NCBI GenBank assembly: GCA_013414765.1
Contig: CP058708.1
Span: forward strand, 4,694,748-4,758,747
Direction: 5' to 3'
DNA length: 64,000 bases
Origin: Candidatus Accumulibacter cognatus
GTDB taxonomy: Bacteria > Pseudomonadota > Gammaproteobacteria > Burkholderiales > Rhodocyclaceae
Shown: piece after piece, positions 1-64,000 of the stretch
Position numbering within the stretch: position 1 is the first letter of the stretch
How the letters are laid out: each line of letters begins with the position of its first letter
Notes under the pieces: generated by a model
The model's database searches: none
What the model saw: the letters and a program-made list of their open reading frames with translations, nothing else
Told to the model about the DNA's origin: nothing
Made by a program: the position numbers and the translations under genes

Positions 1-1
1 C

Positions 2-88
2 TGGCTGGAGTGGCTGGAGATTCTTTCCGTCGGCTTGCTCGCCTATCTCGTCGTGGGCATTGACAAGCAGGTGCGCGGGCATCGCTGA
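2..88 (+). CDS. C-terminal end of an unidentified, probably membrane-anchored protein (5' cut by window)
   Basis: An open frame enters from the left edge and stops at 86-88. The 28 visible residues contain a hydrophobic stretch (ILSVGLLAYLVVGI) followed by a basic tail (DKQVRGHR), which is how a protein ending in a membrane helix with a cytoplasmic tail looks. Too little is visible to name a family. It is convergent with aceA, and the hairpin at 127-155 lies between the two genes. Confidence 0.5.
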   Translation, partial: WLEWLEILSVGLLAYLVVGIDKQVRGHR

Positions 89-126
89 CGGGCCAGGCGG
101 ATTCACGTCAACCTGTTCAACCGGGC

Positions 127-155
127 ACAAAAAAGCCGCGCCAGGGCGCGGCTTT
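127..155 (-). terminator. rho-independent terminator of aceA
   Basis: GCCGCGC and GCGCGGC arms form a GC-rich hairpin. On the minus strand it is followed by a run of U (A129-A134 on the plus strand). It starts 13 bases after the aceA stop codon. Confidence 0.85.
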
Positions 156-167
156 CGGGAACGACCC

Positions 168-1466
168 TTAGTGGAATTGTTCTTCTTCGGTCGAGCCGGT
201 CAGCGCGGTCACCGACGAGGTACCGCCCTGGATAACGGTGGTGACCTCGTCGAAGTAGCCGGTGCCGACTTCCTGCTGGTGCGAGACGAAGCTGTAGCCG
301 CGGTCGCGCGCTGCGAATTCCGGTTCCTGGACTTTTTCGACGTAGGCAGTCATGCCGCGGGCGACGTAGTCCTGCGCCAGGTCGAACATGTGATACCACA
401 TGTTGTGGATGCCGGCGAGGGTGATGAACTGGTACTTGTAACCCATCGCGCCGAGTTCCTTCTGGAACCTGGCGATGGTCGCGTCGTCAAGGTTTTTCTT
501 CCAGTTGAACGACGGCGAGCAATTGTAGGCCAGCAGCTTGCCGGGGTGCTTGGCGCGCACGGCTTCAGCGAACTTGCGGGCGAATTCGAGATCCGGCGTG
601 CCGGTTTCGCACCACACCAGGTCGGCGTATTCGGCGTAGGCAACGGCGCGCGAAATTGCCTGATCAAGACCTTTCCGCGTTTTGTAGAAACCTTCCGAGG
701 TGCGTTCGCCAGTAACGAAGGGGGTGTCATTGGCGTCGCAATCGGAGGTCAGCAGGTCGGCGGCTTCCGCATCGGTCCGGGCAATGACCAGCGTCGGAAC
801 ACCACAGACGTCGGCAGCAAAACGAGCAGCGATCAGCTTCTGGACGGCTTCCTGCGTTGGCACCAGCACCTTGCCACCCATATGGCCGCATTTCTTGACC
901 GAAGCGAGTTGGTCTTCCCAGTGCACACCGGCCGCACCGGCGCGGATCATCGCCTTCATCAGTTCGAAAGCGTTGAGCACACCACCGAAGCCAGCTTCGG
1001 CGTCCGCGACGATCGGTGCAAAGTAGTCGATATAGCCTTTGTCACCGGGGTTGATCTCCTTGGAGTGCTGGATTTCGTCGGCACGGCGGAACGAATTGTT
1101 GATGCGCTCGACGACCTTCGGGACCGAGTCGACCGGATACAGCGACTGATCGGGGTACATCGCGGCGTAGGAGTTGTTGTCGGCGGCGACCTGCCAGCCC
1201 GACAGATAGATCGCCTTGACACCGGCTTTGACCTGCTGCATTGCCTGACCGCCAGTCAATGCGCCGAGGCAGTTGACGTAGGGCTCATTATTGACGAGAT
1301 TCCAGAGCTTCTCGGCGCCACGCCGAGCGACGGTGTATTCAATCGGGAAGGAACCGCGCAGGCGGACGACATCAGCGGCCGAGTAGCCGCGCTTGATTCC
1401 CTTCCAGCGGGGGTTTTCCGCCCAGTCTTTTTCCAGATCGGCAATCTGTTGCTCTCTAGTGCTCAT
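168..1466 (-). CDS. aceA: isocitrate lyase
   Basis: Cleaves isocitrate to succinate and glyoxylate, the first step of the glyoxylate shunt, in the cytoplasm. The 432-residue protein matches the length of the short bacterial AceA class. The catalytic-loop motif KKCGHMGGK with its active-site Cys is present, as are conserved blocks such as VHWEDQLAS and [11 protein letters not shown]. The ATG at 1466 is preceded by a GAGGA ribosome site; an in-frame start 13 codons upstream has no comparable site. A strong promoter lies at 1573-1601 and a terminator at 127-155, so it is probably monocistronic. Its glyoxylate product is also the currency of the EMC and 3-hydroxypropionate genes further along. 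A Mu-like element is inserted 49 bp upstream of its -35 box. Confidence 0.97.
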
Positions 1467-1572
1467 GTATTCCTCACGAAAATGATGAAGTGCAGTTGGG
1501 ACCATGGTGACGCACCAGGAGGGGGCCAGAAAACATTATTGAAGCACCAACTCGGGGCGACCAATGACGTAC

Positions 1573-1601
1573 AGTATAAAGGGCTTTTTGCCCCCCTGCA
1601 A
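1573..1601 (-). promoter_or_regulatory. sigma70-type promoter of aceA
   Basis: On the minus strand a -35 TTGCAG (1596-1601) is separated by exactly 17 bases from a -10 TATACT (1573-1578), about 107 bases upstream of the aceA start codon. The -10 matches consensus at 5 of 6 positions. The Mu-like element begins about 50 bases further upstream, so upstream activator sites, if any, have been moved away. Confidence 0.65.
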
Positions 1602-1649
1602 CACTCTTATATAAGACATAAGAGATATTTTTGGAATGAAAATGGGAAG

Positions 1650-1654
1650 CCCGC
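1650..1654. repeat. target-site duplication, left copy (CCCGC)
   Basis: CCCGC directly abuts the TG left terminus of the Mu-like element. The identical pentamer follows the CA right terminus at 9787-9791. Five-base duplication is the signature of Mu-family transposition. Confidence 0.88.
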
Positions 1655-1671
1655 TGAGGGGGAGGGGAGCA

Positions 1672-1826
1672 TTTGAGACAACACGGAGGGATGAGGCGGG
1701 ATGAGGCGGGGCCTTGTGGGATGGGGCTTGTAGCTTGATCGGCAGGTTCCGGCAGGTTTGAGACTTTCGGACGAAAACACCCGTTTTCTTGAAATATCCG
1801 GTACAGGAATGACCGCCGTTTAGACA
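1672..1826 (+). other. left-end transposase binding sites (L1-L3-like)
   Basis: TTTGAGACA at 1672-1680 and TTTGAGACT at 1757-1765 are in the same orientation. A weaker TTAGACA follows at about 1820-1826. Wide, uneven spacing is typical of Mu left ends, in contrast to the tightly phased right end. The stretch 1681-1983 otherwise holds a short direct repeat (GGGATGAGGC twice, near 1689-1708) and no convincing gene. Confidence 0.6.
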
Positions 1827-1983
1827 GTCTCACACCTTTAACGAATCGGGGTGCCAGCCGGGGAAACCTGGAGGGCGCTTTTTCATTTCTGGCCGGCCGA
1901 TTTGTGGCGATATTTGGCACAGACGCCACGACGCGTTAAATCTGTCGGCCTGTTCTTGGCAATCGCGCGACTCTGCAACAGGA

Positions 1984-2394
1984 TCAGCCCGACGCCAGCT
2001 TGACGGCTTCCTCGATCATGGCGGGGTCCACCTTGCCGCTAGCCTCGAAGGAACGGTAAAGCATAGCTACAACGCTTGCCTTACGTGATGCGGATAGCAA
2101 TATCCTCAGCCTTTCTGAACAATTCTCGACGCCTTCTACAATGCCGTAAACCAGTGCGCATTGACTCTCGATACGCTCTTCTAGAGAGCCCCATATTCCC
2201 CTCTCTCCTGTCCGGATAAAGTCAACGTCAGCCCCAAACTCTTCGATCTTGGAAAGGTACTCAACGTCAGGCACAGCATCACCTTTTTCATACTTAGCCT
2301 GTGTGTTTCTGTGAACGCCAACATGGCGCGCCCAATCTTCCTGAGTATGGCCTAACCGCTCACGCTCACTTCTTATTCGATCTCCTAAGCTCAT
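1984..2394 (-). CDS. phage repressor, helix-turn-helix (Xre/Cro-C1 type)
   Basis: 136-residue protein with an N-terminal HTH (residues ~5-60; LGHTQEDWARHVGVHRNTQA) like lambda-type and other short repressors. The C-terminal half is not recognisable and probably serves oligomerisation. It is transcribed divergently from the Ner-like gene across an 80-bp spacer with an inverted repeat, the classical position of the Mu c repressor. The start codon at 2394 is preceded by GGAG. Inference: it represses the early transposition operon. The last residue block shows no protease (LexA-like S/K) site, so SOS cleavage of the usual kind is not indicated. Confidence 0.8.
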   Translation of the reverse strand: MSLGDRIRSERERLGHTQEDWARHVGVHRNTQAKYEKGDAVPDVEYLSKIEEFGADVDFIRTGERGIWGSLEERIESQCALVYGIVEGVENCSERLRILLSASRKASVVAMLYRSFEASGKVDPAMIEEAVKLASG

Positions 2395-2473
2395 TGCACT
2401 TCTCCGAGTTGACTATGCACTGTTTTTTGTGCACAATGAACGCTCATTGTTGCACTTAAACAAAGGATCAGTC
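2395..2473. promoter_or_regulatory. divergent early-control region with operator-like palindrome
   Basis: Between repressor and Ner-like gene lies ACAATGA-ACGC-TCATTGT (2433-2450), a perfect 7-bp inverted repeat. It is flanked by GTGCA/TGCAC (2429-2433 and 2451-2455), with another TGCAC at 2416-2420. TCATTG...TGCACTT occurs both at 2444-2457 and, without the extra TG, at 2391-2401. These are the likely operators for the HTH repressor and/or the Ner-like protein. No confident -10/-35 pair was assigned. Confidence 0.55.
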
Positions 2474-2695
2474 ATGAAAGCACAAAAGTTGCGGACAAGG
2501 GAAGAGGTTCTTGAGGACTTCGCCCGCAAGGGTATCAGCATCCGTGGATGGGCGAAGAAGAATGGTGTATCTCACGCCGTCGTAAGAGGACTCCTTTCTG
2601 GTCGGTTGACCGGTCGTATCGGTAAGAGCCACAAAGCAGCCGTTCTGCTCGGTATCAAAGACGGCGAAATCGTGGAGGGCAACGACGATGAATGA
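2474..2695 (+). CDS. Ner-like small DNA-binding regulator of the Mu-like element
   Basis: 73-residue protein starting at the ATG at 2474, preceded by AAAGGA; an upstream in-frame start lies inside the operator region and is less likely. It contains an HTH-like segment (ISIRGWAKKNGVSHAVVRGL) followed by a motif that resembles the start of phage regulators next to Mu-type transposases (GRIGKSHKAAVLLGI). In Mu, Ner shuts down early transcription; the same role is inferred here from position and size. Its stop overlaps the next gene's start by 8 bases, so the two are co-translated. Confidence 0.7.
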   Translation: MKAQKLRTREEVLEDFARKGISIRGWAKKNGVSHAVVRGLLSGRLTGRIGKSHKAAVLLGIKDGEIVEGNDDE

Positions 2696-2909
2696 GCGCT
2701 ACCTGGTGCGCTGCACCGCCGCTACGGGCCAAGCCATGACCGGCATTTACGCGGCCAGCCTGACCGCTACCGGCATGGTCGCTACCTGGAAACGGGAACG
2801 GGCCGCCCGCTACGAATCCAAGACCGCCGCCACCGGTGTGGCCTCTCGCCTAGCTAAGAAGTTTGCCGGCACGGTTTGGACGGAAGAGGCGGTCGAGGTC
2901 GTGCAATGA
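2688..2909 (+). CDS. small hypothetical protein of the Mu-like early operon
   Basis: 73 residues, basic, no membrane segment and no recognised domain. The start overlaps the Ner-like gene and its stop (ATGA) overlaps the start of the transposase gene at 2906, so it sits in a tightly coupled early operon. Composition is rich in Ala, Thr, Arg and Lys (for example ATWKRERAARYESKTAATG). Similar small genes of unknown role are common between ner and A in transposable phages. Function unknown. Confidence 0.6.
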   Translation: MNERYLVRCTAATGQAMTGIYAASLTATGMVATWKRERAARYESKTAATGVASRLAKKFAGTVWTEEAVEVVQ

Positions 2910-3086
2910 GAGGCAAAATCCCCTCAGAAATGCACGACCATGGCGGCAATCGGTCGTGCATTCCAGATGCGCCAGAAGGCGACATGCACGACCATGGTCA
3001 AAGCCTTGCGATTACTGGGCTTTCCGGGAAAACCGACGAAGACGACGCGCGAGATACGCACGACCGATTGCCACGAGGGTCGTGCA
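2897..3086. repeat. six copies of a 9-bp motif (TGCACGACC / GGTCGTGCA) at the transposase 5' end
   Basis: Copies lie at 2897-2905 (-), 2931-2939 (+), 2952-2960 (-), 2985-2993 (+), 3057-3065 (+, one mismatch) and 3078-3086 (-). The pairs 2931/2952 and 3057/3078 form inverted repeats with an identical 12-base spacer. They overlap the coding sequence for the transposase N-terminal extension and produce the repeated peptide MHDHG. A dense protein-binding array analogous to the Mu internal enhancer is an inference. Confidence 0.75.
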
Positions 3087-5092
3087 AGACTCCTACATTT
3101 GTTGGAGCCCCAGAGGCGGCGAAGCTACTTGAACGAGACCCTTCGACTGTCACCCGTCAGTGTGACTCAGGCACGTTCACCGGCGCCACCAAGACCCTGG
3201 TCAACGGGATTAAAGTCTGGCAGATCCCCATTTCCAGCCTGCCGCTTGCCGCCCAACGGAAGTTGAAGGCGGAGCTCGACGCCGCCCGCGCCGCGCGGTT
3301 GGCCGCTGTCGGCATCGTGATTCCGCCGCCAGAATCCCGCCACTTGCAGCCAGCGGAATACACGGTCGTATGGGAAGCTTACGAGCGCAGCGGAGCCACC
3401 CACAAGCGCCATGCAGAACGCGCTTTCAAGGTCATGGTCGCGTTCAACGATCTGGTGGACAGCGGGCGCAGCATGGGCGAGGCAGAAAAGGCCGTGGCGT
3501 CTTCGTTTGGCGTCAGCCGGGCAACCCTGTACCGCTACCGGGACGCCATCAAGGGGCACCCGAGAATGCACTGGCTACCGTTTCTGTCCCCCCGATACAA
3601 AGGTGGACGCCCCTGCGCCCCATTCACCAAAGAGGCTTACGCTTACATCCTCGGGAAGTATCTGAACACGTCAGAAACCAAGTTGACCGTTGTCCTGGAA
3701 GCGGCGCGCGCGCTGGCGCCCTCGATGGGATGGGAGATCCCGAGTTATGACGCGGTTCGCGATCGTCTGAGGCAAGAACCCAAGTGGCTGGATACCGTGG
3801 GGCGCAAGGGTCCGAAAGCCCTGGAGCGGAGCTATCCCGCCATCGAACGAGATTACAGCAACTTGAGGCTGCATGAGTATTGGGAATCGGACGGCCGCAG
3901 GGCGGATGTGCTGTGTATCTGGCCGGATGGCACGCTGGCACGACCGTTCATCATCATTTTCCGGGAAGTGCGTTCGCGCCTGGTGCTGGGGGTAAAGGGC
4001 TACCTGAATCCTTCGGCCGCCGGCGTTCTGGCTGTCTTCGGTCAAGCGATGGAGCGCACTGGCGTTGCCCCCGATTACGTCAAGATCGACAACGGCCGCG
4101 AGTATGCCGCCAAGTCAGTCACCGGCGGGCAGGACAACCGTTACCGCTTCAAGATTGTGCCCGGAGAACAGCCCGGAATCATGACGAGAGTGGGCACCAA
4201 GGCGGACTGGTCTCCACCTGGGCGAGGGCAGGACAAGACGCTTGAATCCGGGTGGAATTTTGTGGCGGACCGTTGCGACAAGGCGCCAGAGTTCGAGGGC
4301 GCTTACTGCGGACGCAACACGGTGGCCAAGCCGGAAGGGTTCGACCGCAGCAAGGCCATCCCCATTGCCGTCTATGCGGAGAAACTGGCCGCCGTCCTGG
4401 AGTATTTCAACAACCAGCATCGGCACACCGGAAGCGGCATGAATGGCCGCACGCCGATGGAAGTCTACCAGGAACTGTCAGCCCAGACGGTGCGCCCTGC
4501 GGTCGATCCTGCCCACGTGCGCCTGTGCAAAATGGGGGTCGCCTACATCAAGCCAAGCGCCACTGACAGCACTTACTCGTTGACGATTCCTGGCTATGGG
4601 GTCTGCCGCTACTGGAGTGAAAAAATCGCCGGTTTGACGCGAGAGTGCCTTTCCCGAAAGCACACCGTCTATTACGACCTGGAAGCCCCGGAAAAGCCGG
4701 TATCCATCTATGACGGCCATAACTGGCTGGGCGATGCGGCGAGCTTGGATACAGTGCCGTTCAATGACGAAGGCGGGGAGCGGGCAGGGGCGCACGTCAG
4801 AGCCAAGAATGCCGCGATGAAGCCACAGAAGGCCGCTCTGAAAGCCATCAAGAACGGGGCGCAATCGGATCTTCCGGCACTGCCCGGCGTGACTCAGTTG
4901 ACCGAGTTACCGCCCATGCCTGCAGTGACCATCGAAGGCCGGCGTACTCTTCCAGCGGAAAACAAAACCGCCCCTCTGCAAACTCCCGGCATGGAGAAAG
5001 AAGAGGAGCGGCTAGCCGAGCTTGCCCGGCGAAGGAAGGAGCAAATCCGAATCACTGACCCGAGAAGGTACAGCATCCTCTATGGCGACTAA
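2906..5092 (+). CDS. Mu-type DDE transposase (MuA-like)
   Basis: 728 residues from the ATG at 2906, which overlaps the upstream stop. After a ~65-residue extension rich in repeated MHDHG motifs comes a winged-helix segment (PTFVGAPEAAKLLERDPSTV), equivalent to the enhancer-binding domain of MuA. Next come HTH-like segments (~residues 140-230) and the integrase-fold core. Candidate DDE residues are Asp in HEYWESDGRRAD, Asp in YVKIDNGREYA and Glu in KTLESGWNF. A C-terminal basic region (EERLAELARRRKEQIR) would contact MuB. Carries out strand transfer of the element ends. The gene is intact, followed 13 bases later by the ATPase gene. Confidence 0.93.
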   Translation: MRGKIPSEMHDHGGNRSCIPDAPEGDMHDHGQSLAITGLSGKTDEDDARDTHDRLPRGSCKTPTFVGAPEAAKLLERDPSTVTRQCDSGTFTGATKTLVNGIKVWQIPISSLPLAAQRKLKAELDAARAARLAAVGIVIPPPESRHLQPAEYTVVWEAYERSGATHKRHAERAFKVMVAFNDLVDSGRSMGEAEKAVASSFGVSRATLYRYRDAIKGHPRMHWLPFLSPRYKGGRPCAPFTKEAYAYILGKYLNTSETKLTVVLEAARALAPSMGWEIPSYDAVRDRLRQEPKWLDTVGRKGPKALERSYPAIERDYSNLRLHEYWESDGRRADVLCIWPDGTLARPFIIIFREVRSRLVLGVKGYLNPSAAGVLAVFGQAMERTGVAPDYVKIDNGREYAAKSVTGGQDNRYRFKIVPGEQPGIMTRVGTKADWSPPGRGQDKTLESGWNFVADRCDKAPEFEGAYCGRNTVAKPEGFDRSKAIPIAVYAEKLAAVLEYFNNQHRHTGSGMNGRTPMEVYQELSAQTVRPAVDPAHVRLCKMGVAYIKPSATDSTYSLTIPGYGVCRYWSEKIAGLTRECLSRKHTVYYDLEAPEKPVSIYDGHNWLGDAASLDTVPFNDEGGERAGAHVRAKNAAMKPQKAALKAIKNGAQSDLPALPGVTQLTELPPMPAVTIEGRRTLPAENKTAPLQTPGMEKEEERLAELARRRKEQIRITDPRRYSILYGD

Positions 5093-5105
5093 CCAAGGAG
5101 CGGCA

Positions 5106-6200
5106 ATGTTACACGAAGACAGCAGCGAAGAACAGCCGGATGGCTACCTGTTTGACCGAGATCTACTGTATCAGCAGCCTGTTGACACAGAGCGCTGGAA
5201 AGCCCTTGTCGACCGCACGATAGATGAAATCAGCGGAGCGGTGACGCTGAAAGACATCGCCAGAGCGATCAATATTGAAGTGGAAAAATTGAGCCTCTGG
5301 TTGACATCCATGGCTTCCTTTTTGACCTTTGGCCGAAGAGTGGGCGAAAAGAGCGTTTCAGAGAAGATCGCTGACGGCCTAGAGAAGTATTTTTTGGATT
5401 TGGATTCGTCATCCCCGAATACAGCCATGCGCTGCAAAACACGTGTCAAGACGAGCGTGATTATGGCCATGATCGAAGGTATAGAAACAGCGCGTTCAAT
5501 GTGCGAATTTGTGGAAATCTGCGCCGCGCCTGGGCTTGGAAAGACGGAAAGCATTCAAGAGTACATCGCCAGCACCCGTAAAGTGGAAGGCTTCAATTGC
5601 CCGGTCTGGCTGGTCGAGCTGGATGAGACGTGCATTTCTCCAAAAACCATTCTTCAACTGATAGCGCGGGAAATCGTTCCCGAGGGTCACTATGAACCCA
5701 AGAGCGAGTTTTCCATGATGCAAGCCATATGCGCGGCAGCCGAAGGGCTTGGCGGGGTAGTTCTGATTGATGAGGGTCAGCACTTGGCCGACGTGCAGAA
5801 AATCATGGGGATTCCGACCGTAAATCTTTTGCGTCGCTTTGTGGATCGGCGATTATTCGGGATTGCCTATTTCGGAAACGGCGAGATCTACCGGCGTTTG
5901 ACTTCCGGCACGGGCAAGAACAAAGACGCGTACACCCAGCTTTTGAGCCGGATGCAGGATTTCAGAGTCGAGATTCTCAGCTTTGGAAAAAGTGACGGCA
6001 CCCTTCCTGCACTGACGAGAGAAGATGTTCTGACCGTTGCCGCTGCCTGGGGAGTAACTGGCGTCGAAGAAAGGGCGTACTGCCTGAAGGCAGCGGCCCA
6101 GCCGGGCGCCTTGCGCAATCTCAGCAATATCTTCCGTCTGTCCCTGGAGCGCTACGGCCACATCGACATCAGCGCTATGAACAAGATCAGGAGGTTTTGA
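5106..6200 (+). CDS. MuB-like AAA+ ATPase, transposition target-capture protein
   Basis: 364 residues. The ATG at 5106 is preceded by AAGGAG; an alternative ATG at 5082 overlaps the transposase. Walker A is visible as AAPGLGKTES, Walker B as GVVLIDEGQHL, and an N-terminal HTH-like region precedes the ATPase core, as in MuB. The protein binds target DNA, stimulates the transposase and gives target immunity in Mu. The stop at 6200 is immediately followed by the GemA start at 6203, so the genes are in one operon. Confidence 0.88.
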   Translation: MLHEDSSEEQPDGYLFDRDLLYQQPVDTERWKALVDRTIDEISGAVTLKDIARAINIEVEKLSLWLTSMASFLTFGRRVGEKSVSEKIADGLEKYFLDLDSSSPNTAMRCKTRVKTSVIMAMIEGIETARSMCEFVEICAAPGLGKTESIQEYIASTRKVEGFNCPVWLVELDETCISPKTILQLIAREIVPEGHYEPKSEFSMMQAICAAAEGLGGVVLIDEGQHLADVQKIMGIPTVNLLRRFVDRRLFGIAYFGNGEIYRRLTSGTGKNKDAYTQLLSRMQDFRVEILSFGKSDGTLPALTREDVLTVAAAWGVTGVEERAYCLKAAAQPGALRNLSNIFRLSLERYGHIDISAMNKIRRF

Positions 6201-6202
6201 CC

Positions 6203-6667
6203 ATGGCTACCCGTGAGCAGTATTACGCCTTGATCCACCTGGGTGCCGCCCGGTTGGGCCACAAGGAAGACGCCGATTACCGCGCCTGGCTGGAAAGCCT
6301 GACCGGGAAGCGAAGCTGCAAGGAGTGCAGCGAAGCCGAGTTAGCCAGCCTGGTGACGACGCTACGCGCCTGCAACGCTCTGGAGAACCCGCGCTTGAAA
6401 GGCGTGAAAGGCGGGATAGGGCAGGGCGATCGCCCGACCGAGCCGCAATGGCGATTGGCCAACGAGCTTTGCCGGCAACTCGATATGACCGGCTGTGACG
6501 ACGCCCGCTTTGCGGCCTTTGCCAAGCGCAACGCCAAGGTCGACCACCCGCGTTTTCTGACCAAGGAAAGCATGCGGCTTCTGATCGCCGCGCTGATCGC
6601 CTGGAAAAACAACCTGAAAGCGAAAAAAACCCAATCCACCTCTGATAGCGAAGGTAAATCCTCGTGA
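6203..6667 (+). CDS. GemA-type regulatory protein (Mu Gp16, DUF1018)
   Basis: 154 residues; the ATG at 6203 follows AGGAGG with 9-base spacing. The conserved start REQYYALIHLGAARLG and the centre EPQWRLANELCRQL are those of the Mu Gp16/GemA family. GemA is associated with modulation of host gene expression and DNA topology during Mu development; the molecular role is poorly understood. The C-terminus is lysine-rich. Its stop overlaps the GTG of the next reading frame. Confidence 0.85.
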   Translation: MATREQYYALIHLGAARLGHKEDADYRAWLESLTGKRSCKECSEAELASLVTTLRACNALENPRLKGVKGGIGQGDRPTEPQWRLANELCRQLDMTGCDDARFAAFAKRNAKVDHPRFLTKESMRLLIAALIAWKNNLKAKKTQSTSDSEGKSS

Positions 6668-7059
6668 CCGCCGCAACCGACCCCGCCCGCCTGCACCTGA
6701 TCACTCCCACATCAACGAGAACCCAGAAAGCGAACCCACCGCACATGAACCACACGCCCGATGAAGAAGCCAAGATCGCCAAACTGACCGCCATCATGAA
6801 GGAGGCCTGCGCCAGCTCGACCCCCGCCCAACCCGGCCCGGTGCACCGCAAAATGGCGGATTTGGGCCTGGAGGATCACGTGGACAGGGTGCGCCGTGGC
6901 CTGGAGGCCGTCCGCAGTCTGGCCATTCCGAGCAGCTACCACCGTGGCAATGACGACCTGGGATGCCTGGACAGAAACGACCTGGTGGACTTGCTGGAGA
7001 TCTTCACCGATCGGCTGGGGCTTGCCCTGGAGAGCTGCGAGGGGGGCAGGCACGGATAA
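6664..7059 (+). CDS. hypothetical protein of the Mu-like early region
   Basis: 131 residues from GTG 6664 (overlapping the GemA stop), or 104 residues from ATG 6745. The N-terminal 27 residues are low in complexity, so the ATG start is possible. The central part (KIAKLTAIMKEACAS and LEDHVDRVRRGLEAVRSL) is predicted helical. No domain is recognised. A terminator follows at 7091, making this the last gene of the early operon. Confidence 0.6.
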   Translation: MTAATDPARLHLITPTSTRTQKANPPHMNHTPDEEAKIAKLTAIMKEACASSTPAQPGPVHRKMADLGLEDHVDRVRRGLEAVRSLAIPSSYHRGNDDLGCLDRNDLVDLLEIFTDRLGLALESCEGGRHG

Positions 7060-7090
7060 CGCGGTTTGACGAAATCCGCGCCGCATACTC

Positions 7091-7123
7091 AAAGCGCCCT
7101 GCGAAGCCCGTAGGGCGTTTTTC
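7091..7123 (+). terminator. terminator at end of Mu-like early operon
   Basis: CGCCCT (7095-7100) pairs with AGGGCG (7112-7117), followed by T-rich GTTTTTC. It closes the operon that began at 2474. The stretch 7124-7320 that follows holds no supported gene. Confidence 0.75.
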
Positions 7124-7320
7124 TTGCTGGTGGCACCAAGGGTATTACCGAGAATGGTTTAACGCCACTGGCGCGTTTTTCACGCGGGTTCCGGGCACGC
7201 CTCCCGAAACCATCTCCCGGCAAGCGCCGTTTCGCGCACCACCCGACCGCCAAGGCACGATTTCACCCGTCTGGCACTGTGCCGTGGTTTTGTGGTGGCG
7301 CAGGGGAATCGGAGGGAGTA

Positions 7321-7407
7321 GTGAAGCGCTTCCACCTTACCGTAGAAGTGCTTCACCGGGAGAATGAGCGCATCGCCAAGGAGGTCATGAATGCTGCCAC
7401 GTTTTGA
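7321..7407 (+). CDS. possible 28-residue leader peptide upstream of Mor
   Basis: A GTG at 7321 is preceded by GGAGGGA at good distance and opens a 28-codon frame ending at 7407. It overlaps the first codons of the Mor gene. The peptide is charged (KRFHLTVEVLHRENERIAKE). It could be a translationally coupled leader, or chance; conservation would decide. Confidence 0.3.
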   Translation: MKRFHLTVEVLHRENERIAKEVMNAATF

Positions 7408-7831
7408 GGATTTGGACCCGGAAACCTCTAACCTGGTCGAATCGTTCCTGCCTGCCTCTGCGCTTGAAATGGTTCGCCTCATCGGGCTACAAGCCGCCCT
7501 CCTGCTCATTGAGCACTTCGGCGGGACCGAAGTTCACTTCATCAGGGAGAAAGAAACCTGTTTCCCACGAGATTTCTTGGCTCTTGCCAAGGTGATCGGC
7601 ACAGAGAAAGCCGCCATTCTGGCGCGCGAATATCCGGAGGCGGACAGAATGTATGTGCCGCGCTGCCTGAAAGCGATGAACGCCCTACGCAATCGGGAAA
7701 TCATGGCGTTGGCCGACAAGATGATTCGGGAAAAAAGCAGGTGGAAGGTTTATATCGACCTAGCGAGACAATACGGAACCTCGACAAGGACGATTCAAGG
7801 CATCCTCAACGGCAAGGGCAAAAGGGCATGA
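7391..7831 (+). CDS. Mor-family transcription activator
   Basis: 146 residues with a strong AAGGAGG site six bases before the ATG. The Mor/C family layout is visible: an N-terminal dimerisation part (~1-85) and a C-terminal helix-turn-helix (WKVYIDLARQYGTSTRTIQG). Mor activates middle transcription in Mu. Here very little is left downstream for it to activate: a shortened gene I and two small genes. It sits after the early terminator, in the expected position. Confidence 0.85.
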   Translation: MLPRFEDLDPETSNLVESFLPASALEMVRLIGLQAALLLIEHFGGTEVHFIREKETCFPRDFLALAKVIGTEKAAILAREYPEADRMYVPRCLKAMNALRNREIMALADKMIREKSRWKVYIDLARQYGTSTRTIQGILNGKGKRA

Positions 7832-8077
7832 CTTGGGCAAATCACAGGCTGGTTTTGTCCGCCACTGTCCTGGACAGCTTTTCTGCAGTTCGTTCGATTT
7901 GGCGTATTTCGTCGCCGGCGCCGGCCAGATCGACCCAGCGCCAGCGGGCTCCTGGGGCAGATTCCGCAAACTCTGTCTAGGCCAAGACTCAGTGGACGAA
8001 GCCCCTGCCCGAATCCAGATCCAAGCCTGGGTGACCCACCGAGTAACCCCCTCATTTTCATGGATTAGACACCGCAC
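7832..8077. other. gap between Mor and gene I; no supported gene
   Basis: No credible plus-strand gene. On the minus strand a stop-bounded frame of about 45 codons reads like real protein (RWRWVDLAGAGDEIRQIERT) but lacks a start, so it may be a fragment left by deletion. The late (Mor-dependent) promoter is expected here but could not be placed. Confidence 0.4.
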
Positions 8078-8845
8078 ATGCTAGAAAAACCGCTGGTTTC
8101 CCACTGTTCAACGCTGGCCCTGGGCGATCCTGTCCATGAGTTTCGCTTGATACCCGCAGGCTTGTTTTCCGCGACCGATGGACGCCCGAACGGCTTGCCG
8201 GGCTGGCGGATGAGCCGTGCCAGTGCTCTGGAAATCATCCACCTGGCGGCCGCTCGCGTCAGTGATTTTGTCATCGACTACGAGCACCAGTCTTTGAACT
8301 CGCCCAGCAACGGCAAGCCGAATCCCGCCGCTGGTTGGTTCAAGCGCCTGGAATGGCGAGAAGGGGACGGGCTATACGTCACGGACGCCCGCTGGACCGA
8401 GCGTGCCGCCGCGATGATCAGGGCCAAGGAATACCGCTTTATTTCGCCCGTCTTTTATTACGACCACAAAGGCGAGGTGCTGGGCGTCGTGAGTGCCGCA
8501 CTGACCAATACCCCGGCCTTGGATGGCCTGACCGAGTTGGCCGCCGCCAGCCGGATCTTGGGCCAAGGTGCGGGCCATTCGGAAATTGCGAGTGCAGCGC
8601 TTGCCTATCAGGAAGCCATGGCCCGAAACGGTGTCTTTCTGACGACCGTTCAAGCCGTGAATCGCGTTGCGCCCACTTCGAGCCACCAAGCGAGCGCGCG
8701 TCTTGTGGTGCAAGACGGCCTGGGGGAATCACTCGCTCAGAGGATCGCTGCAGCTGCTCTGAGCTATCAGAAAGATAGGGCCGATATAGGCGTCCACGTC
8801 ACCACGCTGCAAGCCGTCCACCATGTTCAACCGTCCATCAAATGA
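8078..8845 (+). CDS. Mu gene I-like prohead protease/scaffold, shortened
   Basis: 255 residues; Mu gpI is about 360. Residues ~1-165 match the protease part of the Mu I family (FRLIPAGLFSATDGRP, DFVIDYEHQS, PAAGWFKRLEWREGDGLYV, ISPVFYYD, GVVSAALTNTPALDGL). After it come two similar C-terminal units, SAALAYQEAMARNGVFLTTV and AAALSYQKDRADIGVHVTTL, resembling the scaffold tail and apparently duplicated. No partner capsid gene remains, so the protein has no obvious substrate in this element. Confidence 0.75.
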   Translation: MLEKPLVSHCSTLALGDPVHEFRLIPAGLFSATDGRPNGLPGWRMSRASALEIIHLAAARVSDFVIDYEHQSLNSPSNGKPNPAAGWFKRLEWREGDGLYVTDARWTERAAAMIRAKEYRFISPVFYYDHKGEVLGVVSAALTNTPALDGLTELAAASRILGQGAGHSEIASAALAYQEAMARNGVFLTTVQAVNRVAPTSSHQASARLVVQDGLGESLAQRIAAAALSYQKDRADIGVHVTTLQAVHHVQPSIK

Positions 8846-8861
8846 CCGGAAAGGAAGCTTC

Positions 8862-9044
8862 ATGAAGTATCTGGCCCGTACCAATGTGAACCACAACCAA
8901 GATCTCTACACCGTTGGCGCTGAAATCGAACTGTCCAACGACGAAGCCGCGCCGCTGCTGGAATGCAAGGCCATTGAGCCGCTGCACAAGCCGTTCTTCA
9001 AGGCATCGGAAAAGCCTACCAGCGAAGAGGAAGCCAATGTCTGA
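8862..9044 (+). CDS. small phage protein of the virion-gene region (DUF7210-like)
   Basis: 60 residues from ATG 8862 with GGAAAGGAAG upstream. The compact all-beta pattern KYLARTNVNHNQDLYTVGAE...LLECKAIEPL resembles short proteins found beside head genes in Mu-like phages. Overlaps the next gene by 8 bases. Family assignment is from memory of the pattern. Confidence 0.5.
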   Translation: MKYLARTNVNHNQDLYTVGAEIELSNDEAAPLLECKAIEPLHKPFFKASEKPTSEEEANV

Positions 9045-9591
9045 TTTATCCACCCTCCTGAACGATCTGAAGAAGGCGGCCGATTCCGTCAAGACGGACA
9101 TCAAGACGCTTGATGAGCAAATCCACGCGCTGAATGGGGAACGGGAAAGCTTGATGAATTCGCCGGTGAGTCGAGAGGATTTCGCCGCTTACGTCAGAGC
9201 CGACCTTGCCAAGCGAGGCGAACTTTTCCAGTACAGGATCAAGCAGTTTGCCGACCACTCGGGACGGGGAAACGCCAAGCTGAATTCAAGCTTCGTTGCC
9301 CTGGATCGGGTTTTCCAAGGCGGTCGATTGCAGAATTTCCCGTTCATGAACGGGGAAGACTGTTTCGATGGGTTCGCCCCGTCTGCCGATGCCTTCTTTT
9401 TCTACTTCGGCGATCTGATCGCCGAGCGCTTCATGGCCGCCCTTGACGTGGTGCATGATTGGCCGCCAGGTGCGATTCCGGTTGCCGATCTGCGCAAGCG
9501 CATTGCCGAGATCGATCATGAACTGGACACCTTGCTGACGCGCCGCGATGAGCTGGCCAGCCAGCTGTTGAGTGTAGGGATAGCGGGCTGA
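9037..9591 (+). CDS. hypothetical protein, last gene of the Mu-like element
   Basis: 184 residues from ATG 9037, overlapping the previous gene. Both ends are predicted coiled coil (LLNDLKKAADSVKTDIKTLD and DLRKRIAEIDHELDTLLTRR). The centre is aromatic-rich (FFFYFGDLIAERFM). No family recognised. It is the cargo-like terminal gene, 128 bases before the right-end sites, so it could be either a leftover structural gene or an accessory gene. Confidence 0.65.
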   Translation: MSDLSTLLNDLKKAADSVKTDIKTLDEQIHALNGERESLMNSPVSREDFAAYVRADLAKRGELFQYRIKQFADHSGRGNAKLNSSFVALDRVFQGGRLQNFPFMNGEDCFDGFAPSADAFFFYFGDLIAERFMAALDVVHDWPPGAIPVADLRKRIAEIDHELDTLLTRRDELASQLLSVGIAG

Positions 9592-9718
9592 GCCTGGCGT
9601 GTTTGCTGGCGAGTAGGCTCCTGTATCGAGCAGTCTTCTTTGGACTCCCTCAAAGAATAGGGCAAGAGCCTACACTGCCAGATCCTGCGCGACATTGCCG
9701 CCGGCGCTGATCTGTTGC

Positions 9719-9769
9719 ATTCTCAAACCATTCGCCAATGTCTCAAAGATTGCGCGGCAATGTCTCATT
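9719..9769 (-). other. right-end transposase binding sites (R1-R3-like)
   Basis: Three copies of the end motif, reading TGTCTCAAA on the plus strand, lie at 9719-9727 (ATTCTCAAA), 9739-9747 and 9761-9769 (TGTCTCATT). Spacing is 20 and 22 bases, so all face the same side of the helix. This is the phased R1-R3 arrangement of Mu right ends, inverted relative to the left-end sites. The stretch 9592-9718 has no supported gene. Confidence 0.75.
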
Positions 9770-9786
9770 CCAAGCGCGTCCTATCA

Positions 9787-9791
9787 CCCGC
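9787..9791. repeat. target-site duplication, right copy (CCCGC)
   Basis: Identical to 1650-1654 and directly adjacent to the CA terminus at 9785-9786. Confidence 0.88.
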
Positions 9792-9970
9792 ATCGGTGAG
9801 TCATCAGGGTCAGCCATCGACACCCCCATTTAATTTTACATAATACAAATTATACGAAATACCTGATCTGATATGATAATCCGAAGCTGACGGCAAACAG
9901 CGATTCAAGGCTTGACCGACGATCCGCTTTCTTACCACAATCCAGCTTCTTCGTCCCTGAAAAGCTAGCC
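9792..9970 (+). promoter_or_regulatory. AT-rich upstream region of bcp (originally the aceA-bcp intergenic spacer)
   Basis: About 9830-9890 is strikingly AT-rich for this chromosome and includes TATGATAAT-type -10 sequences. Before the Mu-like insertion this stretch was contiguous with the aceA upstream region ending at 1654, so it may hold control sites for both genes. No confident -35/-10 pair assigned. Confidence 0.4.
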
Positions 9971-10426
9971 ATGATCGATCAGACCGTTGACGACTTCAGC
10001 CTGCCTGCAACGGGTGGCCGGACCTTCACTCTCTCGGCTTGCCGAGGCAGCCCGGTCGTCCTGTATTTCTATCCAAAGGACAGCACACCGGGATGTACCA
10101 TCGAGGCCCAGCAATTCCGTGACCTGCATCCGCAGTTCGTGAAGGCCGGTGCTCTCGTGGTCGGTGTGTCTCGTGACAGCGTCAAGTCACACGAGAATTT
10201 CAAGGCGAAGCAGGACTTGCCCTTCGATCTGCTTTGCGACACCGAAGAATTGCTGTGCTCCCGCTTCTCGGTCATCAAGATGAAGTCGATGTACGGCAAA
10301 CAGGTTCGCGGCATCCAACGCAGCACCTTTGTCATTGACGGCCAGGGTGTGCTGCGGCGCGAATGGCGCGGCGTCAAGGTGGCCGGCCACGCGCAGGAAG
10401 TCCTGGATTTCATCGCCCAGCTCTGA
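9971..10426 (+). CDS. bcp: thioredoxin-dependent peroxiredoxin, Bcp/PrxQ family
   Basis: 151 residues, full length for the family. Reduces peroxides with thiol reductants in the cytoplasm. The peroxidatic Cys is C42 in DSTPGCT. The resolving Cys found five residues later in E. coli-type Bcp is replaced by Gln (CTIEAQQF), so this is a one-Cys-type variant unless C24 or a Cys in LLCDTEELLC takes over. It precedes phoH by 38 bases and may share a transcript with it. Confidence 0.93.
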   Translation: MIDQTVDDFSLPATGGRTFTLSACRGSPVVLYFYPKDSTPGCTIEAQQFRDLHPQFVKAGALVVGVSRDSVKSHENFKAKQDLPFDLLCDTEELLCSRFSVIKMKSMYGKQVRGIQRSTFVIDGQGVLRREWRGVKVAGHAQEVLDFIAQL

Positions 10427-10464
10427 CATGAAACCCTCACCGGCCTGATCCGGAAAGCGCTCAC

Positions 10465-11892
10465 ATGGCCCGCAAAACTGCAGTCAATGCCGAGCAACAA
10501 GCTGCCACCACACCAGGCAAGCTCTTCGTCCTCGACACCAATGTCCTGATGCACGATCCGACCTGCGTCTACCGCTTCGAGGAACACGACGTCTTTCTGC
10601 CGATGATGACCCTGGAAGAACTCGACAACCATAAGAAAGGCTTGTCGGAAATCGCCCGCAACGCTCGCCAGGTGACGCGCACTCTTGACGAGATCGTTAA
10701 CAGCGTAGATGGGGCCATCGACCAAGGCATCCCGCTCCAGGGACCTTCCCGCAAACTGGCCAGCGGCCGCCTTTTCCTGCAGACAGAGGCAATCGCCGAC
10801 GGGTTGCCGGCGGGATTGCCAACGGCCAAGGTCGACAACCAGATTCTGGCAGTCGTCATCGATCTGCAACGCCGGCATCCCGAGCGCCCGGTGATCCTCG
10901 TCTCCAAGGACATCAATATGCGCATCAAGGCCCGCGTCCTCGGGCTCTCGGCGCAGGACTACTTCAACGACAAGGTGCTCGAGGACAACGACCTGCTATA
11001 CACGGGAATGCGCGAGCTGCCCCCTGATTTCTGGGAGGTATACGGCCAGGACATCGAGTCCCGGAAGAAGGACGGGCGTACGCTGTACCGCCTCAAGGGG
11101 TCATTCTGCGCGCAACTGCTGGTCAACCAGTTCCTCTTCCAGGAAGGGGAAAAACCGCTCTATGCCATCGTCCGCGAAATCTCCGGCTCGACCGCCGAGA
11201 TCCAGACGCTGACCGACTATACGCACACCAAGAACAACGTCTGGGGCATCACGGCGCGCAACCGCGAACAGAATTTTGCGCTCAATCTGCTGATGAATCC
11301 GGAAGTCGATTTCGTCACCCTGCTCGGCCAGGCCGGCACCGGCAAGACGCTGCTCACTCTGGCTGCCGGTCTCACGCAGGTGCTCGAAGGAAGGCGCTAC
11401 AGCGAAATCATCATGACCCGTGTCACCGTCCCCGTCGGCGAAGACATCGGTTTTCTGCCCGGTACCGAGGAAGAAAAGATGGGGCCGTGGATGGGCGCTG
11501 TCGAGGACAACCTCGAAGTTCTCAACAAGAGCGATGACGATGCCGGCGACTGGGGCCGCGCGGCGACCCGTGACCTGATTCGCAACCGGATCAAGATCAA
11601 ATCGCTCAATTTCATGCGTGGCCGCACCTTCCTCAACAAATTCCTGATCATCGACGAGGCGCAAAACCTGACTCCGAAACAGATGAGGACCCTGATCACT
11701 CGTGCCGGACCAGGCACCAAGGTGATCTGCCTCGGCAACATTGCGCAGATCGATACGCCCTATCTGACCGAAGGCAGTTCCGGGTTGACCTACGTTGTCG
11801 ACCGCTTCAAGGGCTGGCAGCACGCCGGCCATATCACCCTGCAACGAGGCGAGCGTTCCCGCCTCGCTGACTACGCTGCTGAAGTGTTATAA
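10465..11892 (+). CDS. PhoH-like protein: PIN nuclease domain fused to PhoH ATPase
   Basis: 475 residues. An N-terminal PIN domain (~20-150; LDTNVLMHDP, TLEELDNHKKG with acidic catalytic residues) is joined to a C-terminal PhoH ATPase. Walker A is GQAGTGKTLL, Walker B FLIIDEAQN, and QIDTPYL lies near the end. PIN-PhoH proteins (PhoH2/YlaK type) are RNA helicase/RNases. Cytoplasmic. Followed by a strong terminator at 11911. Confidence 0.93.
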   Translation: MARKTAVNAEQQAATTPGKLFVLDTNVLMHDPTCVYRFEEHDVFLPMMTLEELDNHKKGLSEIARNARQVTRTLDEIVNSVDGAIDQGIPLQGPSRKLASGRLFLQTEAIADGLPAGLPTAKVDNQILAVVIDLQRRHPERPVILVSKDINMRIKARVLGLSAQDYFNDKVLEDNDLLYTGMRELPPDFWEVYGQDIESRKKDGRTLYRLKGSFCAQLLVNQFLFQEGEKPLYAIVREISGSTAEIQTLTDYTHTKNNVWGITARNREQNFALNLLMNPEVDFVTLLGQAGTGKTLLTLAAGLTQVLEGRRYSEIIMTRVTVPVGEDIGFLPGTEEEKMGPWMGAVEDNLEVLNKSDDDAGDWGRAATRDLIRNRIKIKSLNFMRGRTFLNKFLIIDEAQNLTPKQMRTLITRAGPGTKVICLGNIAQIDTPYLTEGSSGLTYVVDRFKGWQHAGHITLQRGERSRLADYAAEVL

Positions 11893-11910
11893 TTTTTTTG
11901 CACATCAATG

Positions 11911-11944
11911 GGGCCGTGTCTGGTGACACGGCCCGGTCGTTTTT
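11911..11944 (+). terminator. rho-independent terminator after phoH-like gene
   Basis: A perfect 10-bp stem (GGGCCGTGTC / GACACGGCCC) with a TGGT loop, followed by GGTCGTTTTT. Confidence 0.9.
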
Positions 11945-12005
11945 GGCCATCGATCCATGCTGCCGGCTCCGAGCGATCAGGATCCTGTGCTTACCGGAGA
12001 GTCGA

Positions 12006-13307
12006 TTGAAACGACGCGATTTCCTTGCTGCTTCTGCGCTTCTTTCGCTATTGGCCCCTTCGTCGGTGCTTGCCGCCAACAAGAAGAAGGCATCCACTCA
12101 GGATGCCGGCAAACCGGCAGCCAAGTCGACAGCCAAGCCTGCCGGCAAAACCAGCAGTAGAGAGACCACCAGGAGCAGCGGCAGCAGAGCCAGCACAAGA
12201 GCCCGGCACAGCTACCGGCCGGTCGTTGAAAAACCATCAGCCACCCCGGCTCCGGCACCCAGCCCATCACCGATAGCCGCAGTCGAACAGCGCAATGCCA
12301 TCAGTCTGCCCGATGAGCCGCAGCCCAACTGGCGGACCTACGACATTACTTCACAGATCACGATCAACCAGGTCAAAGGGAAACTGCGGTTGTGGCTCCC
12401 ACTGGCTCAATACAAGGACACTCCCTGGCAACGCTCGCTGGGTCACTTCTGGCGAGGCAACTTCGACAGTGCCGGAATCTACCGTGATCCGGTAGCCGAT
12501 ATGGAGGTGTTCTACGCTGACTGGAAAGAGGGCAGTCCGACACCGCAATTACAGATCAATAGTCAGGTGGCCAAGCTGGACCGTCACTTCGACATCACCC
12601 GCCGCGGCAGCGCCGCCGAACGCAGCGAAGTGCTTCGGCGCTGTCTGCAATCGAGCAATCTGGTTCCGATCGATGGACTCGTGCGCCGCACCGCCGAACG
12701 TGCCATTGGCCGTATCAAGGATCCGGTCGCCCAGGGCAAGGCGATTTACGACTGGGTGGTCGAAAACACATCATTTGATCCAGCCCAGAGCGGCATCGGC
12801 AGGGGTGATGTCGAGGCCATGCTCGATAGTGGCCAGTTGAGCGGCAAGAGTGCCGACATCGCCCTCCTCTTCGTCGGCCTGTGCCGATCGATCGGAATTC
12901 CCGCGCGCCCGGTCTTCGGGCTGCGCGTCGACAGTTCGCGTCTGTTTTCCGGCCTCGGCGCAACCGGTAACCTGCGCGCCGTGCAGCATTGTCGTGCCGA
13001 ATTCTACACGCCGGGCTATGGCTGGATTCCGGTCGACCCTGGTGATGTGCGCAAGGCCATTCACGACGAACATCTGGGCAACGGCGATGCGAAACTGGTG
13101 GTCCTCAGGAAGCTGCTGTTCGGTTTCTGGGAGATGAACTGGATTGCCTACAACGCTGCCCAGGATGTCAGTCTCCGGGGCGCCAGCGGCGGCGGGCTCC
13201 TGCCCTTCCTGGTCCTGCCGCAGGCGGAGGCCGCCGGTGTCCGTTTCGACAGCACCGACATCCAGCGCTTTGGCTACACGGTCAACGCCAGCCGCGTCGA
13301 AGGCTGA
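12006..13307 (+). CDS. Tat-exported transglutaminase-like protein with Cys-to-Ser active site
   Basis: 433 residues from a TTG start at 12006, chosen because GGAGAG precedes it and it opens exactly at a twin-arginine signal peptide (KRRDFLAAS then a hydrophobic run ending SSVLA). A Pro/Ala/Ser/Lys linker (~25-115) follows, then a transglutaminase-like fold. In the block LSGKSADIALLFVGLCRSIG the usual catalytic Cys is Ser282 (AGT). The His (H328 in QHCRAEF) and Asp (D344 in PVDPGDV) are kept. Periplasmic; substrate unknown. Convergent with dnaB, 13 bases apart. Confidence 0.8.
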   Translation: MKRRDFLAASALLSLLAPSSVLAANKKKASTQDAGKPAAKSTAKPAGKTSSRETTRSSGSRASTRARHSYRPVVEKPSATPAPAPSPSPIAAVEQRNAISLPDEPQPNWRTYDITSQITINQVKGKLRLWLPLAQYKDTPWQRSLGHFWRGNFDSAGIYRDPVADMEVFYADWKEGSPTPQLQINSQVAKLDRHFDITRRGSAAERSEVLRRCLQSSNLVPIDGLVRRTAERAIGRIKDPVAQGKAIYDWVVENTSFDPAQSGIGRGDVEAMLDSGQLSGKSADIALLFVGLCRSIGIPARPVFGLRVDSSRLFSGLGATGNLRAVQHCRAEFYTPGYGWIPVDPGDVRKAIHDEHLGNGDAKLVVLRKLLFGFWEMNWIAYNAAQDVSLRGASGGGLLPFLVLPQAEAAGVRFDSTDIQRFGYTVNASRVEG

Positions 13308-13320
13308 CGTCTGCCCGTGC

Positions 13321-14766
13321 TCAATACGATCCCGGCTTGGCGAAACTCTCGAAGCGCGTGTACTCGCCCAGGAAAGTCAGGCGGGTGGTGCCGATCGGGC
13401 CGTTACGCTGCTTGCCGATGATGATCTCGGCAACCCCCTTGTCGGGTGTGTCCGGGTTATACACCTCGTCGCGGTAGATGAACATGATGATGTCGGCGTC
13501 CTGTTCGATGGCGCCCGATTCGCGCAGGTCGGACATCACCGGGCGCTTGTTCGGCCGTTGTTCGAGCGAGCGGTTGAGTTGCGAGAGCGCCATCAGGGGA
13601 ACGCCCAACTCCTTGGCCAATCCTTTCAGCGATCGCGAAATCTCCGAGATTTCGGTCGCCCGGTTCTCGCCATGCGAAGTGGCGGACATCAATTGCAGGT
13701 AGTCGATGACGATCAGTCCGAGCTTGCCACACTGGCGATGCAGACGACGCGCGCGCGCGCGCAGGTCGATCGGATTGAGCGCCGGCGTCTCGTCGATATA
13801 GATCGGCGCCTCGTGCATCTTGCCCAGCGCAAAGGACAGCCTCGACCACTCGTCGTCATTGAGGCGACCGGTACGGACGCGATGGGCATCGAGCCGACCG
13901 ACCGATGAGAGCATGCGCATGGCGAGTTGCGTACCGCCCATTTCCATCGAGAAAACGGCGACCGGCAGACCCACTTCAATCGCCACATGCTCGGCAATAT
14001 TGAGCGCAAACGAGGTTTTTCCCATCGACGGACGGCCGGCAACGATCAGCAGATCGCCGCCCTGCAGGCCCGAAGTCTTCGCGTCCAGATCGTGATAGCC
14101 GGTCGGCACGCCGGTGATGTCCGAAGGATTGTCGCGGTCGTGCAGCTCCTGGATGCGTTCGACCACCTGCGTCAGCAGCGGGTTGATATGCACGAAGCCT
14201 GTCTGGTGGCGAAAACCGCCTTCGGCAATCGCGAAGACCCTTGCCTCGGCCTCGTCGAGCAGGGTTTTCGGGTCGCGACCGAGCGGATTGAGCGCACTGC
14301 CGGCAATTTCGTCGCCGGCAGTCACCAGTTGCCGCAGAATCGCCCGTTCACGGACGATCTCGGCATAGCGCCGGATGTTCGCCGCCGACGGCGTGTTCGC
14401 GGCCAGTTCGCCAAGGTAGACCAGCCCGCCGGTGGCGTCGCCCTCCCCCGCCTGGTCGAGGCTTTCAGCTACCGTCACCGCGTCGGCGGGCTTGCTACGT
14501 TCCAGGAGCTTGGAAATCTGGCGGTAAATGCGCCGGTGTTCATCGCGATAAAAATCGCCTTCGCTGATCACGTCGGCGATCTTGTCGAAGGCCGCGTTAT
14601 CGAGCATCAAGCCGCCGAGCACTGATTGCTCGGCCTCCAGTGAATGCGGCGGCACGCGCAGTTCAGACAGTACCGGGTCCGTCTGCGGGCTCCGTTCTCG
14701 CCGTGCGCCGCGACTGCCGAAGCGTTGCCCGCTATCGGGATTGGGTGAATCGAAGGACTTGACCAT
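13321..14766 (-). CDS. dnaB: replicative DNA helicase DnaB
   Basis: 481 residues, slightly longer than E. coli DnaB because of a ~35-residue polar N-terminus. The N-terminal domain starts at VPPHSLEAEQSVLGG. The RecA-like C-terminal domain has Walker A GRPSMGKTSF, Walker B LIVIDYLQLM, and the conserved ALSQLNRSLEQRPNKRP and SDLRESGAIEQDAD. Hexameric 5'-3' helicase at the replication fork. Standard chromosomal copy with no sign of transfer. Confidence 0.98.
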   Translation of the reverse strand: MVKSFDSPNPDSGQRFGSRGARRERSPQTDPVLSELRVPPHSLEAEQSVLGGLMLDNAAFDKIADVISEGDFYRDEHRRIYRQISKLLERSKPADAVTVAESLDQAGEGDATGGLVYLGELAANTPSAANIRRYAEIVRERAILRQLVTAGDEIAGSALNPLGRDPKTLLDEAEARVFAIAEGGFRHQTGFVHINPLLTQVVERIQELHDRDNPSDITGVPTGYHDLDAKTSGLQGGDLLIVAGRPSMGKTSFALNIAEHVAIEVGLPVAVFSMEMGGTQLAMRMLSSVGRLDAHRVRTGRLNDDEWSRLSFALGKMHEAPIYIDETPALNPIDLRARARRLHRQCGKLGLIVIDYLQLMSATSHGENRATEISEISRSLKGLAKELGVPLMALSQLNRSLEQRPNKRPVMSDLRESGAIEQDADIIMFIYRDEVYNPDTPDKGVAEIIIGKQRNGPIGTTRLTFLGEYTRFESFAKPGSY

Positions 14767-14809
14767 GAAATATCCGCGGAGGGAACAAGCAAGGCGGGGA
14801 GTTTAATGT

Positions 14810-14870
14810 GAAAGCCGCGCCAGCGACTCACGATTCTCTCATGATAAGCGTTGACCGGCGACGTGACGAC
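14810..14870 (+). repeat. dispersed palindromic repeat, copy A
   Basis: Begins TGAAAGCCGCGCCAGCGACT and continues to GTTGACCGGCGACGTGACG. It shares its first ~24 bases with copies at 36308, 40264 and 61415-61467, and its tail with copy B. Lies between dnaB and the beta-propeller gene. Confidence 0.55.
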
Positions 14871-14976
14871 GTACGCGGAACGGCAGCTCGGCGTGGGTGA
14901 GAATCTGCGGGAAGTTTTAACCCCATTCTCGTGCGTCGTCCGTTTACCCGTCTGAACCCTCCACGAAAGGACTGCC

Positions 14977-16890
14977 ATGTATCGAACCCTTGTCGTTTAC
15001 CTGACCACTGCCGTGCTGACTGCTCTCTGCTTGCCTGCGGCAACGGCCACCACGGCCAATCCAACTGCACCACGCAAGACGCTCAGCGCCTTCGCCAATG
15101 AGCAGGAACTCGCCGGTCTCTTCAAACGCTGGGCTGACGAAGCGCAGCGTCGCCGCGACGAGCAGCAACGAGCGCGTGCCGACAAGTCCGTGGGCCAACT
15201 CGCTCAACCATCTCCCGCACCCGCCGCCGCCCCTGTGGCAGTGGCCAAAGAAGCCGCCACCGGCAAGAACGAATCCGTCACCAACGTCCAGCACGCCGGT
15301 GTCGATGAAGGGGGCATCGTCAAGGTACACGGTGACCACCTGGTGATCCTGCGCCGTGGCCGCCTGTTCACGGTCCGCATCGGCGCGCAGGATCTGCGCC
15401 CCGTCGCCGCCATCGACGCTTTCGGCAGCGATGTCGATCCAGGTGGCGCCTGGTACGACGAGATGCTGATTTCCGGCAACACGATCGTCGTCATCGGCTA
15501 CAGTTACGCGCGTGGTGGCACCGAAGTCGGCGTCTTCGACATTTCGCGCGCTGGACAGCTCGCCTATCGGGCGACCTATCACCTGCGCTCCAACGACTAC
15601 TATTCTTCCCGCAACTATGCGAGCCGGCTGATCGGCAGCAAACTGATCGTCTATTCGCCGCACGTTCTCAGCCCATGGGGTGACCCCTGGGCAGCCTTCC
15701 CGGCGATGCGCCGCTGGCGCCCTGGAGCGCTGCCGGCGGATTTCCGGCGCATTGCGCCGGCGACGCGGATCTACCGCAGCGACGAGCCGCTCGACCCCTT
15801 CGCCGGCGTCGCCCTGCACAGTGTCTCGATCTGCGATCTCGCCAGACCGGAGATGGATTGTCAAAGCACCGCCGTTCTCGGGTCACCTGGACGCGTCTTC
15901 TACGTCTCGCCGAATTCGGTATTCGTCTGGACGACGGCCGAACGGGGGGGAGCTTCGGCTTCGTCGGTGTTCCGCATCCCGCTCGACGGATCGGCACCGA
16001 GTGCCCTGAAGACAGCCGGCAGCCCGATCGACCAGTTCTCTTTCCACGAAGACGACGGCGGCGTGCTGAACGTGCTGCTGCGTGCCAACGGCCGTGGCGA
16101 CGGCATGTGGGCAGGCGAAGTCAATGCCGGCGACCTGGCGCTGCTGCGCATCCCGCTCGCCAGCTTTTCCGACGGCCGTGACAGCGCACCCGCCCAGGCT
16201 TACCGCCGGCTGCCGAGAGCCAACGGCTACGTGCTGCAGAGTCGCTACATCGGCCCGTATCTGCTGTACGGCGCGGGTACCGGCTGGCATTCGCCGCAGA
16301 CGACGACGCAATCACAGGTGTACGCGGTGCGCTACGCGCAGGGTGAGGTCTACGAATTACCTTTGCCACACTCGGTAGACCGTGTCGAGGCACTCGGCAG
16401 CAATGCCCTCGTCGTCGGCAGCAGCGGCAGGGACCTGCATCTGAGCAGTGTACGTCTGACTCCTCTACCGGTGACCGCCGGCCGCTACACGCGCAAGGAC
16501 GCAGCGCAGGGTGAAACGCGCAGTCATGGCTTCTTCTATAAATCCGAGAGCGAGTTCGACGGCCTGCTTGGCCTGCCGATCGTCGGCGGTGACGAATCCG
16601 GCGCACGACAACTGCGCACGCCGTCGGCAGCCCTGCTCTTTTTGCGCAATCATGCCCTGACGCTGAGCGAACTCGGTACGCTGACCGCGCAACCCTCGGC
16701 AAGCGACCGCAATGACGGCTGCCGCGCCTCGTGCGTCGACTGGTACGGCAATTCGCGGCCACTGTTCGTGCGCGGCCGGATATTTGCGCTGATGGGCTAC
16801 GAGATCGTCGAGGGAAAGGTGGACGCCAGGCGCATTGTCGAGACGCGGCGGGTGAACTTCGCGCCAGCAGTGTTGCAGGTGACGCGGTAG
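14977..16890 (+). CDS. secreted beta-propeller domain protein (PF09826-type)
   Basis: 637 residues with an N-terminal signal peptide (hydrophobic residues ~5-22, ending ATAT). A Gln/Arg-rich helical segment (~45-75) follows, then a long beta-rich region with the family hallmarks TNVQHAGVDEGGIVKVHGDH near the start. Archaeal and bacterial members of this family are exported proteins of unknown function, predicted to fold as a beta-propeller. Monocistronic, no linked partner. Function unknown. Confidence 0.8.
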   Translation: MYRTLVVYLTTAVLTALCLPAATATTANPTAPRKTLSAFANEQELAGLFKRWADEAQRRRDEQQRARADKSVGQLAQPSPAPAAAPVAVAKEAATGKNESVTNVQHAGVDEGGIVKVHGDHLVILRRGRLFTVRIGAQDLRPVAAIDAFGSDVDPGGAWYDEMLISGNTIVVIGYSYARGGTEVGVFDISRAGQLAYRATYHLRSNDYYSSRNYASRLIGSKLIVYSPHVLSPWGDPWAAFPAMRRWRPGALPADFRRIAPATRIYRSDEPLDPFAGVALHSVSICDLARPEMDCQSTAVLGSPGRVFYVSPNSVFVWTTAERGGASASSVFRIPLDGSAPSALKTAGSPIDQFSFHEDDGGVLNVLLRANGRGDGMWAGEVNAGDLALLRIPLASFSDGRDSAPAQAYRRLPRANGYVLQSRYIGPYLLYGAGTGWHSPQTTTQSQVYAVRYAQGEVYELPLPHSVDRVEALGSNALVVGSSGRDLHLSSVRLTPLPVTAGRYTRKDAAQGETRSHGFFYKSESEFDGLLGLPIVGGDESGARQLRTPSAALLFLRNHALTLSELGTLTAQPSASDRNDGCRASCVDWYGNSRPLFVRGRIFALMGYEIVEGKVDARRIVETRRVNFAPAVLQVTR

Positions 16891-16939
16891 CAGGCTTGCC
16901 GGGCCTGGTGCGCCTTGCTGGATCGGAGCCGTGCCGAGC

Positions 16940-17398
16940 TCAATCCTCCTCCTGCCAGCGCTCGGCAGCCTGATCGTCGCTCGCGCGCGCAGCGACCCAG
17001 CGCGCGCCTTGCGGCGTCACTTCGCGCTTCCAGAACGGCGCGCGCGTTTTCAGGTAGTCTATGAGGAACTCGCAGGCGGCAAAAGCTTCGCCACGATGCG
17101 CGCCGGCCACCGCGACGAGGACGATCTGGTCGCCCGGCAGCAAGCGACCGACACGGTGGATGACGATCGCGTCGATGAGCTTCCAGCGGCGTGCGGCCTC
17201 GCCGACCATCGCCGCAAGCGCTTTCTCGGTCATCCCTGGGTAATGTTCGAGGGTCATCTCCGAGACCCCGGCGCCATCGCTGGCCGCTCGCACGACACCG
17301 ACAAAGGACACCAGCGCACCGATCTGTGGTCGATCCTGGCGCAGCGCCGCCAGCTCTGCGCCGACGTCGAAATCAGCCTCCTGAACGCGCACCATCAT
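16940..17398 (-). CDS. moaE: molybdopterin synthase catalytic subunit MoaE
   Basis: 152 residues. Converts precursor Z (cPMP) to molybdopterin with MoaD. Conserved HRVGRLLPGD and the catalytic lysines in KTRAPFWKRE are present. The start at 17398 follows a GGAGG site one base after moaD ends. Last gene of the minus-strand molybdenum-cofactor operon. Confidence 0.96.
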   Translation of the reverse strand: MMVRVQEADFDVGAELAALRQDRPQIGALVSFVGVVRAASDGAGVSEMTLEHYPGMTEKALAAMVGEAARRWKLIDAIVIHRVGRLLPGDQIVLVAVAGAHRGEAFAACEFLIDYLKTRAPFWKREVTPQGARWVAARASDDQAAERWQEED

Positions 17399-17399
17399 T

Positions 17400-17654
17400 T
17401 CAACCTCCGGTCACCGGCGGAAAGAAAGCGACCTCGTCCCCCGACCCGATCGGTGCATCGCGCCCGACCAACTCTTGATTGACCGCCTGACGCAGGTTCC
17501 TGATTTCCGCCAGGTGCTTCCATGCGCCTCCCCGTTGCGCGAGAAACCCGAGCAGGCCGGCGACATCCCCCACCCCGGCCGGCAGTGGCAACTCCTCGCT
17601 CCCTTGTCCAAGCAGCTCGCGGACGCTCGCGAAGTACAGAATCTTCAGCATCAT
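17400..17654 (-). CDS. moaD: molybdopterin synthase sulfur carrier subunit MoaD
   Basis: 84 residues, ubiquitin-like fold, ending in the obligatory Gly-Gly (PPVTGG) that is thiocarboxylated for sulfur transfer. Conserved ILYFASVRELLG at the start. Sits directly upstream of moaE, its functional partner. Confidence 0.95.
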   Translation of the reverse strand: MMLKILYFASVRELLGQGSEELPLPAGVGDVAGLLGFLAQRGGAWKHLAEIRNLRQAVNQELVGRDAPIGSGDEVAFFPPVTGG

Positions 17655-17667
17655 TCGCCCTCCAGGC

Positions 17668-18873
17668 TCAGTTCAGCAAGGCCGAAAACGGCAGGAAGCG
17701 CACCCTGTCGCCGCGTCGGATCACCTGCTGCGGCGGGTTATCGATCAGGCCATCGCCCCACACCGCCGAACTCAGGACTGACGCGCCCTGGTTGGCGAAG
17801 ATCTCCACGCCGCCATCGGCATGGCTTCTTGCACGCAGAAACTCGCGCCGGGCATCGGGCCGCAACCAGTCGAAATCGGCGCGCAGCCGGTAGCTCGGTG
17901 GGGTAATTGGATGCACGCCCTGCATTTTCAATAGAAAAGGCCGTACCAGCATGAGGAAGGTGATCAGGCAGGAAACCGGGTTTCCCGGCAAACCGATGCA
18001 CGCCACCTCGCGCCCGGCCGAACCGATCTGTCCAAAGGCCAGGGGTTTGCCGGGCTTGATGGCGATCTTCCACATCTCGATCCGACCCTCCGCCGCAACG
18101 GCGGCTTTGATGTGATCCTCTTCGCCGACGGAAACGCCGCCCGAGCTGAGCACCAGGTCATTGTCGAGCGCGGCTGCGCGCAGCGCCTGGCGCGTCGCCG
18201 GCAGATCGTCGGGCACCTGCCCAATATCACGGACGACGCAACCCAATGACTGCAGCAGGGCGGTGAGCAGAAAACGGTTGGCATTGTAGATCGCGCCCGG
18301 CGGCAGCGGCTCACCGGGCATGCGCAGTTCGTCACCCGTAAACAGTACGGCCACTCGCAAGCGGCGGAAAACCGGCAGTTCGGCGATCCCCACCGACGCC
18401 GCCAGGGCGGTGTCCTGGGGTCGCAGGCGCAGTCCGGCAGGGAGAATTTCGCTCCCGGCGGCAATGTCGCTCCCGGCGCGGCGAATATGTTCGCCCGCTT
18501 GCGGCAGATGGTTGATCAGCACCGCATCGTCGGCGTGTTCGCAAAGCTCCTGCATCACTACTGCGTCGGCACCGGCCGGTATCGGCGCGCCGGTGAAGAT
18601 CCGGGCAGCGGTTCCTGGCTGCAGCGGTGTACCGACGCTGCCCGCAGGAATGCGCTGCGAGACCGGCAGTCGGCTCGCCAGGCGCGGCACATCGGCGACG
18701 GCCAGCGCATAACCATCCATCGCCGAGTTGTCGAGTAGCGGCGCATTGACCGTCGCCTGCTGTGCCCGTGCGAGCACGCGCCCGGCGGCAGCCAGCGTCG
18801 GCAGGCGGCGAATTTCTGAAACGGTCCGGGCACTGGCCAGCAAGCGCGCCAGCGCTTCATCAAAGGACAGCAT
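17668..18873 (-). CDS. moeA: molybdopterin molybdenumtransferase MoeA
   Basis: 401 residues from the ATG at 18873, preceded by GGGAGGG; the frame is open 20 codons further but that part overlaps mobB and is not conserved in character. Inserts molybdate into adenylylated molybdopterin. Conserved motifs LDNSAMDGYALA, FTGAPIPAGADAVVMQE, SSGGVSVGEEDH and GLPGNPVS are present. Its 5' end overlaps mobB by 14 bases. Confidence 0.96.
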   Translation of the reverse strand: MLSFDEALARLLASARTVSEIRRLPTLAAAGRVLARAQQATVNAPLLDNSAMDGYALAVADVPRLASRLPVSQRIPAGSVGTPLQPGTAARIFTGAPIPAGADAVVMQELCEHADDAVLINHLPQAGEHIRRAGSDIAAGSEILPAGLRLRPQDTALAASVGIAELPVFRRLRVAVLFTGDELRMPGEPLPPGAIYNANRFLLTALLQSLGCVVRDIGQVPDDLPATRQALRAAALDNDLVLSSGGVSVGEEDHIKAAVAAEGRIEMWKIAIKPGKPLAFGQIGSAGREVACIGLPGNPVSCLITFLMLVRPFLLKMQGVHPITPPSYRLRADFDWLRPDARREFLRARSHADGGVEIFANQGASVLSSAVWGDGLIDNPPQQVIRRGDRVRFLPFSALLN

Positions 18874-19387
18874 GCGTTTTCCCTCCCAGTTGAAGAGTGC
18901 CGAGGATGAAGCCGACGATCGCGTCCGGATCATTCAGGTCCAGCCGCGTCAGATGCGCCGGCAGGGTCAGTGATTGCGGGGCATCCGAGGCGACAGCGAC
19001 GATGTGCTGCAGTTGTGGCCACAGCGGCGGCTTGCCGTTGCCGGGCCGATACACTTCGAGCTTCGGAATCGCCTCGTCCTTGAAACCCTCGACGAGGACC
19101 AGATCGCAAGGCGACAAGTGTGCGACATATTCCTCGAGCGTCGGCTCGGGAGCGCCGCGTAACTCGCTCATCAATACCCAGCGCGCACTGCTGGCCAGCA
19201 GCACTTCGCCAGCCCCTGCCGCGCGGTGGCGAAACGAGTCTTTCCCCGGCTGGTCGATGTCGAAATGGTGGTGCGCGTGCTTGAGCACCGCGACGCGCAG
19301 CCCGATCCGGGTCATTCGCGGCAGCAGTTTTTCCAGCAAGGTCGTCTTGCCGGCGCCGGAGTAGCCGGCAATACCAAACAGTCTCAT
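18860..19387 (-). CDS. mobB: molybdopterin-guanine dinucleotide biosynthesis protein B
   Basis: 175 residues with P-loop GYSGAGKTTL at residue ~8 and the family motifs LKHAHHHFDID, GKDSFRHRAAGA and LVEGFKDE. GTP-binding adaptor for formation of the dinucleotide form of molybdenum cofactor. Overlaps the upstream ATP-grasp-like gene by 4 bases and moeA by 14, so translation is coupled. Confidence 0.95.
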   Translation of the reverse strand: MRLFGIAGYSGAGKTTLLEKLLPRMTRIGLRVAVLKHAHHHFDIDQPGKDSFRHRAAGAGEVLLASSARWVLMSELRGAPEPTLEEYVAHLSPCDLVLVEGFKDEAIPKLEVYRPGNGKPPLWPQLQHIVAVASDAPQSLTLPAHLTRLDLNDPDAIVGFILGTLQLGGKTHAVL

Positions 19388-20721
19388 GCTTTGCTTCCGC
19401 TTGCACAGGGTACCGGGAAAACCGCCGCAAAGCCGCCGCCACGGGTCCGGAAATTGGTCGTCTGGCCACGGTACAGTCGCGCCGATACCAGTTGAACCGC
19501 ACCCCGATAAACGTAGTTACGAAGATCGAGCTTGAAATCGTGCGGTACGCCATCGATCAGCAGGCGCCGCTCGGAAGGAGCAACCACCGCCTGCGCGACA
19601 TAGCCACCGCCGGCGATTTCGGCAAATACGCGCCGGGTCAGCTTGTCGCCGCGATAGGCCGCCTTGCCGCCGTAACCGGCAGTCGGTTTGAAAAACCACT
19701 GCTTGCGAGTGGCCCAGAAGGCCTCGGCCTGTTCGGGGAGCACCAGCAGGGTACGCGGAATGCTGCTGGCCAGCAACTCGCGCTCGTCTTCGCGCAAGCC
19801 GATCGCTGCCAGCCAGTCGTCGTCGCCGAGAGCCTGCAGGTTGCGTTTGTCGGCAAACAGCGCATGCGCCTGCGGATGCGGCGTGACCACCACGGCATCG
19901 CTCAAATACGCCGCACGCAACGCCGCACTCTGCGGTTCGGCCAGGGCAAAGTCGGTCAGCCGGTTGTAGACCAGGTCAACGACCTGCCCGCGGCAGTACA
20001 AGCGTTCGCCGTCGAAGGTCAGTTCCTCAACATCGGCCACCAGTGCAGCGATGCCATTCGCCTCGAAGAGTTGCCGAAAGAGTGCAAATTCAGGCGCCAG
20101 ATACTGCTCATCGGGCTGCGTATCGACAATCGCGATGCGCGCCAGCGGCCGCTGCGAAGCATCGCCAGTGCCGCGGGTCAGTCGCCACTCCTCGCGAAAC
20201 ATCGCCAGAAAGGTTTCCTCGACCGGTATCGGCGTCGGCATCATCCTCGCCACCGCGGCGCAGCACGCGCGCTGCGCGCGCAACAGGCGAGCGTTGAGCA
20301 GCGCCCCACCGGCGTTCGAATTGATTTCGATGAGCTGCGGACCATCTGCACCGAGGTGGAAGTCATAACCCAGATAGACCCCCACGGCGCCGGGCGAATG
20401 CCGTGCCAGTGGCGGCGCGTAGGCGAGCACCCGTTCGCGATATGCCGGCAAGGCCACCACCCGTTCGAGCAAGGCGATGATTCGTGCCATGCGCGCGAGA
20501 TGCGCGGTGCTGACGAAAACCATGCTGTCCGAGAACAGATGCGGCCGCGTCGCCAGCAGTTCAGCGTGCGAGAACGTTCCATTGCCGTTTTCGAGCGCGC
20601 GCTGCAAGGATCGATGGTCGACCGAGATACAGGCGCAGCCGCGATTGAGAAGCTCAGCCACGGCCGCGCAGTCCAGTGGCAGATCGGCAGCAGTCTGGAG
20701 AGGGGGAGGCATGCGGATCAT
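19384..20721 (-). CDS. uncharacterised protein with a circularly permuted ATP-grasp look
   Basis: 445 residues, no signal peptide or membrane segment. The metal-binding type motif LIEINSNAGG, usually at the C-terminal end of ATP-grasp domains, is here near residue 130. The nucleotide-binding strand with the Lys (WFFKPTAGYGGKAAYRG, then GGGYVAQAVV) and the Arg strand (DLRNYVYRG) are near 340-410. This order suggests a circular permutation. ATP-grasp enzymes ligate carboxylates to amines or thiols; the substrate is unknown. It overlaps both the helicase gene and mobB by 4 bases, inside the molybdenum-cofactor run. Confidence 0.6.
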   Translation of the reverse strand: MIRMPPPLQTAADLPLDCAAVAELLNRGCACISVDHRSLQRALENGNGTFSHAELLATRPHLFSDSMVFVSTAHLARMARIIALLERVVALPAYRERVLAYAPPLARHSPGAVGVYLGYDFHLGADGPQLIEINSNAGGALLNARLLRAQRACCAAVARMMPTPIPVEETFLAMFREEWRLTRGTGDASQRPLARIAIVDTQPDEQYLAPEFALFRQLFEANGIAALVADVEELTFDGERLYCRGQVVDLVYNRLTDFALAEPQSAALRAAYLSDAVVVTPHPQAHALFADKRNLQALGDDDWLAAIGLREDERELLASSIPRTLLVLPEQAEAFWATRKQWFFKPTAGYGGKAAYRGDKLTRRVFAEIAGGGYVAQAVVAPSERRLLIDGVPHDFKLDLRNYVYRGAVQLVSARLYRGQTTNFRTRGGGFAAVFPVPCASGSKA

Positions 20722-22655
20722 GCGGCCGCTGCCGGGGCGAAGAAGGCCAGAGCGTCGGCGAGTTCGCGAGATCTCTTCATCGGCGGCAGACTTCGCCAGA
20801 TACGCTTGCCGTAGGGTTTGCTGAGCAGGCGCGGGTCGCAGATCATCAACACCCCGCGGTCATTCTCATCGCGGATCAGGCGACCCGCGCCCTGTTTGAC
20901 GTTGATCACCGCGCGCGGCAACTGGTACTCCATGAAAGGATTGCGTCCTTCGCGCCGGAGCTTCTCGATACGCGCCGAAAGCACCGGGTCGTCCGGCGGC
21001 GCAAACGGCAGCTTGTCGATGACCACCAGCGACAGCGCTTCGCCGCGCACATCGACCCCTTCCCAGAAACTCTGGCTGCCGATCAGGATGGCATTGCCCA
21101 GGCTGCGAAAGCGTTCGAGCAATTCGTTCTTGCTGCGCTCGCCCTGCAACAGCAAAGGCAGATCAAGTCCGTCGCGCTGTAGCCACTCGCTGAGCAACTG
21201 GTGTGTTCGGCGCATCGCGCGCAGCGAGGTACACAGAAAGAATGCCCGGCCAGCGCTCGCCTGGAGTACCGGAAACGCGGCCTCGACGACCGCTTCGGCA
21301 TACTCCGGGCGGTTCGGATCGGGCAGGTTGCGCGGCGCGTAGAGCAGCGCCTGTCGAGGGTAGTCGAAGGGACTCTCCCAACGCGCCGAATCGGCGTCGC
21401 CAAGCCCCATCTCGGCACAGTAATGAGAAAAACTGTCCTGCACGGCAAGTGTCGCCGAAGTGAAGATCCAGGCGCGCGGATGGCCGCTCATCTGCTTCTG
21501 CATGATCTCGGCGATCGCCAGCGGCGTCGCATTGAGCTGCAGCGAGTGGCTATAGGTCTCTGCCCAGCGAACGAAATCCAGGTTCGCCCCACTCTGCCAG
21601 GCCTGCAGGCGCACCTGCAAGTCGGTGGCGCGCCGCCAGCAGCTTTCCAGACCTTCGGCACGCTGCGCCTGCGTCTCGAGCAAGGAGGCCAGCGCTGCCA
21701 GTTCCTTGAGCACATCGTTCAATCGATCGGCGAAACCGGCGTGCGCTTCGAGTTGCTGTAGCGCGTAGCGGGCCGGTTCGACCGGCAAGACCAGCCGCAG
21801 GTCGCGAGCGACCTTTTCAAGCAGGGTACAGAACTTCGGCAGATCCAGGCAGTCACGCGCCGAGGCCAGACTTTCGAGCTGTGTATCGCGGCTCAGTTCG
21901 AGGAGCTGCGCGGTCGAGATGCTGTCGCCAAAGAACAGGCTGGCGACTTCCGGCAATTGATGTGCTTCGTCAAAGATCACCGTATTGCAGGCGGGCAGCA
22001 GTTCGGCGGTTCCTTCGTCACGAAGCATCACGTCGGCGAAGAACAGGTGATGGTTGACCACCACCAGGTCGGCCGCCATCGCCTCGCGGCGCGCAGCAAG
22101 GACGAAACACTCCTTGTGCTTCGGGCAATCCTGGCCGAGGCAGTTGTCACGAGTCGAGGTGACCATCGCCCACACCGTCGCGTTTTCGGGAACACCCGTA
22201 CACTCGGCCTTGTCACCACTTCGGGTCTTCCTGGCAAAGCGCGCGATACGCTGCGCGTAGACGGCGTCGTCACGCGAGAGAAAGCGACCATCGGAAAGCG
22301 AACGTTCGAGGTGGTAGTGACACAGGTAATTGGCTCGCCCCTTGAGCAGCGCCACCCTGACCGGTGACTTGAGCGCGCTGCGGATGGTCGGGATGTCACG
22401 CGTAAAAAGCTGATCCTGCAGGTTGCGGGTACCGGTCGAAACGATCACCTTGCCCCCCGAAAGCAATGCGGGTACCAGATAGGCATAGGTCTTGCCCGTG
22501 CCGGTCCCGGCTTCGGCAATCAGGACCTGATTGCCGGCCATCGCGGCAGCGATGCGCTCAGCCAGTTCGAGTTGTTGGACACGCAGGCGGTAACCGGGAA
22601 CCGTGCTTGCCAGCGGCCCGGCAGCGGAAAAGACATCGGAGAGCAAAGCGGTCAT
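20718..22655 (-). CDS. DinG/YoaA-family ATP-dependent DNA helicase (XPD-like, Fe-S)
   Basis: 645 residues from ATG 22655; an earlier in-frame start would add 26 residues that look unstructured. Walker A is AEAGTGTGKT and the DEAH box is VIFDEAHQLPE. An Fe-S cluster insert has Cys in YLCHYHLE, AECTGVP, NCLGQDCPKHKECF. Motif V/VI region is SFWEGVDVRGEALSLVVIDKLPF (two parts). 5'-3' helicase linked to repair and replication-fork maintenance. First gene of the minus-strand run ending with moaE and divergent from rdgC. Confidence 0.9.
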   Translation of the reverse strand: MTALLSDVFSAAGPLASTVPGYRLRVQQLELAERIAAAMAGNQVLIAEAGTGTGKTYAYLVPALLSGGKVIVSTGTRNLQDQLFTRDIPTIRSALKSPVRVALLKGRANYLCHYHLERSLSDGRFLSRDDAVYAQRIARFARKTRSGDKAECTGVPENATVWAMVTSTRDNCLGQDCPKHKECFVLAARREAMAADLVVVNHHLFFADVMLRDEGTAELLPACNTVIFDEAHQLPEVASLFFGDSISTAQLLELSRDTQLESLASARDCLDLPKFCTLLEKVARDLRLVLPVEPARYALQQLEAHAGFADRLNDVLKELAALASLLETQAQRAEGLESCWRRATDLQVRLQAWQSGANLDFVRWAETYSHSLQLNATPLAIAEIMQKQMSGHPRAWIFTSATLAVQDSFSHYCAEMGLGDADSARWESPFDYPRQALLYAPRNLPDPNRPEYAEAVVEAAFPVLQASAGRAFFLCTSLRAMRRTHQLLSEWLQRDGLDLPLLLQGERSKNELLERFRSLGNAILIGSQSFWEGVDVRGEALSLVVIDKLPFAPPDDPVLSARIEKLRREGRNPFMEYQLPRAVINVKQGAGRLIRDENDRGVLMICDPRLLSKPYGKRIWRSLPPMKRSRELADALAFFAPAAAA

Positions 22656-22752
22656 GGACGGATCGTCAAAAGCAGCGCGAATGCTAACAGAAGCCGGTGT
22701 CACCGGCTCCCCTGCCCTGCCGCCCGGTGGCAAATTATGTGCCGTTCAGGCC

Positions 22753-22758
22753 TATAAT
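22753..22758 (+). promoter_or_regulatory. -10 element upstream of rdgC
   Basis: A consensus TATAAT lies 24 bases before the rdgC start codon. No good -35 was found at 16-18 bases, so the leader would be short and the promoter possibly activator-dependent. Confidence 0.4.
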
Positions 22759-22781
22759 GGCCAATTTTTTCGGGTCCGCTC

Positions 22782-23675
22782 ATGTGGTTCAAAAATCTTC
22801 ACCTCTACCGCCTGCCCAGAAACTGGGCCGCTGACGCCGAGCAACTGGCGGCGCAACTCGGCAAACTGACCCTGCAAGGATGCCACGCCACCGATCCGCG
22901 CAGCATCGGCTGGGTCGCGCCACGGGACGGCGGCGCACTCGTCCATTCCGTCAACCAGCAGTGGCTGCTCACCCTCGGGGTCGAGGAAAAACTGCTGCCG
23001 GCTTCGATCGTCAAACGCTTTGCCAGCGACAAGGCCAAGGAGATCGAGGAAGCCGAAGGCCGCCGTATCGGCCGTCGCGAGATGCGCGAGATCCAGCAAG
23101 AAATGACTCTCGAACTGCTGCCGCGCGCCTTCATCCGCAACCGCAGCACCTCTGGCTGGATCGATCCGATCAACGGCTGGCTGGTCATCGACTCCGCCTC
23201 GCCGGCAAAAGCCGAAGAGTTCCTCGAGCATCTTCACAAATCGCTCGATGCCCTGCCGGTTAAGGTGCTCAAAGTGACGCAATCCCCGTCGGCGGCGATG
23301 ACCGGCTGGGTAGCCGATGGCGAAGCGCCCGTCGGATTCACCCTCGACCAGGACCTCGAGCTGCGCTCGACCGACAAGGCCAGCGTGCGCTATGTCAATC
23401 ACACCCTCGAAGGCGAAGAGATCCGCCAGCATATCGCCACCGGCAAGATCGTCACCCGCCTGGCGATGACCTGGAACGACCGTATTTCCTTTGTGCTCAA
23501 CGACCAGTTACAGATCAAACGCCTCGCCTTCCTGGACATCCTCAAGGAACAGGCCGAAAGCCAGGGCGAGAATGCCGATGAACGCTTCGACATCGATTTC
23601 ACCCTGATGACCGGAGAAGTGGCGAGGTTGCTCGATGACCTGGTCACCGCACTGGGTGGAGAAGTGGCGGCGTAG
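22782..23675 (+). CDS. rdgC: recombination-associated protein RdgC
   Basis: 297 residues, full length. RdgC forms a dimeric ring on DNA and restrains RecA. The family start MWFKNLHLYRLP, the centre LLPRAFIRNRS and the C-terminal FDIDFTLMTGEVARLL are present. Divergent from the DinG/YoaA helicase, so two genome-maintenance genes share one control region. Confidence 0.96.
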   Translation: MWFKNLHLYRLPRNWAADAEQLAAQLGKLTLQGCHATDPRSIGWVAPRDGGALVHSVNQQWLLTLGVEEKLLPASIVKRFASDKAKEIEEAEGRRIGRREMREIQQEMTLELLPRAFIRNRSTSGWIDPINGWLVIDSASPAKAEEFLEHLHKSLDALPVKVLKVTQSPSAAMTGWVADGEAPVGFTLDQDLELRSTDKASVRYVNHTLEGEEIRQHIATGKIVTRLAMTWNDRISFVLNDQLQIKRLAFLDILKEQAESQGENADERFDIDFTLMTGEVARLLDDLVTALGGEVAA

Positions 23676-23710
23676 GGAAAAGACCGCCTCTGCTTCCGGC
23701 TGCATACCCC

Positions 23711-23776
23711 AAGGCTTCTTGAAGGCTTCTTGAAGGGCGTCCCGGCCCCGGACACTGCAGAGTGTTCAGGGGGGCC
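23711..23776. repeat. 11-bp tandem duplication followed by a hairpin between rdgC and phasin
   Basis: AAGGCTTCTTG occurs twice in tandem (23711-23732). A hairpin follows: GGCCCC (23744-23749) and ACACT (23752-23756) pair with AGTGT (23761-23765) and GGGGCC (23771-23776). The genes on both sides converge here. No clear U-run, so it may be a bidirectional stop or an mRNA 3' stabiliser for the phasin transcript. Confidence 0.45.
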
Positions 23777-23792
23777 TGGACGTTCCAATCGT

Positions 23793-24260
23793 TTATGGAA
23801 GCTTCAGCACATCCTTGATTTCGTTCAGGCTCGCGGGAATTCGCTTGGCAATGGCTTCGCTGGCCTGCTGATTTGCCTTGCCCACGATCTCCGCGAGTTC
23901 TCGCATCTCGCCGACTGCGGTTTCAAAAGCTTTTCTGGCCAGCTCGGCTTCCGCTGCCGCGATCTCCTGCGGCGAGCCCCCCTTGGTCAGGTTGCTGATC
24001 GCAGTCGTCAATCCCTGCATCGTCTCCTGCAGGATCTTCACTTGCCACTCCCCGACGGCTTTCATCCCGGCAAGCGCTGCTCGGTTGGAAGCACTCAGGG
24101 CTTCGAGGTTTTCACGCTGAATGGCCACCACGGCGTCCATGTTGACACCCGGCACCTTGAGCCCGGCCATGATGTTCAGAAGCTCTTCGCTGCCCCTGGT
24201 CACGTCCATGCTCGTAATCGCCTTGGTCCAATCACTCAATAGCTTGGAAAGGTCCGCCAT
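23793..24260 (-). CDS. phasin (PHA granule-associated protein)
   Basis: 155 residues, almost entirely amphipathic helix with few aromatic residues, as in the phasin family. The segment LSASNRAALAGMKAVGEWQV is typical, and the C-terminal half has heptad-like Ala/Glu repeats. It coats polyhydroxyalkanoate granules. GGAGGAA precedes the ATG at 24260. The next gene on the same strand upstream encodes a PHB depolymerase, so polymer storage and mobilisation are neighbours. Confidence 0.9.
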   Translation of the reverse strand: MADLSKLLSDWTKAITSMDVTRGSEELLNIMAGLKVPGVNMDAVVAIQRENLEALSASNRAALAGMKAVGEWQVKILQETMQGLTTAISNLTKGGSPQEIAAAEAELARKAFETAVGEMRELAEIVGKANQQASEAIAKRIPASLNEIKDVLKLP

Positions 24261-24374
24261 TTTTCAATTCCTCCGTTAAGATTCGATTCAATCTACCCAA
24301 ACAATGTTCGTTCGGCATTCAATATCCGTTGGTGATTCGTCATCCACCTCTTGCCGACACCCTTGTCCTCAACT

Positions 24375-25754
24375 TTACTCTGCTGGTACGTTGAGCGCTT
24401 GCTGTCCTCCAGCAAGAATGTTGATCATTTGTGCGACCGCCCTGATCTGTTTTCCTCCTTGCGTGTGATAAGCCTCGTGGGTGTAATCCTGCCCCCACCA
24501 GTCCCAACATCCCTGAGGATTGAGTGGCAAGGTTCGCGCCTGGATCTGTGGATAAAGGACGATGATGTCATTGGCCTGCGCCCATTCGTTGTAACCCGCA
24601 AACTTGGCGAACAGATTGCCAGAGTGGCTACGCCGCCGGTCCGTCTCACCGCCCTGCAAGCATCCGTGGAACGCGACATGCAGCTTGCACTGCCGACCAT
24701 CCTTGCAGGCCTGCGGGATGAACACATAGCCTTCTCTGGCCATCGAGGCGTTCTGCAGAGCGTTGTAAGGGGTATCCGAGAACCTGCTGAACACCCGCCG
24801 CTGGTCGAATGCCTGTACTGCGCTCTCCGCTACAGGCACACGGGCAGCTTTCAGCGCGGATTCGCCGTAAATGCGTTTCAGAATGGCTCCCGCCAGATCG
24901 ACCTCCTTCAGATCCTTGCAAAGCGCCTGCTTGTCGCTGGGTGGACAGGTCGCGGCGCTGCTCATTCCGACCCCTGCGGTCACCGGACAAATGCAGCCAT
25001 TCTGCTTCTCGCGCTGCCTGGCGACCGCCTCGCAATCGTCGATGAAAGCGTTCTGGTCGTTCGCTGGTGCGGCTGCGGGCGGCAACGTACACTTACCCAC
25101 CACATCGCCGGCTGGCTTGTCGAAACTGTCCCTCACCATCGTATGGCGGGCAGGAAATGTCCGGCTGTAAGCCATGTTGGCCTCTGCCATCCCCCCCTTG
25201 TCGGCATCGGCATAGAAGTGAAAAAGCGAGTCCATCACGCCTTGCGGAACGATAGCGTCATAGGTGCCACTGAACAGATAAACCTTGGCATTCTTCAGGT
25301 TGGCAAGCTTGCTGATGCTCCCTGCTGCCTCCTGTTTCTTTGCCTCAGCAAAAGAGGCATGCGCCACCCGCTCGATCTCGGTCTTGTTTCTCGGCGCCAG
25401 GTCGGTTTTTTTACACCACTTGGGATCCAGACCGATGGCCGTGCATTCGAGCATGACAAACTGGCTGCACCTGGTTACGGCGTCCATGATCGACCCGCGC
25501 GCGCAGTAGTACGGACCACCCGCGACAATACCCGCGCCCATGATGTGTTCTGAGTGTGCCACATGGAACTGGTGAGCCATGAAACCCCCTGAAGAGATCC
25601 CTGACACGGAGATCTGGCCAAGGTCGATCTTGACGCCTTCGGCAACTTCTTCCAGTGCTGGTGCTCCGCTTGCGGAGCAAGCAAAAGCCAGCGAGCAGAC
25701 TGCCAGCCCCTCTCTCAACCACGCTCTGACCGCCTTTCCCTGTTGCCGTGACAT
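24375..25754 (-). CDS. exported poly(3-hydroxybutyrate) depolymerase, alpha/beta hydrolase
   Basis: 459 residues from the ATG at 25754, chosen for its spacing to AAAGGGG; two in-frame ATGs lie 2 and 3 codons further upstream. A signal peptide (~15-32, ACSASGA) is followed by the hydrolase core. The lipase box is GISSGGFMA, Asp is in FSGTYDAIVP and His in VAFHGCLQGG. Ten or more Cys suggest disulfides in the periplasm or outside. Hydrolyses PHB or its oligomers to 3-hydroxybutyrate. Resembles the short-chain-length extracellular depolymerase type rather than intracellular PhaZ. Confidence 0.85.
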   Translation of the reverse strand: MSRQQGKAVRAWLREGLAVCSLAFACSASGAPALEEVAEGVKIDLGQISVSGISSGGFMAHQFHVAHSEHIMGAGIVAGGPYYCARGSIMDAVTRCSQFVMLECTAIGLDPKWCKKTDLAPRNKTEIERVAHASFAEAKKQEAAGSISKLANLKNAKVYLFSGTYDAIVPQGVMDSLFHFYADADKGGMAEANMAYSRTFPARHTMVRDSFDKPAGDVVGKCTLPPAAAPANDQNAFIDDCEAVARQREKQNGCICPVTAGVGMSSAATCPPSDKQALCKDLKEVDLAGAILKRIYGESALKAARVPVAESAVQAFDQRRVFSRFSDTPYNALQNASMAREGYVFIPQACKDGRQCKLHVAFHGCLQGGETDRRRSHSGNLFAKFAGYNEWAQANDIIVLYPQIQARTLPLNPQGCWDWWGQDYTHEAYHTQGGKQIRAVAQMINILAGGQQALNVPAE

Positions 25755-25838
25755 GGTCATCATCCCCTTTCGTCGACACTCATCTAATGGAAAATATGCT
25801 GCAACGCAATATCCAGCATAGTTCAGACAAGTCGAAAG

Positions 25839-26744
25839 TCAACGGGAATCGATGCAGTCCGGATTCCGGTATTTGCCCCAGGCACTCCAGCTGAAAACCA
25901 ACAGTCCCAGCCAGATCAACCCGAAACTGAGCAGCTGCTCGGCCCGCATCGGTTCGCCGAAAAGCCAGATCGCGGTGACGAACTGCAGCGTCGGATTGAT
26001 GTACATCAGCATCCCGATGGTCGCCAGGTCGAGTCGTTGCGCAGCTGCGGCGAAGGCCAGCAGCGGCAGCGCGGTCAGCGCACCGGCAGCGATCAACAGC
26101 CAGGAGGTCGAAAGGTCGTGGCCGGTGAACACCGCATGGCCGTTGCCGGCCTGCCAGAAGGCGTAGAGCGCACAAACCGGCAGCATCACCAGAGTCTCCA
26201 ACCACAGGCCGGAGACGGCATCGACCGGGAGTTGCTTGCGCACCAGTCCGTAGGTACCGAAGGTGCCGGCAAGGAACAGCGATACCCATGGCAGGCCACC
26301 GATGGCGATGATCTCGTTGGTCATTGCCGCCAAAGCCAGGAGTACCGACAGCCACTCCAGCCGATTCAGCCGTTCCTTGAGCACGACCAGGCCGAGCAGG
26401 ACATTGACCAGTGGCGTCAGAAAGTACCCGAGGCTGGAAGCCACAACCTGCCGATTGGCGACCGCCCACAGGAAAACCAGCCAGTTGCTGCCGATCAGCA
26501 GCGCCGCGACCATCAGCATCAACAACTGCCGCCAGTTCCGGAAGACCTCGGCGACCTTGTGCCATTGCCTGCGCAGTGTCAGCAGCAGGCCGACAAATAC
26601 GCAGGCCCATACGGCGCGGTTGCTCAACACATCCATCGGAGGAACATGCGCGAGCTGGTGGAAGAACAGCGGAAAGAATCCCCAGATGCCATAGGCGAGC
26701 AGGCCGCAGGCGATGCCGATCAGGAGGTTGCGCTGGGGATACAC
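25839..26744 (-). CDS. rarD: RarD protein, EamA-family transporter
   Basis: 301 residues with about ten membrane segments in two EamA repeats (GIACGLLAYGIWGFFPLFFH at the start). Conserved RarD motifs include RNWRQLLML and GYFLTPLVNVLLG. RarD-type proteins are permeases of uncertain substrate (named from chloramphenicol sensitivity). The upstream DUF599 gene ends 4 bases before its start, so they are co-transcribed. Confidence 0.93.
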   Translation of the reverse strand: MYPQRNLLIGIACGLLAYGIWGFFPLFFHQLAHVPPMDVLSNRAVWACVFVGLLLTLRRQWHKVAEVFRNWRQLLMLMVAALLIGSNWLVFLWAVANRQVVASSLGYFLTPLVNVLLGLVVLKERLNRLEWLSVLLALAAMTNEIIAIGGLPWVSLFLAGTFGTYGLVRKQLPVDAVSGLWLETLVMLPVCALYAFWQAGNGHAVFTGHDLSTSWLLIAAGALTALPLLAFAAAAQRLDLATIGMLMYINPTLQFVTAIWLFGEPMRAEQLLSFGLIWLGLLVFSWSAWGKYRNPDCIDSR

Positions 26745-26748
26745 CTGT

Positions 26749-27444
26749 TCAGGGTTGCCGACGCAGAATGCCGAGTGCTGCCGAGCGGTAGTCGCGCCGG
26801 TAGAGCACCAGCAAAATCAGCACCGCGAGAATGCTGAGCAACAGTGGACTGAGCAGCCAGCCCGAGGCCGCGAGGCCGAAATAATAGGCACGGATACCGC
26901 GATTGAAGTCGTCTCCGGCAAGATTGTTGGCACCAGCCAGGCGGCGCGCATAGCCTTCGATACCGGCATCCCCGCGCTCACCGAGCGGCGCCGCCCCAAC
27001 CAGGATCGACAGCAGGTTGAACTGCCGCAGCGACCAGGTGAATTTGAAGTAGGCGTAGACGAAACTCGCCAGAACCAGCATCAGCTTGATCTCCAGAAGT
27101 TCCCGGTTGCCCGCGCCGGACAAGGCCAGGTCGCTGGTGAAGTTCAGCAGCTTGTCGGCAGCGCCAAGTGCGGCGACCAGGCCGGCGATGATATAGATGG
27201 TGGTATTGGCGTAGAAAGTGACACTGTTCACCAGATTGCCGATCAGTGTCGAGTCGGTGACCCGCACCTCGCGGGCCAGCATCCGGTAAGCCCATTCCAG
27301 CCGGAACTCGCGGGTGCTGTTGATCAGCCCCCCAGATGCCCAGCGGCTATGCTCGGAAAACCAGCCGTAACCAGCCCAGCAGGTGAAAAAAGCGAAAAGC
27401 GCCAGCCAGTCGACAATCGCCAGATGGTGGAGTGCACCAGACAC
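26749..27444 (-). CDS. DUF599 membrane protein
   Basis: 231 residues with four to five predicted membrane helices (near the N-terminus, ~75-95, ~120-140 and ~190-215). Typical DUF599 features: aromatic-rich first helix, KFTWSLRQFNLLSILVGAAP, and the NRGIRAYYFGLA segment. Inner membrane, function unknown. One base downstream of the di-haem peroxidase gene, suggesting an operon of peroxidase, DUF599 and rarD. Confidence 0.85.
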   Translation of the reverse strand: MSGALHHLAIVDWLALFAFFTCWAGYGWFSEHSRWASGGLINSTREFRLEWAYRMLAREVRVTDSTLIGNLVNSVTFYANTTIYIIAGLVAALGAADKLLNFTSDLALSGAGNRELLEIKLMLVLASFVYAYFKFTWSLRQFNLLSILVGAAPLGERGDAGIEGYARRLAGANNLAGDDFNRGIRAYYFGLAASGWLLSPLLLSILAVLILLVLYRRDYRSAALGILRRQP

Positions 27445-27445
27445 C

Positions 27446-28450
27446 TTACGGCAGCGCCGGTGGTTCGAAGTGTTCCTCGCTGGTCAGCGTATGGAGGAAG
27501 GCGACGAGTTGTCGGATCTCCTGGTCGGAAAGTTTGCGGTCAACCAGCAGCGTACTCTTGTTGGCATCCGCCTTGCCGCCTGAGGCCATATAACGCACGG
27601 CCTGCTCCAGACTGGCGACGCTTCCGTCGTGGAAGTAAGGGCCGGAAATTCCAACCGAACGCAGCGTTGGCGTCTTGAATGCCGACCGGTCTTGCAGGTC
27701 CTTGGTCACCGCGTAGCGGCCAGGGTCGGGATTGGCCTTGTCGGCCTCGAGTCCGATGTTGTAGAACCGGCTGTCGCTGTAGAGGGGCGGCTGGTGGCAG
27801 ATGGCACAACCCGCCTTGCCGACGAAAAGGTCATGACCGGCCTGCGCATCGGCCGAGACGGCCGTCCGGTCGCCGGCAGCATGACGGTCCCAGGGCGCCT
27901 CGCCGCTATTGAGCGTACGCAGGAAAGCGGCCAGCGCCTTGACAATGTTGTCGGCGTCCGGCGCACTGCCGAAGACTTTCCTGAACTCGACCTGATAGCC
28001 GGGTATCGCAGCGATTACCGCAGCGGCTTTGGCCGGTTCGGCACCGATTTGTGCCTTCCAGGCGGCAGTGACCTGACCTTCGAGGGTCTTGGCACGGCCA
28101 TCCCAGTACCAGCTGGTGTAGTAGCCGGTGTTGTATACACTGGGCGTATGGCGAGTATTCATGCCGCCGCCGACCTTGCGTGACAACGGCAGCGCGTCAG
28201 TCCAGCCGAGATGGCGGTAGTGGCAGCCCTGGCAGGCCATGCTGCCGTCACCCGAGAGACGCGGATCGAAGAAAAGTTTCTTGCCGAGCGCCGCTTTTTC
28301 CGGCGTCGTCGGGTTGTCAGGCGGGTCGGGGGGAGTCGGCAAAGCCGGGGAACGAGCATAGCCTGCACCGCCCTGCGGCAGTGCGACACAACCGACCAGC
28401 ACGGCGGCGATGGCGGCAGCGAGTAGCCGGTAACAGAATGTCGGTTTCAT
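27446..28450 (-). CDS. di-haem cytochrome c peroxidase/MauG-family lipoprotein
   Basis: 334 residues from ATG 28450 (GAGGAA upstream). The signal sequence ends in a lipobox (VLVGC), so it is probably a lipoprotein. Two c-type haem sites, CQGCH and CAICH, lie in the N- and C-terminal halves, with the family motif FFDPRLSGDGSMACQGCH. Reduces hydrogen peroxide with electrons from c-type cytochromes, or acts as a MauG-like oxidase; the sequence does not separate these. Periplasmic. Confidence 0.9.
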   Translation of the reverse strand: MKPTFCYRLLAAAIAAVLVGCVALPQGGAGYARSPALPTPPDPPDNPTTPEKAALGKKLFFDPRLSGDGSMACQGCHYRHLGWTDALPLSRKVGGGMNTRHTPSVYNTGYYTSWYWDGRAKTLEGQVTAAWKAQIGAEPAKAAAVIAAIPGYQVEFRKVFGSAPDADNIVKALAAFLRTLNSGEAPWDRHAAGDRTAVSADAQAGHDLFVGKAGCAICHQPPLYSDSRFYNIGLEADKANPDPGRYAVTKDLQDRSAFKTPTLRSVGISGPYFHDGSVASLEQAVRYMASGGKADANKSTLLVDRKLSDQEIRQLVAFLHTLTSEEHFEPPALP

Positions 28451-28575
28451 CGGGTTCCTCACGGGTTGGTCATGAAGGCAGGAGATGTCCTGACCGGTGC
28501 ACTTCGAATCTACGGTCGGTGGCGCCAACCAGGACATCTGGACGAGCAGGCGCGCGCGGCGCTTATGGACAGGGA

Positions 28576-29025
28576 TTACTTGCCGGCGGCTTCGCGCTTC
28601 TGGCGTGAGGTCGCCAACAGCGTCGCTTCGCCGTCGATGACCACCTTGTCACCCACGGTGCATACGGTATCGACGACGACCCGCGACTTCTCGGTGATGA
28701 CCTCCTTGACCGTCACCTTGGCATGGACCGTTTCACCCGGACGAACCGGCGCGCGGAAACGCAGGGACTGGCTCATGTAAATCGTGCCAGGTCCAGGTAA
28801 ACGATTGCCCAGCACCGCTGAAATCAGGCTCGCGGACAACATCCCGTGTGCGATGCGGCCGCCAAACATGGTGGTTTTCGCAAAATCTTCATCCATGTGC
28901 ACCGCATTGACGTCCGTCGACACCCCGGCAAACAAAACGAGGTCGGCATCCGTAATGGTCTTGGCGATTTCTGCGCTCATGCCGACGGACAAATCTTCAA
29001 TATCGTAACCGTTCTGGGGATTCAT
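28576..29025 (-). CDS. phaJ: (R)-specific enoyl-CoA hydratase PhaJ-like, MaoC family
   Basis: 149 residues, single hot-dog domain. The hydratase-2 motif with catalytic Asp and His is in GVSTDVNAVHMDEDFA, and FGGRIAHGMLSASLIS follows. Interconverts (R)-3-hydroxyacyl-CoA and enoyl-CoA. With C4 substrate this links PHB to crotonyl-CoA, the substrate of the Ccr encoded 1.3 kb away. The ATG at 29025 has AAAGGA five bases upstream. The short-chain preference is inferred from context. Confidence 0.88.
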   Translation of the reverse strand: MNPQNGYDIEDLSVGMSAEIAKTITDADLVLFAGVSTDVNAVHMDEDFAKTTMFGGRIAHGMLSASLISAVLGNRLPGPGTIYMSQSLRFRAPVRPGETVHAKVTVKEVITEKSRVVVDTVCTVGDKVVIDGEATLLATSRQKREAAGK

Positions 29026-29187
29026 CAAAGTCCTTTCTCGTGATTATCAGCGCGGGTATGGCCGCGCCCAGTAAATACGGCGCTCGCCCTTGCCAGCGCC
29101 AGTTGATATTCTTGGAGTTTCCGGATGCCTTGAAGCTGGTCCATCGCACGGACAGGCATTACCTCCGGATGACGACAAGTATATATC

Positions 29188-30165
29188 CTAAGCCATCATA
29201 ATGACGATTTTGCCCGTAGATTTGCGCGTCACCACTTGATTGAGCGCTTCAACCGCTTGAGCCAGTGGGTAGGTCGCCGAAACATTCGGCTTGATCGCCC
29301 CGTCCAGATACCATTGCATCAGGGTCTGGAAACTCTCGGTCATCACCTGCGGATTCAATTCCGCATAAGCTGGCCAGTTGACGCCAATCACGTCCACATT
29401 CTTGACCAGCAGATGATTGGCGGGAATCTGCGGTACGGCGCCACCCGCGAAACCGATGATCAGGATGCGCCCTTCAAAGGCGATGCTGCGTAGCGAAGCG
29501 TTGAATAACTCACCGCCAACCGGGTCGTAGACCACGTCGGCACCGCGGCCGTCGGTGAGTTCCCTGATCCGCGTCCGCAGGTCCTCGTGGCTGGAATCAA
29601 TGAGATGATCCGCGCCGTGTGCGCTGGCCACCTGCAGCTTTCCCGGGCCGTTGGCCGTGGCGATCACCGTCGCCCCCAATTGCTTGCCAATGGCAACGGC
29701 GGTCAATCCGACACCGCCGGATGCGCCATGCACCACCAGCGTCTCCCCGGCACGCAAGCGTGCCCGATGCCACAAGGCCAGATGCGAGGTACCGAAAACG
29801 ACGGGAAAAGCCGCGCCGTGTTCCCAGGACATCGCCGTCGGCATCGGCACACAGCGCTCGAAGTCCGCAATGACCTGCTCGGCATAGCCGCCATGCGGCG
29901 TCATGGCGATCACCCGATCCCCGATGGCGAATCCGCCAACGCCGGCGCCCAATTCCATCACCTCGCCGGAAACTTCAAAGCCAGGAGTAAACGGGGGGGC
30001 TGGCTGCTTCTGATATTGGCCACGGGTGATCAGGCTATCAGCGAAGTTGACCCCACAGGCACGGACACGGACTCGCACCTGGCCGGGTCCGGGGCGTGGT
30101 TCAGGAACCTCCTCCAGCCGCAACGTGGCCGGACCGGTAAATTCATGGCAGACGATGGCTTGCAT
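29188..30165 (-). CDS. NADPH:quinone oxidoreductase-type MDR protein (zinc-free)
   Basis: 325 residues; MDR superfamily with N-terminal GroES-like domain (FTPGFEVSGEVMELGAGV) and Rossmann domain (VVHGASGGVGLTAVAIGKQLG). The Cys/Glu zinc ligands of alcohol dehydrogenases are absent. Reduces quinones or activated enones with NADPH. It lies between phaJ and the EMC operon but is separated from the latter by a terminator at 30189-30225. A role in enoyl-CoA reduction is possible but not shown. Confidence 0.88.
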   Translation of the reverse strand: MQAIVCHEFTGPATLRLEEVPEPRPGPGQVRVRVRACGVNFADSLITRGQYQKQPAPPFTPGFEVSGEVMELGAGVGGFAIGDRVIAMTPHGGYAEQVIADFERCVPMPTAMSWEHGAAFPVVFGTSHLALWHRARLRAGETLVVHGASGGVGLTAVAIGKQLGATVIATANGPGKLQVASAHGADHLIDSSHEDLRTRIRELTDGRGADVVYDPVGGELFNASLRSIAFEGRILIIGFAGGAVPQIPANHLLVKNVDVIGVNWPAYAELNPQVMTESFQTLMQWYLDGAIKPNVSATYPLAQAVEALNQVVTRKSTGKIVIMMA

Positions 30166-30188
30166 GGCGGAATAATCTCCATCGTGTC

Positions 30189-30225
30189 AAAAAATCCCTT
30201 CTCAATCCATGTGGATGAGAAGGGA
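30189..30225 (-). terminator. terminator of the EMC operon
   Basis: A ten-base stem TCCCTTCTCA / TGAGAAGGGA (30195-30204 with 30216-30225) is followed on the minus strand by a run of six U (A30189-A30194). A second hairpin (CCCCCTC 30237-30243 with GAGGGGG 30254-30260) lies between it and the ccr stop codon. Confidence 0.9.
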
Positions 30226-30293
30226 GTTTTGCATTTCCCCCTCATTGGACAAGGAGGGGGGTTGGGAAACGCCAGGATTTGACCGAGCGCTGC

Positions 30294-32048
30294 TTATTCG
30301 CCGATGATCTTGCGCACCACGTCGGTCATCGAAAGCACGCCGACCGGCTGATCCTTCTCGGTCACCACTAGGCGATGCATGCGCCGGGCCGTCAGCAGAC
30401 TGACCGCATCACTCAACAGCATGTCGGCATCGCAAGTCGCGCAACCTGGGGTCATGACTTCCCTGGCCAGCATCGCGCGCGCCTGATCCGGTGTCCGGCC
30501 CTGCCGCGCCAGCACCATATCGGTCTGCGATACGACGCCGACGGCCATGCCCTGCTCATCCATCACCACCACCGCATGAATTTCCTTGTCCACCATGATC
30601 TTGGCGACGGTGCCGACGGTATCGTCCGGCGTGCAGGAGATGATGCCCCGATGCATCAGATCGCGAACCCTGGTGCCATCGTCTGCAATGGTCAGCGCTT
30701 CGCCCTCGGCAATGCTCGGCAGCGGTACGGACATCGGATAAGGCGCCGGTGTGGTATGGACGTCGCCCTTGGGTAGCGTCGGGTGCACCATCGCAACGGG
30801 TGGCTTGCCACTGGCGCCCTGACCGAACTCGGTGGCGCCGATCAGCACCGACATGTTGCCGTGTGGATGTTTGTTGTCGTGCATCAACTGATGGGCAATC
30901 GGTAACTCCTCGTAAGTGAAGACCCGCGACATGCAGGGATCGAGCAGGCCGCGCAGCGCCAGCTCGTTCATCTGGTTGGCCTGCTCGGTATTGGCAAAAT
31001 GCGAGCCTTGCAGGCGCTTCTGCCGCATCCACAGATAGCGCAGATCAACCGTCGCGTTATAGCCCGTGGTGCCGGCGCAGACGACCACCATGCCGCCGGT
31101 CTCGCAAACGAAGATCGACGTCGGGATGGTCGATTCGCCGGGATGCTCGAAGACGATGTTCGGCGCCCGCTTCTCGCCCAGCACTTCCCAAATCTTCGCG
31201 CCAAAGGAGCGCACGCCCTTCAGCCACTTGGCATAACCGGCATTGTCCTTCCAGTGCGGGAGCATTCCCCAGTGATCGAAGTCATTGCGGTTGATGCAAC
31301 CTTTGGCACCCAGCTTCATGCAATAGTCGAACTTGTCCTCGCCCGAGACCATGGCGACCGACGTTGCACCGACCGCCTTGGCGATCTGGATCGCCATCGA
31401 TCCGAGGCCGCCAGCACCGCCCCAGATCAGCGCGACATCGCCCTTCTTGATCGAGCTGGCACCCCAGCCATGCAGCATCCGCCAGGCGGTGGCCGCAACC
31501 AGCGTATACGCCGCCGACTCCTCCCAGGTCATGTGCCTGGGCTTGGGCATGCACTGCTGGGCCTGCACCCGGGTGAACTGGGCAAAACTGCCATAATTGG
31601 TTTCGTAACCCCAGATTTTGAAGGTCGGCGAGTACATCGGATCGCCACCTTTCTTGACCCACTCGCAATTGCGGCTGTACTGACCGCAATGCATCACCAC
31701 TTCGTCACCGACCTTGACGTTGGTGACATCCTTGCCGACCTTGTAGACGATGCCGGACGCATCGCTGCCGCCAATATGAAAGTCCTCGGGTTCACCGCCC
31801 TTGTTGCGGGCAGCGATGACATTGACGGGAATGCCGAGTGCTGCCCAGACATTGTTGTAGTTGATGCCGGCGGCCATCACATAGACCAACACCTCGTCAT
31901 CAGCGATCGATGGAGTATTGACCACTTCTTGCTGAAACGCTTCGGTGGGTTTGCCAAAGCGGTCCTGGCGGACCAGCCAGGCGTGCATTTTCTCCGGGAC
32001 TTCGCCTAAGGGAGGCTTTTCACCTAATTCATACAATTGTTTGCTCAT
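30294..32048 (-). CDS. ccr: crotonyl-CoA carboxylase/reductase with C-terminal CBS-domain pair
   Basis: 584 residues; ordinary Ccr is about 430. Residues ~1-430 are a standard Ccr: NADPH site [20 protein letters not shown], and family blocks [51 protein letters not shown] and [13 protein letters not shown]. It catalyses NADPH-dependent reductive carboxylation of crotonyl-CoA to ethylmalonyl-CoA, the key EMC step. After a Pro-rich linker two CBS domains follow (~459-510 [20 protein letters not shown] and ~528-584 [20 protein letters not shown]). CBS pairs usually bind adenine nucleotides, so allosteric control by energy charge is inferred. ATG 32048 follows AGGAG. Last gene of the EMC operon, overlapping meaB by 20 bases. 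Confidence 0.95.
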
Positions 32049-33078
32049 CAAGATACTCCTTTGTGGTTAGACTGCTTGGTTGGTTTACCGACAAAAATCT
32101 GGAGAGAATATGCTTTCGCATACGCTCGTATTCTTCGAACTGATTGAATCGATTTTCTCTCAGCCGCTCGCCAATAACGGTTTGGCCGCCAGCCAGCTCC
32201 AGGCCAAAAGTTCCGAATTCCTCTTTCAGCAAGCGCATTACCCAGGCACTCTGATGGCGAATCCGCAGTTTGTCCAGCAAGCCGGCATTGGCGAGAAACT
32301 TGCGGTGCCTGTCAAAATGATCGTGAAACGGTTTGATCCCAGTATTCATCGTCGCACTCACCAGACATACCGGATAATCCCAATTCTCCCGGCGATCCTG
32401 CCGGGACGCACTGCGACCGATTTCGCTGGCCGTCTTGCGTGCCGGGGCACCCAGGTCAGACTTATTGACCGCGAAAATATCCGGAATTTCGATGATCCCC
32501 GACTTCAGATACTGGATGGTATCCCCTGAGGCCGGCTGCGCGACGTAACAGACCGTATCGCCGATTTCGGCAATATCGATCTCGGTCTGGCCGACACCGA
32601 CCGTCTCGATCACGACGATATCGAAACAGGCCAACATCAGCCAACTCATCGGCCAGACCTCGGTAGCCACCCCACCCAACTGGTTGCGATTGGCCAGCGA
32701 GCGGATGAACAGACCTTCGTCGTGCGACGAGTTCTTGATACGGATGCGATCCCCAAGCAGAGCGCCACCACCCAGCTCGGGGCGGCTGGACGGGTCCACC
32801 GCGAGCACCCCGACCGTCCTGCCTGACAAGCGCCACTCGCGAATCATCGCGGCAACGAGCGAGGACTTTCCGGCACCAGGAGGCCCAGTCACCCCGATCA
32901 GGTGACCATCATTCAGCCAGCGCTCGCCGGACAGTAAAGCCAGCAGGCTTGCCGAACGGTTGCGCGCCTCGGCAAGCTTGTTGTCCAGCAGATTCAGGCC
33001 ACTGGCAACCGCCGCCCGCTCTCCGCGCATGATCCGTACCGCCAACTGCTCGGGATCGGGAAGATGGACTGGAGTCAT
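32029..33078 (-). CDS. meaB: MeaB, G-protein chaperone of the B12-dependent mutase
   Basis: 349 residues from ATG 33078; a TTG eight codons earlier is an alternative that overlaps ecm. SIMIBI GTPase of the MeaB/ArgK family: P-loop [41 protein letters not shown] and NKSD. It protects and reactivates adenosylcobalamin mutases. Immediately downstream of ethylmalonyl-CoA mutase, so that mutase is the probable client. Confidence 0.95.
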
Positions 33079-33085
33079 CGATCGG

Positions 33086-35104
33086 TCACTGTGGCAAGGC
33101 AAACCGTTCGAGACCGTTGCATTCGCGGATCACGTCCACCATGTCCTCCATGATGGCATTCAAATTGAAGTCCTTGGGCGTGTAGACCGCGCGCACACCG
33201 ATTGCCAGCAATTTGTCGGCGTCTTCCCGCGGAATGATTCCGCCAGCAATCACCGGCACATTCGAGAGATCACGCAGGCGCAGTTCCTGAAGAACCGACT
33301 CCACCAGCTCCATATGACTTCCGGAAAGGATCGACAGGCCAACCATATGCACCCCTTCCTCCTGAGCCGCCTGGGCAATCTGTTGCGGCGTCAGCCGGAT
33401 GCCATCGTAGACGACCTCGAAGCCGACATCCCTGGCCTTGACGGCCACCTGTTCGGCCCCATTGGAATGCCCATCCAGTCCGGGTTTGCCGACCAACAGT
33501 TTGAGCGGGCGGCCGAGCGCATGGCCCGTACTGGCGACCCGGGTTCTCAATTCGGTGACTTGATTCTTCTTGCCCAGGACTTCGCGGCTGTCAATGGCAA
33601 TGTCGATCCCCGTCGGTGGCCTGAACTCGCCGAATACCGCACGCAATGAATCGCCCCATTCGCCGGTGCTGACTCCCGCCAGCGCACAGCGAATCGAACT
33701 GGGCATGATGTTTTCGCCACTCCTGGCGGCATCGCCGAGACCCTGCAAGGCAGCCCGAACGTCGGCATCGTTGCGGTTCCGGCGATGCGCCTGCAGCCGC
33801 TCGATTTGCTCACGCTCGGCTGCCGGATCGGTCTTCATGATGGCGCCATCACTGCCCACGGTCAGCGGCGATTCCGCCGTTTCCTGGAAGCAGTTCACTC
33901 CGATGATCTTTAGGTCGCCCGACTCGATGGCACGCAAGCGGTTCATGTGACTGCCGACCAGTTCGCGCTTGATGTAGCCGGATTCGATCGCGGCAATGAT
34001 CCCGCCCTGGGCTTCGACATTCTCGATTTCCCTTTGGGCACCCTCGACCAGCTCCCTGACCTTGGCGGCAATGACCGGTGACCCATCGAGAATATCGTCG
34101 TACTCCAGCAGGTCGGTTTCGAAAGCCATCACCTGCTGCATCCGTAGCGCCCATTGCTGATCCCAGGGGCGCGGCAGACCCATCGCCTCGTTCCACGCCG
34201 GGAGCTGGATGGCGCGGGCTCTTGCGCGTTTCGAGAGCACCACCGACATCATTTCGAGAACGATTCTCTGCACATTGTTTTCCGGCTGCGGCTCGGTCAG
34301 GCCCAGGGAGTTCACCTGCACGCCATAACGGAATCGGCGCAGCTTGGGATCTGCCACCTGGTAGCGGGACAGGGTCAGCTCGTCCCACATTTCGCCAAAT
34401 GCCCTCAGCTTGCAACACTCTTCGACGAAACGTATGCCGGCATTGACAAAGAACGAGATCCGCTCGACGACCTGCGGAAACGCCTCCGGAGCGATTTCAC
34501 CGGAAGCCTTGACCCGATCGAGAACCGCCATCGCGGTGCACAGGGCGTAGGCCAGCTCCTGAACCGGTGTCGCCCCCGCCTCCTGCAGGTGATAGCTGCA
34601 GATATTGGTCGGATTCCATTTCGGTACATGCCTGACCGTGTAATTGATCGTATCCGCGATCAGGCGCATCGATGGACCCGGCGGATAGATATAGGTACCC
34701 CGCGAGAGATATTCCTTGATGATGTCGTTCTGGGTGGTGCCGCTCAGCCTGGTCGGATCGATGCCTCGCCGTTGCGCCAGGCCGATGTACAGTGACAAGA
34801 GCCATGCCGCCGTGGCATTGATGGTCATCGAGGTATTCATCTGATCGAGCGGGATCTGGTCGAACAACTGATCCATATCCTCGATCGACGAGATGGGCAC
34901 ACCGACCTTGCCGACCTCGCCCCGCGCCAGTGGACTGTCGGCGTCGTAACCGGTCTGCGTCGGCAGATCGAAGGCCACCGATAATCCCGTCTGGCCTTTG
35001 GCAAGATTGGTTCGATACAGGGCGTTGGATGCCCTGGCCGAGCTGTGACCGCTGTAGGTCCGCATCAACCAGGGTTGATCGCGATTTTTTCGGGAGGCAG
35101 ACAT
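33086..35104 (-). CDS. ecm: ethylmalonyl-CoA mutase (B12-dependent, MeaA type)
   Basis: 672 residues, single-chain mutase with an N-terminal acyl-CoA barrel ([30 protein letters not shown]) and a C-terminal cobalamin domain with [20 protein letters not shown] and VIAGGIIP. Converts (2R)-ethylmalonyl-CoA to methylsuccinyl-CoA. Assigned Ecm rather than methylmalonyl-CoA mutase because it is shorter and lies between ccr/meaB and mcd. Three bases separate its start from the preceding hydratase gene. Confidence 0.95.
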
Positions 35105-35106
35105 GA

Positions 35107-36288
35107 CTATCCCCTTTTCCTGATCAAGAGACGTCTTTCGATCTCAAAAATCTTCTCATCAATCTTTTCCTTGTCCATCGCCTTCTTGTCGTTTTCCTTG
35201 ATGAACAGGTCCCCGCCATGTCTGGCAAGAGCGGCCGACGCACTGATGTTCTTGACGCCAATCAACTGAAAACTGACGATGCCGAACTTCGCGCCCAGCT
35301 CGCCCGGAGCGTCTTCGACCGCCAGTACCCGCGACAGGGCGGCAACGGTATCGCCGGCGATCGACGGCTGGGTGTGATAGCCCTCGGTAAAGCCGAGCTC
35401 CCAAACGCTGTTTTCACTGACATCGCGACTCGCCAGGCCCTCTAGCCAGGCGAAGACCAGGCCCCCATAAACGATCGGATCACCGCTCATCTTGCCCGAC
35501 AAGCCGGAACTGAAGACCCGATCGAAATGCAGCGGATGGGTATTGCCCACCGCATAAGTCAGCGGCAGATGCTCGTCGGTGATCGTTCGGCCGTTGGCGT
35601 GGACGATGATGTCGCCAACGGAAAAATCCTCGAACCAGGAATTGGGACCGGTCAATCCGGACGGAAGCCGTTCCGGGAAGTCCGGCAGAAAGACCTCGGC
35701 CTCGTCGACCCAGGGGAAAGCGGGCATTACCGCAGCCGCCGGCAAGGGGGTGGTTGACGGACGGTCTCCCTGGCCGGCAACCATGATTTTACGTTCGTAC
35801 TGCAGCACCACCTGGTCGTCCTGGTTGATGCCCAGGGTCCGGATGGTCACGATACCCGGCTTGCCGGCACCGCGCTCCTTACGGTCGATGACCTTGGTCA
35901 GCGAGCGAATGGTATCCAGCTCATGAACCGGCCGCAGGTACTGGGCATCGTAATAGCCAAGGTTGGCCATCGCCTTTTCCGAGTCATTCTGCACACCCAG
36001 CGAGAGAACGACATTGAAGACCATCTGCGGTGATGCCACCAGACCCGCGAAGCCGCTGGCCCTGGCATATTCCTCATTGAGGTAGAGCGGATTGCACTGC
36101 ATGTAGGTCCGAGCAAAGGACTCCATCTGAGCACGGAGGAAGGTGAAACCACGCGGGTGAACAAACACCTGCCCCGGCACGAACTCCTCCAGATAGCGGC
36201 CATAGTGCGGATGGCGGGCTTGCTGCATGTCCACCTGCACTTTGGCGGCCAGTTCGGCTTGTGGTGGGAAACGAATTGCCTGCAACAT
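35107..36288 (-). CDS. MaoC-family hydratase of the EMC operon (mesaconyl-CoA hydratase-like)
   Basis: 393 residues with two hot-dog halves. The first carries RGFTFLRAQMESFARTYMQC and ASPQMVFNVVLSLG; the second has PLTYAVGNTHPLHFDRVFSS and GDPIVYGGLVFAWL. The N-terminal tail (~30) and the charged, Lys-rich C-terminus (KENDKKAMDKEKIDEKIFEI) are extra. By position it should hydrate mesaconyl-C1-CoA to methylmalyl-CoA. The window also encodes a shorter (351 residue) canonical Mch at 46448, so this paralogue may have a different substrate or stereochemistry. Confidence 0.8.
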   Translation of the reverse strand: MLQAIRFPPQAELAAKVQVDMQQARHPHYGRYLEEFVPGQVFVHPRGFTFLRAQMESFARTYMQCNPLYLNEEYARASGFAGLVASPQMVFNVVLSLGVQNDSEKAMANLGYYDAQYLRPVHELDTIRSLTKVIDRKERGAGKPGIVTIRTLGINQDDQVVLQYERKIMVAGQGDRPSTTPLPAAAVMPAFPWVDEAEVFLPDFPERLPSGLTGPNSWFEDFSVGDIIVHANGRTITDEHLPLTYAVGNTHPLHFDRVFSSGLSGKMSGDPIVYGGLVFAWLEGLASRDVSENSVWELGFTEGYHTQPSIAGDTVAALSRVLAVEDAPGELGAKFGIVSFQLIGVKNISASAALARHGGDLFIKENDKKAMDKEKIDEKIFEIERRLLIRKRG

Positions 36289-36307
36289 GAAATTCTCCTG
36301 TTACCGT

Positions 36308-36384
36308 GAAAGTCACTTCAGCGACTCACGAATTCCCCCCTTTCCAAGACATGGGGAAAGGGATCTAGGGAAACGGTCATGACC
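36308..36384 (+). repeat. dispersed palindromic repeat, copy B
   Basis: Starts GAAAGTCACTTCAGCGACTC, has an internal hairpin (CCCTTTCC with GGGAAAGGG) and ends GGAAACGGTCATGACC. Shares start and end modules with copy C. Lies in the 131-base spacer between the hydratase and mcd genes of the EMC operon. Confidence 0.65.
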
Positions 36385-36419
36385 GTTGGCGTGACGATGT
36401 GTCGGGAAGTTAGCCGAAC

Positions 36420-38090
36420 CTACACCGCATCGATGAGAGAGCGGGCGATCACCTTCAGAGCCAGCGTTTCTTCGGCTCCCTCGAATATCGACAGCACACG
36501 GGCATCGAGGAAATAACGGCTGACCGGCGACTCCTCGGCATAACCCATTCCCCCATGAATCTGCATCGCTTCGCGGGTGAGCCACTCGGCTGTCCGGCAG
36601 GTGAACAGTTTCACCATGCTGGCTTCCATCTGCCCCAGGCCCTGATCCATCAAACTGCCGACGGCGTAGGTGAATTGGCGGGAAACGGTCAGCAGCGTCG
36701 CCATGCGCGCCAGCTTGACGAGGGTGAGCTGAAAATCGCCGATCGGCTTGCCGAATGCCTTGCGTTCCTGGGAATACGAAACCGCCCGTTCGAATGCGGC
36801 CTGCATGACACCAATCGCACGCGCAGCCGTCTGAATGCGCCCGCCGGCAAATCCGGCCATGGTGAAGTAAAAGCCCTTTCCTTCGCCCGCCGGCCCACCG
36901 ACCAGATTTTCATCGGGAACAAAGACATTGTCGAAGAAGACCTCGTAGGAATGCATCCCGCGATAACCGATGGTCGAAATCGCCCGACCGGTCAATACGC
37001 CACCCTGTACTTGTCGATATTCAAAGTCGTGCCCTTCATACGAGTCCTTTTCGACCAGGAACATGCTGAGCCCCCGATGGCCGAGCGAGCGATCCGGATT
37101 GGAGCGCGCCAGAACCAGCAGAAGTCCAGCCTTGCCGGCCATGGTGCACCAGGTCTTGACGCCGTCGAGGATCCAGCCGCCATCGCACTTGCTCGCTTTG
37201 AGGCGCATGGCGGCGACATCGGAACCGGTATCCGGTTCGGTGACGGCAATGGCACACAAGGGATCGCCGAGCGCTACCTGGGGCAGCCATTTTTGCCGCT
37301 GCTCTTCGGTTCCCCCCTTGAGCAGGGCGCGGCTGAGGATTTCAGGGCGCGTGATCAGGCTCCCCGCTGCACCGAGCGAGCCGCGCGAAAGCTCCTCGGT
37401 GACCACAATCATTCCCATGTTATCTTCATGGTCGTCGCTCTGGAGGCCACCGTAACGCTCGGGGATCGACAGACCGAAGCAACCCATTTCGGTCAGCGGA
37501 TCGAGAATCTCCGGCGGAATGATCCGGTCTTCCCGATGGATCTCCTCGGCCAGAGGCATCACCACGTTGGTCGCCAGTTTGCGGAAGGTGTCCTGCATCA
37601 TCATGGCGTGCTCGTCGAGCAGGTAGGCACCGCTGACGCCATTCAAGGCAATAACTTCCCTGCCCAGTGCTTCCAGATTGCCTGCATCCAGTTGCGTCTG
37701 GCAGAAACGGCTGAGCGTCGAAGAGGCCAGGTCCGCCACATCGGCGTCGCTCAGACCGAAACTCTGCGGTCGCGCCCGCAAGCGATTATGGATGTTCTGC
37801 AAGGCCTCGGCACAAAATACCCGGGCCATCCGCTCTTCCAGGCAGACGCCACCACTCGTCGCGGCCGCCGCCTTGCGGGCATATTCCGCCGCAAAGCGGG
37901 CTGCGGTCGATTCAGCGGCACACCAGGCCAGATCGAAGCTGGCCATCTGGTGCTCGTCCAGTTTTTCATTCGAGACACCCTTGTCGCCGATGCATTGCTG
38001 CTTGATCCAGATCAGCGATTTCCTGATCACCGAATCGGCTGATTCGAGATACTGCAATCCGTCCTGCATGTCACTCGTGACCTCAGTCAT
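36420..38090 (-). CDS. mcd: methylsuccinyl-CoA dehydrogenase (acyl-CoA dehydrogenase family)
   Basis: 556 residues. The ~150-residue N-terminal extension before the acyl-CoA dehydrogenase core is characteristic of Mcd and distinguishes it from ordinary ~380-residue enzymes. The core shows CAIAVTEPDTGSDVAAM (flavin site), QTAARAIGVMQAAFERAVSY and the C-terminal QIHGGMGYAEESPVSRYFLD. Oxidises methylsuccinyl-CoA to mesaconyl-C1-CoA with electrons passed to ETF. 21 bases after the DUF6986 gene, in the same operon. Confidence 0.94.
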   Translation of the reverse strand: MTEVTSDMQDGLQYLESADSVIRKSLIWIKQQCIGDKGVSNEKLDEHQMASFDLAWCAAESTAARFAAEYARKAAAATSGGVCLEERMARVFCAEALQNIHNRLRARPQSFGLSDADVADLASSTLSRFCQTQLDAGNLEALGREVIALNGVSGAYLLDEHAMMMQDTFRKLATNVVMPLAEEIHREDRIIPPEILDPLTEMGCFGLSIPERYGGLQSDDHEDNMGMIVVTEELSRGSLGAAGSLITRPEILSRALLKGGTEEQRQKWLPQVALGDPLCAIAVTEPDTGSDVAAMRLKASKCDGGWILDGVKTWCTMAGKAGLLLVLARSNPDRSLGHRGLSMFLVEKDSYEGHDFEYRQVQGGVLTGRAISTIGYRGMHSYEVFFDNVFVPDENLVGGPAGEGKGFYFTMAGFAGGRIQTAARAIGVMQAAFERAVSYSQERKAFGKPIGDFQLTLVKLARMATLLTVSRQFTYAVGSLMDQGLGQMEASMVKLFTCRTAEWLTREAMQIHGGMGYAEESPVSRYFLDARVLSIFEGAEETLALKVIARSLIDAV

Positions 38091-38111
38091 GGTTCATCCC
38101 CTTCCTGGTGG

Positions 38112-39554
38112 CTATTGTTTGGCCCGATTATTGACAATGCGAACGAAAGATCGCGAGCGCAGCTCTTCCAGGGTGATCCCTGTCGCCAGCACTTCCTGCT
38201 CGGTGATCGCTCCGCACGCCATTCCCCGCAGGAAGAAGTTCAGCAGGCCCTGCCCTGTTGCCGCATCGTCGAAGGTATTGCCCACCAGTGTCGCCTGGGC
38301 GGCCTTGTTCAGGAATGCGTTCAGCCTGGCCGAGGCATCCTGCAGACCGCTGAGGAAGAAGGTATCGACCGCCGCATAGCGCACCGGCAACTGCCCCGGA
38401 TTGAGATCCCACCCCTGATAGAAGGCGTGCCGCATCGAGTGCATGATATTGTCGTAGTGCAGCTTCCAGGCAGCATGCACGACGGCGCGATTCTCATCCA
38501 TCTGCTGGGCCGTCAGCACGGCGTCCCTGGCGGCCTTGTGGGGACCGATCGGCATGCTGGTGGTCGCACCGTCGCTGATGGTGATGCCGGTTCCGGCGAG
38601 GCTGACCTGCAACACATGGCGGGCAAAATCGCAGGCCGGATGGGTGTGACTCTGGTGTGCCGCCGTGATGTTGCACGAAGCCGTGTAATCGTAGGTCCCG
38701 AAAATCGCCGAGCGGCAACGGCCGCCAGCCGCTGCGACCAGCAGCGGCACCGTGTTTTCGCCCTTGAAATTGATGATCGACTGGGTGGTTTCGATCATGA
38801 TTTCCATTCTCAGAGAATCCTTCGGAAAGCCGAGTCGGGCTTCGAGATTCTCGAGAATCCTGGCGCAGGTCGAAACTTGCGTCGCGGTGACCACCTTGGG
38901 AAGCGTGACGATGAAATTCTGTGGCAATTTGCCACCGGTATTCTCGGCCAGGCGGGTCAGGAAAATGTCCAGCGTACGAATCGCGCGAACCTTGCACTCG
39001 TCCGAAAACGTTTTAATGCGAATACCGACAAATGGCGAGAGCAGATTCTCGCGCATGCCTTTGGCGACTTCATCGGCAGCCGCAACGGCATGGCCGTCTT
39101 CCTCCACGTCGGGACGATTGCCGTAGCCATCCTCGAAATCGATGCGATTGTCCTCGATCGGCTCGGTCTGCAGCTTTTTCAGGACCCGGTTGAACACCGT
39201 GTAAGCCAGCCACGCCGCCGGTTTGACCCCGCGCACCTGCTCAGGATTGCTTTCCAGGGCACGCGTCAGGCTTTCCTGGTAGACGGGGTTGGTCGGCAGC
39301 GTCTCCGACCCCGGCAGACCCAGAACGCGGCCAAACACCAGGTAGTTGGGCGCATAGGTGTCGAGAGTCTTGAGTGCCACTTCCCCCAATTTGGAGGCGA
39401 AGCCGGCCTTGAACAGATTGGCACCGCCGTAAACCGTGTGCACCGGCTGCCTCTCAAAGGAGTCCGCCGGGTAATCTGACTTGAAAACTGCATTGGAATC
39501 GTGCAGCTCGCTGCAATAGGAATTCATTTCGTCGCGGGTCAGCGTGAGCTTCAT
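38112..39554 (-). CDS. DUF6986 aldolase-like protein (HpcH/CitE superfamily), first gene of the EMC operon
   Basis: 480 residues. The pattern QPVHTVYGGANLFK, DNRIDFEDGYGNRPDVEEDG, VGIRIKTFSDE, FIVTLPKVV, EIMIETTQSI, GTYDYTASCNITAAHQSH and FYQGWDLNPGQLPVRYA is that of DUF6986. This family has a TIM-barrel fold related to citrate lyase beta subunit and malyl-CoA lyase. RIDFED and ETTQS hold candidate Mg and catalytic acids. Function not established. Being promoter-proximal in the EMC operon suggests a C-C lyase or thioester-related role in this pathway (inference). Confidence 0.75.
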   Translation of the reverse strand: MKLTLTRDEMNSYCSELHDSNAVFKSDYPADSFERQPVHTVYGGANLFKAGFASKLGEVALKTLDTYAPNYLVFGRVLGLPGSETLPTNPVYQESLTRALESNPEQVRGVKPAAWLAYTVFNRVLKKLQTEPIEDNRIDFEDGYGNRPDVEEDGHAVAAADEVAKGMRENLLSPFVGIRIKTFSDECKVRAIRTLDIFLTRLAENTGGKLPQNFIVTLPKVVTATQVSTCARILENLEARLGFPKDSLRMEIMIETTQSIINFKGENTVPLLVAAAGGRCRSAIFGTYDYTASCNITAAHQSHTHPACDFARHVLQVSLAGTGITISDGATTSMPIGPHKAARDAVLTAQQMDENRAVVHAAWKLHYDNIMHSMRHAFYQGWDLNPGQLPVRYAAVDTFFLSGLQDASARLNAFLNKAAQATLVGNTFDDAATGQGLLNFFLRGMACGAITEQEVLATGITLEELRSRSFVRIVNNRAKQ

Positions 39555-40263
39555 GTGTTGCCTCCGAAATACGTTAATCGTTGCTCAATACACGTTCGAC
39601 ATTGCGCATGCAAATATCCCGACGCCATGGTCGGGTTCCATCAACAGTTAAGGCGGACCCCGGAGTCAAGACGAACGACGGCTTCAATGGGGTGGCTAAT
39701 TCGCCAACCGATGACCTTGTGGTCATCGATGAGCGCGATCAGAGGCGCGCAGGCATGGCCTGGGCGAATGCAGGGAGCCGGGCTCCAGGCCGGGTAGGGT
39801 TCGACCAGATAAACGCCACGGAACAGGCAAGGAAGAGAAGAGTGCTTGGGAAAGGAGTGGGCGGAGGATGGCCCCGCTGCCCTCTCGACCAAGGGCTTGG
39901 ACAGCGGCAGACGGATGAACCGCTGGCGATTGACGGGATCATCCCGCGTTCTGCTCATGCCGCGAAACGGTTGCCTCAAAGGCTGCCGAATATATTCCGA
40001 GAGGAAGGGTCGACAATGCAGCAGAACTCTTGATTCGGCCAGTGAATGTCCAGGTTGCACATGCACCGAGGCAAGCACCAGCCCCGCCCGGACGCACTGC
40101 TGCACCACAGCCATCGCCTCCCCCTGGTCAACCCACTCTCGCCAAATCACTACACAGCGCCATAGGATTCTAGCGCCTCACGAGGTGTCCCCGCAAGCTC
40201 AATCGCGAGGATTTATATCGGGAACAAACGGTACCTGGGAAGGTGCCGGTGGAAGGGTGGTCT
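39555..40263. other. 709-base stretch without a supported gene
   Basis: It carries the EMC operon leader near 39555-39640 (no clear promoter assigned). Frames on both strands (for example minus 39641-40150, 169 codons) have no ribosome site of quality and no recognisable domain. Part of the minus frame (ALIDDHKVIGWRISHPIEAV) faintly resembles an IS3-type integrase core, so this may be a decayed insertion sequence. Confidence 0.4.
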
Positions 40264-40333
40264 GAAAGTCGCGTCAGCCACTCATGGGTCGCCCCGCTCC
40301 CGCAAACGGGGGTGGGAAACGGTCATGACTTTC
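40264..40333 (+). repeat. dispersed palindromic repeat, copy C (best preserved)
   Basis: Bounded by terminal inverted repeats GAAAGTC (40264-40270) and GACTTTC (40327-40333). Core GCGTCAGCCACTCATG, an internal hairpin (GCTCCCG / CGGGGGTGGG region) and GGAAACGGTCATGAC. Seventy bases, REP/MITE-like, just beyond the 3' end of meh. Confidence 0.7.
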
Positions 40334-40378
40334 ATGATCGGGGGGTGCCTGGAAAAGTGCTGACTGTGGTGATGGCCG

Positions 40379-41239
40379 TTAGACTGGTGCGAGTTCGACG
40401 CTGGCGCGCATCGCCGTCGCACCGTCGGGCGCTTGTGCCTCAAGAGCGCATTGCCTTTCGTTGACCGGGGTGCAGACGATGCGGAACGGCGCCAGGTCGA
40501 ACAGCGGCGTCAGACCACGGAAGCTGAATTCCTGCACCGGTCGTGCCACTTCCTGACGAACCAGTTCCATCAGCAGCACCGCGGTCAGCGGTCCGTGCAC
40601 CACCAGGCCCGGATAGCCCTCTTCCTTCATTGCATAGGGACGATCGTAGTGAATCCGGTGCGCATTGAAGGTCAGCGCCGAGAAGCGGAACAGGAGTCTC
40701 GGGTCCGGCGTCACGATGCGTGCACAGGCGCCTGCCGGTAACGGCGGCCATTCGTCGAGCATGCGCGGACAGGCCACCGCGGGCCCTGGTTCGCGATAGA
40801 CGATGTCCTGCTCCTCCTCGATACACAGCCTGTCATCCTGATAATAGCCGTAGCACACCGAAACGAAGGCCAGCTTGCCGGAGCGGCCCGATTTCAGCCG
40901 GATATCGCGAATGGTTGCCGCACGTCGCGCCGGCTGGCCAATCAGCAGCGGATGATGGAAACGCATGCGCGCACCTGCAAACATCCGCCTCGGATAGGGA
41001 ATTGGTGGCATGAAACCGCCGCGCTGTGGATGTCCGTCGATGCCAAGCAGCATCTGCGGTACCCTGGGCAGAAAATAGAACCAGTGCCACAGCGGAGGCA
41101 GCGCGCTCCCGGTCCCCAGACAGGTCTGTGTGTCGTCGAGCATTGCCGCCGCTGCCAGCGCCAGTGTCTGGCTCAGATCGTCGTCAGTAGTCTCCTGGCG
41201 GCCAATCCATTCTGCGTAGTCGGTTGTCACGTCGTTCAT
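40379..41239 (-). CDS. meh: mesaconyl-C4-CoA hydratase (Meh-type, FAS1-like dehydratase fold)
   Basis: 286 residues from ATG 41239, chosen for its spacing to GGAAAGG. An N-terminal hot-dog part has WHWFYFLPRVPQMLLG, GGFMPPIPYPRRMFAG and EEEQDIVYRE. The second part carries LTFNAHRIHYDRPYAMKEEG and GLVVHGPLTAVLLMEL with the catalytic Asp/His region. This is the family of Chloroflexus mesaconyl-C4-CoA hydratase, which makes (S)-citramalyl-CoA. Divergent from smtA and next to mct, the gene that would supply its substrate, so the assignment is strongly supported by context. Confidence 0.85.
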   Translation of the reverse strand: MNDVTTDYAEWIGRQETTDDDLSQTLALAAAAMLDDTQTCLGTGSALPPLWHWFYFLPRVPQMLLGIDGHPQRGGFMPPIPYPRRMFAGARMRFHHPLLIGQPARRAATIRDIRLKSGRSGKLAFVSVCYGYYQDDRLCIEEEQDIVYREPGPAVACPRMLDEWPPLPAGACARIVTPDPRLLFRFSALTFNAHRIHYDRPYAMKEEGYPGLVVHGPLTAVLLMELVRQEVARPVQEFSFRGLTPLFDLAPFRIVCTPVNERQCALEAQAPDGATAMRASVELAPV

Positions 41240-41470
41240 GCCATTCATCCTTTCCGGAGTTCCTTGAACGGTTCTGCAAGTAGCGTACAGCATACGGCCA
41301 AACGCGGGGGTTTACGCACACGCGTAGCGCCAAAGCAGGGCAATCCTCAGATCTTTGCGCCAAGGAAACTGATTTGCTCATATACTGTTTCGCTGTCGTC
41401 GGTGCAGCGCCCGTTTCGAGTAAGGCCTTGAGGGGTTTTCCGGCGAGCTTGTCGGGGAGATAAAACAGTG
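41240..41470. promoter_or_regulatory. divergent control region between meh and smtA
   Basis: Contains TACGC-ACAC-GCGTA (41313-41326), a perfect inverted repeat, and a TATACT -10-like box at 41381-41386 pointing to smtA, without a good -35. GGGGAGA near 41454-41460 is the smtA ribosome site. Confidence 0.4.
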
Positions 41471-42814
41471 ATGAAAGGGGAAGCAGCTTCGACGGAGTCT
41501 GTGCCGCTGCACACCGGACTTGCGGGCAACGTCGAGGCCGTGCCGACAGGCGGTCAGTCCGTCCGCGAGCAGTCGAAGCAGGACGATGCAGATCCGGATC
41601 TCTCGACCGAGAACGACCGGCTACCGATGAGCGGCCTGCGCATCATCGATGTCGGCACCTTTCTCGCCGGCCCTTATGCGGCGTCGATTCTTGGCGAGTT
41701 CGGCGCCGAGGTGCTGAAAGTCGAGCACCCGATCGCCGGTGATCCGATGCGCCGTTTCGGAACAGCATCGAAGCGTCACGATGCGACGCTGGCCTGGCTC
41801 AGCGAAGGCCGCAACCGGAAATCGGTCACCCTCGATCTGCGCCAACAGCAGGGCGTCGATCTGTTCCTGAAGCTGGTCGCCAAGTCGGATGTGCTGATCG
41901 AGAACTTCCGCCCTGGCACGATGGAGGAATGGGGACTTGGTTGGGACGAGTTGAGCCAGGCCAACCCGGGCCTGGTGATGCTGCGCGTCTCGGGCTATGG
42001 ACAGACCGGACCGTATCGCAGACGTTCGGGTTTTGCGCACATTGCGCATGGTTTTGCCGGACTCTCATACCTCGCCGGTTTCCCCGGTGAAACGCCGGTG
42101 GTTCCCGGGACCGCACCAATGGGGGACTACATGTCCAGCCTGTACGGCGCAATCGGCATCCTGCTGGCCCTGCGCCACCGTGAGGCAACAGGACAAGGCC
42201 AGATCATCGACATCGGTATCTACGAGGCCGTGTTTCGCCAGATGGACGAAATTGCCGCCGCTTATGGCCTGTTCGGCAAGGTACGCGAGCGCGAAGGCGC
42301 CGGCAGCTTTGTCGCCGTTCCACATGGCCACTTCCGCACCATCGACGACAAATGGGTCGCCATTGCCTGCACCACCGACAAGATGTTCGAACGCTTCGCG
42401 GCAGTGATGGGCAAAGCGGAACTCGCGGCTGCCGATCGCTACGGCAATCAACGCAAGCGCCTGGCAGCGCGCGACGAGATCAACCGGATCGTCATCGAAT
42501 GGGTCGGTTCGATGCCTCGCAACGAGGTCATGAAGCGCTGCATCGACGGCGAAGTGCCGATCGGCAAGCTCAACAGCATCGCCGACATCTTCGAGGACGA
42601 GCATTTCCAGGCGCGCGGCAACCTCGCCCATCTACAGGAGGAAGGTCTGGGTGAAGTGGTGATTCCTGGCGTGGTACCGACGCTGTCCGAAACGCCGGGC
42701 AGGATTTCCAACCTCGGCCCCCCACTCGGTAACGCGACCTATGAAGTGCTGCGCGAGCTACTCGGGATTTCGGCAAAGGAAATCAGGCGGCTACGACAAA
42801 ACAAGATCATCTGA
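41471..42814 (+). CDS. smtA: class III CoA-transferase, succinyl-CoA:malate/citramalate CoA-transferase subunit A-like
   Basis: 447 residues. About 50 N-terminal residues are polar and poorly ordered; the CaiB/BaiF fold begins at [19 protein letters not shown]. Conserved blocks: [58 protein letters not shown]. The catalytic Asp is probably in [12 protein letters not shown]. Together with SmtB it would move CoA from succinyl-CoA to malate (or citramalate). The pair smtA-smtB beside mct, mcl, mch and meh reproduces the Chloroflexus 3-hydroxypropionate gene set. Confidence 0.85.
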
Positions 42815-42836
42815 ACAGGCCATTGCGAGGATTCCC

Positions 42837-44066
42837 ATGACTACCCCTGATCCCGCCGTGACCCGGCTGCCACTCGAAGGAGTTCGCGTCATCGATGCGG
42901 CAACGGTCATCGCTGCGCCTTACAGCGCGACCATCCTGAGTGAATTCGGCGCCGAGGTATTGAAAGTCGAGAACCCGATCGGCGGCGACCCGATGCGTTA
43001 CTTCGGAACTCCGACCAAACGCAAGGACACGCTCGCCTGGCTCAGCGAAGCGCGCAACAAGAAATCGGTGACCCTCGACCTGCACCTGCCCGAGGGCGTC
43101 GAGCTGTTCAAACAACTGATTGCAAAGTCTGACGTGCTGTGCGAAAACTTCCGCCCCGGCACCCTCGAAAAATGGGGTCTCGGCTGGGAGGTTCTGCGCG
43201 CGGTCAATCCTGGCCTGATCATGCTGCGCGTCACCGGTTACGGCCAGACCGGCCCCTACCGCGACCGTCCCGGTTTTGCGCGGGTCGCGCACGCGGTCGG
43301 CGGCATTGCCTTTCTCGCCGGCATGCCAAGGGGAACCCCGGTGACGCCGGGGTCGACCACCCTTGGCGACTACCTGACCGGCCTCTACGGTTGCATCGGC
43401 ATCCTGATGGCCTTGCGCCACCGCGAGCGCACCGGCCAGGGGCAATATATCGATGCCGCCCTGTACGAATCGGTATTTCGCTGCACCGACGAACTGGCAC
43501 CGGCCTACGGCATGTTCGGTCGGATTCGTGAGCGGCACGGACCGACCCATAACGATTTCGCCTGCCCGCACGGCCATTTTCCGACCAAGGACGACGGCAA
43601 GTGGGTGGCCATTTCGTGTGTCACCGACAAGCTTTTCGAGCGCTTGGCGATCGCCATGGGACGCCCCGAACTGGCCGCGCCACATGTCTACGGAAACCAG
43701 AAGACACGCCTTGACAACCGTCATGATGTCAATGAAATCGTCCGCGACTGGTGCGGTTCACTACATCGCGACGACATCCTCAACCGCTGCTTTGCCGCCG
43801 GTGCGCCAGCCGGTCCATTGAACAGTATTGCCGACATTTTTGGCGACCGGCAGTTCCACGCCCGCCGTAACCTGGTGGCTATCGACGAGCAGGACATCGG
43901 TGAGACCGTGATTGTCCCGTCAGTGCTGCCGCGTCTGTCGGTTACGCCGGGCCGGATCAAGCACCTCGGTCCACGGCTCGGGCAACATACCGAAGAAGTA
44001 CTCGCGGATCTGCTCGGTCTGGCCGCAAACGAGATCGATGAACTGCGCAAGAAGCGTGTGATCTGA
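42837..44066 (+). CDS. smtB: class III CoA-transferase, SmtB-like partner subunit
   Basis: 409 residues from ATG 42837 with GAGGA upstream. Clearly paralogous to the preceding SmtA (shared [51 protein letters not shown]), with the probable catalytic Asp in [12 protein letters not shown]. Forms a heteromer with SmtA in Chloroflexus. It supplies (S)-malyl-CoA for the lyase encoded next but one. 22 bases separate it from smtA. Confidence 0.86.
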
Positions 44067-44090
44067 ACAGCGAAAGGATGGGTGGATAGA

Positions 44091-45311
44091 ATGGATGGAA
44101 TCCTCAAGGGCTTGCGCGTCATCGAAGGCTCGGCTTTTGTCGCCGCCCCGCTAGGCGGCATGACGCTGGCCCAGCTCGGAGCGGATGTCATCCGTTTCGA
44201 CCCGCTTGGCGGCGGCCTCGACCATCGCCGCTGGCCGCTCACCCTCGACGGACGACACAGCCTGTTCTGGGCGGGCCTGAACAAGGGCAAGCGCTCGATT
44301 GCCGTGGACTTTCGCAAGCCGCGTGGCCAGGAGTTGTTAACGCAGCTGATCTGTGCGCCGGGAGAAAATGCGGGTCTGTTCAGCACCAACTTTCCGGCCA
44401 AGGGCTGGCTCGCTTTCGAGGCGTTGCAGGCACGACGTCCGGATTTGATCATGGTCAATCTGACCGGACGCCGTGACGGCAGCTCGGAAGTCGATTACAC
44501 GCTGAATCCGCAGCTCGGCCTACCCTTGATGACCGGCCCAAACTCGTCGCCGGAGGTGGTGAACCACGTCTTTCCGGCCTGGGATTTCATCAGCGGCCAG
44601 ATGATCGCCCTTGGCCTGCTCGCCGCCGAAAGACACCGGCGGCTGACTGGCGATGGACAACTGATCCGCCTCGCATTGAAGGACGTGGCCCTGGCCATGC
44701 TCGGCAATTTTGGCATGCTTGCCGAGGTGATGATCAATGACACCGACCGGCCCAGACAGGGCAACTATCTCTACGGTGCCTTCGGCCGCGATTTCACCAC
44801 GCTCGACGGCAAGCGCCTGATGGTCGTCGGTCTCACCAGCATGCAGTGGCATTGCCTGATCAAGGCCACTGGCCTGCAAGAGGCCATCGCGGCACTCGGC
44901 ACCCGGTTGGGTCTCGACCTCGAAGACGAAGGTCATCGCTTCCGTGCCCGACAACAGATTGCTGCGCTGCTCGAACCGTGGTTCCATGCACGCACGCTCG
45001 CCGAAGCCGCCACCATCCTCGATGCCCACCGTGTCAGCTGGGGTCCCTATCGCAGTGTGCGTGAAACCATTGCCTGCGACCCCGATTGCTCGACCGACAA
45101 TCCGCTGTTCACCATGACCGAACAACCCGGGATTGGCGCCTACCTGATGCCCGCAACACCGCTCCAATTCAGCCGCGTGCCACGCCTGCCGGCGACGCCG
45201 GCGCCACGCCTTGGCGAACACACCGACCAGATCCTGCTCGAAATCCTCGGTTTGAGCGAGGCTGAGGTCGGCCGCCTGCACGACGCGCGCGTCGTTGCCG
45301 GTCCGGATTGA
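44091..45311 (+). CDS. mct: mesaconyl-CoA C1:C4 CoA-transferase (intramolecular)
   Basis: 406 residues from ATG 44091 (GGTGGA upstream); a GTG three codons earlier is possible. CaiB/BaiF fold, distinct from Smt[62 protein letters not shown]. The catalytic Asp is probably in [12 protein letters not shown]. The pattern is that of Chloroflexus Mct, which shifts CoA within mesaconyl-CoA from C1 to C4. This enzyme is the branch point between the EMC pathway and pyruvate formation here. Confidence 0.88.
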
Positions 45312-45370
45312 AAACCGCTGTGTCAACGCCGTCGACTCCACCCGCATTTCTTTCGTCAGGGATAACCGCC

Positions 45371-46414
45371 ATGAAGCTACCCATTCATTTCTACAAGCCA
45401 CTCGCCATCGGCGCTCCACAGCCCCTGCGTGAACTGCCGGTGCGGCCGGAACGGATGATCCATTTCTTTCCGCCGCACATCGAGAAGATTCGTGCCAAGG
45501 CGCCCGAAACCGCGAGGTCTTGTGACGTCATGTGCGGCAACCTCGAGGATGCCATTCCCATCGATGCCAAGGACGCAGCGCGCGCCGGTTTCATCGAACT
45601 GCTGAGCAAGCATGACTTCGGTGATACCGCGATGTGGGTGCGCGTCAATGCCTTGAACAGCCCGTGGATACTCGACGACCTCGAACAAATCATCAGACAT
45701 GTCGGCAACAAACTCGATGTGATCATGATTCCCAAGGTTGAAGGCGCGTGGGACATTCATTTCGTCGACCAGTACGTCGCACTGCTCGAAGCCAAGTACG
45801 CAGTCAGGAAACCGATTCTGCTGCATGCCCTGCTCGAAACCGCGCAGGGCGTGACCAATGTCGAATCCATTTGCGGTGCCAGTCCGCGCATGCATGGACT
45901 GAGTCTCGGCCCGGCAGACCTGGCCGCCTCGCGCGGCATGAAGACCACCCGCGTCGGAGGTGGTCACCCCGGCTACGGCGTCCTTGCCGACCCCGAACCC
46001 GGCCAGAACCAGCGTGCCTTCTTCCAACAGGACCTCTGGCATTACACCGTTGCGCGTATGGTCGATGCCGCGGTGGCACATGGTCTGCGATCGTTCTACG
46101 GTCCCTTTGGCGACCTCAAGGACGAAGCCGCCTGCGAGGCGCAGTTCCGCAATGCCTTCCTGATGGGTTGCTCTGGCGCCTGGTCGCTGGCACCGAACCA
46201 GATCGCCATCGCCAAGCGCGTCTTCAGCCCCGACGTCAAGGAAGTGCTGTTCGCCAAGCGCATTCTCGAAGCGATGCCCGACGGCAGTGGTGTGGCGACG
46301 ATCGACGGTAAAATGCAGGACGATGCGACCTGGAAACAGGCCAGGGTGATTGTCGATCTGGCGCGCCTGGTGGCCAGGCGAGACCCGGAACTGGCTGCTG
46401 CATATGGACTGTAG
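45371..46414 (+). CDS. mcl: malyl-CoA / methylmalyl-CoA / citramalyl-CoA lyase, Chloroflexus type
   Basis: 347 residues from ATG 45371 (AGGGA upstream), CitE/HpcH TIM barrel. Motifs [67 protein letters not shown] and [20 protein letters not shown] are present, the last resembling the Chloroflexus enzyme very closely. In that organism one lyase handles malyl-CoA, methylmalyl-CoA and citramalyl-CoA. Here it can serve EMC cleavage to glyoxylate plus propionyl-CoA, or citramalyl-CoA cleavage to pyruvate plus acetyl-CoA. Confidence 0.93.
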
Positions 46415-46447
46415 GATCTTCTTTCAACACCTTGGGGAGAGCGTTCA

Positions 46448-47503
46448 GTGAGCGAAAAAACCAGACATGGCAACTTTTTCGAAGATTTCCGCGTCGGGCA
46501 GAAGATTGCGCACGCCACACCGCGGACCCTCACCGAGGGCGACGTGGCACTGTACACCGCCTTGACCGGTTCGCGCTTCGCCACCTCAGCCGACACCTTC
46601 GCGCACAGCATAGGCTTCCCGCGGGCACCCATAGACGATCTGCTGACCTTTAACATGGTCTATGGCCGAACCGTGCCGGACATTTCGCTTAGTGCCATCG
46701 CCAACCTCGGTTACGCGATTGGCCGCTTCGGCCATCCAGTCTATCCGGGCGACACGCTCAGCGCCGATTCGACCGTGATCGGGCTCAAGGAGAACAGCGA
46801 CGGCAAGACCGGTATCGTTTATGTGCGTTCGTGTGGAGTCAACCAACGCGGGCAGATCGCCCTCGATTACTGTAGCTGGTTCATGGTCCACAAGCGCGAC
46901 CCGGCTTCGCCGCCTCCGGAAACCGTCGTGCCGGAACTGCCAACCGCCGTCGCGGCTGGTGATCTGCGGGTTCCGACCGGGATCAGGATTGAACAGTACG
47001 ACACCGCCTTGTCCGGTAGCACCGACCTCTGGAATGACTATGAGGTCGGCGAATGCATCGACCACGTGGACGGAATGACCATCGAAGAAAGCGAACACAT
47101 GATGGCCACCCGTCTGTACCAGAACAACGCGCGCTTACACTTCAACCAGCAGGCCGCAACAACCGGCCGCTTCGGACGCCGCCTGATCTACGGTGGCCAC
47201 ATCCTCAGCCTGGCGCGCTCGCTTTCCTTCAACGGGCTGGCCAATGCCTTCAGTATCGCAGCGATCAACGGTGGCCGGCATGTCGCGCCCGCCTTTGCTA
47301 GTGATACGATCTACGCTTGGTCGGAGGTGCTCGAACAACTGATCGTGCCGGGACGCAATGACATCGGCGCGCTGCGGCTGCGTACCGTCGCGACCAGGGA
47401 CCAGCCCTGCGCGGATTTTCCCTACCAGACTGCCGATGGCCGTTACGATCCGAGCGTGCTGCTTGACTTCGACTATACGGTGCTGATCCCGAGAAGAGAG
47501 TAG
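46448..47503 (+). CDS. mch: mesaconyl-CoA hydratase (methylmalyl-CoA dehydratase)
   Basis: 351 residues from GTG 46448 with GGGGAGAG upstream; the canonical family length is about 343-350. Double hot-dog MaoC protein: NFFEDFRVGQKIAHATPRT, APIDDLLTFNMVYGRTVPDI, NLGYAIGRFGHPVYPGDTL, VIGLKENSDGKTGIVYVR. Reversibly hydrates mesaconyl-C1-CoA to (2R,3S)-methylmalyl-CoA. It ends the five-gene plus-strand run smtA-smtB-mct-mcl-mch. Confidence 0.93.
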   Translation: MSEKTRHGNFFEDFRVGQKIAHATPRTLTEGDVALYTALTGSRFATSADTFAHSIGFPRAPIDDLLTFNMVYGRTVPDISLSAIANLGYAIGRFGHPVYPGDTLSADSTVIGLKENSDGKTGIVYVRSCGVNQRGQIALDYCSWFMVHKRDPASPPPETVVPELPTAVAAGDLRVPTGIRIEQYDTALSGSTDLWNDYEVGECIDHVDGMTIEESEHMMATRLYQNNARLHFNQQAATTGRFGRRLIYGGHILSLARSLSFNGLANAFSIAAINGGRHVAPAFASDTIYAWSEVLEQLIVPGRNDIGALRLRTVATRDQPCADFPYQTADGRYDPSVLLDFDYTVLIPRRE

Positions 47504-47663
47504 CCGCGGCGAGGGTTGTCGCATTGCTTCCCCCGCCTACCTCTTCTCCTTTCCTCCTTGCAATAAGTTCGGCCATACGCCGCGGTATCGTTGTTTTCAT
47601 CAGACTCGAACTCAGCTATGCTGCGCGAACGTCGAAAGAACGATGTAAACCAATGGAGGAATT

Positions 47664-48260
47664 ATGTTCCAAGTCCGAATACACGGTCGCGGTGGCCAGG
47701 GTGTGGTGACGGCTGCCGAGATGTTGTCTATTGCTGCCTTTGAGGAAGGCCGCCACGCACAGGCCTTCCCGAGCTTCGGTTCCGAACGTACCGGTGCCCC
47801 GGTAGTCGCCTTCTGCCGTATCGCCGACCAGGAGATCCGGCTACGCGAACCGATCATGGAACCCGATGCCCTGATCATTCAGGACCCGACGCTGCTGTTC
47901 CAGGTCGATGTCTTCTCCGGCCTGAAAAAGGGCGGTTACATCCTGATCAACACCACCCGCAGTTTCGATGAACTGGGTCTTGGCGATTTCCTCCGCGATT
48001 GGCCGAAGGAGAGATTGTGCACGGTCCCGGCTACCGATCTCAGTCGCAAGCATGTCGGTCGTCCGATGCCCAATGTCCCCTTGCTCGCCGGTTTTGCGGC
48101 CGCATCAGGCATCATCCGGCTGGAGTCGGTGATCATGGCGATCAACGACAAATTCTCCGAAAAGGTGGCCAGCAACAATATCACTGCCGCTACCGAAGCT
48201 TATCAGTTCGTCCTCGACGAAATCGAGAGCATACGTCAAGAGGAGGCCGCACATGCTTAA
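47664..48260 (+). CDS. porG: 2-oxoacid:acceptor oxidoreductase, gamma subunit
   Basis: 198 residues with the gamma-family start VRIHGRGGQGVVTAAEML, FPSFGSERTGAPV and RPMPNVPLLAGFAAAS. Part of a thiamine-diphosphate, CoA-dependent, oxygen-sensitive oxidoreductase. GGAGG precedes the ATG. Overlaps the alpha gene by 8 bases. Pyruvate is the likely substrate from the neighbourhood (mcl product, ppdK downstream); an aryl or other 2-oxoacid cannot be excluded. Confidence 0.9.
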   Translation: MFQVRIHGRGGQGVVTAAEMLSIAAFEEGRHAQAFPSFGSERTGAPVVAFCRIADQEIRLREPIMEPDALIIQDPTLLFQVDVFSGLKKGGYILINTTRSFDELGLGDFLRDWPKERLCTVPATDLSRKHVGRPMPNVPLLAGFAAASGIIRLESVIMAINDKFSEKVASNNITAATEAYQFVLDEIESIRQEEAAHA

Positions 48261-49506
48261 GCAGACCGAAGGTTCACACGCCGTTGCCGAGGCCGTCGCC
48301 CTGTGCCGGCCCGAGGTGATCTGCGCCTACCCCATTTCACCTCAGACGCACATCGTCGAAGGCCTTGGCGAGATGGTCAAGGCCGGCGAGGTCGAAAACT
48401 GCGAGTTCATCAACGTTGAGTCCGAGTTTGCCGCGATGAGCGTTGCCATTGGCTCATCGGCCACCGGTGCCCGCACCTACACCGCCACTGCTTCGCAGGG
48501 CCTGCTGTTCATGGTCGAAGCCGTATTCAACGCTTCCGGCCTTGGCCTGCCAATCGTGATGACCGTTGCCAACCGCGCCATCGGCGCACCGATCAATATC
48601 TGGAACGACCACTCGGATTCCCTCTCGCAGCGCGACTGCGGCTGGATCCAGTTGTTCGCCGAGACCAACCAGGAAGCGCTCGATCTGCACATCCAGGCCT
48701 TCAAGCTGGCTGAGGAAGTCAGTCTGCCGGTGATGGTCTGCATGGATGGCTTCATCCTGACGCACGCTTACGAGCGGGTTGACATTCCCACCCAGGAGCA
48801 GGTCGACGCTTTCCTGCCGCCTTACGAACCCCGCCAGGCGCTTGACCCCAGGGAGCCGGTGTCCATTGGCGCGATGGTTGGTCCCGAGGCTTTCGCGGAG
48901 GTCCGCTACCTCGCGCACGCCAAGCAGATGCAGGCGCTTGGACTGATCCCGAAAATGGCCGAGCAGTTCAGAACGGCATTCGGTCGTGAGTCGGGCGGCC
49001 TGACGCGTTCGTATCTGACCGAGGATGCTGAAACCATCGTCGTGGCGATGGGTTCGGTACTGGGAACGATCAAGGACACTGTCGACGAAATGCGTGCTGC
49101 CGGCGAGAAGATCGGCGTGCTGGGAATCACTTCCTACCGGCCTTTCCCGATCGACAGCGTTCGGGCTGCGCTGCAGAATGCGCAGCGCGTGGTGGTGCTC
49201 GAGAAGAGCCTGGCAGTCGGCATCGGCGGCATTCTGTCTACCGACGTGCGCATGGCGATGTCGGGCCTGCAATTGCACGGCCACACCGTCGTCGCCGGAC
49301 TCGGCGGGCGGGCGATCACCCGCAAATCCCTGCGCGGGCTGTTTGCCAAGGCTGCTCGCGGCGAACTCGAACATCTGACCTTCCTCGATCTCGACTGGAA
49401 CGTGGTCAACAAGCAGCTCGAACGCGAGCGCACCACGCGCCGTTCGGGTCCGGCAGCCGAAAGCATGCTGCGCGACGTGGGCGTCATTGCCGCCCGTATT
49501 GGCTGA
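48253..49506 (+). CDS. porA: 2-oxoacid:acceptor oxidoreductase, alpha subunit
   Basis: 417 residues. Conserved AYPISPQTHIVEGLGEMV, INVESEFAAMSVAIGSSATG, TATASQGLLFMVE, GAPINIWNDHSDSLSQRDCG and IGVLGITSYRPFPID show the domain I/II arrangement of Por alpha. Contributes to the thiamine-diphosphate site with the beta subunit. The ATG lies inside the end of porG. Confidence 0.92.
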   Translation: MLKQTEGSHAVAEAVALCRPEVICAYPISPQTHIVEGLGEMVKAGEVENCEFINVESEFAAMSVAIGSSATGARTYTATASQGLLFMVEAVFNASGLGLPIVMTVANRAIGAPINIWNDHSDSLSQRDCGWIQLFAETNQEALDLHIQAFKLAEEVSLPVMVCMDGFILTHAYERVDIPTQEQVDAFLPPYEPRQALDPREPVSIGAMVGPEAFAEVRYLAHAKQMQALGLIPKMAEQFRTAFGRESGGLTRSYLTEDAETIVVAMGSVLGTIKDTVDEMRAAGEKIGVLGITSYRPFPIDSVRAALQNAQRVVVLEKSLAVGIGGILSTDVRMAMSGLQLHGHTVVAGLGGRAITRKSLRGLFAKAARGELEHLTFLDLDWNVVNKQLERERTTRRSGPAAESMLRDVGVIAARIG

Positions 49507-49516
49507 GGAATCGACG

Positions 49517-50530
49517 ATGAGCTTCCAACCCCTTCATTTCTACCAGACCGGCACCTTCACCATCGGCAACCGCCTTCTCGACGAAGAAGACCGGACGGTG
49601 CAGTCCGACATCCGCCGCACCAATTCACTCAATTCGGGGCATCGCGCCTGCCAGGGCTGTGGTGAAGCACTCGGCGCGCGTTTTGCCATCGATGCGGCGA
49701 TGAATGCCGCGCGTGGCCGACTGATTGCGGCCAATGCCACCGGTTGCCTTGAAGTCTTCTCGACCCCCTACCCCGAGACCTCGTGGCAGATCCCCTGGAT
49801 TCACTCGCTCTTCGGCAACACCGCCGCGGTCGCCACCGGCATCGCTGCTGCGATCAAGGTGAAAAGACAAAAAGGCGAGATGGCTGATGTCCGCGTCGTT
49901 GCCCAGGGTGGCGACGGTGGCACCACCGACATCGGTTTCGGCTGCCTGTCGGGAATGTTCGAGCGCAATGACGATGTCTTGTACATCTGCTACGACAACG
50001 GCGGCTACATGAACACCGGCGTGCAGCGCAGTTCGGCGACGCCGCCGGCAGCCCGCACGGCGACCACCATGCCGGTCGGTCCGGAGCCCGGCAACGTCTT
50101 CGGCCAGGGCAAATTCGTTCCGGCAATTGCCATGGCGCATGAGATTCCTTACGTCGCGACGGCGACCGTTGCGGGCCTGCACGACCTCGAATACAAGGTC
50201 ACCAAGGCCATGGGCATGCGCGGCGCACGCTACATCCACATCCTGGTGCCCTGCCCTCTTGGCTGGGGCGCGGCCTCGCAGGACACCATCAAGCTGGCAC
50301 GCCTGGCCAAGGAAACCGGCATCTTCCCGGTTTTCGAAGCGGAACACGGCGAGGTCACCGGCGTCCTGAAAATCCGCCGGCAACAGCCAGTCGAGGAATA
50401 CCTGCGACTGCAGAAACGCTATGCCCACCTGTTCGGCAAGGCGCCGGCAGTGGCAACGATCGCCCGCTTGCAAGCGGCGGCGGACAAGAACATTCGCAAG
50501 TACGGACTGCTTGACCAGGAGGCGAACTGA
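49517..50530 (+). CDS. porB: 2-oxoacid:acceptor oxidoreductase, beta subunit (thiamine diphosphate-binding)
   Basis: 337 residues from ATG 49517 (GAGGA upstream). GHRACQGCGEALGARFA carries cluster Cys residues, and the thiamine site is in AQGGDGGTTDIGFGCLSGMF with YDNGGYMNTGVQRS. A further Cys pair lies in ILVPCPLGWG. Holds the catalytic cofactor and proximal [4Fe-4S]. The gene's TGA shares one base with the ATG of the next gene (TGATG). Confidence 0.92.
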   Translation: MSFQPLHFYQTGTFTIGNRLLDEEDRTVQSDIRRTNSLNSGHRACQGCGEALGARFAIDAAMNAARGRLIAANATGCLEVFSTPYPETSWQIPWIHSLFGNTAAVATGIAAAIKVKRQKGEMADVRVVAQGGDGGTTDIGFGCLSGMFERNDDVLYICYDNGGYMNTGVQRSSATPPAARTATTMPVGPEPGNVFGQGKFVPAIAMAHEIPYVATATVAGLHDLEYKVTKAMGMRGARYIHILVPCPLGWGAASQDTIKLARLAKETGIFPVFEAEHGEVTGVLKIRRQQPVEEYLRLQKRYAHLFGKAPAVATIARLQAAADKNIRKYGLLDQEAN

Positions 50531-52152
50531 TGGAAAAACCCTTTGCCATAACCCTAGATCCCGGCTCTTCGCTGGCCAACCGCACCGGCTCGTGGCGCAC
50601 GTCCAGGCCGGTGTATGTTGACCGCCTGCCGCCCTGCAACAATCAATGCCCGGCCGGTGAGGACATCCAGGGCTGGCTGTTCCATGCCGAATCCGGCGAT
50701 TATGAAAGCGCCTGGCGACACCTGACCAAGGACAACCCCTTCCCGGCAATCATGGGACGTGTCTGCTACCACAGTTGCGAGAACGTCTGCAACCGTGGCA
50801 AGATCGATGCAGCTGTCGGCATCAATTCGGTCGAGCGCTTCCTCGGCGACGAGGCACTCAAGCGCGGCTGGAAGCTGACGGCACCGACGACCGAATCTGG
50901 CAAGCATATCCTGATTGTCGGCGCCGGCCCCTCGGGCATGTCGGCAGCCTACCACCTGCGCCGGCTCGGTCACCGCGTCACGGTCCATGAGGCAGGCCCG
51001 CTGCTCGGCGGCATGATGCGCTTCGGCATTCCCAAGTACCGTTTGCCGCGCGATGTGCTCGAAGCCGAGATGCAGCGTGTCGTGGAACTTGGGGTCACGG
51101 TGAAACTGAACAGCAAGGTCGACAACATCCTCGACACCATGCAGGCCGGCAAGTTCGACGCCGCTTTCCTGGCGGTAGGTGCGCACATCGGCAAGCGAGC
51201 GAGGATTCCAGCCGGTGACGCCGCAAAAATCATCGACGCCATTTCGCTGCTGCGCAGCATGGAAGGTGAAGACAAGCCCATGCTTGGCCGGCGCGTCGTC
51301 GTTTACGGAGGCGGCAACACGGCCATCGACGTGGCGCGCACCGCAAAGCGTATGGGCGCCGAGCCGCTGATCGTCTATCGTCGTACGCGCGAGAAAATGC
51401 CGGCACATGATTTCGAGGTCGAGGAGGCGCTCCAGGAAGGGATCATGGTCAAGTGGCTGTCGACCATCAAGCAGGCCGACGAATCCTCGTTGACCATTGA
51501 AAAGATGGCCCTAGACAGCAATGGCTTTCCGCAGCCGACCGGCGAAATTGAAACCATCGAGGCCGACTCGCTGGTGCTTGCGCTCGGGCAGGACGTCGAT
51601 CTCGGTTTGCTCGAAGGCGTTCCAGGACTGCAGGTCAGCGATGGCGTGGTGCAGGTCGGCGCCAACATGATGACCGGCCATCCGGGCATTTTCGCAGGTG
51701 GCGACATGGTCCCGGCCGAACGCAACGTCACGGTCGGCATCGGTCACGGCAAGGCGGCGGCAAGGCATATCGACGCCTGGCTGCGGAACGAGCAATACAT
51801 CCCACCGCCCAAGCACGAAGTTGCGGTTTTCGAGAACCTCAATACCTGGTATTACACCGATGCGCCGAAAACCGTTCGTCCGATGCTGGATATCATTCGT
51901 CGTCAATCGACCTTCGATGAAGTCCAGGGCGGACTCGATGAAAGCACCGCGCTGTTTGAGGCCCGGCGCTGTCTTTCCTGTGGCAACTGCTTCGAATGCG
52001 ACAACTGCTACGGCGTCTGTCCGGACAATGCGGTCATCAAACTCGGCGCCGGCAAGCGTTTCGAATTCAACTACGACTATTGCAAGGGCTGCGGCATGTG
52101 TGTCGCCGAATGTCCCTGCGGTGCGATCAAGATGGAAGCAGAACAAATCTGA
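50530..52152 (+). CDS. GltD-like NADPH/FAD oxidoreductase fused to a two-cluster ferredoxin (Por electron-transfer subunit)
   Basis: 540 residues in three parts. N-terminal Fe-S region: CNNQCPAGEDIQGW, CYHSCENVCNRG (~35-95). FAD/NAD(P) module: GAGPSGMSAAYHLRRLGH (~130) and GGGNTAIDVARTAKRMGA (~255). C-terminal 2x[4Fe-4S] ferredoxin: CLSCGNCFECDNCYGVCP and CKGCGMCVAECPCGAI (~475-535). The last part replaces a separate delta (PorD) subunit. Inference: connects the 2-oxoacid oxidoreductase to NADP(H), allowing decarboxylation with NADPH formation or reductive pyruvate synthesis. Last gene of the por operon. Confidence 0.85.
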   Translation: MEKPFAITLDPGSSLANRTGSWRTSRPVYVDRLPPCNNQCPAGEDIQGWLFHAESGDYESAWRHLTKDNPFPAIMGRVCYHSCENVCNRGKIDAAVGINSVERFLGDEALKRGWKLTAPTTESGKHILIVGAGPSGMSAAYHLRRLGHRVTVHEAGPLLGGMMRFGIPKYRLPRDVLEAEMQRVVELGVTVKLNSKVDNILDTMQAGKFDAAFLAVGAHIGKRARIPAGDAAKIIDAISLLRSMEGEDKPMLGRRVVVYGGGNTAIDVARTAKRMGAEPLIVYRRTREKMPAHDFEVEEALQEGIMVKWLSTIKQADESSLTIEKMALDSNGFPQPTGEIETIEADSLVLALGQDVDLGLLEGVPGLQVSDGVVQVGANMMTGHPGIFAGGDMVPAERNVTVGIGHGKAAARHIDAWLRNEQYIPPPKHEVAVFENLNTWYYTDAPKTVRPMLDIIRRQSTFDEVQGGLDESTALFEARRCLSCGNCFECDNCYGVCPDNAVIKLGAGKRFEFNYDYCKGCGMCVAECPCGAIKMEAEQI

Positions 52153-52251
52153 GCACTGAGCAACGCCGGCATTGATGCTCCCGGCCGCTTGCCGCAACCG
52201 GGGCGCGCAAACCACGTGATCCGGCATCGTGATCCGGATCGCCCAATCCGG

Positions 52252-52290
52252 GGACACTTCGAACCTGGCGTTTGAAGTGTCCTTTCGTTC
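52252..52290 (+). terminator. hairpin terminator between por operon and ppdK
   Basis: GGACACTTC (52252-52260) pairs perfectly with GAAGTGTCC (52274-52282), with an inner AAC/GTT pairing, followed by TTTCGTTCTT. It ends 30 bases before the ppdK ATG and could also act in the ppdK leader. Confidence 0.7.
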
Positions 52291-52311
52291 TTCCCTAACC
52301 GCGAGGTATGT

Positions 52312-55044
52312 ATGTCCACTGAAACAAAGAATGTCTACGTATTTGGTGCCGCTCGAACTGACGGCGACGCCACAATGAAGAATCTTCTCGGAGGCAAGGG
52401 CGCCAACCTGGCCGAAATGTGCCGCCTGGGGATCCTCGTACCCCCCGGCTTCACGATCAGCACCGAGGTGTGCGCCGTCTATAGCGAGCAGGGCCAGGAT
52501 GCCGTGGTCAAGCTGATCGAGGCGGACGTCCGCGATGGCGTGGCTTTCGTCGAAAATGAGATGGGCAAAAAATTTGGCGACGCGTCCGATCCGCTGCTGC
52601 TGTCGGTACGCTCGGGTTCGCGCGCCTCGATGCCGGGCATGATGGACACCATCCTGAATCTCGGCCTCAATGACGAGGCGGTTGCCGGACTGGCGCGCAA
52701 AGCTGGCAACGAACGTTTTGCCTGGGATTCATACCGCCGTTTCGTACAGATGTATGGCGATGTGGTGATGGGCCTCAAACCGGTATCGAAACAGGAACAC
52801 GATCCCTTCGAAGTGGTCATCGACGCGCTCAAGGAGAAGAAGGGCGTGCAGCTCGATACCGAACTCGACACCGACGACCTCAAGGAACTGGTGCTGCGTT
52901 TCAAGGGACTGATTCGTGCTCGCGTCGGCCGCGAGTTCCCGACCGATCCCTGGGAACAACTGTGGGGTGCGGTGATGGCCGTTTTCCAGAGCTGGAACAA
53001 CGACCGCGCCAAGGTCTACCGCGAACTGAACGACATCCCTGACTCCTGGGGTACAGCCGTGAACGTACAGGCCATGGTCTTCGGGAATCTGGGCGATCAA
53101 AGCGGCACCGGCGTTGCCTTCACGCGCGATGCGGGCACCGGTGAAGACCTGTTCAATGGCGAATTCCTGGTCAATGCACAGGGAGAGGACGTCGTTGCCG
53201 GCACCCGTACACCGCAACAGATCACCCTCGAGGGGTCGCGCCGCTGGGCTCAACTGGCACTGGTCAGCGAAGAGGAGCGCCGCAGCAGGTTCCCGTCACT
53301 CGAGGAACTGATGCCCGACATCTACCGGCAACTCCTGCAGGCGGAAACAACGCTCGAGAACCATTACCGGGACATGCAGGACGTCGAATTCACGATCCAG
53401 GAAGGCCGCCTGTGGATGCTCCAGACGCGCAACGGCAAGCGCACCGGCGCGGCCATGGTGCGAATCGCCATGCAGATGCTCAAGCAGGGCATGATCGATG
53501 AAAAAGAGGCCTTGCGGCGGGTTGACCCGGAGCGTTTGAACGAACTCCTGCACCCGGTTTTCGACCCGTCAGCGATCAAGAGGGCACGTTCCATCGCACA
53601 TGGCCTACCAGCCTCTCCGGGCGCTGCCACCGGACAGATCGTCTTCTTTGCCGATGAGGCCGAGGAGTGGGTCAGAAAGGGCAAGACCGTGATCCTGGTT
53701 CGTCAGGAAACGTCACCCGAAGATCTGCGCGGCATGAGCGTCGCCAAGGGAATCCTCACCGCTCGCGGTGGCATGACCTCGCACGCGGCCGTCGTCGCGC
53801 GCGGCATGGGCAAATGCTGCATCTCCGGAGCGGGCGCCGTACGAGTCGATTACCACGCACGTTCGATGTCGATCGGCGACCGGACTTACCAGGAAGGCGA
53901 CTGGATCTCGCTCGATGGTTCGACCGGTGAAGTCTACGAGGGTCAGATACCGACCAAGGAAGCCGAACTCACCGGCGACTTCGGTGCCTTGATGGAACTG
54001 ACCGACCGCTACAAGCGGCTCGGAGTGCGGGCCAATGCCGACACCCCCGATGACGCCAAGGTGGCACGCAATTTCGGTGCCAAGGGCATCGGCCTGTGTC
54101 GCACCGAACATATGTTCTTCGAGGGCGACCGCATCAAGGCGGTTCGCGAAATGATCCTCGCCGATGACGAAGCCGGTCGGCGGCGGGCGCTGGCCAAGTT
54201 GCTGCCGATGCAGCGCGGCGACTTCGAAGGCCTATTCCGCGAGATGAGCGGTCTGCCGGTCACCATCCGCCTGCTCGATCCACCGCTGCACGAGTTCGTC
54301 CCGCATGACGAAGAAAACCAGCGGATCATGGCCCACGAGATGAATGTACCGCTGGGTGTAATCAAGATGCGCGTCGACGATCTGCATGAGTTCAACCCGA
54401 TGATGGGTCACCGCGGCTGTCGCCTCGGCATCACCTACCCGGAAATCACCGAAATGCAGACGCGCGCGATCCTCGAAGCGGGCCTCAACATGAAGGCCAA
54501 GGGTTTCGACGTCAAGGCCGAAATCATGATTCCGCTAGTCGGGACGGTCCGTGAATTCAACGCCCAGGCCAAGGTCATCCGCCAGACGGCGGCGGCGGTC
54601 TTTGCCGAGCGCGGCGAAAAACTCGACTACCTGCTCGGCACGATGATCGAAACGCCGCGCGCTGCCCTGATCGCCGACAGCATCGGCGGACAGGCGGAGT
54701 TCTTCTCGTTCGGCACCAACGACCTGACACAGATGACCATGGGTTTCTCGCGCGATGACGCCGGCAAGTTCCTGCCCAGCTATCTGAAAGATGGCATGTA
54801 CGAGCAGGATCCTTTCCAGTCGATCGACCAGAAAGGCGTCGGACTGCTGGTCAAGATGGCCGTCGAGAAAGGTCGTTCGGTACGTCCGGGAATCAAGCTG
54901 GGCGTCTGCGGTGAACACGGTGGTGACCCGGCTTCGGTCGCGTTCTTCCACCGAACGGGTCTCGATTACGTCAGTTGCTCGCCGTTCCGGGTGCCATTAG
55001 CCCGCCTGGCTGCAGCGCAATCAGCTCTCGACGACGGCAAGTAA
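52312..55044 (+). CDS. ppdK: pyruvate, phosphate dikinase
   Basis: 910 residues, standard length. Interconverts pyruvate + ATP + Pi with PEP + AMP + PPi. Nucleotide-binding N-terminal domain ([35 protein letters not shown]), phosphohistidine motif [18 protein letters not shown], and C-terminal PEP/pyruvate barrel ([30 protein letters not shown]). Start: ATG 52312; an ATG 4 bases earlier is closed by a stop. Lets pyruvate made by the upstream enzymes enter gluconeogenesis and glycogen synthesis. Confidence 0.98.
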
Positions 55045-56241
<1,197 letters not shown>

Positions 56242-56296
56242 ACGGTAGTGGTACAATTGCCGGTTCAATTCAAACATTCTGCCATAGGAGACTGAT

Positions 56297-56623
56297 GTGC
56301 TGATCAGCACCGCCCACGCCCAACAAGCTGCCGCCACCGACCCGATGGGCGGCTTCATGCAGCTGCTGCCGATCATCCTGATGTTCGTCGTCCTTTATTT
56401 CCTGATGATTCGCCCGCAAATGAAGCGTGCGAAGGAACACAAGGCGCTGATCGAGGCCCTTGTCAAGGGCGATGAAGTCGTCACCGGCGGCGGCATTGCC
56501 GGCCGTGTCACACGGGTCAGCGACAACTTCCTGACTCTCGAGGTTGCCCCTGCCGTCGAAATCCAGGTACAGAAGCAGGCCGTCACGGTGCTTTTGCCCA
56601 AAGGAACGCTGAAGGCGCTCTAG
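56297..56623 (+). CDS. yajC: preprotein translocase subunit YajC
   Basis: 108 residues from GTG 56297, six bases after AGGAG. One membrane helix (~20-42, LLPIILMFVVLYFLMIRPQM) followed by a cytoplasmic beta-rich domain (KGDEVVTGGGIAGRV). Forms the SecDF-YajC subcomplex in the inner membrane. Confidence 0.95.
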   Translation: MLISTAHAQQAAATDPMGGFMQLLPIILMFVVLYFLMIRPQMKRAKEHKALIEALVKGDEVVTGGGIAGRVTRVSDNFLTLEVAPAVEIQVQKQAVTVLLPKGTLKAL

Positions 56624-56689
56624 CCACCCTGCGGGCGGCTTGCCTTGCACGTCGCGCCCGCGTCATCCGAACAAAAGCATCCCATATCC

Positions 56690-58573
56690 ATGAATCGTTA
56701 TCCGCTCTGGAAATACCTCATCGTCGCCTTCGCAGTGCTATTCGGCCTGGTGTACACCCTGCCGAACTTCTTCGGCGAATCCCCAGCGGTCCAGGTTTCC
56801 AGCGCCAAAGCCACGCTCAAGGTCGATGAGAAAACCCGCGAACGCGTCGCCAGCACCCTGCAGACGGCAGGCATCGAGCACAGCGGGATCTTCCTCGACA
56901 GCAACGGCGTCAAGGCGCGTCTGCAGAGCACGGATAGCCAGTTGCAGGCGAAAGACCTGCTGGAAAAGCAGTTCAACCCTGACGCCAATGATCCACAGTA
57001 TGTCGTAGCGCTGAATCTGCTGTCGAGTTCGCCGCAGTGGCTGAGCAGTTTGCACGCATTGCCGATGTATCTCGGTCTGGACCTGCGCGGCGGTGTTCAT
57101 TTCCTGCTGCAGGTCGACATGAAAGGTGCCATTACCAAACGCCTCGACGCGATCAGTGGCGACCTGCGCACGCTAATGCGCGACAAGACCATCCGCCACG
57201 CCGGAATCATCCGTGAAGGCGAGCGGGTGGTGATTCGCTTCCGCGACAACGAGACGCGCAGCAAGGCGCGCATCGCTCTCGAGGACAACCAGTCCGACCT
57301 GCTCCTGGCTGACCAGGGAGAGGGCGATGAGTTGAAGCTGATCGCGACGCTCAAGCCCGAAGCAATCAAACGCATCCAGGAATTCGCGATCAAGCAGAAC
57401 ATGACCACTTTGCACAATCGGATCAATGAACTCGGCGTCGCTGAACCGGTAATCGCCCAACAGGGTGCCGACCGCATCGTTGTACAGTTGCCGGGGGTGC
57501 AGGACACGGCCAAGGCGAAGGACATTCTCGGCCGCACCGCAACGCTTGAGATCCGCATGGTCGATGACACCCCAGGCGCCGTCGAAGCAGCACAGGCCGG
57601 TCAGCCACCTTTTGGCGCTGAACTCTATGTGGAACGTGGCGGCATGCCGCTGCTGGTCAAGAAACAGGTGGTGCTGACTGGCGAACGACTCACCGACGCG
57701 CAGCCGGGTTTCGACAACCAGACACATGAGCCCGCCGTTCACCTGACTCTCGACTCGGCCGGAGCCCGTATTTTCAAGGACATCACGCGCGACAATGTCG
57801 GTAAACGCATGGCCATCGTGCTGGTCGAAAAAGGCAAGGGGGAGGTCGTCACTGCGCCCGTCATCCGGGCCGAGATCGGCGGCGGTCGTGTACAGATTTC
57901 CGGCCGCATGAGCACCATGGAAGCCAATGACACGGCGTTGCTACTGCGTGCCGGTTCGCTTGCGGCTCCGATGGAGATCATCGAGGAACGTACCATCGGC
58001 CCGAGCCTGGGTGCCGAAAACATCAAGAAGGGTTTTCTGTCGACGATGTGGGGGTTTGCGGCAATTGCCGCATTCATGATCGCCTACTACATGCTCTTTG
58101 GCCTGGTTTCGGTAATTGCCCTGGCATCCAACCTGCTTTTCCTGGTCGCCCTGCTCTCCCTGCTGCAAGCGACCCTGACCCTGCCGGGAATCGCCGCCAT
58201 CGCGCTGGCGCTGGGCATGGCGATCGACGCCAATGTCCTGATCAACGAGCGGATCCGCGAAGAACTGCGCAATGGCTCGACGCCACAAGCGGCGATTCAT
58301 ACCGGTTACGAACGCGCCTTCGGGACGATTCTCGACTCCAACATCACGACGCTGATTGCCGGCATCGCCTTGCTGATTTTCGGATCCGGGCCGGTCCGCG
58401 GCTTCGCGGTGGTGCATTGTCTGGGAATTCTGACTTCCCTGTTCTCGGCGGTGGTCGTCTCACGGGCCTTGATCAACCTGATCTATGGTCGTCGGCGCAA
58501 GGTCGACTCGCTGGCCATCGGCCAGATCTGGAAACCGACAACAAACGCAGCCAACGTCGGCGCAGCCAAATAG
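56690..58573 (+). CDS. secD: protein translocase subunit SecD
   Basis: 627 residues from ATG 56690; the frame is open 15 codons upstream but the MNRYPLWKYLIV start is typical. A first membrane helix, a large periplasmic part (LGLDLRGGVHFLLQVDM) and five C-terminal helices with LALGMAIDANVLINERIREE follow. RND-type, uses proton motive force to help protein export. Partner secF is 12 bases downstream. Confidence 0.97.
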   Translation: MNRYPLWKYLIVAFAVLFGLVYTLPNFFGESPAVQVSSAKATLKVDEKTRERVASTLQTAGIEHSGIFLDSNGVKARLQSTDSQLQAKDLLEKQFNPDANDPQYVVALNLLSSSPQWLSSLHALPMYLGLDLRGGVHFLLQVDMKGAITKRLDAISGDLRTLMRDKTIRHAGIIREGERVVIRFRDNETRSKARIALEDNQSDLLLADQGEGDELKLIATLKPEAIKRIQEFAIKQNMTTLHNRINELGVAEPVIAQQGADRIVVQLPGVQDTAKAKDILGRTATLEIRMVDDTPGAVEAAQAGQPPFGAELYVERGGMPLLVKKQVVLTGERLTDAQPGFDNQTHEPAVHLTLDSAGARIFKDITRDNVGKRMAIVLVEKGKGEVVTAPVIRAEIGGGRVQISGRMSTMEANDTALLLRAGSLAAPMEIIEERTIGPSLGAENIKKGFLSTMWGFAAIAAFMIAYYMLFGLVSVIALASNLLFLVALLSLLQATLTLPGIAAIALALGMAIDANVLINERIREELRNGSTPQAAIHTGYERAFGTILDSNITTLIAGIALLIFGSGPVRGFAVVHCLGILTSLFSAVVVSRALINLIYGRRRKVDSLAIGQIWKPTTNAANVGAAK

Positions 58574-58585
58574 GAAAGCACGCAG

Positions 58586-59530
58586 ATGGAATTTTTCCGG
58601 ATCAGCAAAGACATCCCGTTCATGCGGCATGCCCTGGTTTTCAATGTCATCTCGCTATTTACATTTCTATTGGCAGTGTTTTTCCTCTTCAGCCGCGGCC
58701 TGCACCTCTCGGTCGAGTTCACGGGCGGTACGCTGATCGAACTCCACTATGCGCAGGCGGCCAACTTGGAGAAAGTCCGTGACGGCCTTGGCAAGGCGGG
58801 CTACACCGATCTCTCGGTACAGAATTTCGGTTCCAGCCAGGATGTCCTGATTCGCCTGCCCCTCAAGGCCGAGCAGAACACCGCCAAGATCGGCGAGGCC
58901 GTGATGCAGTCCCTCGCCACCGAAGCACCGGGCGCGACGCTGCGTCGAGTCGAGTTCGTCGGCCCGCAGGTTGGCAAGGAACTGGCAGAAAACGGCGCCC
59001 TGGCGCTCTTGCTGGTGGTCATCGGCATCGTCGTCTACCTGGCTTTTCGCTTCGAGTGGCGTTTTTCGGTGTCGGCGATCATCGCCAACCTTCATGATGT
59101 AATCATCATCCTTGGTTTCTTTGCCTTTTTCCAGTGGGAATTCTCGCTTTCAGTGCTGGCAGCCGTACTAGCCGTCCTCGGCTACTCGGTCAACGAGTCG
59201 GTCGTCGTTTTCGACCGCGTCCGCGAGACCTTCAAGAAAGTCCGGGGGCTCACCACGCCGCAGGTGCTCGACCACGCGATTACCAGCACCATTTCGCGAA
59301 CCATCATCACGCATGCCTCGACACAAATGATGGTGCTGTCGATGCTGCTCTTCGGCGGTGAGACCTTGTATTACTTCGCCCTGGCACTGACCATCGGCAT
59401 CTGTTTCGGTATCTATTCCTCTGTGCTGGTGGCGAGTCCGCTGGTGATGTGGCTCGGCGTCTCGCGCGAGCAGTTCATCAGGCCCAAGAAGCAGATCGAA
59501 GGCGCCAATGATGAGGGTGCCGTCGTCTAG
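58586..59530 (+). CDS. secF: protein translocase subunit SecF
   Basis: 314 residues with six membrane helices. GLHLSVEFTGGTLIELHY in the periplasmic part and GYSVNESVVVFDRVRETFKK in the membrane core are family hallmarks. Operates with SecD and YajC in the inner membrane. Confidence 0.97.
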   Translation: MEFFRISKDIPFMRHALVFNVISLFTFLLAVFFLFSRGLHLSVEFTGGTLIELHYAQAANLEKVRDGLGKAGYTDLSVQNFGSSQDVLIRLPLKAEQNTAKIGEAVMQSLATEAPGATLRRVEFVGPQVGKELAENGALALLLVVIGIVVYLAFRFEWRFSVSAIIANLHDVIIILGFFAFFQWEFSLSVLAAVLAVLGYSVNESVVVFDRVRETFKKVRGLTTPQVLDHAITSTISRTIITHASTQMMVLSMLLFGGETLYYFALALTIGICFGIYSSVLVASPLVMWLGVSREQFIRPKKQIEGANDEGAVV

Positions 59531-59575
59531 ATGACCGTTTTGAGCGAGCCTTACGTTGACCGGAGCTGCTTCAAG

Positions 59576-59965
59576 ATGTGTTCACGAAAACCCTTGATGG
59601 AACTGAAAATCGTCGTCTTTGCCCTGTTCACGCTCACCATGTCTGCCTGCACGAGCACGCGTTATGAATATGTCTTGCCGGCTACCGACTCAGGCCGTAT
59701 CTGCATTACACACTGCGCGGGTGTTCAGGAGACCTGCCGTGGCAACGAAATACAGCGGGCTCAGTGGGAAAAGGAAGGCTGTGAACGGCGCAACGAATCG
59801 GCCTACCGTCACTGTATTTCCCGTGCTGTCAGCAAGGATGATGCCAAGAAGTGTGACAAGCAGCGCGGCTATTGTTCGGCTACCGAAAGCACCTGGCGTT
59901 GCGAAGAGGACTATCGTCGGTGTTTCGTGAACTGTGGCGGCAGGATATATACCCATACCGAGTAG
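59576..59965 (+). CDS. small cysteine-rich lipoprotein of unknown function
   Basis: 129 residues from ATG 59576 (GGAG at good spacing); ATG 59531 and ATG 59597 are alternatives. Lipobox LTMSAC at the end of a hydrophobic signal gives a lipid-attached mature protein of about 108 residues. Besides the lipidated Cys the mature part has ten Cys in spaced pairs (ICITHC, ETCRGN, EGCERR, RHCIS, KKCDK, GYCSA, WRCEE, RRCFVNC), enough for five disulfides. No family recognised. Confidence 0.75.
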   Translation: MCSRKPLMELKIVVFALFTLTMSACTSTRYEYVLPATDSGRICITHCAGVQETCRGNEIQRAQWEKEGCERRNESAYRHCISRAVSKDDAKKCDKQRGYCSATESTWRCEEDYRRCFVNCGGRIYTHTE

Positions 59966-59993
59966 TAAGAATCCACGACCATCTCCCTCCCTT

Positions 59994-60052
59994 GCAGGGC
60001 ATATTCCGGCTTACGCGCCGGAATCGTTCGATGGGTGCAGAGCATGCCCTGC
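59994..60052. other. nested double hairpin in convergent intergenic space
   Basis: Outer arms GCAGGGCAT (59994-60002) and ATGCCCTGC (60044-60052) are perfectly complementary. Inside, ATTCCGGC (60003-60010) pairs with GCCGGAAT (60017-60024) around TTACGC. The 213-base gap between the lipoprotein gene and ald holds nothing else supported. Confidence 0.7.
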
Positions 60053-60178
60053 GAATTCCCCATCTCACTCCCCGATCCCTTGTATGCTTTCCCATCGCCG
60101 GCGAGGGGAGGTTCGTGAGCCGCTGATACGACCTTCATCACATACACCTTCCCTCCCCCTCGGTCGTCGAGCCGAACC

Positions 60179-61297
60179 TTAGCCAGCGATCACCGACAGC
60201 GCCTCGTGATAGTCGTAGTCAAGGTCCTCGGCGACCTCACGGCAGGTGACTTTTCCGAGGGCGACGTTGAGACCATTGCGCAGGTGTTCGTCGTCCTGGA
60301 GCGCCTGCCGCCAGCCTTTGTCAGCGATCTGCAGTGCAAAAGGCAGGGTCGCGTTGTTGAGCGCATAGGTCGAGGTGCGCGGCACGCCGCCCGGCATGTT
60401 GGCGACGCAATAATGCACGACGTTGCCGACCAGGTAGGTCGGATTGGCATGCGTCGTCGCCTTGGCCGTTTCGCAGCAGCCGCCCTGGTCGATGGCGACG
60501 TCGACGATCACCGAACCCGGCTTCATCGCTTCGACCATCTGGCGAGTGACCAGCTTGGGTGCGGCGGCGCCAGGGATCAACACGCCACCGATGACCAGAT
60601 CGGCGCGCAGCACATGCTGCTCAACGTTGTCCCGGTTGGAAAAGACAGTGATCACGCGCGCGCCGAGCAGGCGATCCATGCGCCGCAGCACATCAATGTT
60701 GCGATCGATAACCACCACCTGGGCACCGCTGCCAACTGCGATCTGCGCTGCATTCGAGCCGACGACACCACCGCCGAGGATGACGATCCTGGCCGACGGC
60801 ACGCCGGCAACGCCACCGAGCAGGACACCCATGCCTCCATGCGCTTTTTCGAGGCAGTAGGCACCGGCCTGGACCGACAGGCGGCCGGCGACTTCGGACA
60901 TCGGTGCCAGCAGTGGCAGGCCACCGCCGGCCTGCGTGACCGTTTCGTAGGCGATACAGACCGCACCGCTCTTGACCAGATCGGCACACTGCGCCGGATC
61001 GGGCGCAAGATGCAGATAGGTATAGAGAATCTGTCCTTCGCGCAACATCGCACGCTCCTCGGCCTGTGGTTCCTTGACCTTGACGATCATTTCGGCGCAG
61101 GCAAAAATCTCCGCGGCGGTGGGTGCAATGACTGCGCCGGCCTTCTGGTAGACCTCGTCGGTGGCGCCGATGCCTTTGCCGGCGCCAGTTTCAACCGTCA
61201 CCTGATGGCCGTGGGCGACCATTTCCCGGACCGATGACGGGGTCAGACCAACGCGGTATTCGTGGTTCTTGATTTCTCTGGGTACACCGATGTGCAT
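60179..61297 (-). CDS. ald: alanine dehydrogenase
   Basis: 372 residues, full length. Reversible NAD-dependent reductive amination of pyruvate to L-alanine. [20 protein letters not shown] at the start, [25 protein letters not shown], and the Rossmann motif [20 protein letters not shown] are all present. Another pyruvate-consuming enzyme in a window rich in pyruvate metabolism. A copy of the dispersed repeat lies upstream. Confidence 0.97.
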
Positions 61298-61414
61298 CTC
61301 TGTCTCCTTACCAGTGGTTGAGGGCCGACCATCTTAGGGCATTTTCCAGCGAACGGCGTTTTTTTCGACCACCTTCCCGGTGCCGCAGGCCATCTCCCCA
61401 ATGCCCACAGCGGC

Positions 61415-61467
61415 TTCCATGAGACCGTCAGAACACCGCTGATTCCTGGGTGGCTGACGCGACTTTC
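61415..61467 (-). repeat. dispersed palindromic repeat, copy D (divergent tail)
   Basis: On the minus strand reads GAAAGTCGCGTCAGCCACCC, identical to copy C over its first 17 bases, then diverges (ending GACGGTCTCATGG). Lies between ald and the MFS gene. Confidence 0.55.
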
Positions 61468-61470
61468 ACA

Positions 61471-62658
61471 TCAACGTCGAGCAATTCGCAAGGGGCGTAT
61501 ATCGCAGGCATCATCGAGATCGCTGCGTTTCACCCAAAGCACGACGAAGATCAGGCCAGCGGCCGCAAACACCGAACTCAAGGTATAAGTCAGCCCGGCC
61601 CCCAGGCGGTCCCAGGTCCAGCCGCTGAGCAGACTGCCGAGCAGGCCGCCGGCGCCAAACGAGATACTCGAATACAGCGCTTGTCCGCGCGCTTGGCAGC
61701 GCCCTGGAAACCAGCGGTTGACTGCGGCAATCGCTGCCGCATGATAGGCGCCGAAGGTCAGCCCGTGCAGGAGTTGGGCGAGGATAATCACCGCCAGCCA
61801 CTCGATGCACCAGCCGATCATCAGGAAACGCAACACCGTTGCGGCAAAACTGATGAGAAGAATGACCCGCAGGCCAAGGCTTCGCTGCATGGCGACCATG
61901 AAAAAGAAGACGCCGATTTCGGCGAGGACGCCGAGCGACCATAGACCACCGACCAAGAGCTTGCTGTAGTGATGATCGGTGAGATGGATCGAGTAGAACA
62001 CATAGAGCGCGCCATGCGCCGCCGACATCAGGAAACACGCGGCAAACAGTGCCCGGACACGCGCCTGGCGGATGATCGTGGCCACCGGGAGTTGTTCATC
62101 CGCCGATCCATACGACGCCACTTCGGGAACCACCAGCGCGCAGACCAGAATGCCGGCCAACGTGCCAACGATCACCCACAGCAGCCTGGGCAAGGGCATG
62201 CTGTCCAGCAGCGCGCCGGTTCCCATGACGGCGACGATGAAACCGATCGATCCCCATAGGCGGATGCGGCTGTACTGGCCAGGCTTGTCACGCAGATGGT
62301 CGAAAGTCACGGTTTCGACCAGCGGCAGCGCGGCACTCCAGAAAAACGCCAGCAATGCCATGGCGGCCAGCATCGCCACAAAGCTCTGCACGACAAAAAA
62401 AGCCAAAAACCCGAACAGGCTGAGCAGGGCCGCGAGACGGACGATCCTCACCCGCTGCTCCAGACGATCCGAGAGAGCGCCCCATATATAAGGCGCACAA
62501 AGACGCATCAGCTGCATTTGCGACATCAGCAGGCCAATGTCCCAGGCCGAAAACGATAGCGACTGGAGATAGAGCCCGAAATAAGGCGAAAATGCGCCGA
62601 CGAAAGCGAAATAGAAGAAGTAGTAGCCGGAAAGTCGCCAATAGGGAAGGTCATGCAT
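61471..62658 (-). CDS. MFS transporter (MFS_1-like, HcaT-type)
   Basis: 395 residues, twelve membrane helices. The N-terminal YWRLSGYYFFYFAFVGAFSP, the loop motif APYIWGALSDRLEQRVR and RIRLWGSIGFIVAV are those of the HcaT/LacY-related family. The natural substrate cannot be read from the sequence; HcaT of E. coli is a putative phenylpropionate permease. Inner membrane. Monocistronic. Confidence 0.88.
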   Translation of the reverse strand: MHDLPYWRLSGYYFFYFAFVGAFSPYFGLYLQSLSFSAWDIGLLMSQMQLMRLCAPYIWGALSDRLEQRVRIVRLAALLSLFGFLAFFVVQSFVAMLAAMALLAFFWSAALPLVETVTFDHLRDKPGQYSRIRLWGSIGFIVAVMGTGALLDSMPLPRLLWVIVGTLAGILVCALVVPEVASYGSADEQLPVATIIRQARVRALFAACFLMSAAHGALYVFYSIHLTDHHYSKLLVGGLWSLGVLAEIGVFFFMVAMQRSLGLRVILLISFAATVLRFLMIGWCIEWLAVIILAQLLHGLTFGAYHAAAIAAVNRWFPGRCQARGQALYSSISFGAGGLLGSLLSGWTWDRLGAGLTYTLSSVFAAAGLIFVVLWVKRSDLDDACDIRPLRIARR

Positions 62659-62704
62659 CCGGCAATTCTACCGGATGCATCCGACGACTCCGGCCTCGAT
62701 CGAA

Positions 62705-62956
62705 TCAGACGCCGTTCTTGTGTGCAACCAGCATTCGGTACATCTGGTCCTTCAGCCACACGCGTTGCTTCTTCATGTTCTCGATGGTGAAGTCGTCGAC
62801 CGGCAGGTCTTCTTCTTCGAGCCGCTCGACCTCTCTGGTCAGTTGATGGTACTCGTCATACATGTGGCCAAACTGCTCGCTTGCCGTTTTCAGCGAGTGA
62901 ATGTAATCCAAATACTCGGGAAACTCATGGTGAAGGTCGTGGTGCTCAACTTGCAT
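62705..62956 (-). CDS. DUF465 (YdcH-family) small coiled-coil protein
   Basis: 83 residues from ATG 62956, chosen for AGGGG eight bases upstream; ATG 62962 is an alternative. Helical hairpin with HHEFPEYLDYIHSLK, FGHMYDEYHQLTREVERLEE and KKQRVWLKDQMYRML, the DUF465 pattern. Function unknown in most bacteria. Confidence 0.85.
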   Translation of the reverse strand: MQVEHHDLHHEFPEYLDYIHSLKTASEQFGHMYDEYHQLTREVERLEEEDLPVDDFTIENMKKQRVWLKDQMYRMLVAHKNGV

Positions 62957-63037
62957 GATCATCGCCCCTGTGGCTGGTCCCGGCCCGCCCCATGCGTGAC
63001 CGGACAACGCGATTATACCCATTGCCAGGTCTGCCCG

Positions 63038-64000
63038 TCACCCCACCGGATGCGCCGGAATCACTGGCGTCGGGCAGACCACGTCGGCGCACTGGGCGCG
63101 ATGCCGCAAGGCCTGATCGATCAACACCAGGGCCAGCATGGCCTCGGCAATCGGCGTCGCGCGGATGCCCACACAGGGGTCGTGTCGACCATGGGTTGCG
63201 ACCACCACCGGCTGGCCCTCAAGAGTCACCGAGCGGCGCGGCAGACGGATGCTCGAGGTCGGCTTGATCGCCAGATTAACGACCAGATCCTGGCCGCTCG
63301 AGATACCTCCGAGCACACCACCGGCATGATTGCCGAGAAAGCCCTGCGGTGTCATTTCGTCACCATGTTCGCTACCCTTCTGAGAGACGCTGGCAAAACC
63401 AGCGCCAATCTCGACTCCTTTGACCGCATTGATGCCCATCATCGCATAGGCAATCTCGGCATCGAGACGACCATAAACCGGTTCCCCCCAGCCCGGTGGA
63501 ACACCCGTTGCCGTGACCGTGATCTTCGCCCCCACTGAATCACCGGACTTGCGCAACACATCCATATACTCCTCGAGTTGTGGAATGATGGCCGCGTTCG
63601 GGGCAAAGAAGGCATTGCCATCGATCTCTCTCGTGGCAACGAAAGGGATTTCGATCGGACCAAGCTGGCTCATCCAGCCACAGATGCGAACCCCGTAACG
63701 TTCCGCCAGCCACTTGCGGGCGATCGCCCCGGCAGCGACGCGAACCGCCGTCTCACGAGCCGACGAGCGACCACCACCGCGATGGTCGCGAAAACCGTAC
63801 TTCTGTGTGTAAACATAGTCGGCATGTCCCGGACGGAAGGTCTCGGCGAGGTTACCGTAGTCCTTGCTGCGCTGATCCTGATTGCGGATCAGGAGAGCAA
63901 TCGGCGCGCCCGTGGTCCGACCTGCAAAGACTCCCGACAGAATCTCAACGGCATCGGGCTCACGCCGCTGCGTCACATGCCGCGAGGTTCCGGGTTTGCG
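63038..64000 (-). CDS. aroC: chorismate synthase (N-terminus beyond window end)
   Basis: 321 residues are visible; about 45-50 N-terminal residues lie outside. It enters in frame with RKPGTSRH, so an internal ATG at 63976 is not the true start. Conserved [50 protein letters not shown] and [20 protein letters not shown]. Last step of the shikimate pathway, FMN-dependent conversion of EPSP to chorismate. Complete C-terminus. Confidence 0.97.

Follow-up and report, generated by a model that had tools for sequence, protein, structure and literature searches.

Does the genome of Candidatus Accumulibacter cognatus encode a direct route from crotonyl-CoA to pyruvate, joining the ethylmalonyl-CoA (EMC) pathway to the glyoxylate-assimilation half of the 3-hydroxypropionate bi-cycle? 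The question arises from the layout of a 64-kb window (the whole stretch of contig CP058708.1 analysed here, whose numbering is used throughout). Minus-strand ccr, meaB, ecm, hydratase, mcd and DUF6986 genes adjoin a plus-strand cluster of smtA, smtB, mct, mcl and mch, with meh divergent from this cluster, and genes for a pyruvate:acceptor oxidoreductase and pyruvate, phosphate dikinase (PPDK) come after mch. All EMC and bi-cycle genes named in the initial annotation were found where it had placed them, and the enzyme classes it gave for both clusters are supported by profile and structure-sequence scores. The DUF6986 gene, the CBS domain pair fused to Ccr, the oxidoreductase genes and the PPDK gene were absent from that annotation. 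No Rfam match reached the gathering score within 26000-56000, and no tRNA was found in the 64-kb window. A scan of 39400-41600 returned two promoter-like sites (shuffle mean 0.7) and one terminator-like site (shuffle mean 2.2) and was judged uninformative. Long plus-strand antisense frames at 36555-38042 and 38115-39479, opposite mcd and the DUF6986 gene, were set aside as assumed GC-rich artefacts.

The EMC operon lies entirely on the minus strand. Its ccr gene (30294..32048) encodes a 584-aa crotonyl-CoA carboxylase/reductase that exceeds the TIGR01751 equivalog cut-off (556 versus 379 bits) and is fused at its C-terminus to two CBS domains. The mutase-associated GTPase MeaB (32029..33102) matches the Pfam MeaB model at 211 bits (cut-off 23) and the NCBIfam equivalog at 219 bits, under its cut-off of 241. 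The B12-dependent acyl-CoA mutase encoded at 33086..35104 carries PF01642, found at three places in the genome including this one, together with B12-binding domains. It scores 522 bits against the MCM equivalog, under the cut-off of 876, and is most likely ethylmalonyl-CoA mutase (Ecm), a substrate assigned through operon context. The EMC-side mesaconyl-C1-CoA hydratase (35107..36288) belongs to the MC_hydratase family (PF19315, 68.5 bits, cut-off 26.5) and shares 29% identity with the bi-cycle Mch. The mcd product (36420..38090) matches 8ciw, a solved (2S)-methylsuccinyl-CoA dehydrogenase, at 608 bits with its N-terminal extension aligned, and 6es9 at 314 bits; no NCBIfam equivalog was reached. 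By this resemblance, Mcd is predicted to be a (2S)-methylsuccinyl-C1-CoA dehydrogenase.

Across the divide, meh (40379..41293, minus; true start probably near 41239, by estimate) encodes a mesaconyl-C4-CoA hydratase with 65% identity to its Chloroflexus islandicus homologue and the same gene order. The NCBIfam scan has no curated equivalog for Meh, which matches itaconyl-CoA hydratase 8huc/8khg at 236 bits. On the plus strand, smtA (41468..42814) encodes a CoA-transferase with a CoA_transf_3 domain, of succinyl-CoA:malate type by synteny, and smtB (about 42837..44066, start estimated from the translation) its partner, with 78% and 74% identity, respectively, to the C. islandicus homologues; smtA also keeps the same order. 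The mct product (44082..45311) exceeds the TIGR04253 equivalog cut-off for mesaconyl-CoA C1-C4 intramolecular CoA transferase (840 versus 725 bits) and matches 8apq and 7xkg at 748-750 bits. Eleven active-site positions are described in the accessible part of PMC9813914; nine are identical here and the other two read I74F and R104K, under a residue-numbering offset picked from three by match and consistent with an ungapped alignment to 8apq/7xkg. Equivalents of Asp165, Arg47, Tyr136 and Leu43 are kept, and the first three are conserved in 80 of 80 Mct loci, which are the best-ranking 80 among 114 relatives that short peptide patterns had retrieved. The malyl-/methylmalyl-/citramalyl-CoA lyase Mcl (45308..46414) scores 665-676 bits to 4l7z and 6kin versus 191 to 4l9y and is 82% identical to the C. 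islandicus lyase; citramalyl-CoA cleavage is predicted from this sequence type. The mesaconyl-C1-CoA hydratase Mch (46448..47503) matches 4e3e at 550 bits and 8hgn, which carries the name beta-methylmalyl-CoA dehydratase, at 459. The Chloroflexus type that the initial annotation ascribed to Mct, Mcl and Mch thus holds.

Downstream on the same strand, porC, porA, porB and a GltD/PorD-like fusion gene (47664..52152) encode a 2-oxoacid oxidoreductase whose substrate is probably pyruvate. The PorC_KorC subfamily and PRK12771 models score above cut-off, and the best models for PorA and PorB fall under their equivalog cut-offs. PPDK (52312..55044) reaches 1328 bits against TIGR01828 (cut-off 843).

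Since Mct, Mcl and Mch are of Chloroflexus type and Mcd is C1-like, mesaconyl-C1-CoA may serve as a common node, with pyruvate as a feasible exit, and the earlier proposal of a switch point at this intermediate is supported at gene level. On balance, we lean towards two converging modules that meet at mesaconyl-C1-CoA and carry crotonyl-CoA to pyruvate, with drain through Mct and Meh. Acetyl-CoA or stored polyhydroxybutyrate would supply crotonyl-CoA, which Ccr, Ecm and Mcd would convert with one CO2 to mesaconyl-C1-CoA. Mct would then move CoA from C1 to C4, Meh would hydrate mesaconyl-C4-CoA to (S)-citramalyl-CoA, and the Chloroflexus-type Mcl would cleave this to acetyl-CoA and pyruvate, which PPDK could convert to PEP for gluconeogenesis and glycogen. 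Propionyl-CoA from polyhydroxyvalerate and glyoxylate from isocitrate lyase could enter the same node via Mcl and Mch. The initial annotation also raised a reverse direction. Ccr is in practice irreversible, which confines that idea to the bi-cycle half. With Chloroflexus Mcl, citramalyl-CoA cleavage is strongly favoured, according to the accessible part of PMC3832036. Since this step lies far on the pyruvate side and the cleavage of methylmalyl-CoA can run both ways, carbon at the node would be expected to leave as pyruvate where Mct and Meh are present. Behind this reading stand the sequence-based identities of the genes, the retention of most active-site residues in Mct, recurrence in relatives and a single lyase above cut-off; from these observations we infer simultaneous expression, flux and a link to polymer and glycogen turnover.

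The single lyase matters to how the halves relate. HpcH/HpaI rose above cut-off at one place genome-wide, the clustered mcl; the genome is a single contig with a completeness rating of 100%. The methylmalyl-CoA lyase of the EMC pathway is accordingly recognised by sequence only as the Chloroflexus-type Mcl. The head of the EMC operon is nonetheless occupied by a CitE/HpcH-like protein gene (38112..39554, minus; DUF6986, PF22484, 576 bits). Profile comparison of DUF6986 with Mcl by hhalign gave a probability of 91% (E 1e-6, 97 columns); it was used instead of a fold search because the AlphaFold2 model, built on 11 close homologues, was too poor (mean pLDDT 49.5). No PDB sequence matched DUF6986 up to E 1. 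Among 150 family genomes, DUF6986 was found in three, the window's own included, and Ccr in these same three. DUF6986 is a candidate for a further lyase belonging to the EMC operon, and if it were the operon's own lyase, the two modules could be independent.

Such independence is the core of a possible, though not favoured, alternative, in which the modules are neighbours used separately. The EMC pathway would make propionyl-CoA and glyoxylate, serving under anaerobic conditions as a redox sink and a source of PHV, the bi-cycle half would turn both together into pyruvate, in the way suggested for Chloroflexus and Kentron, and net flux from crotonyl-CoA to pyruvate would be minor. Besides malate synthase, the genome encodes an isocitrate lyase (window 168-1505), so glyoxylate need not derive from the EMC pathway. 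Accessible passages of PMC12604563 interpret Accumulibacter EMC transcription as a propionyl-CoA source, and those of PMC6593406 interpret the bi-cycle half as propionyl-CoA/glyoxylate co-assimilation. However, both halves handle one and the same C5-CoA and seem to share a lyase, and EMC-derived propionyl-CoA and glyoxylate could themselves return to mesaconyl-CoA and then to pyruvate.

Recurrence among relatives bears on both readings. Within the Mct sample, 26 loci came from Accumulibacter, Propionivibrio and related genomes, with flanks of up to 10 kb per side, shorter in some, and EMC genes counted at 70% identity or more. The co-occurrence of EMC genes with mct, put forward earlier as a check, was seen in 14 of the 26 within these flanks, in three arrangements (11 upstream on the minus strand, 2 upstream on the plus strand and 1 downstream); that the linkage is kept across all three argues against separate use. 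Ccr over the cut-off was not found in 4 of 26 relatives (L028, L032, L035 and L044), among them L035 (genome G079), rated 100% complete, and L044, recorded as a complete chromosome; this favours separate modules and indicates that the bi-cycle half also serves in its own right. Counting against the converging reading, 7 of the 26 loci showed no Meh in the vicinity of mct, with too little flank to tell in 3 more, and none was seen near mct in G125, a relative with a complete contig. The full set of Ccr, Mct, Meh and Mcl was seen in 12 of 26 relatives, PorA followed the cluster in 17 of 26 loci and PPDK in 16. Ccr scored above cut-off in 22 of 26 Accumulibacter-type Mct genomes; the search of 23 other genomes with Mct gave one, plus one further match (199 bits, truncated at a contig end). 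In every one of the 22 Accumulibacter-type genomes having Ccr, the stop-to-stop frame measured 584-674 aa. A separate list of Ccr lengths contains 15 frames, drawn from 13 genomes that include the window's own; its coverage threshold, 90% or more of the 584-residue query, would have left out any Ccr lacking CBS domains.

The converging reading also presupposes a working EMC arm, and here the genome has a gap. No methylmalonyl/ethylmalonyl-CoA epimerase was found over cut-off in the genome (best match 44 bits versus 115), and the accessible text of PMC12604563 gives an epimerase gene in Propionivibrio as a difference from Accumulibacter. The arm could thus be incomplete or altered in this lineage, given also DUF6986 and the Ccr-CBS fusion, so that crotonyl-CoA reaches mesaconyl-CoA inefficiently and only the bi-cycle half works. 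We consider this improbable. The reading frames of ccr, meaB, ecm and mcd are uninterrupted, and identity to relatives having most of the gene is about 82-98%; the 44-bit match at C1:3919881-3920282 could be a divergent epimerase, and relatives transcribe EMC genes, as far as the available part of PMC12604563 reports.

The converging route can be taken further, tentatively. Accumulibacter might possess a natural, oxygen-tolerant and ferredoxin-independent equivalent of pyruvate synthase, in which polyhydroxybutyrate-derived crotonyl-CoA and CO2 yield mesaconyl-CoA, citramalyl-CoA and then pyruvate and PEP. It would supply glycogen formation during the aerobic phase of phosphorus removal, and adenylate level would govern entry through the Ccr CBS domains. 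EMC expression in phosphorus-removal work has been interpreted as propionyl-CoA production (PMC12604563, accessible part); should Mct and Meh work alongside the EMC pathway, the same expression may signal pyruvate and glycogen production. A 2024 paper sought to provide a route from acetyl-CoA and CO2 to pyruvate by means of an engineered mutase and described the acetyl-CoA assimilation routes it listed as ending in C4 compounds (PMC11599936, accessible part). If true, the present proposal would represent a natural form of a pathway designed on paper, and a further way of acetyl-CoA assimilation ending in C3 rather than C4.

The known systems place these features in context. The EMC pathway of Rhodobacter and Methylobacterium likewise has Ccr, mutase, MeaB, Mcd and mesaconyl-C1-CoA hydratase in one gene run, whereas the genome here has no second HpcH/HpaI lyase above cut-off and no recognised epimerase, and adds CBS domains on Ccr, a DUF6986 gene and a coexisting isocitrate lyase. 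The glyoxylate-assimilation half of the Chloroflexus bi-cycle is represented by Meh, SmtA, SmtB, Mct, Mcl and Mch in C. islandicus order at 65-82% identity, and is placed in Accumulibacter beside EMC, oxidoreductase and PPDK genes. Ccr-like matches in frames of about 1500-2000 aa, which we take to be propionyl-CoA synthase, occur in Chloroflexi and some others and, unlike in Chloroflexus, in none of the 26 Accumulibacter-type genomes, among the matches listed.

Loci in Marinobacter, SAR86, other Pseudomonadales and SAR324 share an Mcd-type dehydrogenase next to an Mct-like gene (nearly full-length in the flanks of 32 of 34). They differ from Accumulibacter in that their flanks have no match to Ccr or Ecm and their Mct-like proteins score under the TIGR04253 cut-off (597 bits in L075), which leaves their function uncertain. 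Of 39 genomes with an Mct of this second group, 35 also gave a match to Meh (E up to 1e-10, one of the matches being weak); three Marinobacter loci also have a Meh relative, with an adjoining CitE-like lyase in two. Methylsuccinate degradation in Cupriavidus and Pseudomonas employs a C4-specific dehydrogenase, and the accessible part of PMC12290011 does not name Mct, unlike the situation here. The citramalate cycle proposed for Rhodospirillum rubrum also ties acetyl-CoA and pyruvate to mesaconyl-CoA, methylmalyl-CoA, glyoxylate and propionyl-CoA, but in the opposite direction and via free citramalate and mesaconate (PMC8307300, accessible part).

The closest counterpart is a design. The initial annotation held that such a linkage had not been described with certainty, yet it is already in print as the reductive citramalyl/ethylmalonyl-CoA pathway, an in-silico design of 2021 converting acetyl-CoA and CO2 to pyruvate at -39 +/- 9 kJ/mol, whose reaction sequence and net equation, in the part of PMC10521678 available, are those proposed here for Accumulibacter. 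The elements are therefore not new: earlier work describes the EMC pathway and, separately, the bi-cycle half in Accumulibacter, and the combined route exists as a design. Among CC-licensed PMC papers, none was found on a natural EMC-Mct-Meh-Mcl combination. Whereas the published pathway (PMC10521678) is a design, Accumulibacter, at the level of its genes, has the components together in a natural genome and could provide that route with a naturally occurring set of genes, one that recurs among relatives.

The ethylmalonyl-CoA (EMC) pathway and the glyoxylate-assimilation half of the 3-hydroxypropionate bi-cycle lie side by side in the 5.17-Mb, single-contig genome of Candidatus Accumulibacter cognatus, and reading of the region together with protein scans recovered every gene named in the initial annotation. 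In transcription order, a minus-strand run comprises a DUF6986 gene (38112-39554, -), mcd, a hydratase gene, ecm, meaB and ccr (30294-32048, -), while smtA, smtB, mct, mcl and mch form a plus-strand run from which meh, on the minus strand, diverges. Immediately downstream of the plus-strand run lie genes for 2-oxoacid oxidoreductase (47664-52152) and for pyruvate, phosphate dikinase (PPDK; 52312-55044; 1328 bits, cut-off 843). Since isocitrate lyase is present (168-1505, -; 802 bits, cut-off 562), glyoxylate-shunt, EMC and bi-cycle genes coexist; malate synthase is encoded elsewhere in the genome. The window also carries Mu-like phage genes at 2876-8845 (+; Mu transposase-type, an AAA-domain protein and a Mu-like prophage I protein), a di-haem cytochrome c peroxidase/MauG-type protein at 27446-28537 (-) and an alanine dehydrogenase, another pyruvate-using enzyme near the cluster, at 60179-61297 (-; 512 bits, cut-off 392).

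Mct, the mesaconyl-CoA C1-C4 transferase, reaches 840 bits where the equivalog cut-off is 725, and its matches to two solved structures score 748-750 bits. It is identical at nine of the 11 positions described in the available part of PMC9813914, the other two being I74F and R104K. Asp165, Arg47 and Tyr136 are conserved in all 80 Mct loci that were the best of 114 relatives; among these, for which a tree was also made, the nearest proteins are those of A. vicinus (97%) and A. contiguus (94%). The lyase Mcl scores 665-676 bits to 4l7z and 6kin, which we take to be Chloroflexus/Roseiflexus entries, versus 191 bits to 4l9y. Mcl and the mesaconyl-C4-CoA hydratase Meh are 82% and 65% identical, respectively, to Chloroflexus islandicus proteins, and the gene order also matches. 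The 4L9Y structure is tied to Rhodobacter in the portion of PMC3832036 consulted. Mcd, N-terminal extension included, gives a 608-bit alignment to 8ciw, a solved (2S)-methylsuccinyl-CoA dehydrogenase; according to PMC12290011, the EMC enzyme yields mesaconyl-C1-CoA, unlike the C4-type dehydrogenase described there. Ecm, a B12 mutase scoring under the MCM equivalog cut-off, is the least firm of the enzyme names, its substrate being suggested by context. Ccr carries two CBS domains fused at its C-terminus, and its stop-to-stop frames span 584-674 residues in each of the 22 Accumulibacter-type genomes that have it (443 in SAR324); no paper on a CBS domain on crotonyl-CoA carboxylase was found in the CC-licensed literature.

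The two pathways can meet because mesaconyl-C1-CoA, made by Mcd, is handled by Mch, the mesaconyl-C1-CoA hydratase, and moved to C4 by Mct. In the aerobic phase, stored PHB would yield crotonyl-CoA, Ccr would fix CO2, and the chain would end in pyruvate and acetyl-CoA, with PPDK converting pyruvate to PEP for glycogen. PHV would supply propionyl-CoA, and isocitrate lyase the glyoxylate with which it enters at this shared node. This link to storage polymers draws on the general biology of the organism. Citramalyl-CoA cleavage is strongly favoured with the Chloroflexus Mcl, according to the part of PMC3832036 available. No EMC epimerase exceeds the cut-off in the genome (best 44 bits versus 115); provided this gap is filled, the predicted crotonyl-CoA-to-pyruvate chemistry is very likely possible in the cell. 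The initial observation stands, and its interpretation, with mesaconyl-CoA as a switch point, is supported in part.

Genome-wide, the only HpcH/HpaI place over cut-off is the Mcl of this cluster. The only other one reported, DUF6986, falls under cut-off and, from profile comparison with Mcl (hhalign probability 91% over 97 columns), is a distant CitE-like relative. Either Mcl is therefore common to both pathways or DUF6986 serves the EMC pathway. DUF6986 and Ccr occur in the same three of 150 sampled family genomes, the window's own included, and all three are among the four with Mct over cut-off; DUF6986 is possibly an EMC-linked enzyme. The fourth, G079, whose contig is that of Mct locus L035, has neither over cut-off. 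With one lyase over cut-off, the two pathways apparently have Mcl in common.

A whole-genome search of 49 Mct genomes, drawn from the best 80 of 114 relatives, found Ccr over cut-off in 22 of 26 from Accumulibacter, Propionivibrio and related organisms versus one of 23 others (SAR324); L066, among the latter, has a 199-bit match truncated by the end of its contig. No Ccr over cut-off was found in L028, L032, L035 and L044 (Dechloromonas SSD3 chromosome), the remaining four of the 26, and such genomes show that the bi-cycle half can be useful where EMC is missing. In 14 of the 26 loci, EMC genes lie in the mct flanks, which span at most 10 kb per side and are short in several (11 upstream on the minus strand, two upstream on the plus strand, one downstream). 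Meh lies within 16 of the 26 loci, PorA follows the cluster in 17 and PPDK in 16; 12 of the 26 pair a Ccr somewhere in the genome with a locus encoding Mct, Meh and Mcl. The two gene sets make up a single stretch in Propionivibrio aalborgensis (L049), where a MaoC-type hydratase gene and an enoyl-CoA hydratase-like one separate them and no distinct EMC hydratase intervenes between mcd and ecm. Besides the epimerase gap and the ccr-lacking genomes, missing neighbours of mct speak against the joined route. Meh was not found near mct in seven loci (L029, L033, L034, L042, L043, L047 and L071), where tblastn at E 1 gave a sole 40-residue match (L033, E 0.16), nor in the mct neighbourhood of G125, a single-contig genome; smtA, too, is missing near mct in several loci. 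Of the seven loci, five group in one supported clade (100/95), with L042 a weakly supported sister and L043 apart; mcl and mch were not found in the L042 locus either.

Another 34 loci, from Marinobacter, SAR86, other Pseudomonadales, gammaproteobacteria and SAR324, carry Mct-like genes, mostly at about position 10001. Together they make up a single supported clade (99/96), distinct from the Mct of Accumulibacter and Chloroflexota. Their proteins retain Asp165, Arg47 and Tyr136, with Leu or Ile at position 43, but L075, the only one of them scanned, reaches 597 bits, under the TIGR04253 cut-off. A nearly full-length Mcd-type dehydrogenase is encoded in the flanks of 32 of the 34, and Ccr and Ecm have no match in the flanks of any. 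Among 369 genomes sampled from the class, seven have an Mct match at 1e-120, the window's own alone being over cut-off. Of the 39 genomes that have Mct of this kind (33 from the 34-locus group, six from the class sample), 35 show a Meh match at E 1e-10, one of these matches being weak at 46 bits. In two of those six, Meh, a lyase-like gene and Mct adjoin one another, with no Mcd nearby; Marinobacter litoralis has Meh, a CitE-like lyase, a thiolase, Mcd and Mct-like genes in one stretch. The pairing of Mcd with an adjacent Mct-like gene thus recurs in nature and, with neither Ccr nor Ecm in the flanks, may form a catabolic route for methylsuccinyl-CoA.

In the parts of the sources available, Accumulibacter is listed among carriers of bi-cycle genes (PMC6593406), its Mct is mentioned (PMC9813914), and its EMC genes are transcribed and interpreted as propionyl-CoA supply (PMC12604563, whose main text lacks the word "mesaconyl"). 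The initial annotation noted no certain description of such a linkage. No paper describing the natural EMC/bi-cycle combination was found in the CC-licensed literature; the main correction is that the joined route is already in print as a design. The available portion of PMC10521678 gives it as acetyl-CoA + HCO3- + 2 NADPH + UQ -> pyruvate + 2 NADP + UQH2 + CoA, at -39 +/- 9 kJ/mol. The main addition of our analysis is that the natural gene set of the joined route, apparently with one lyase in common, recurs across much of the genus.
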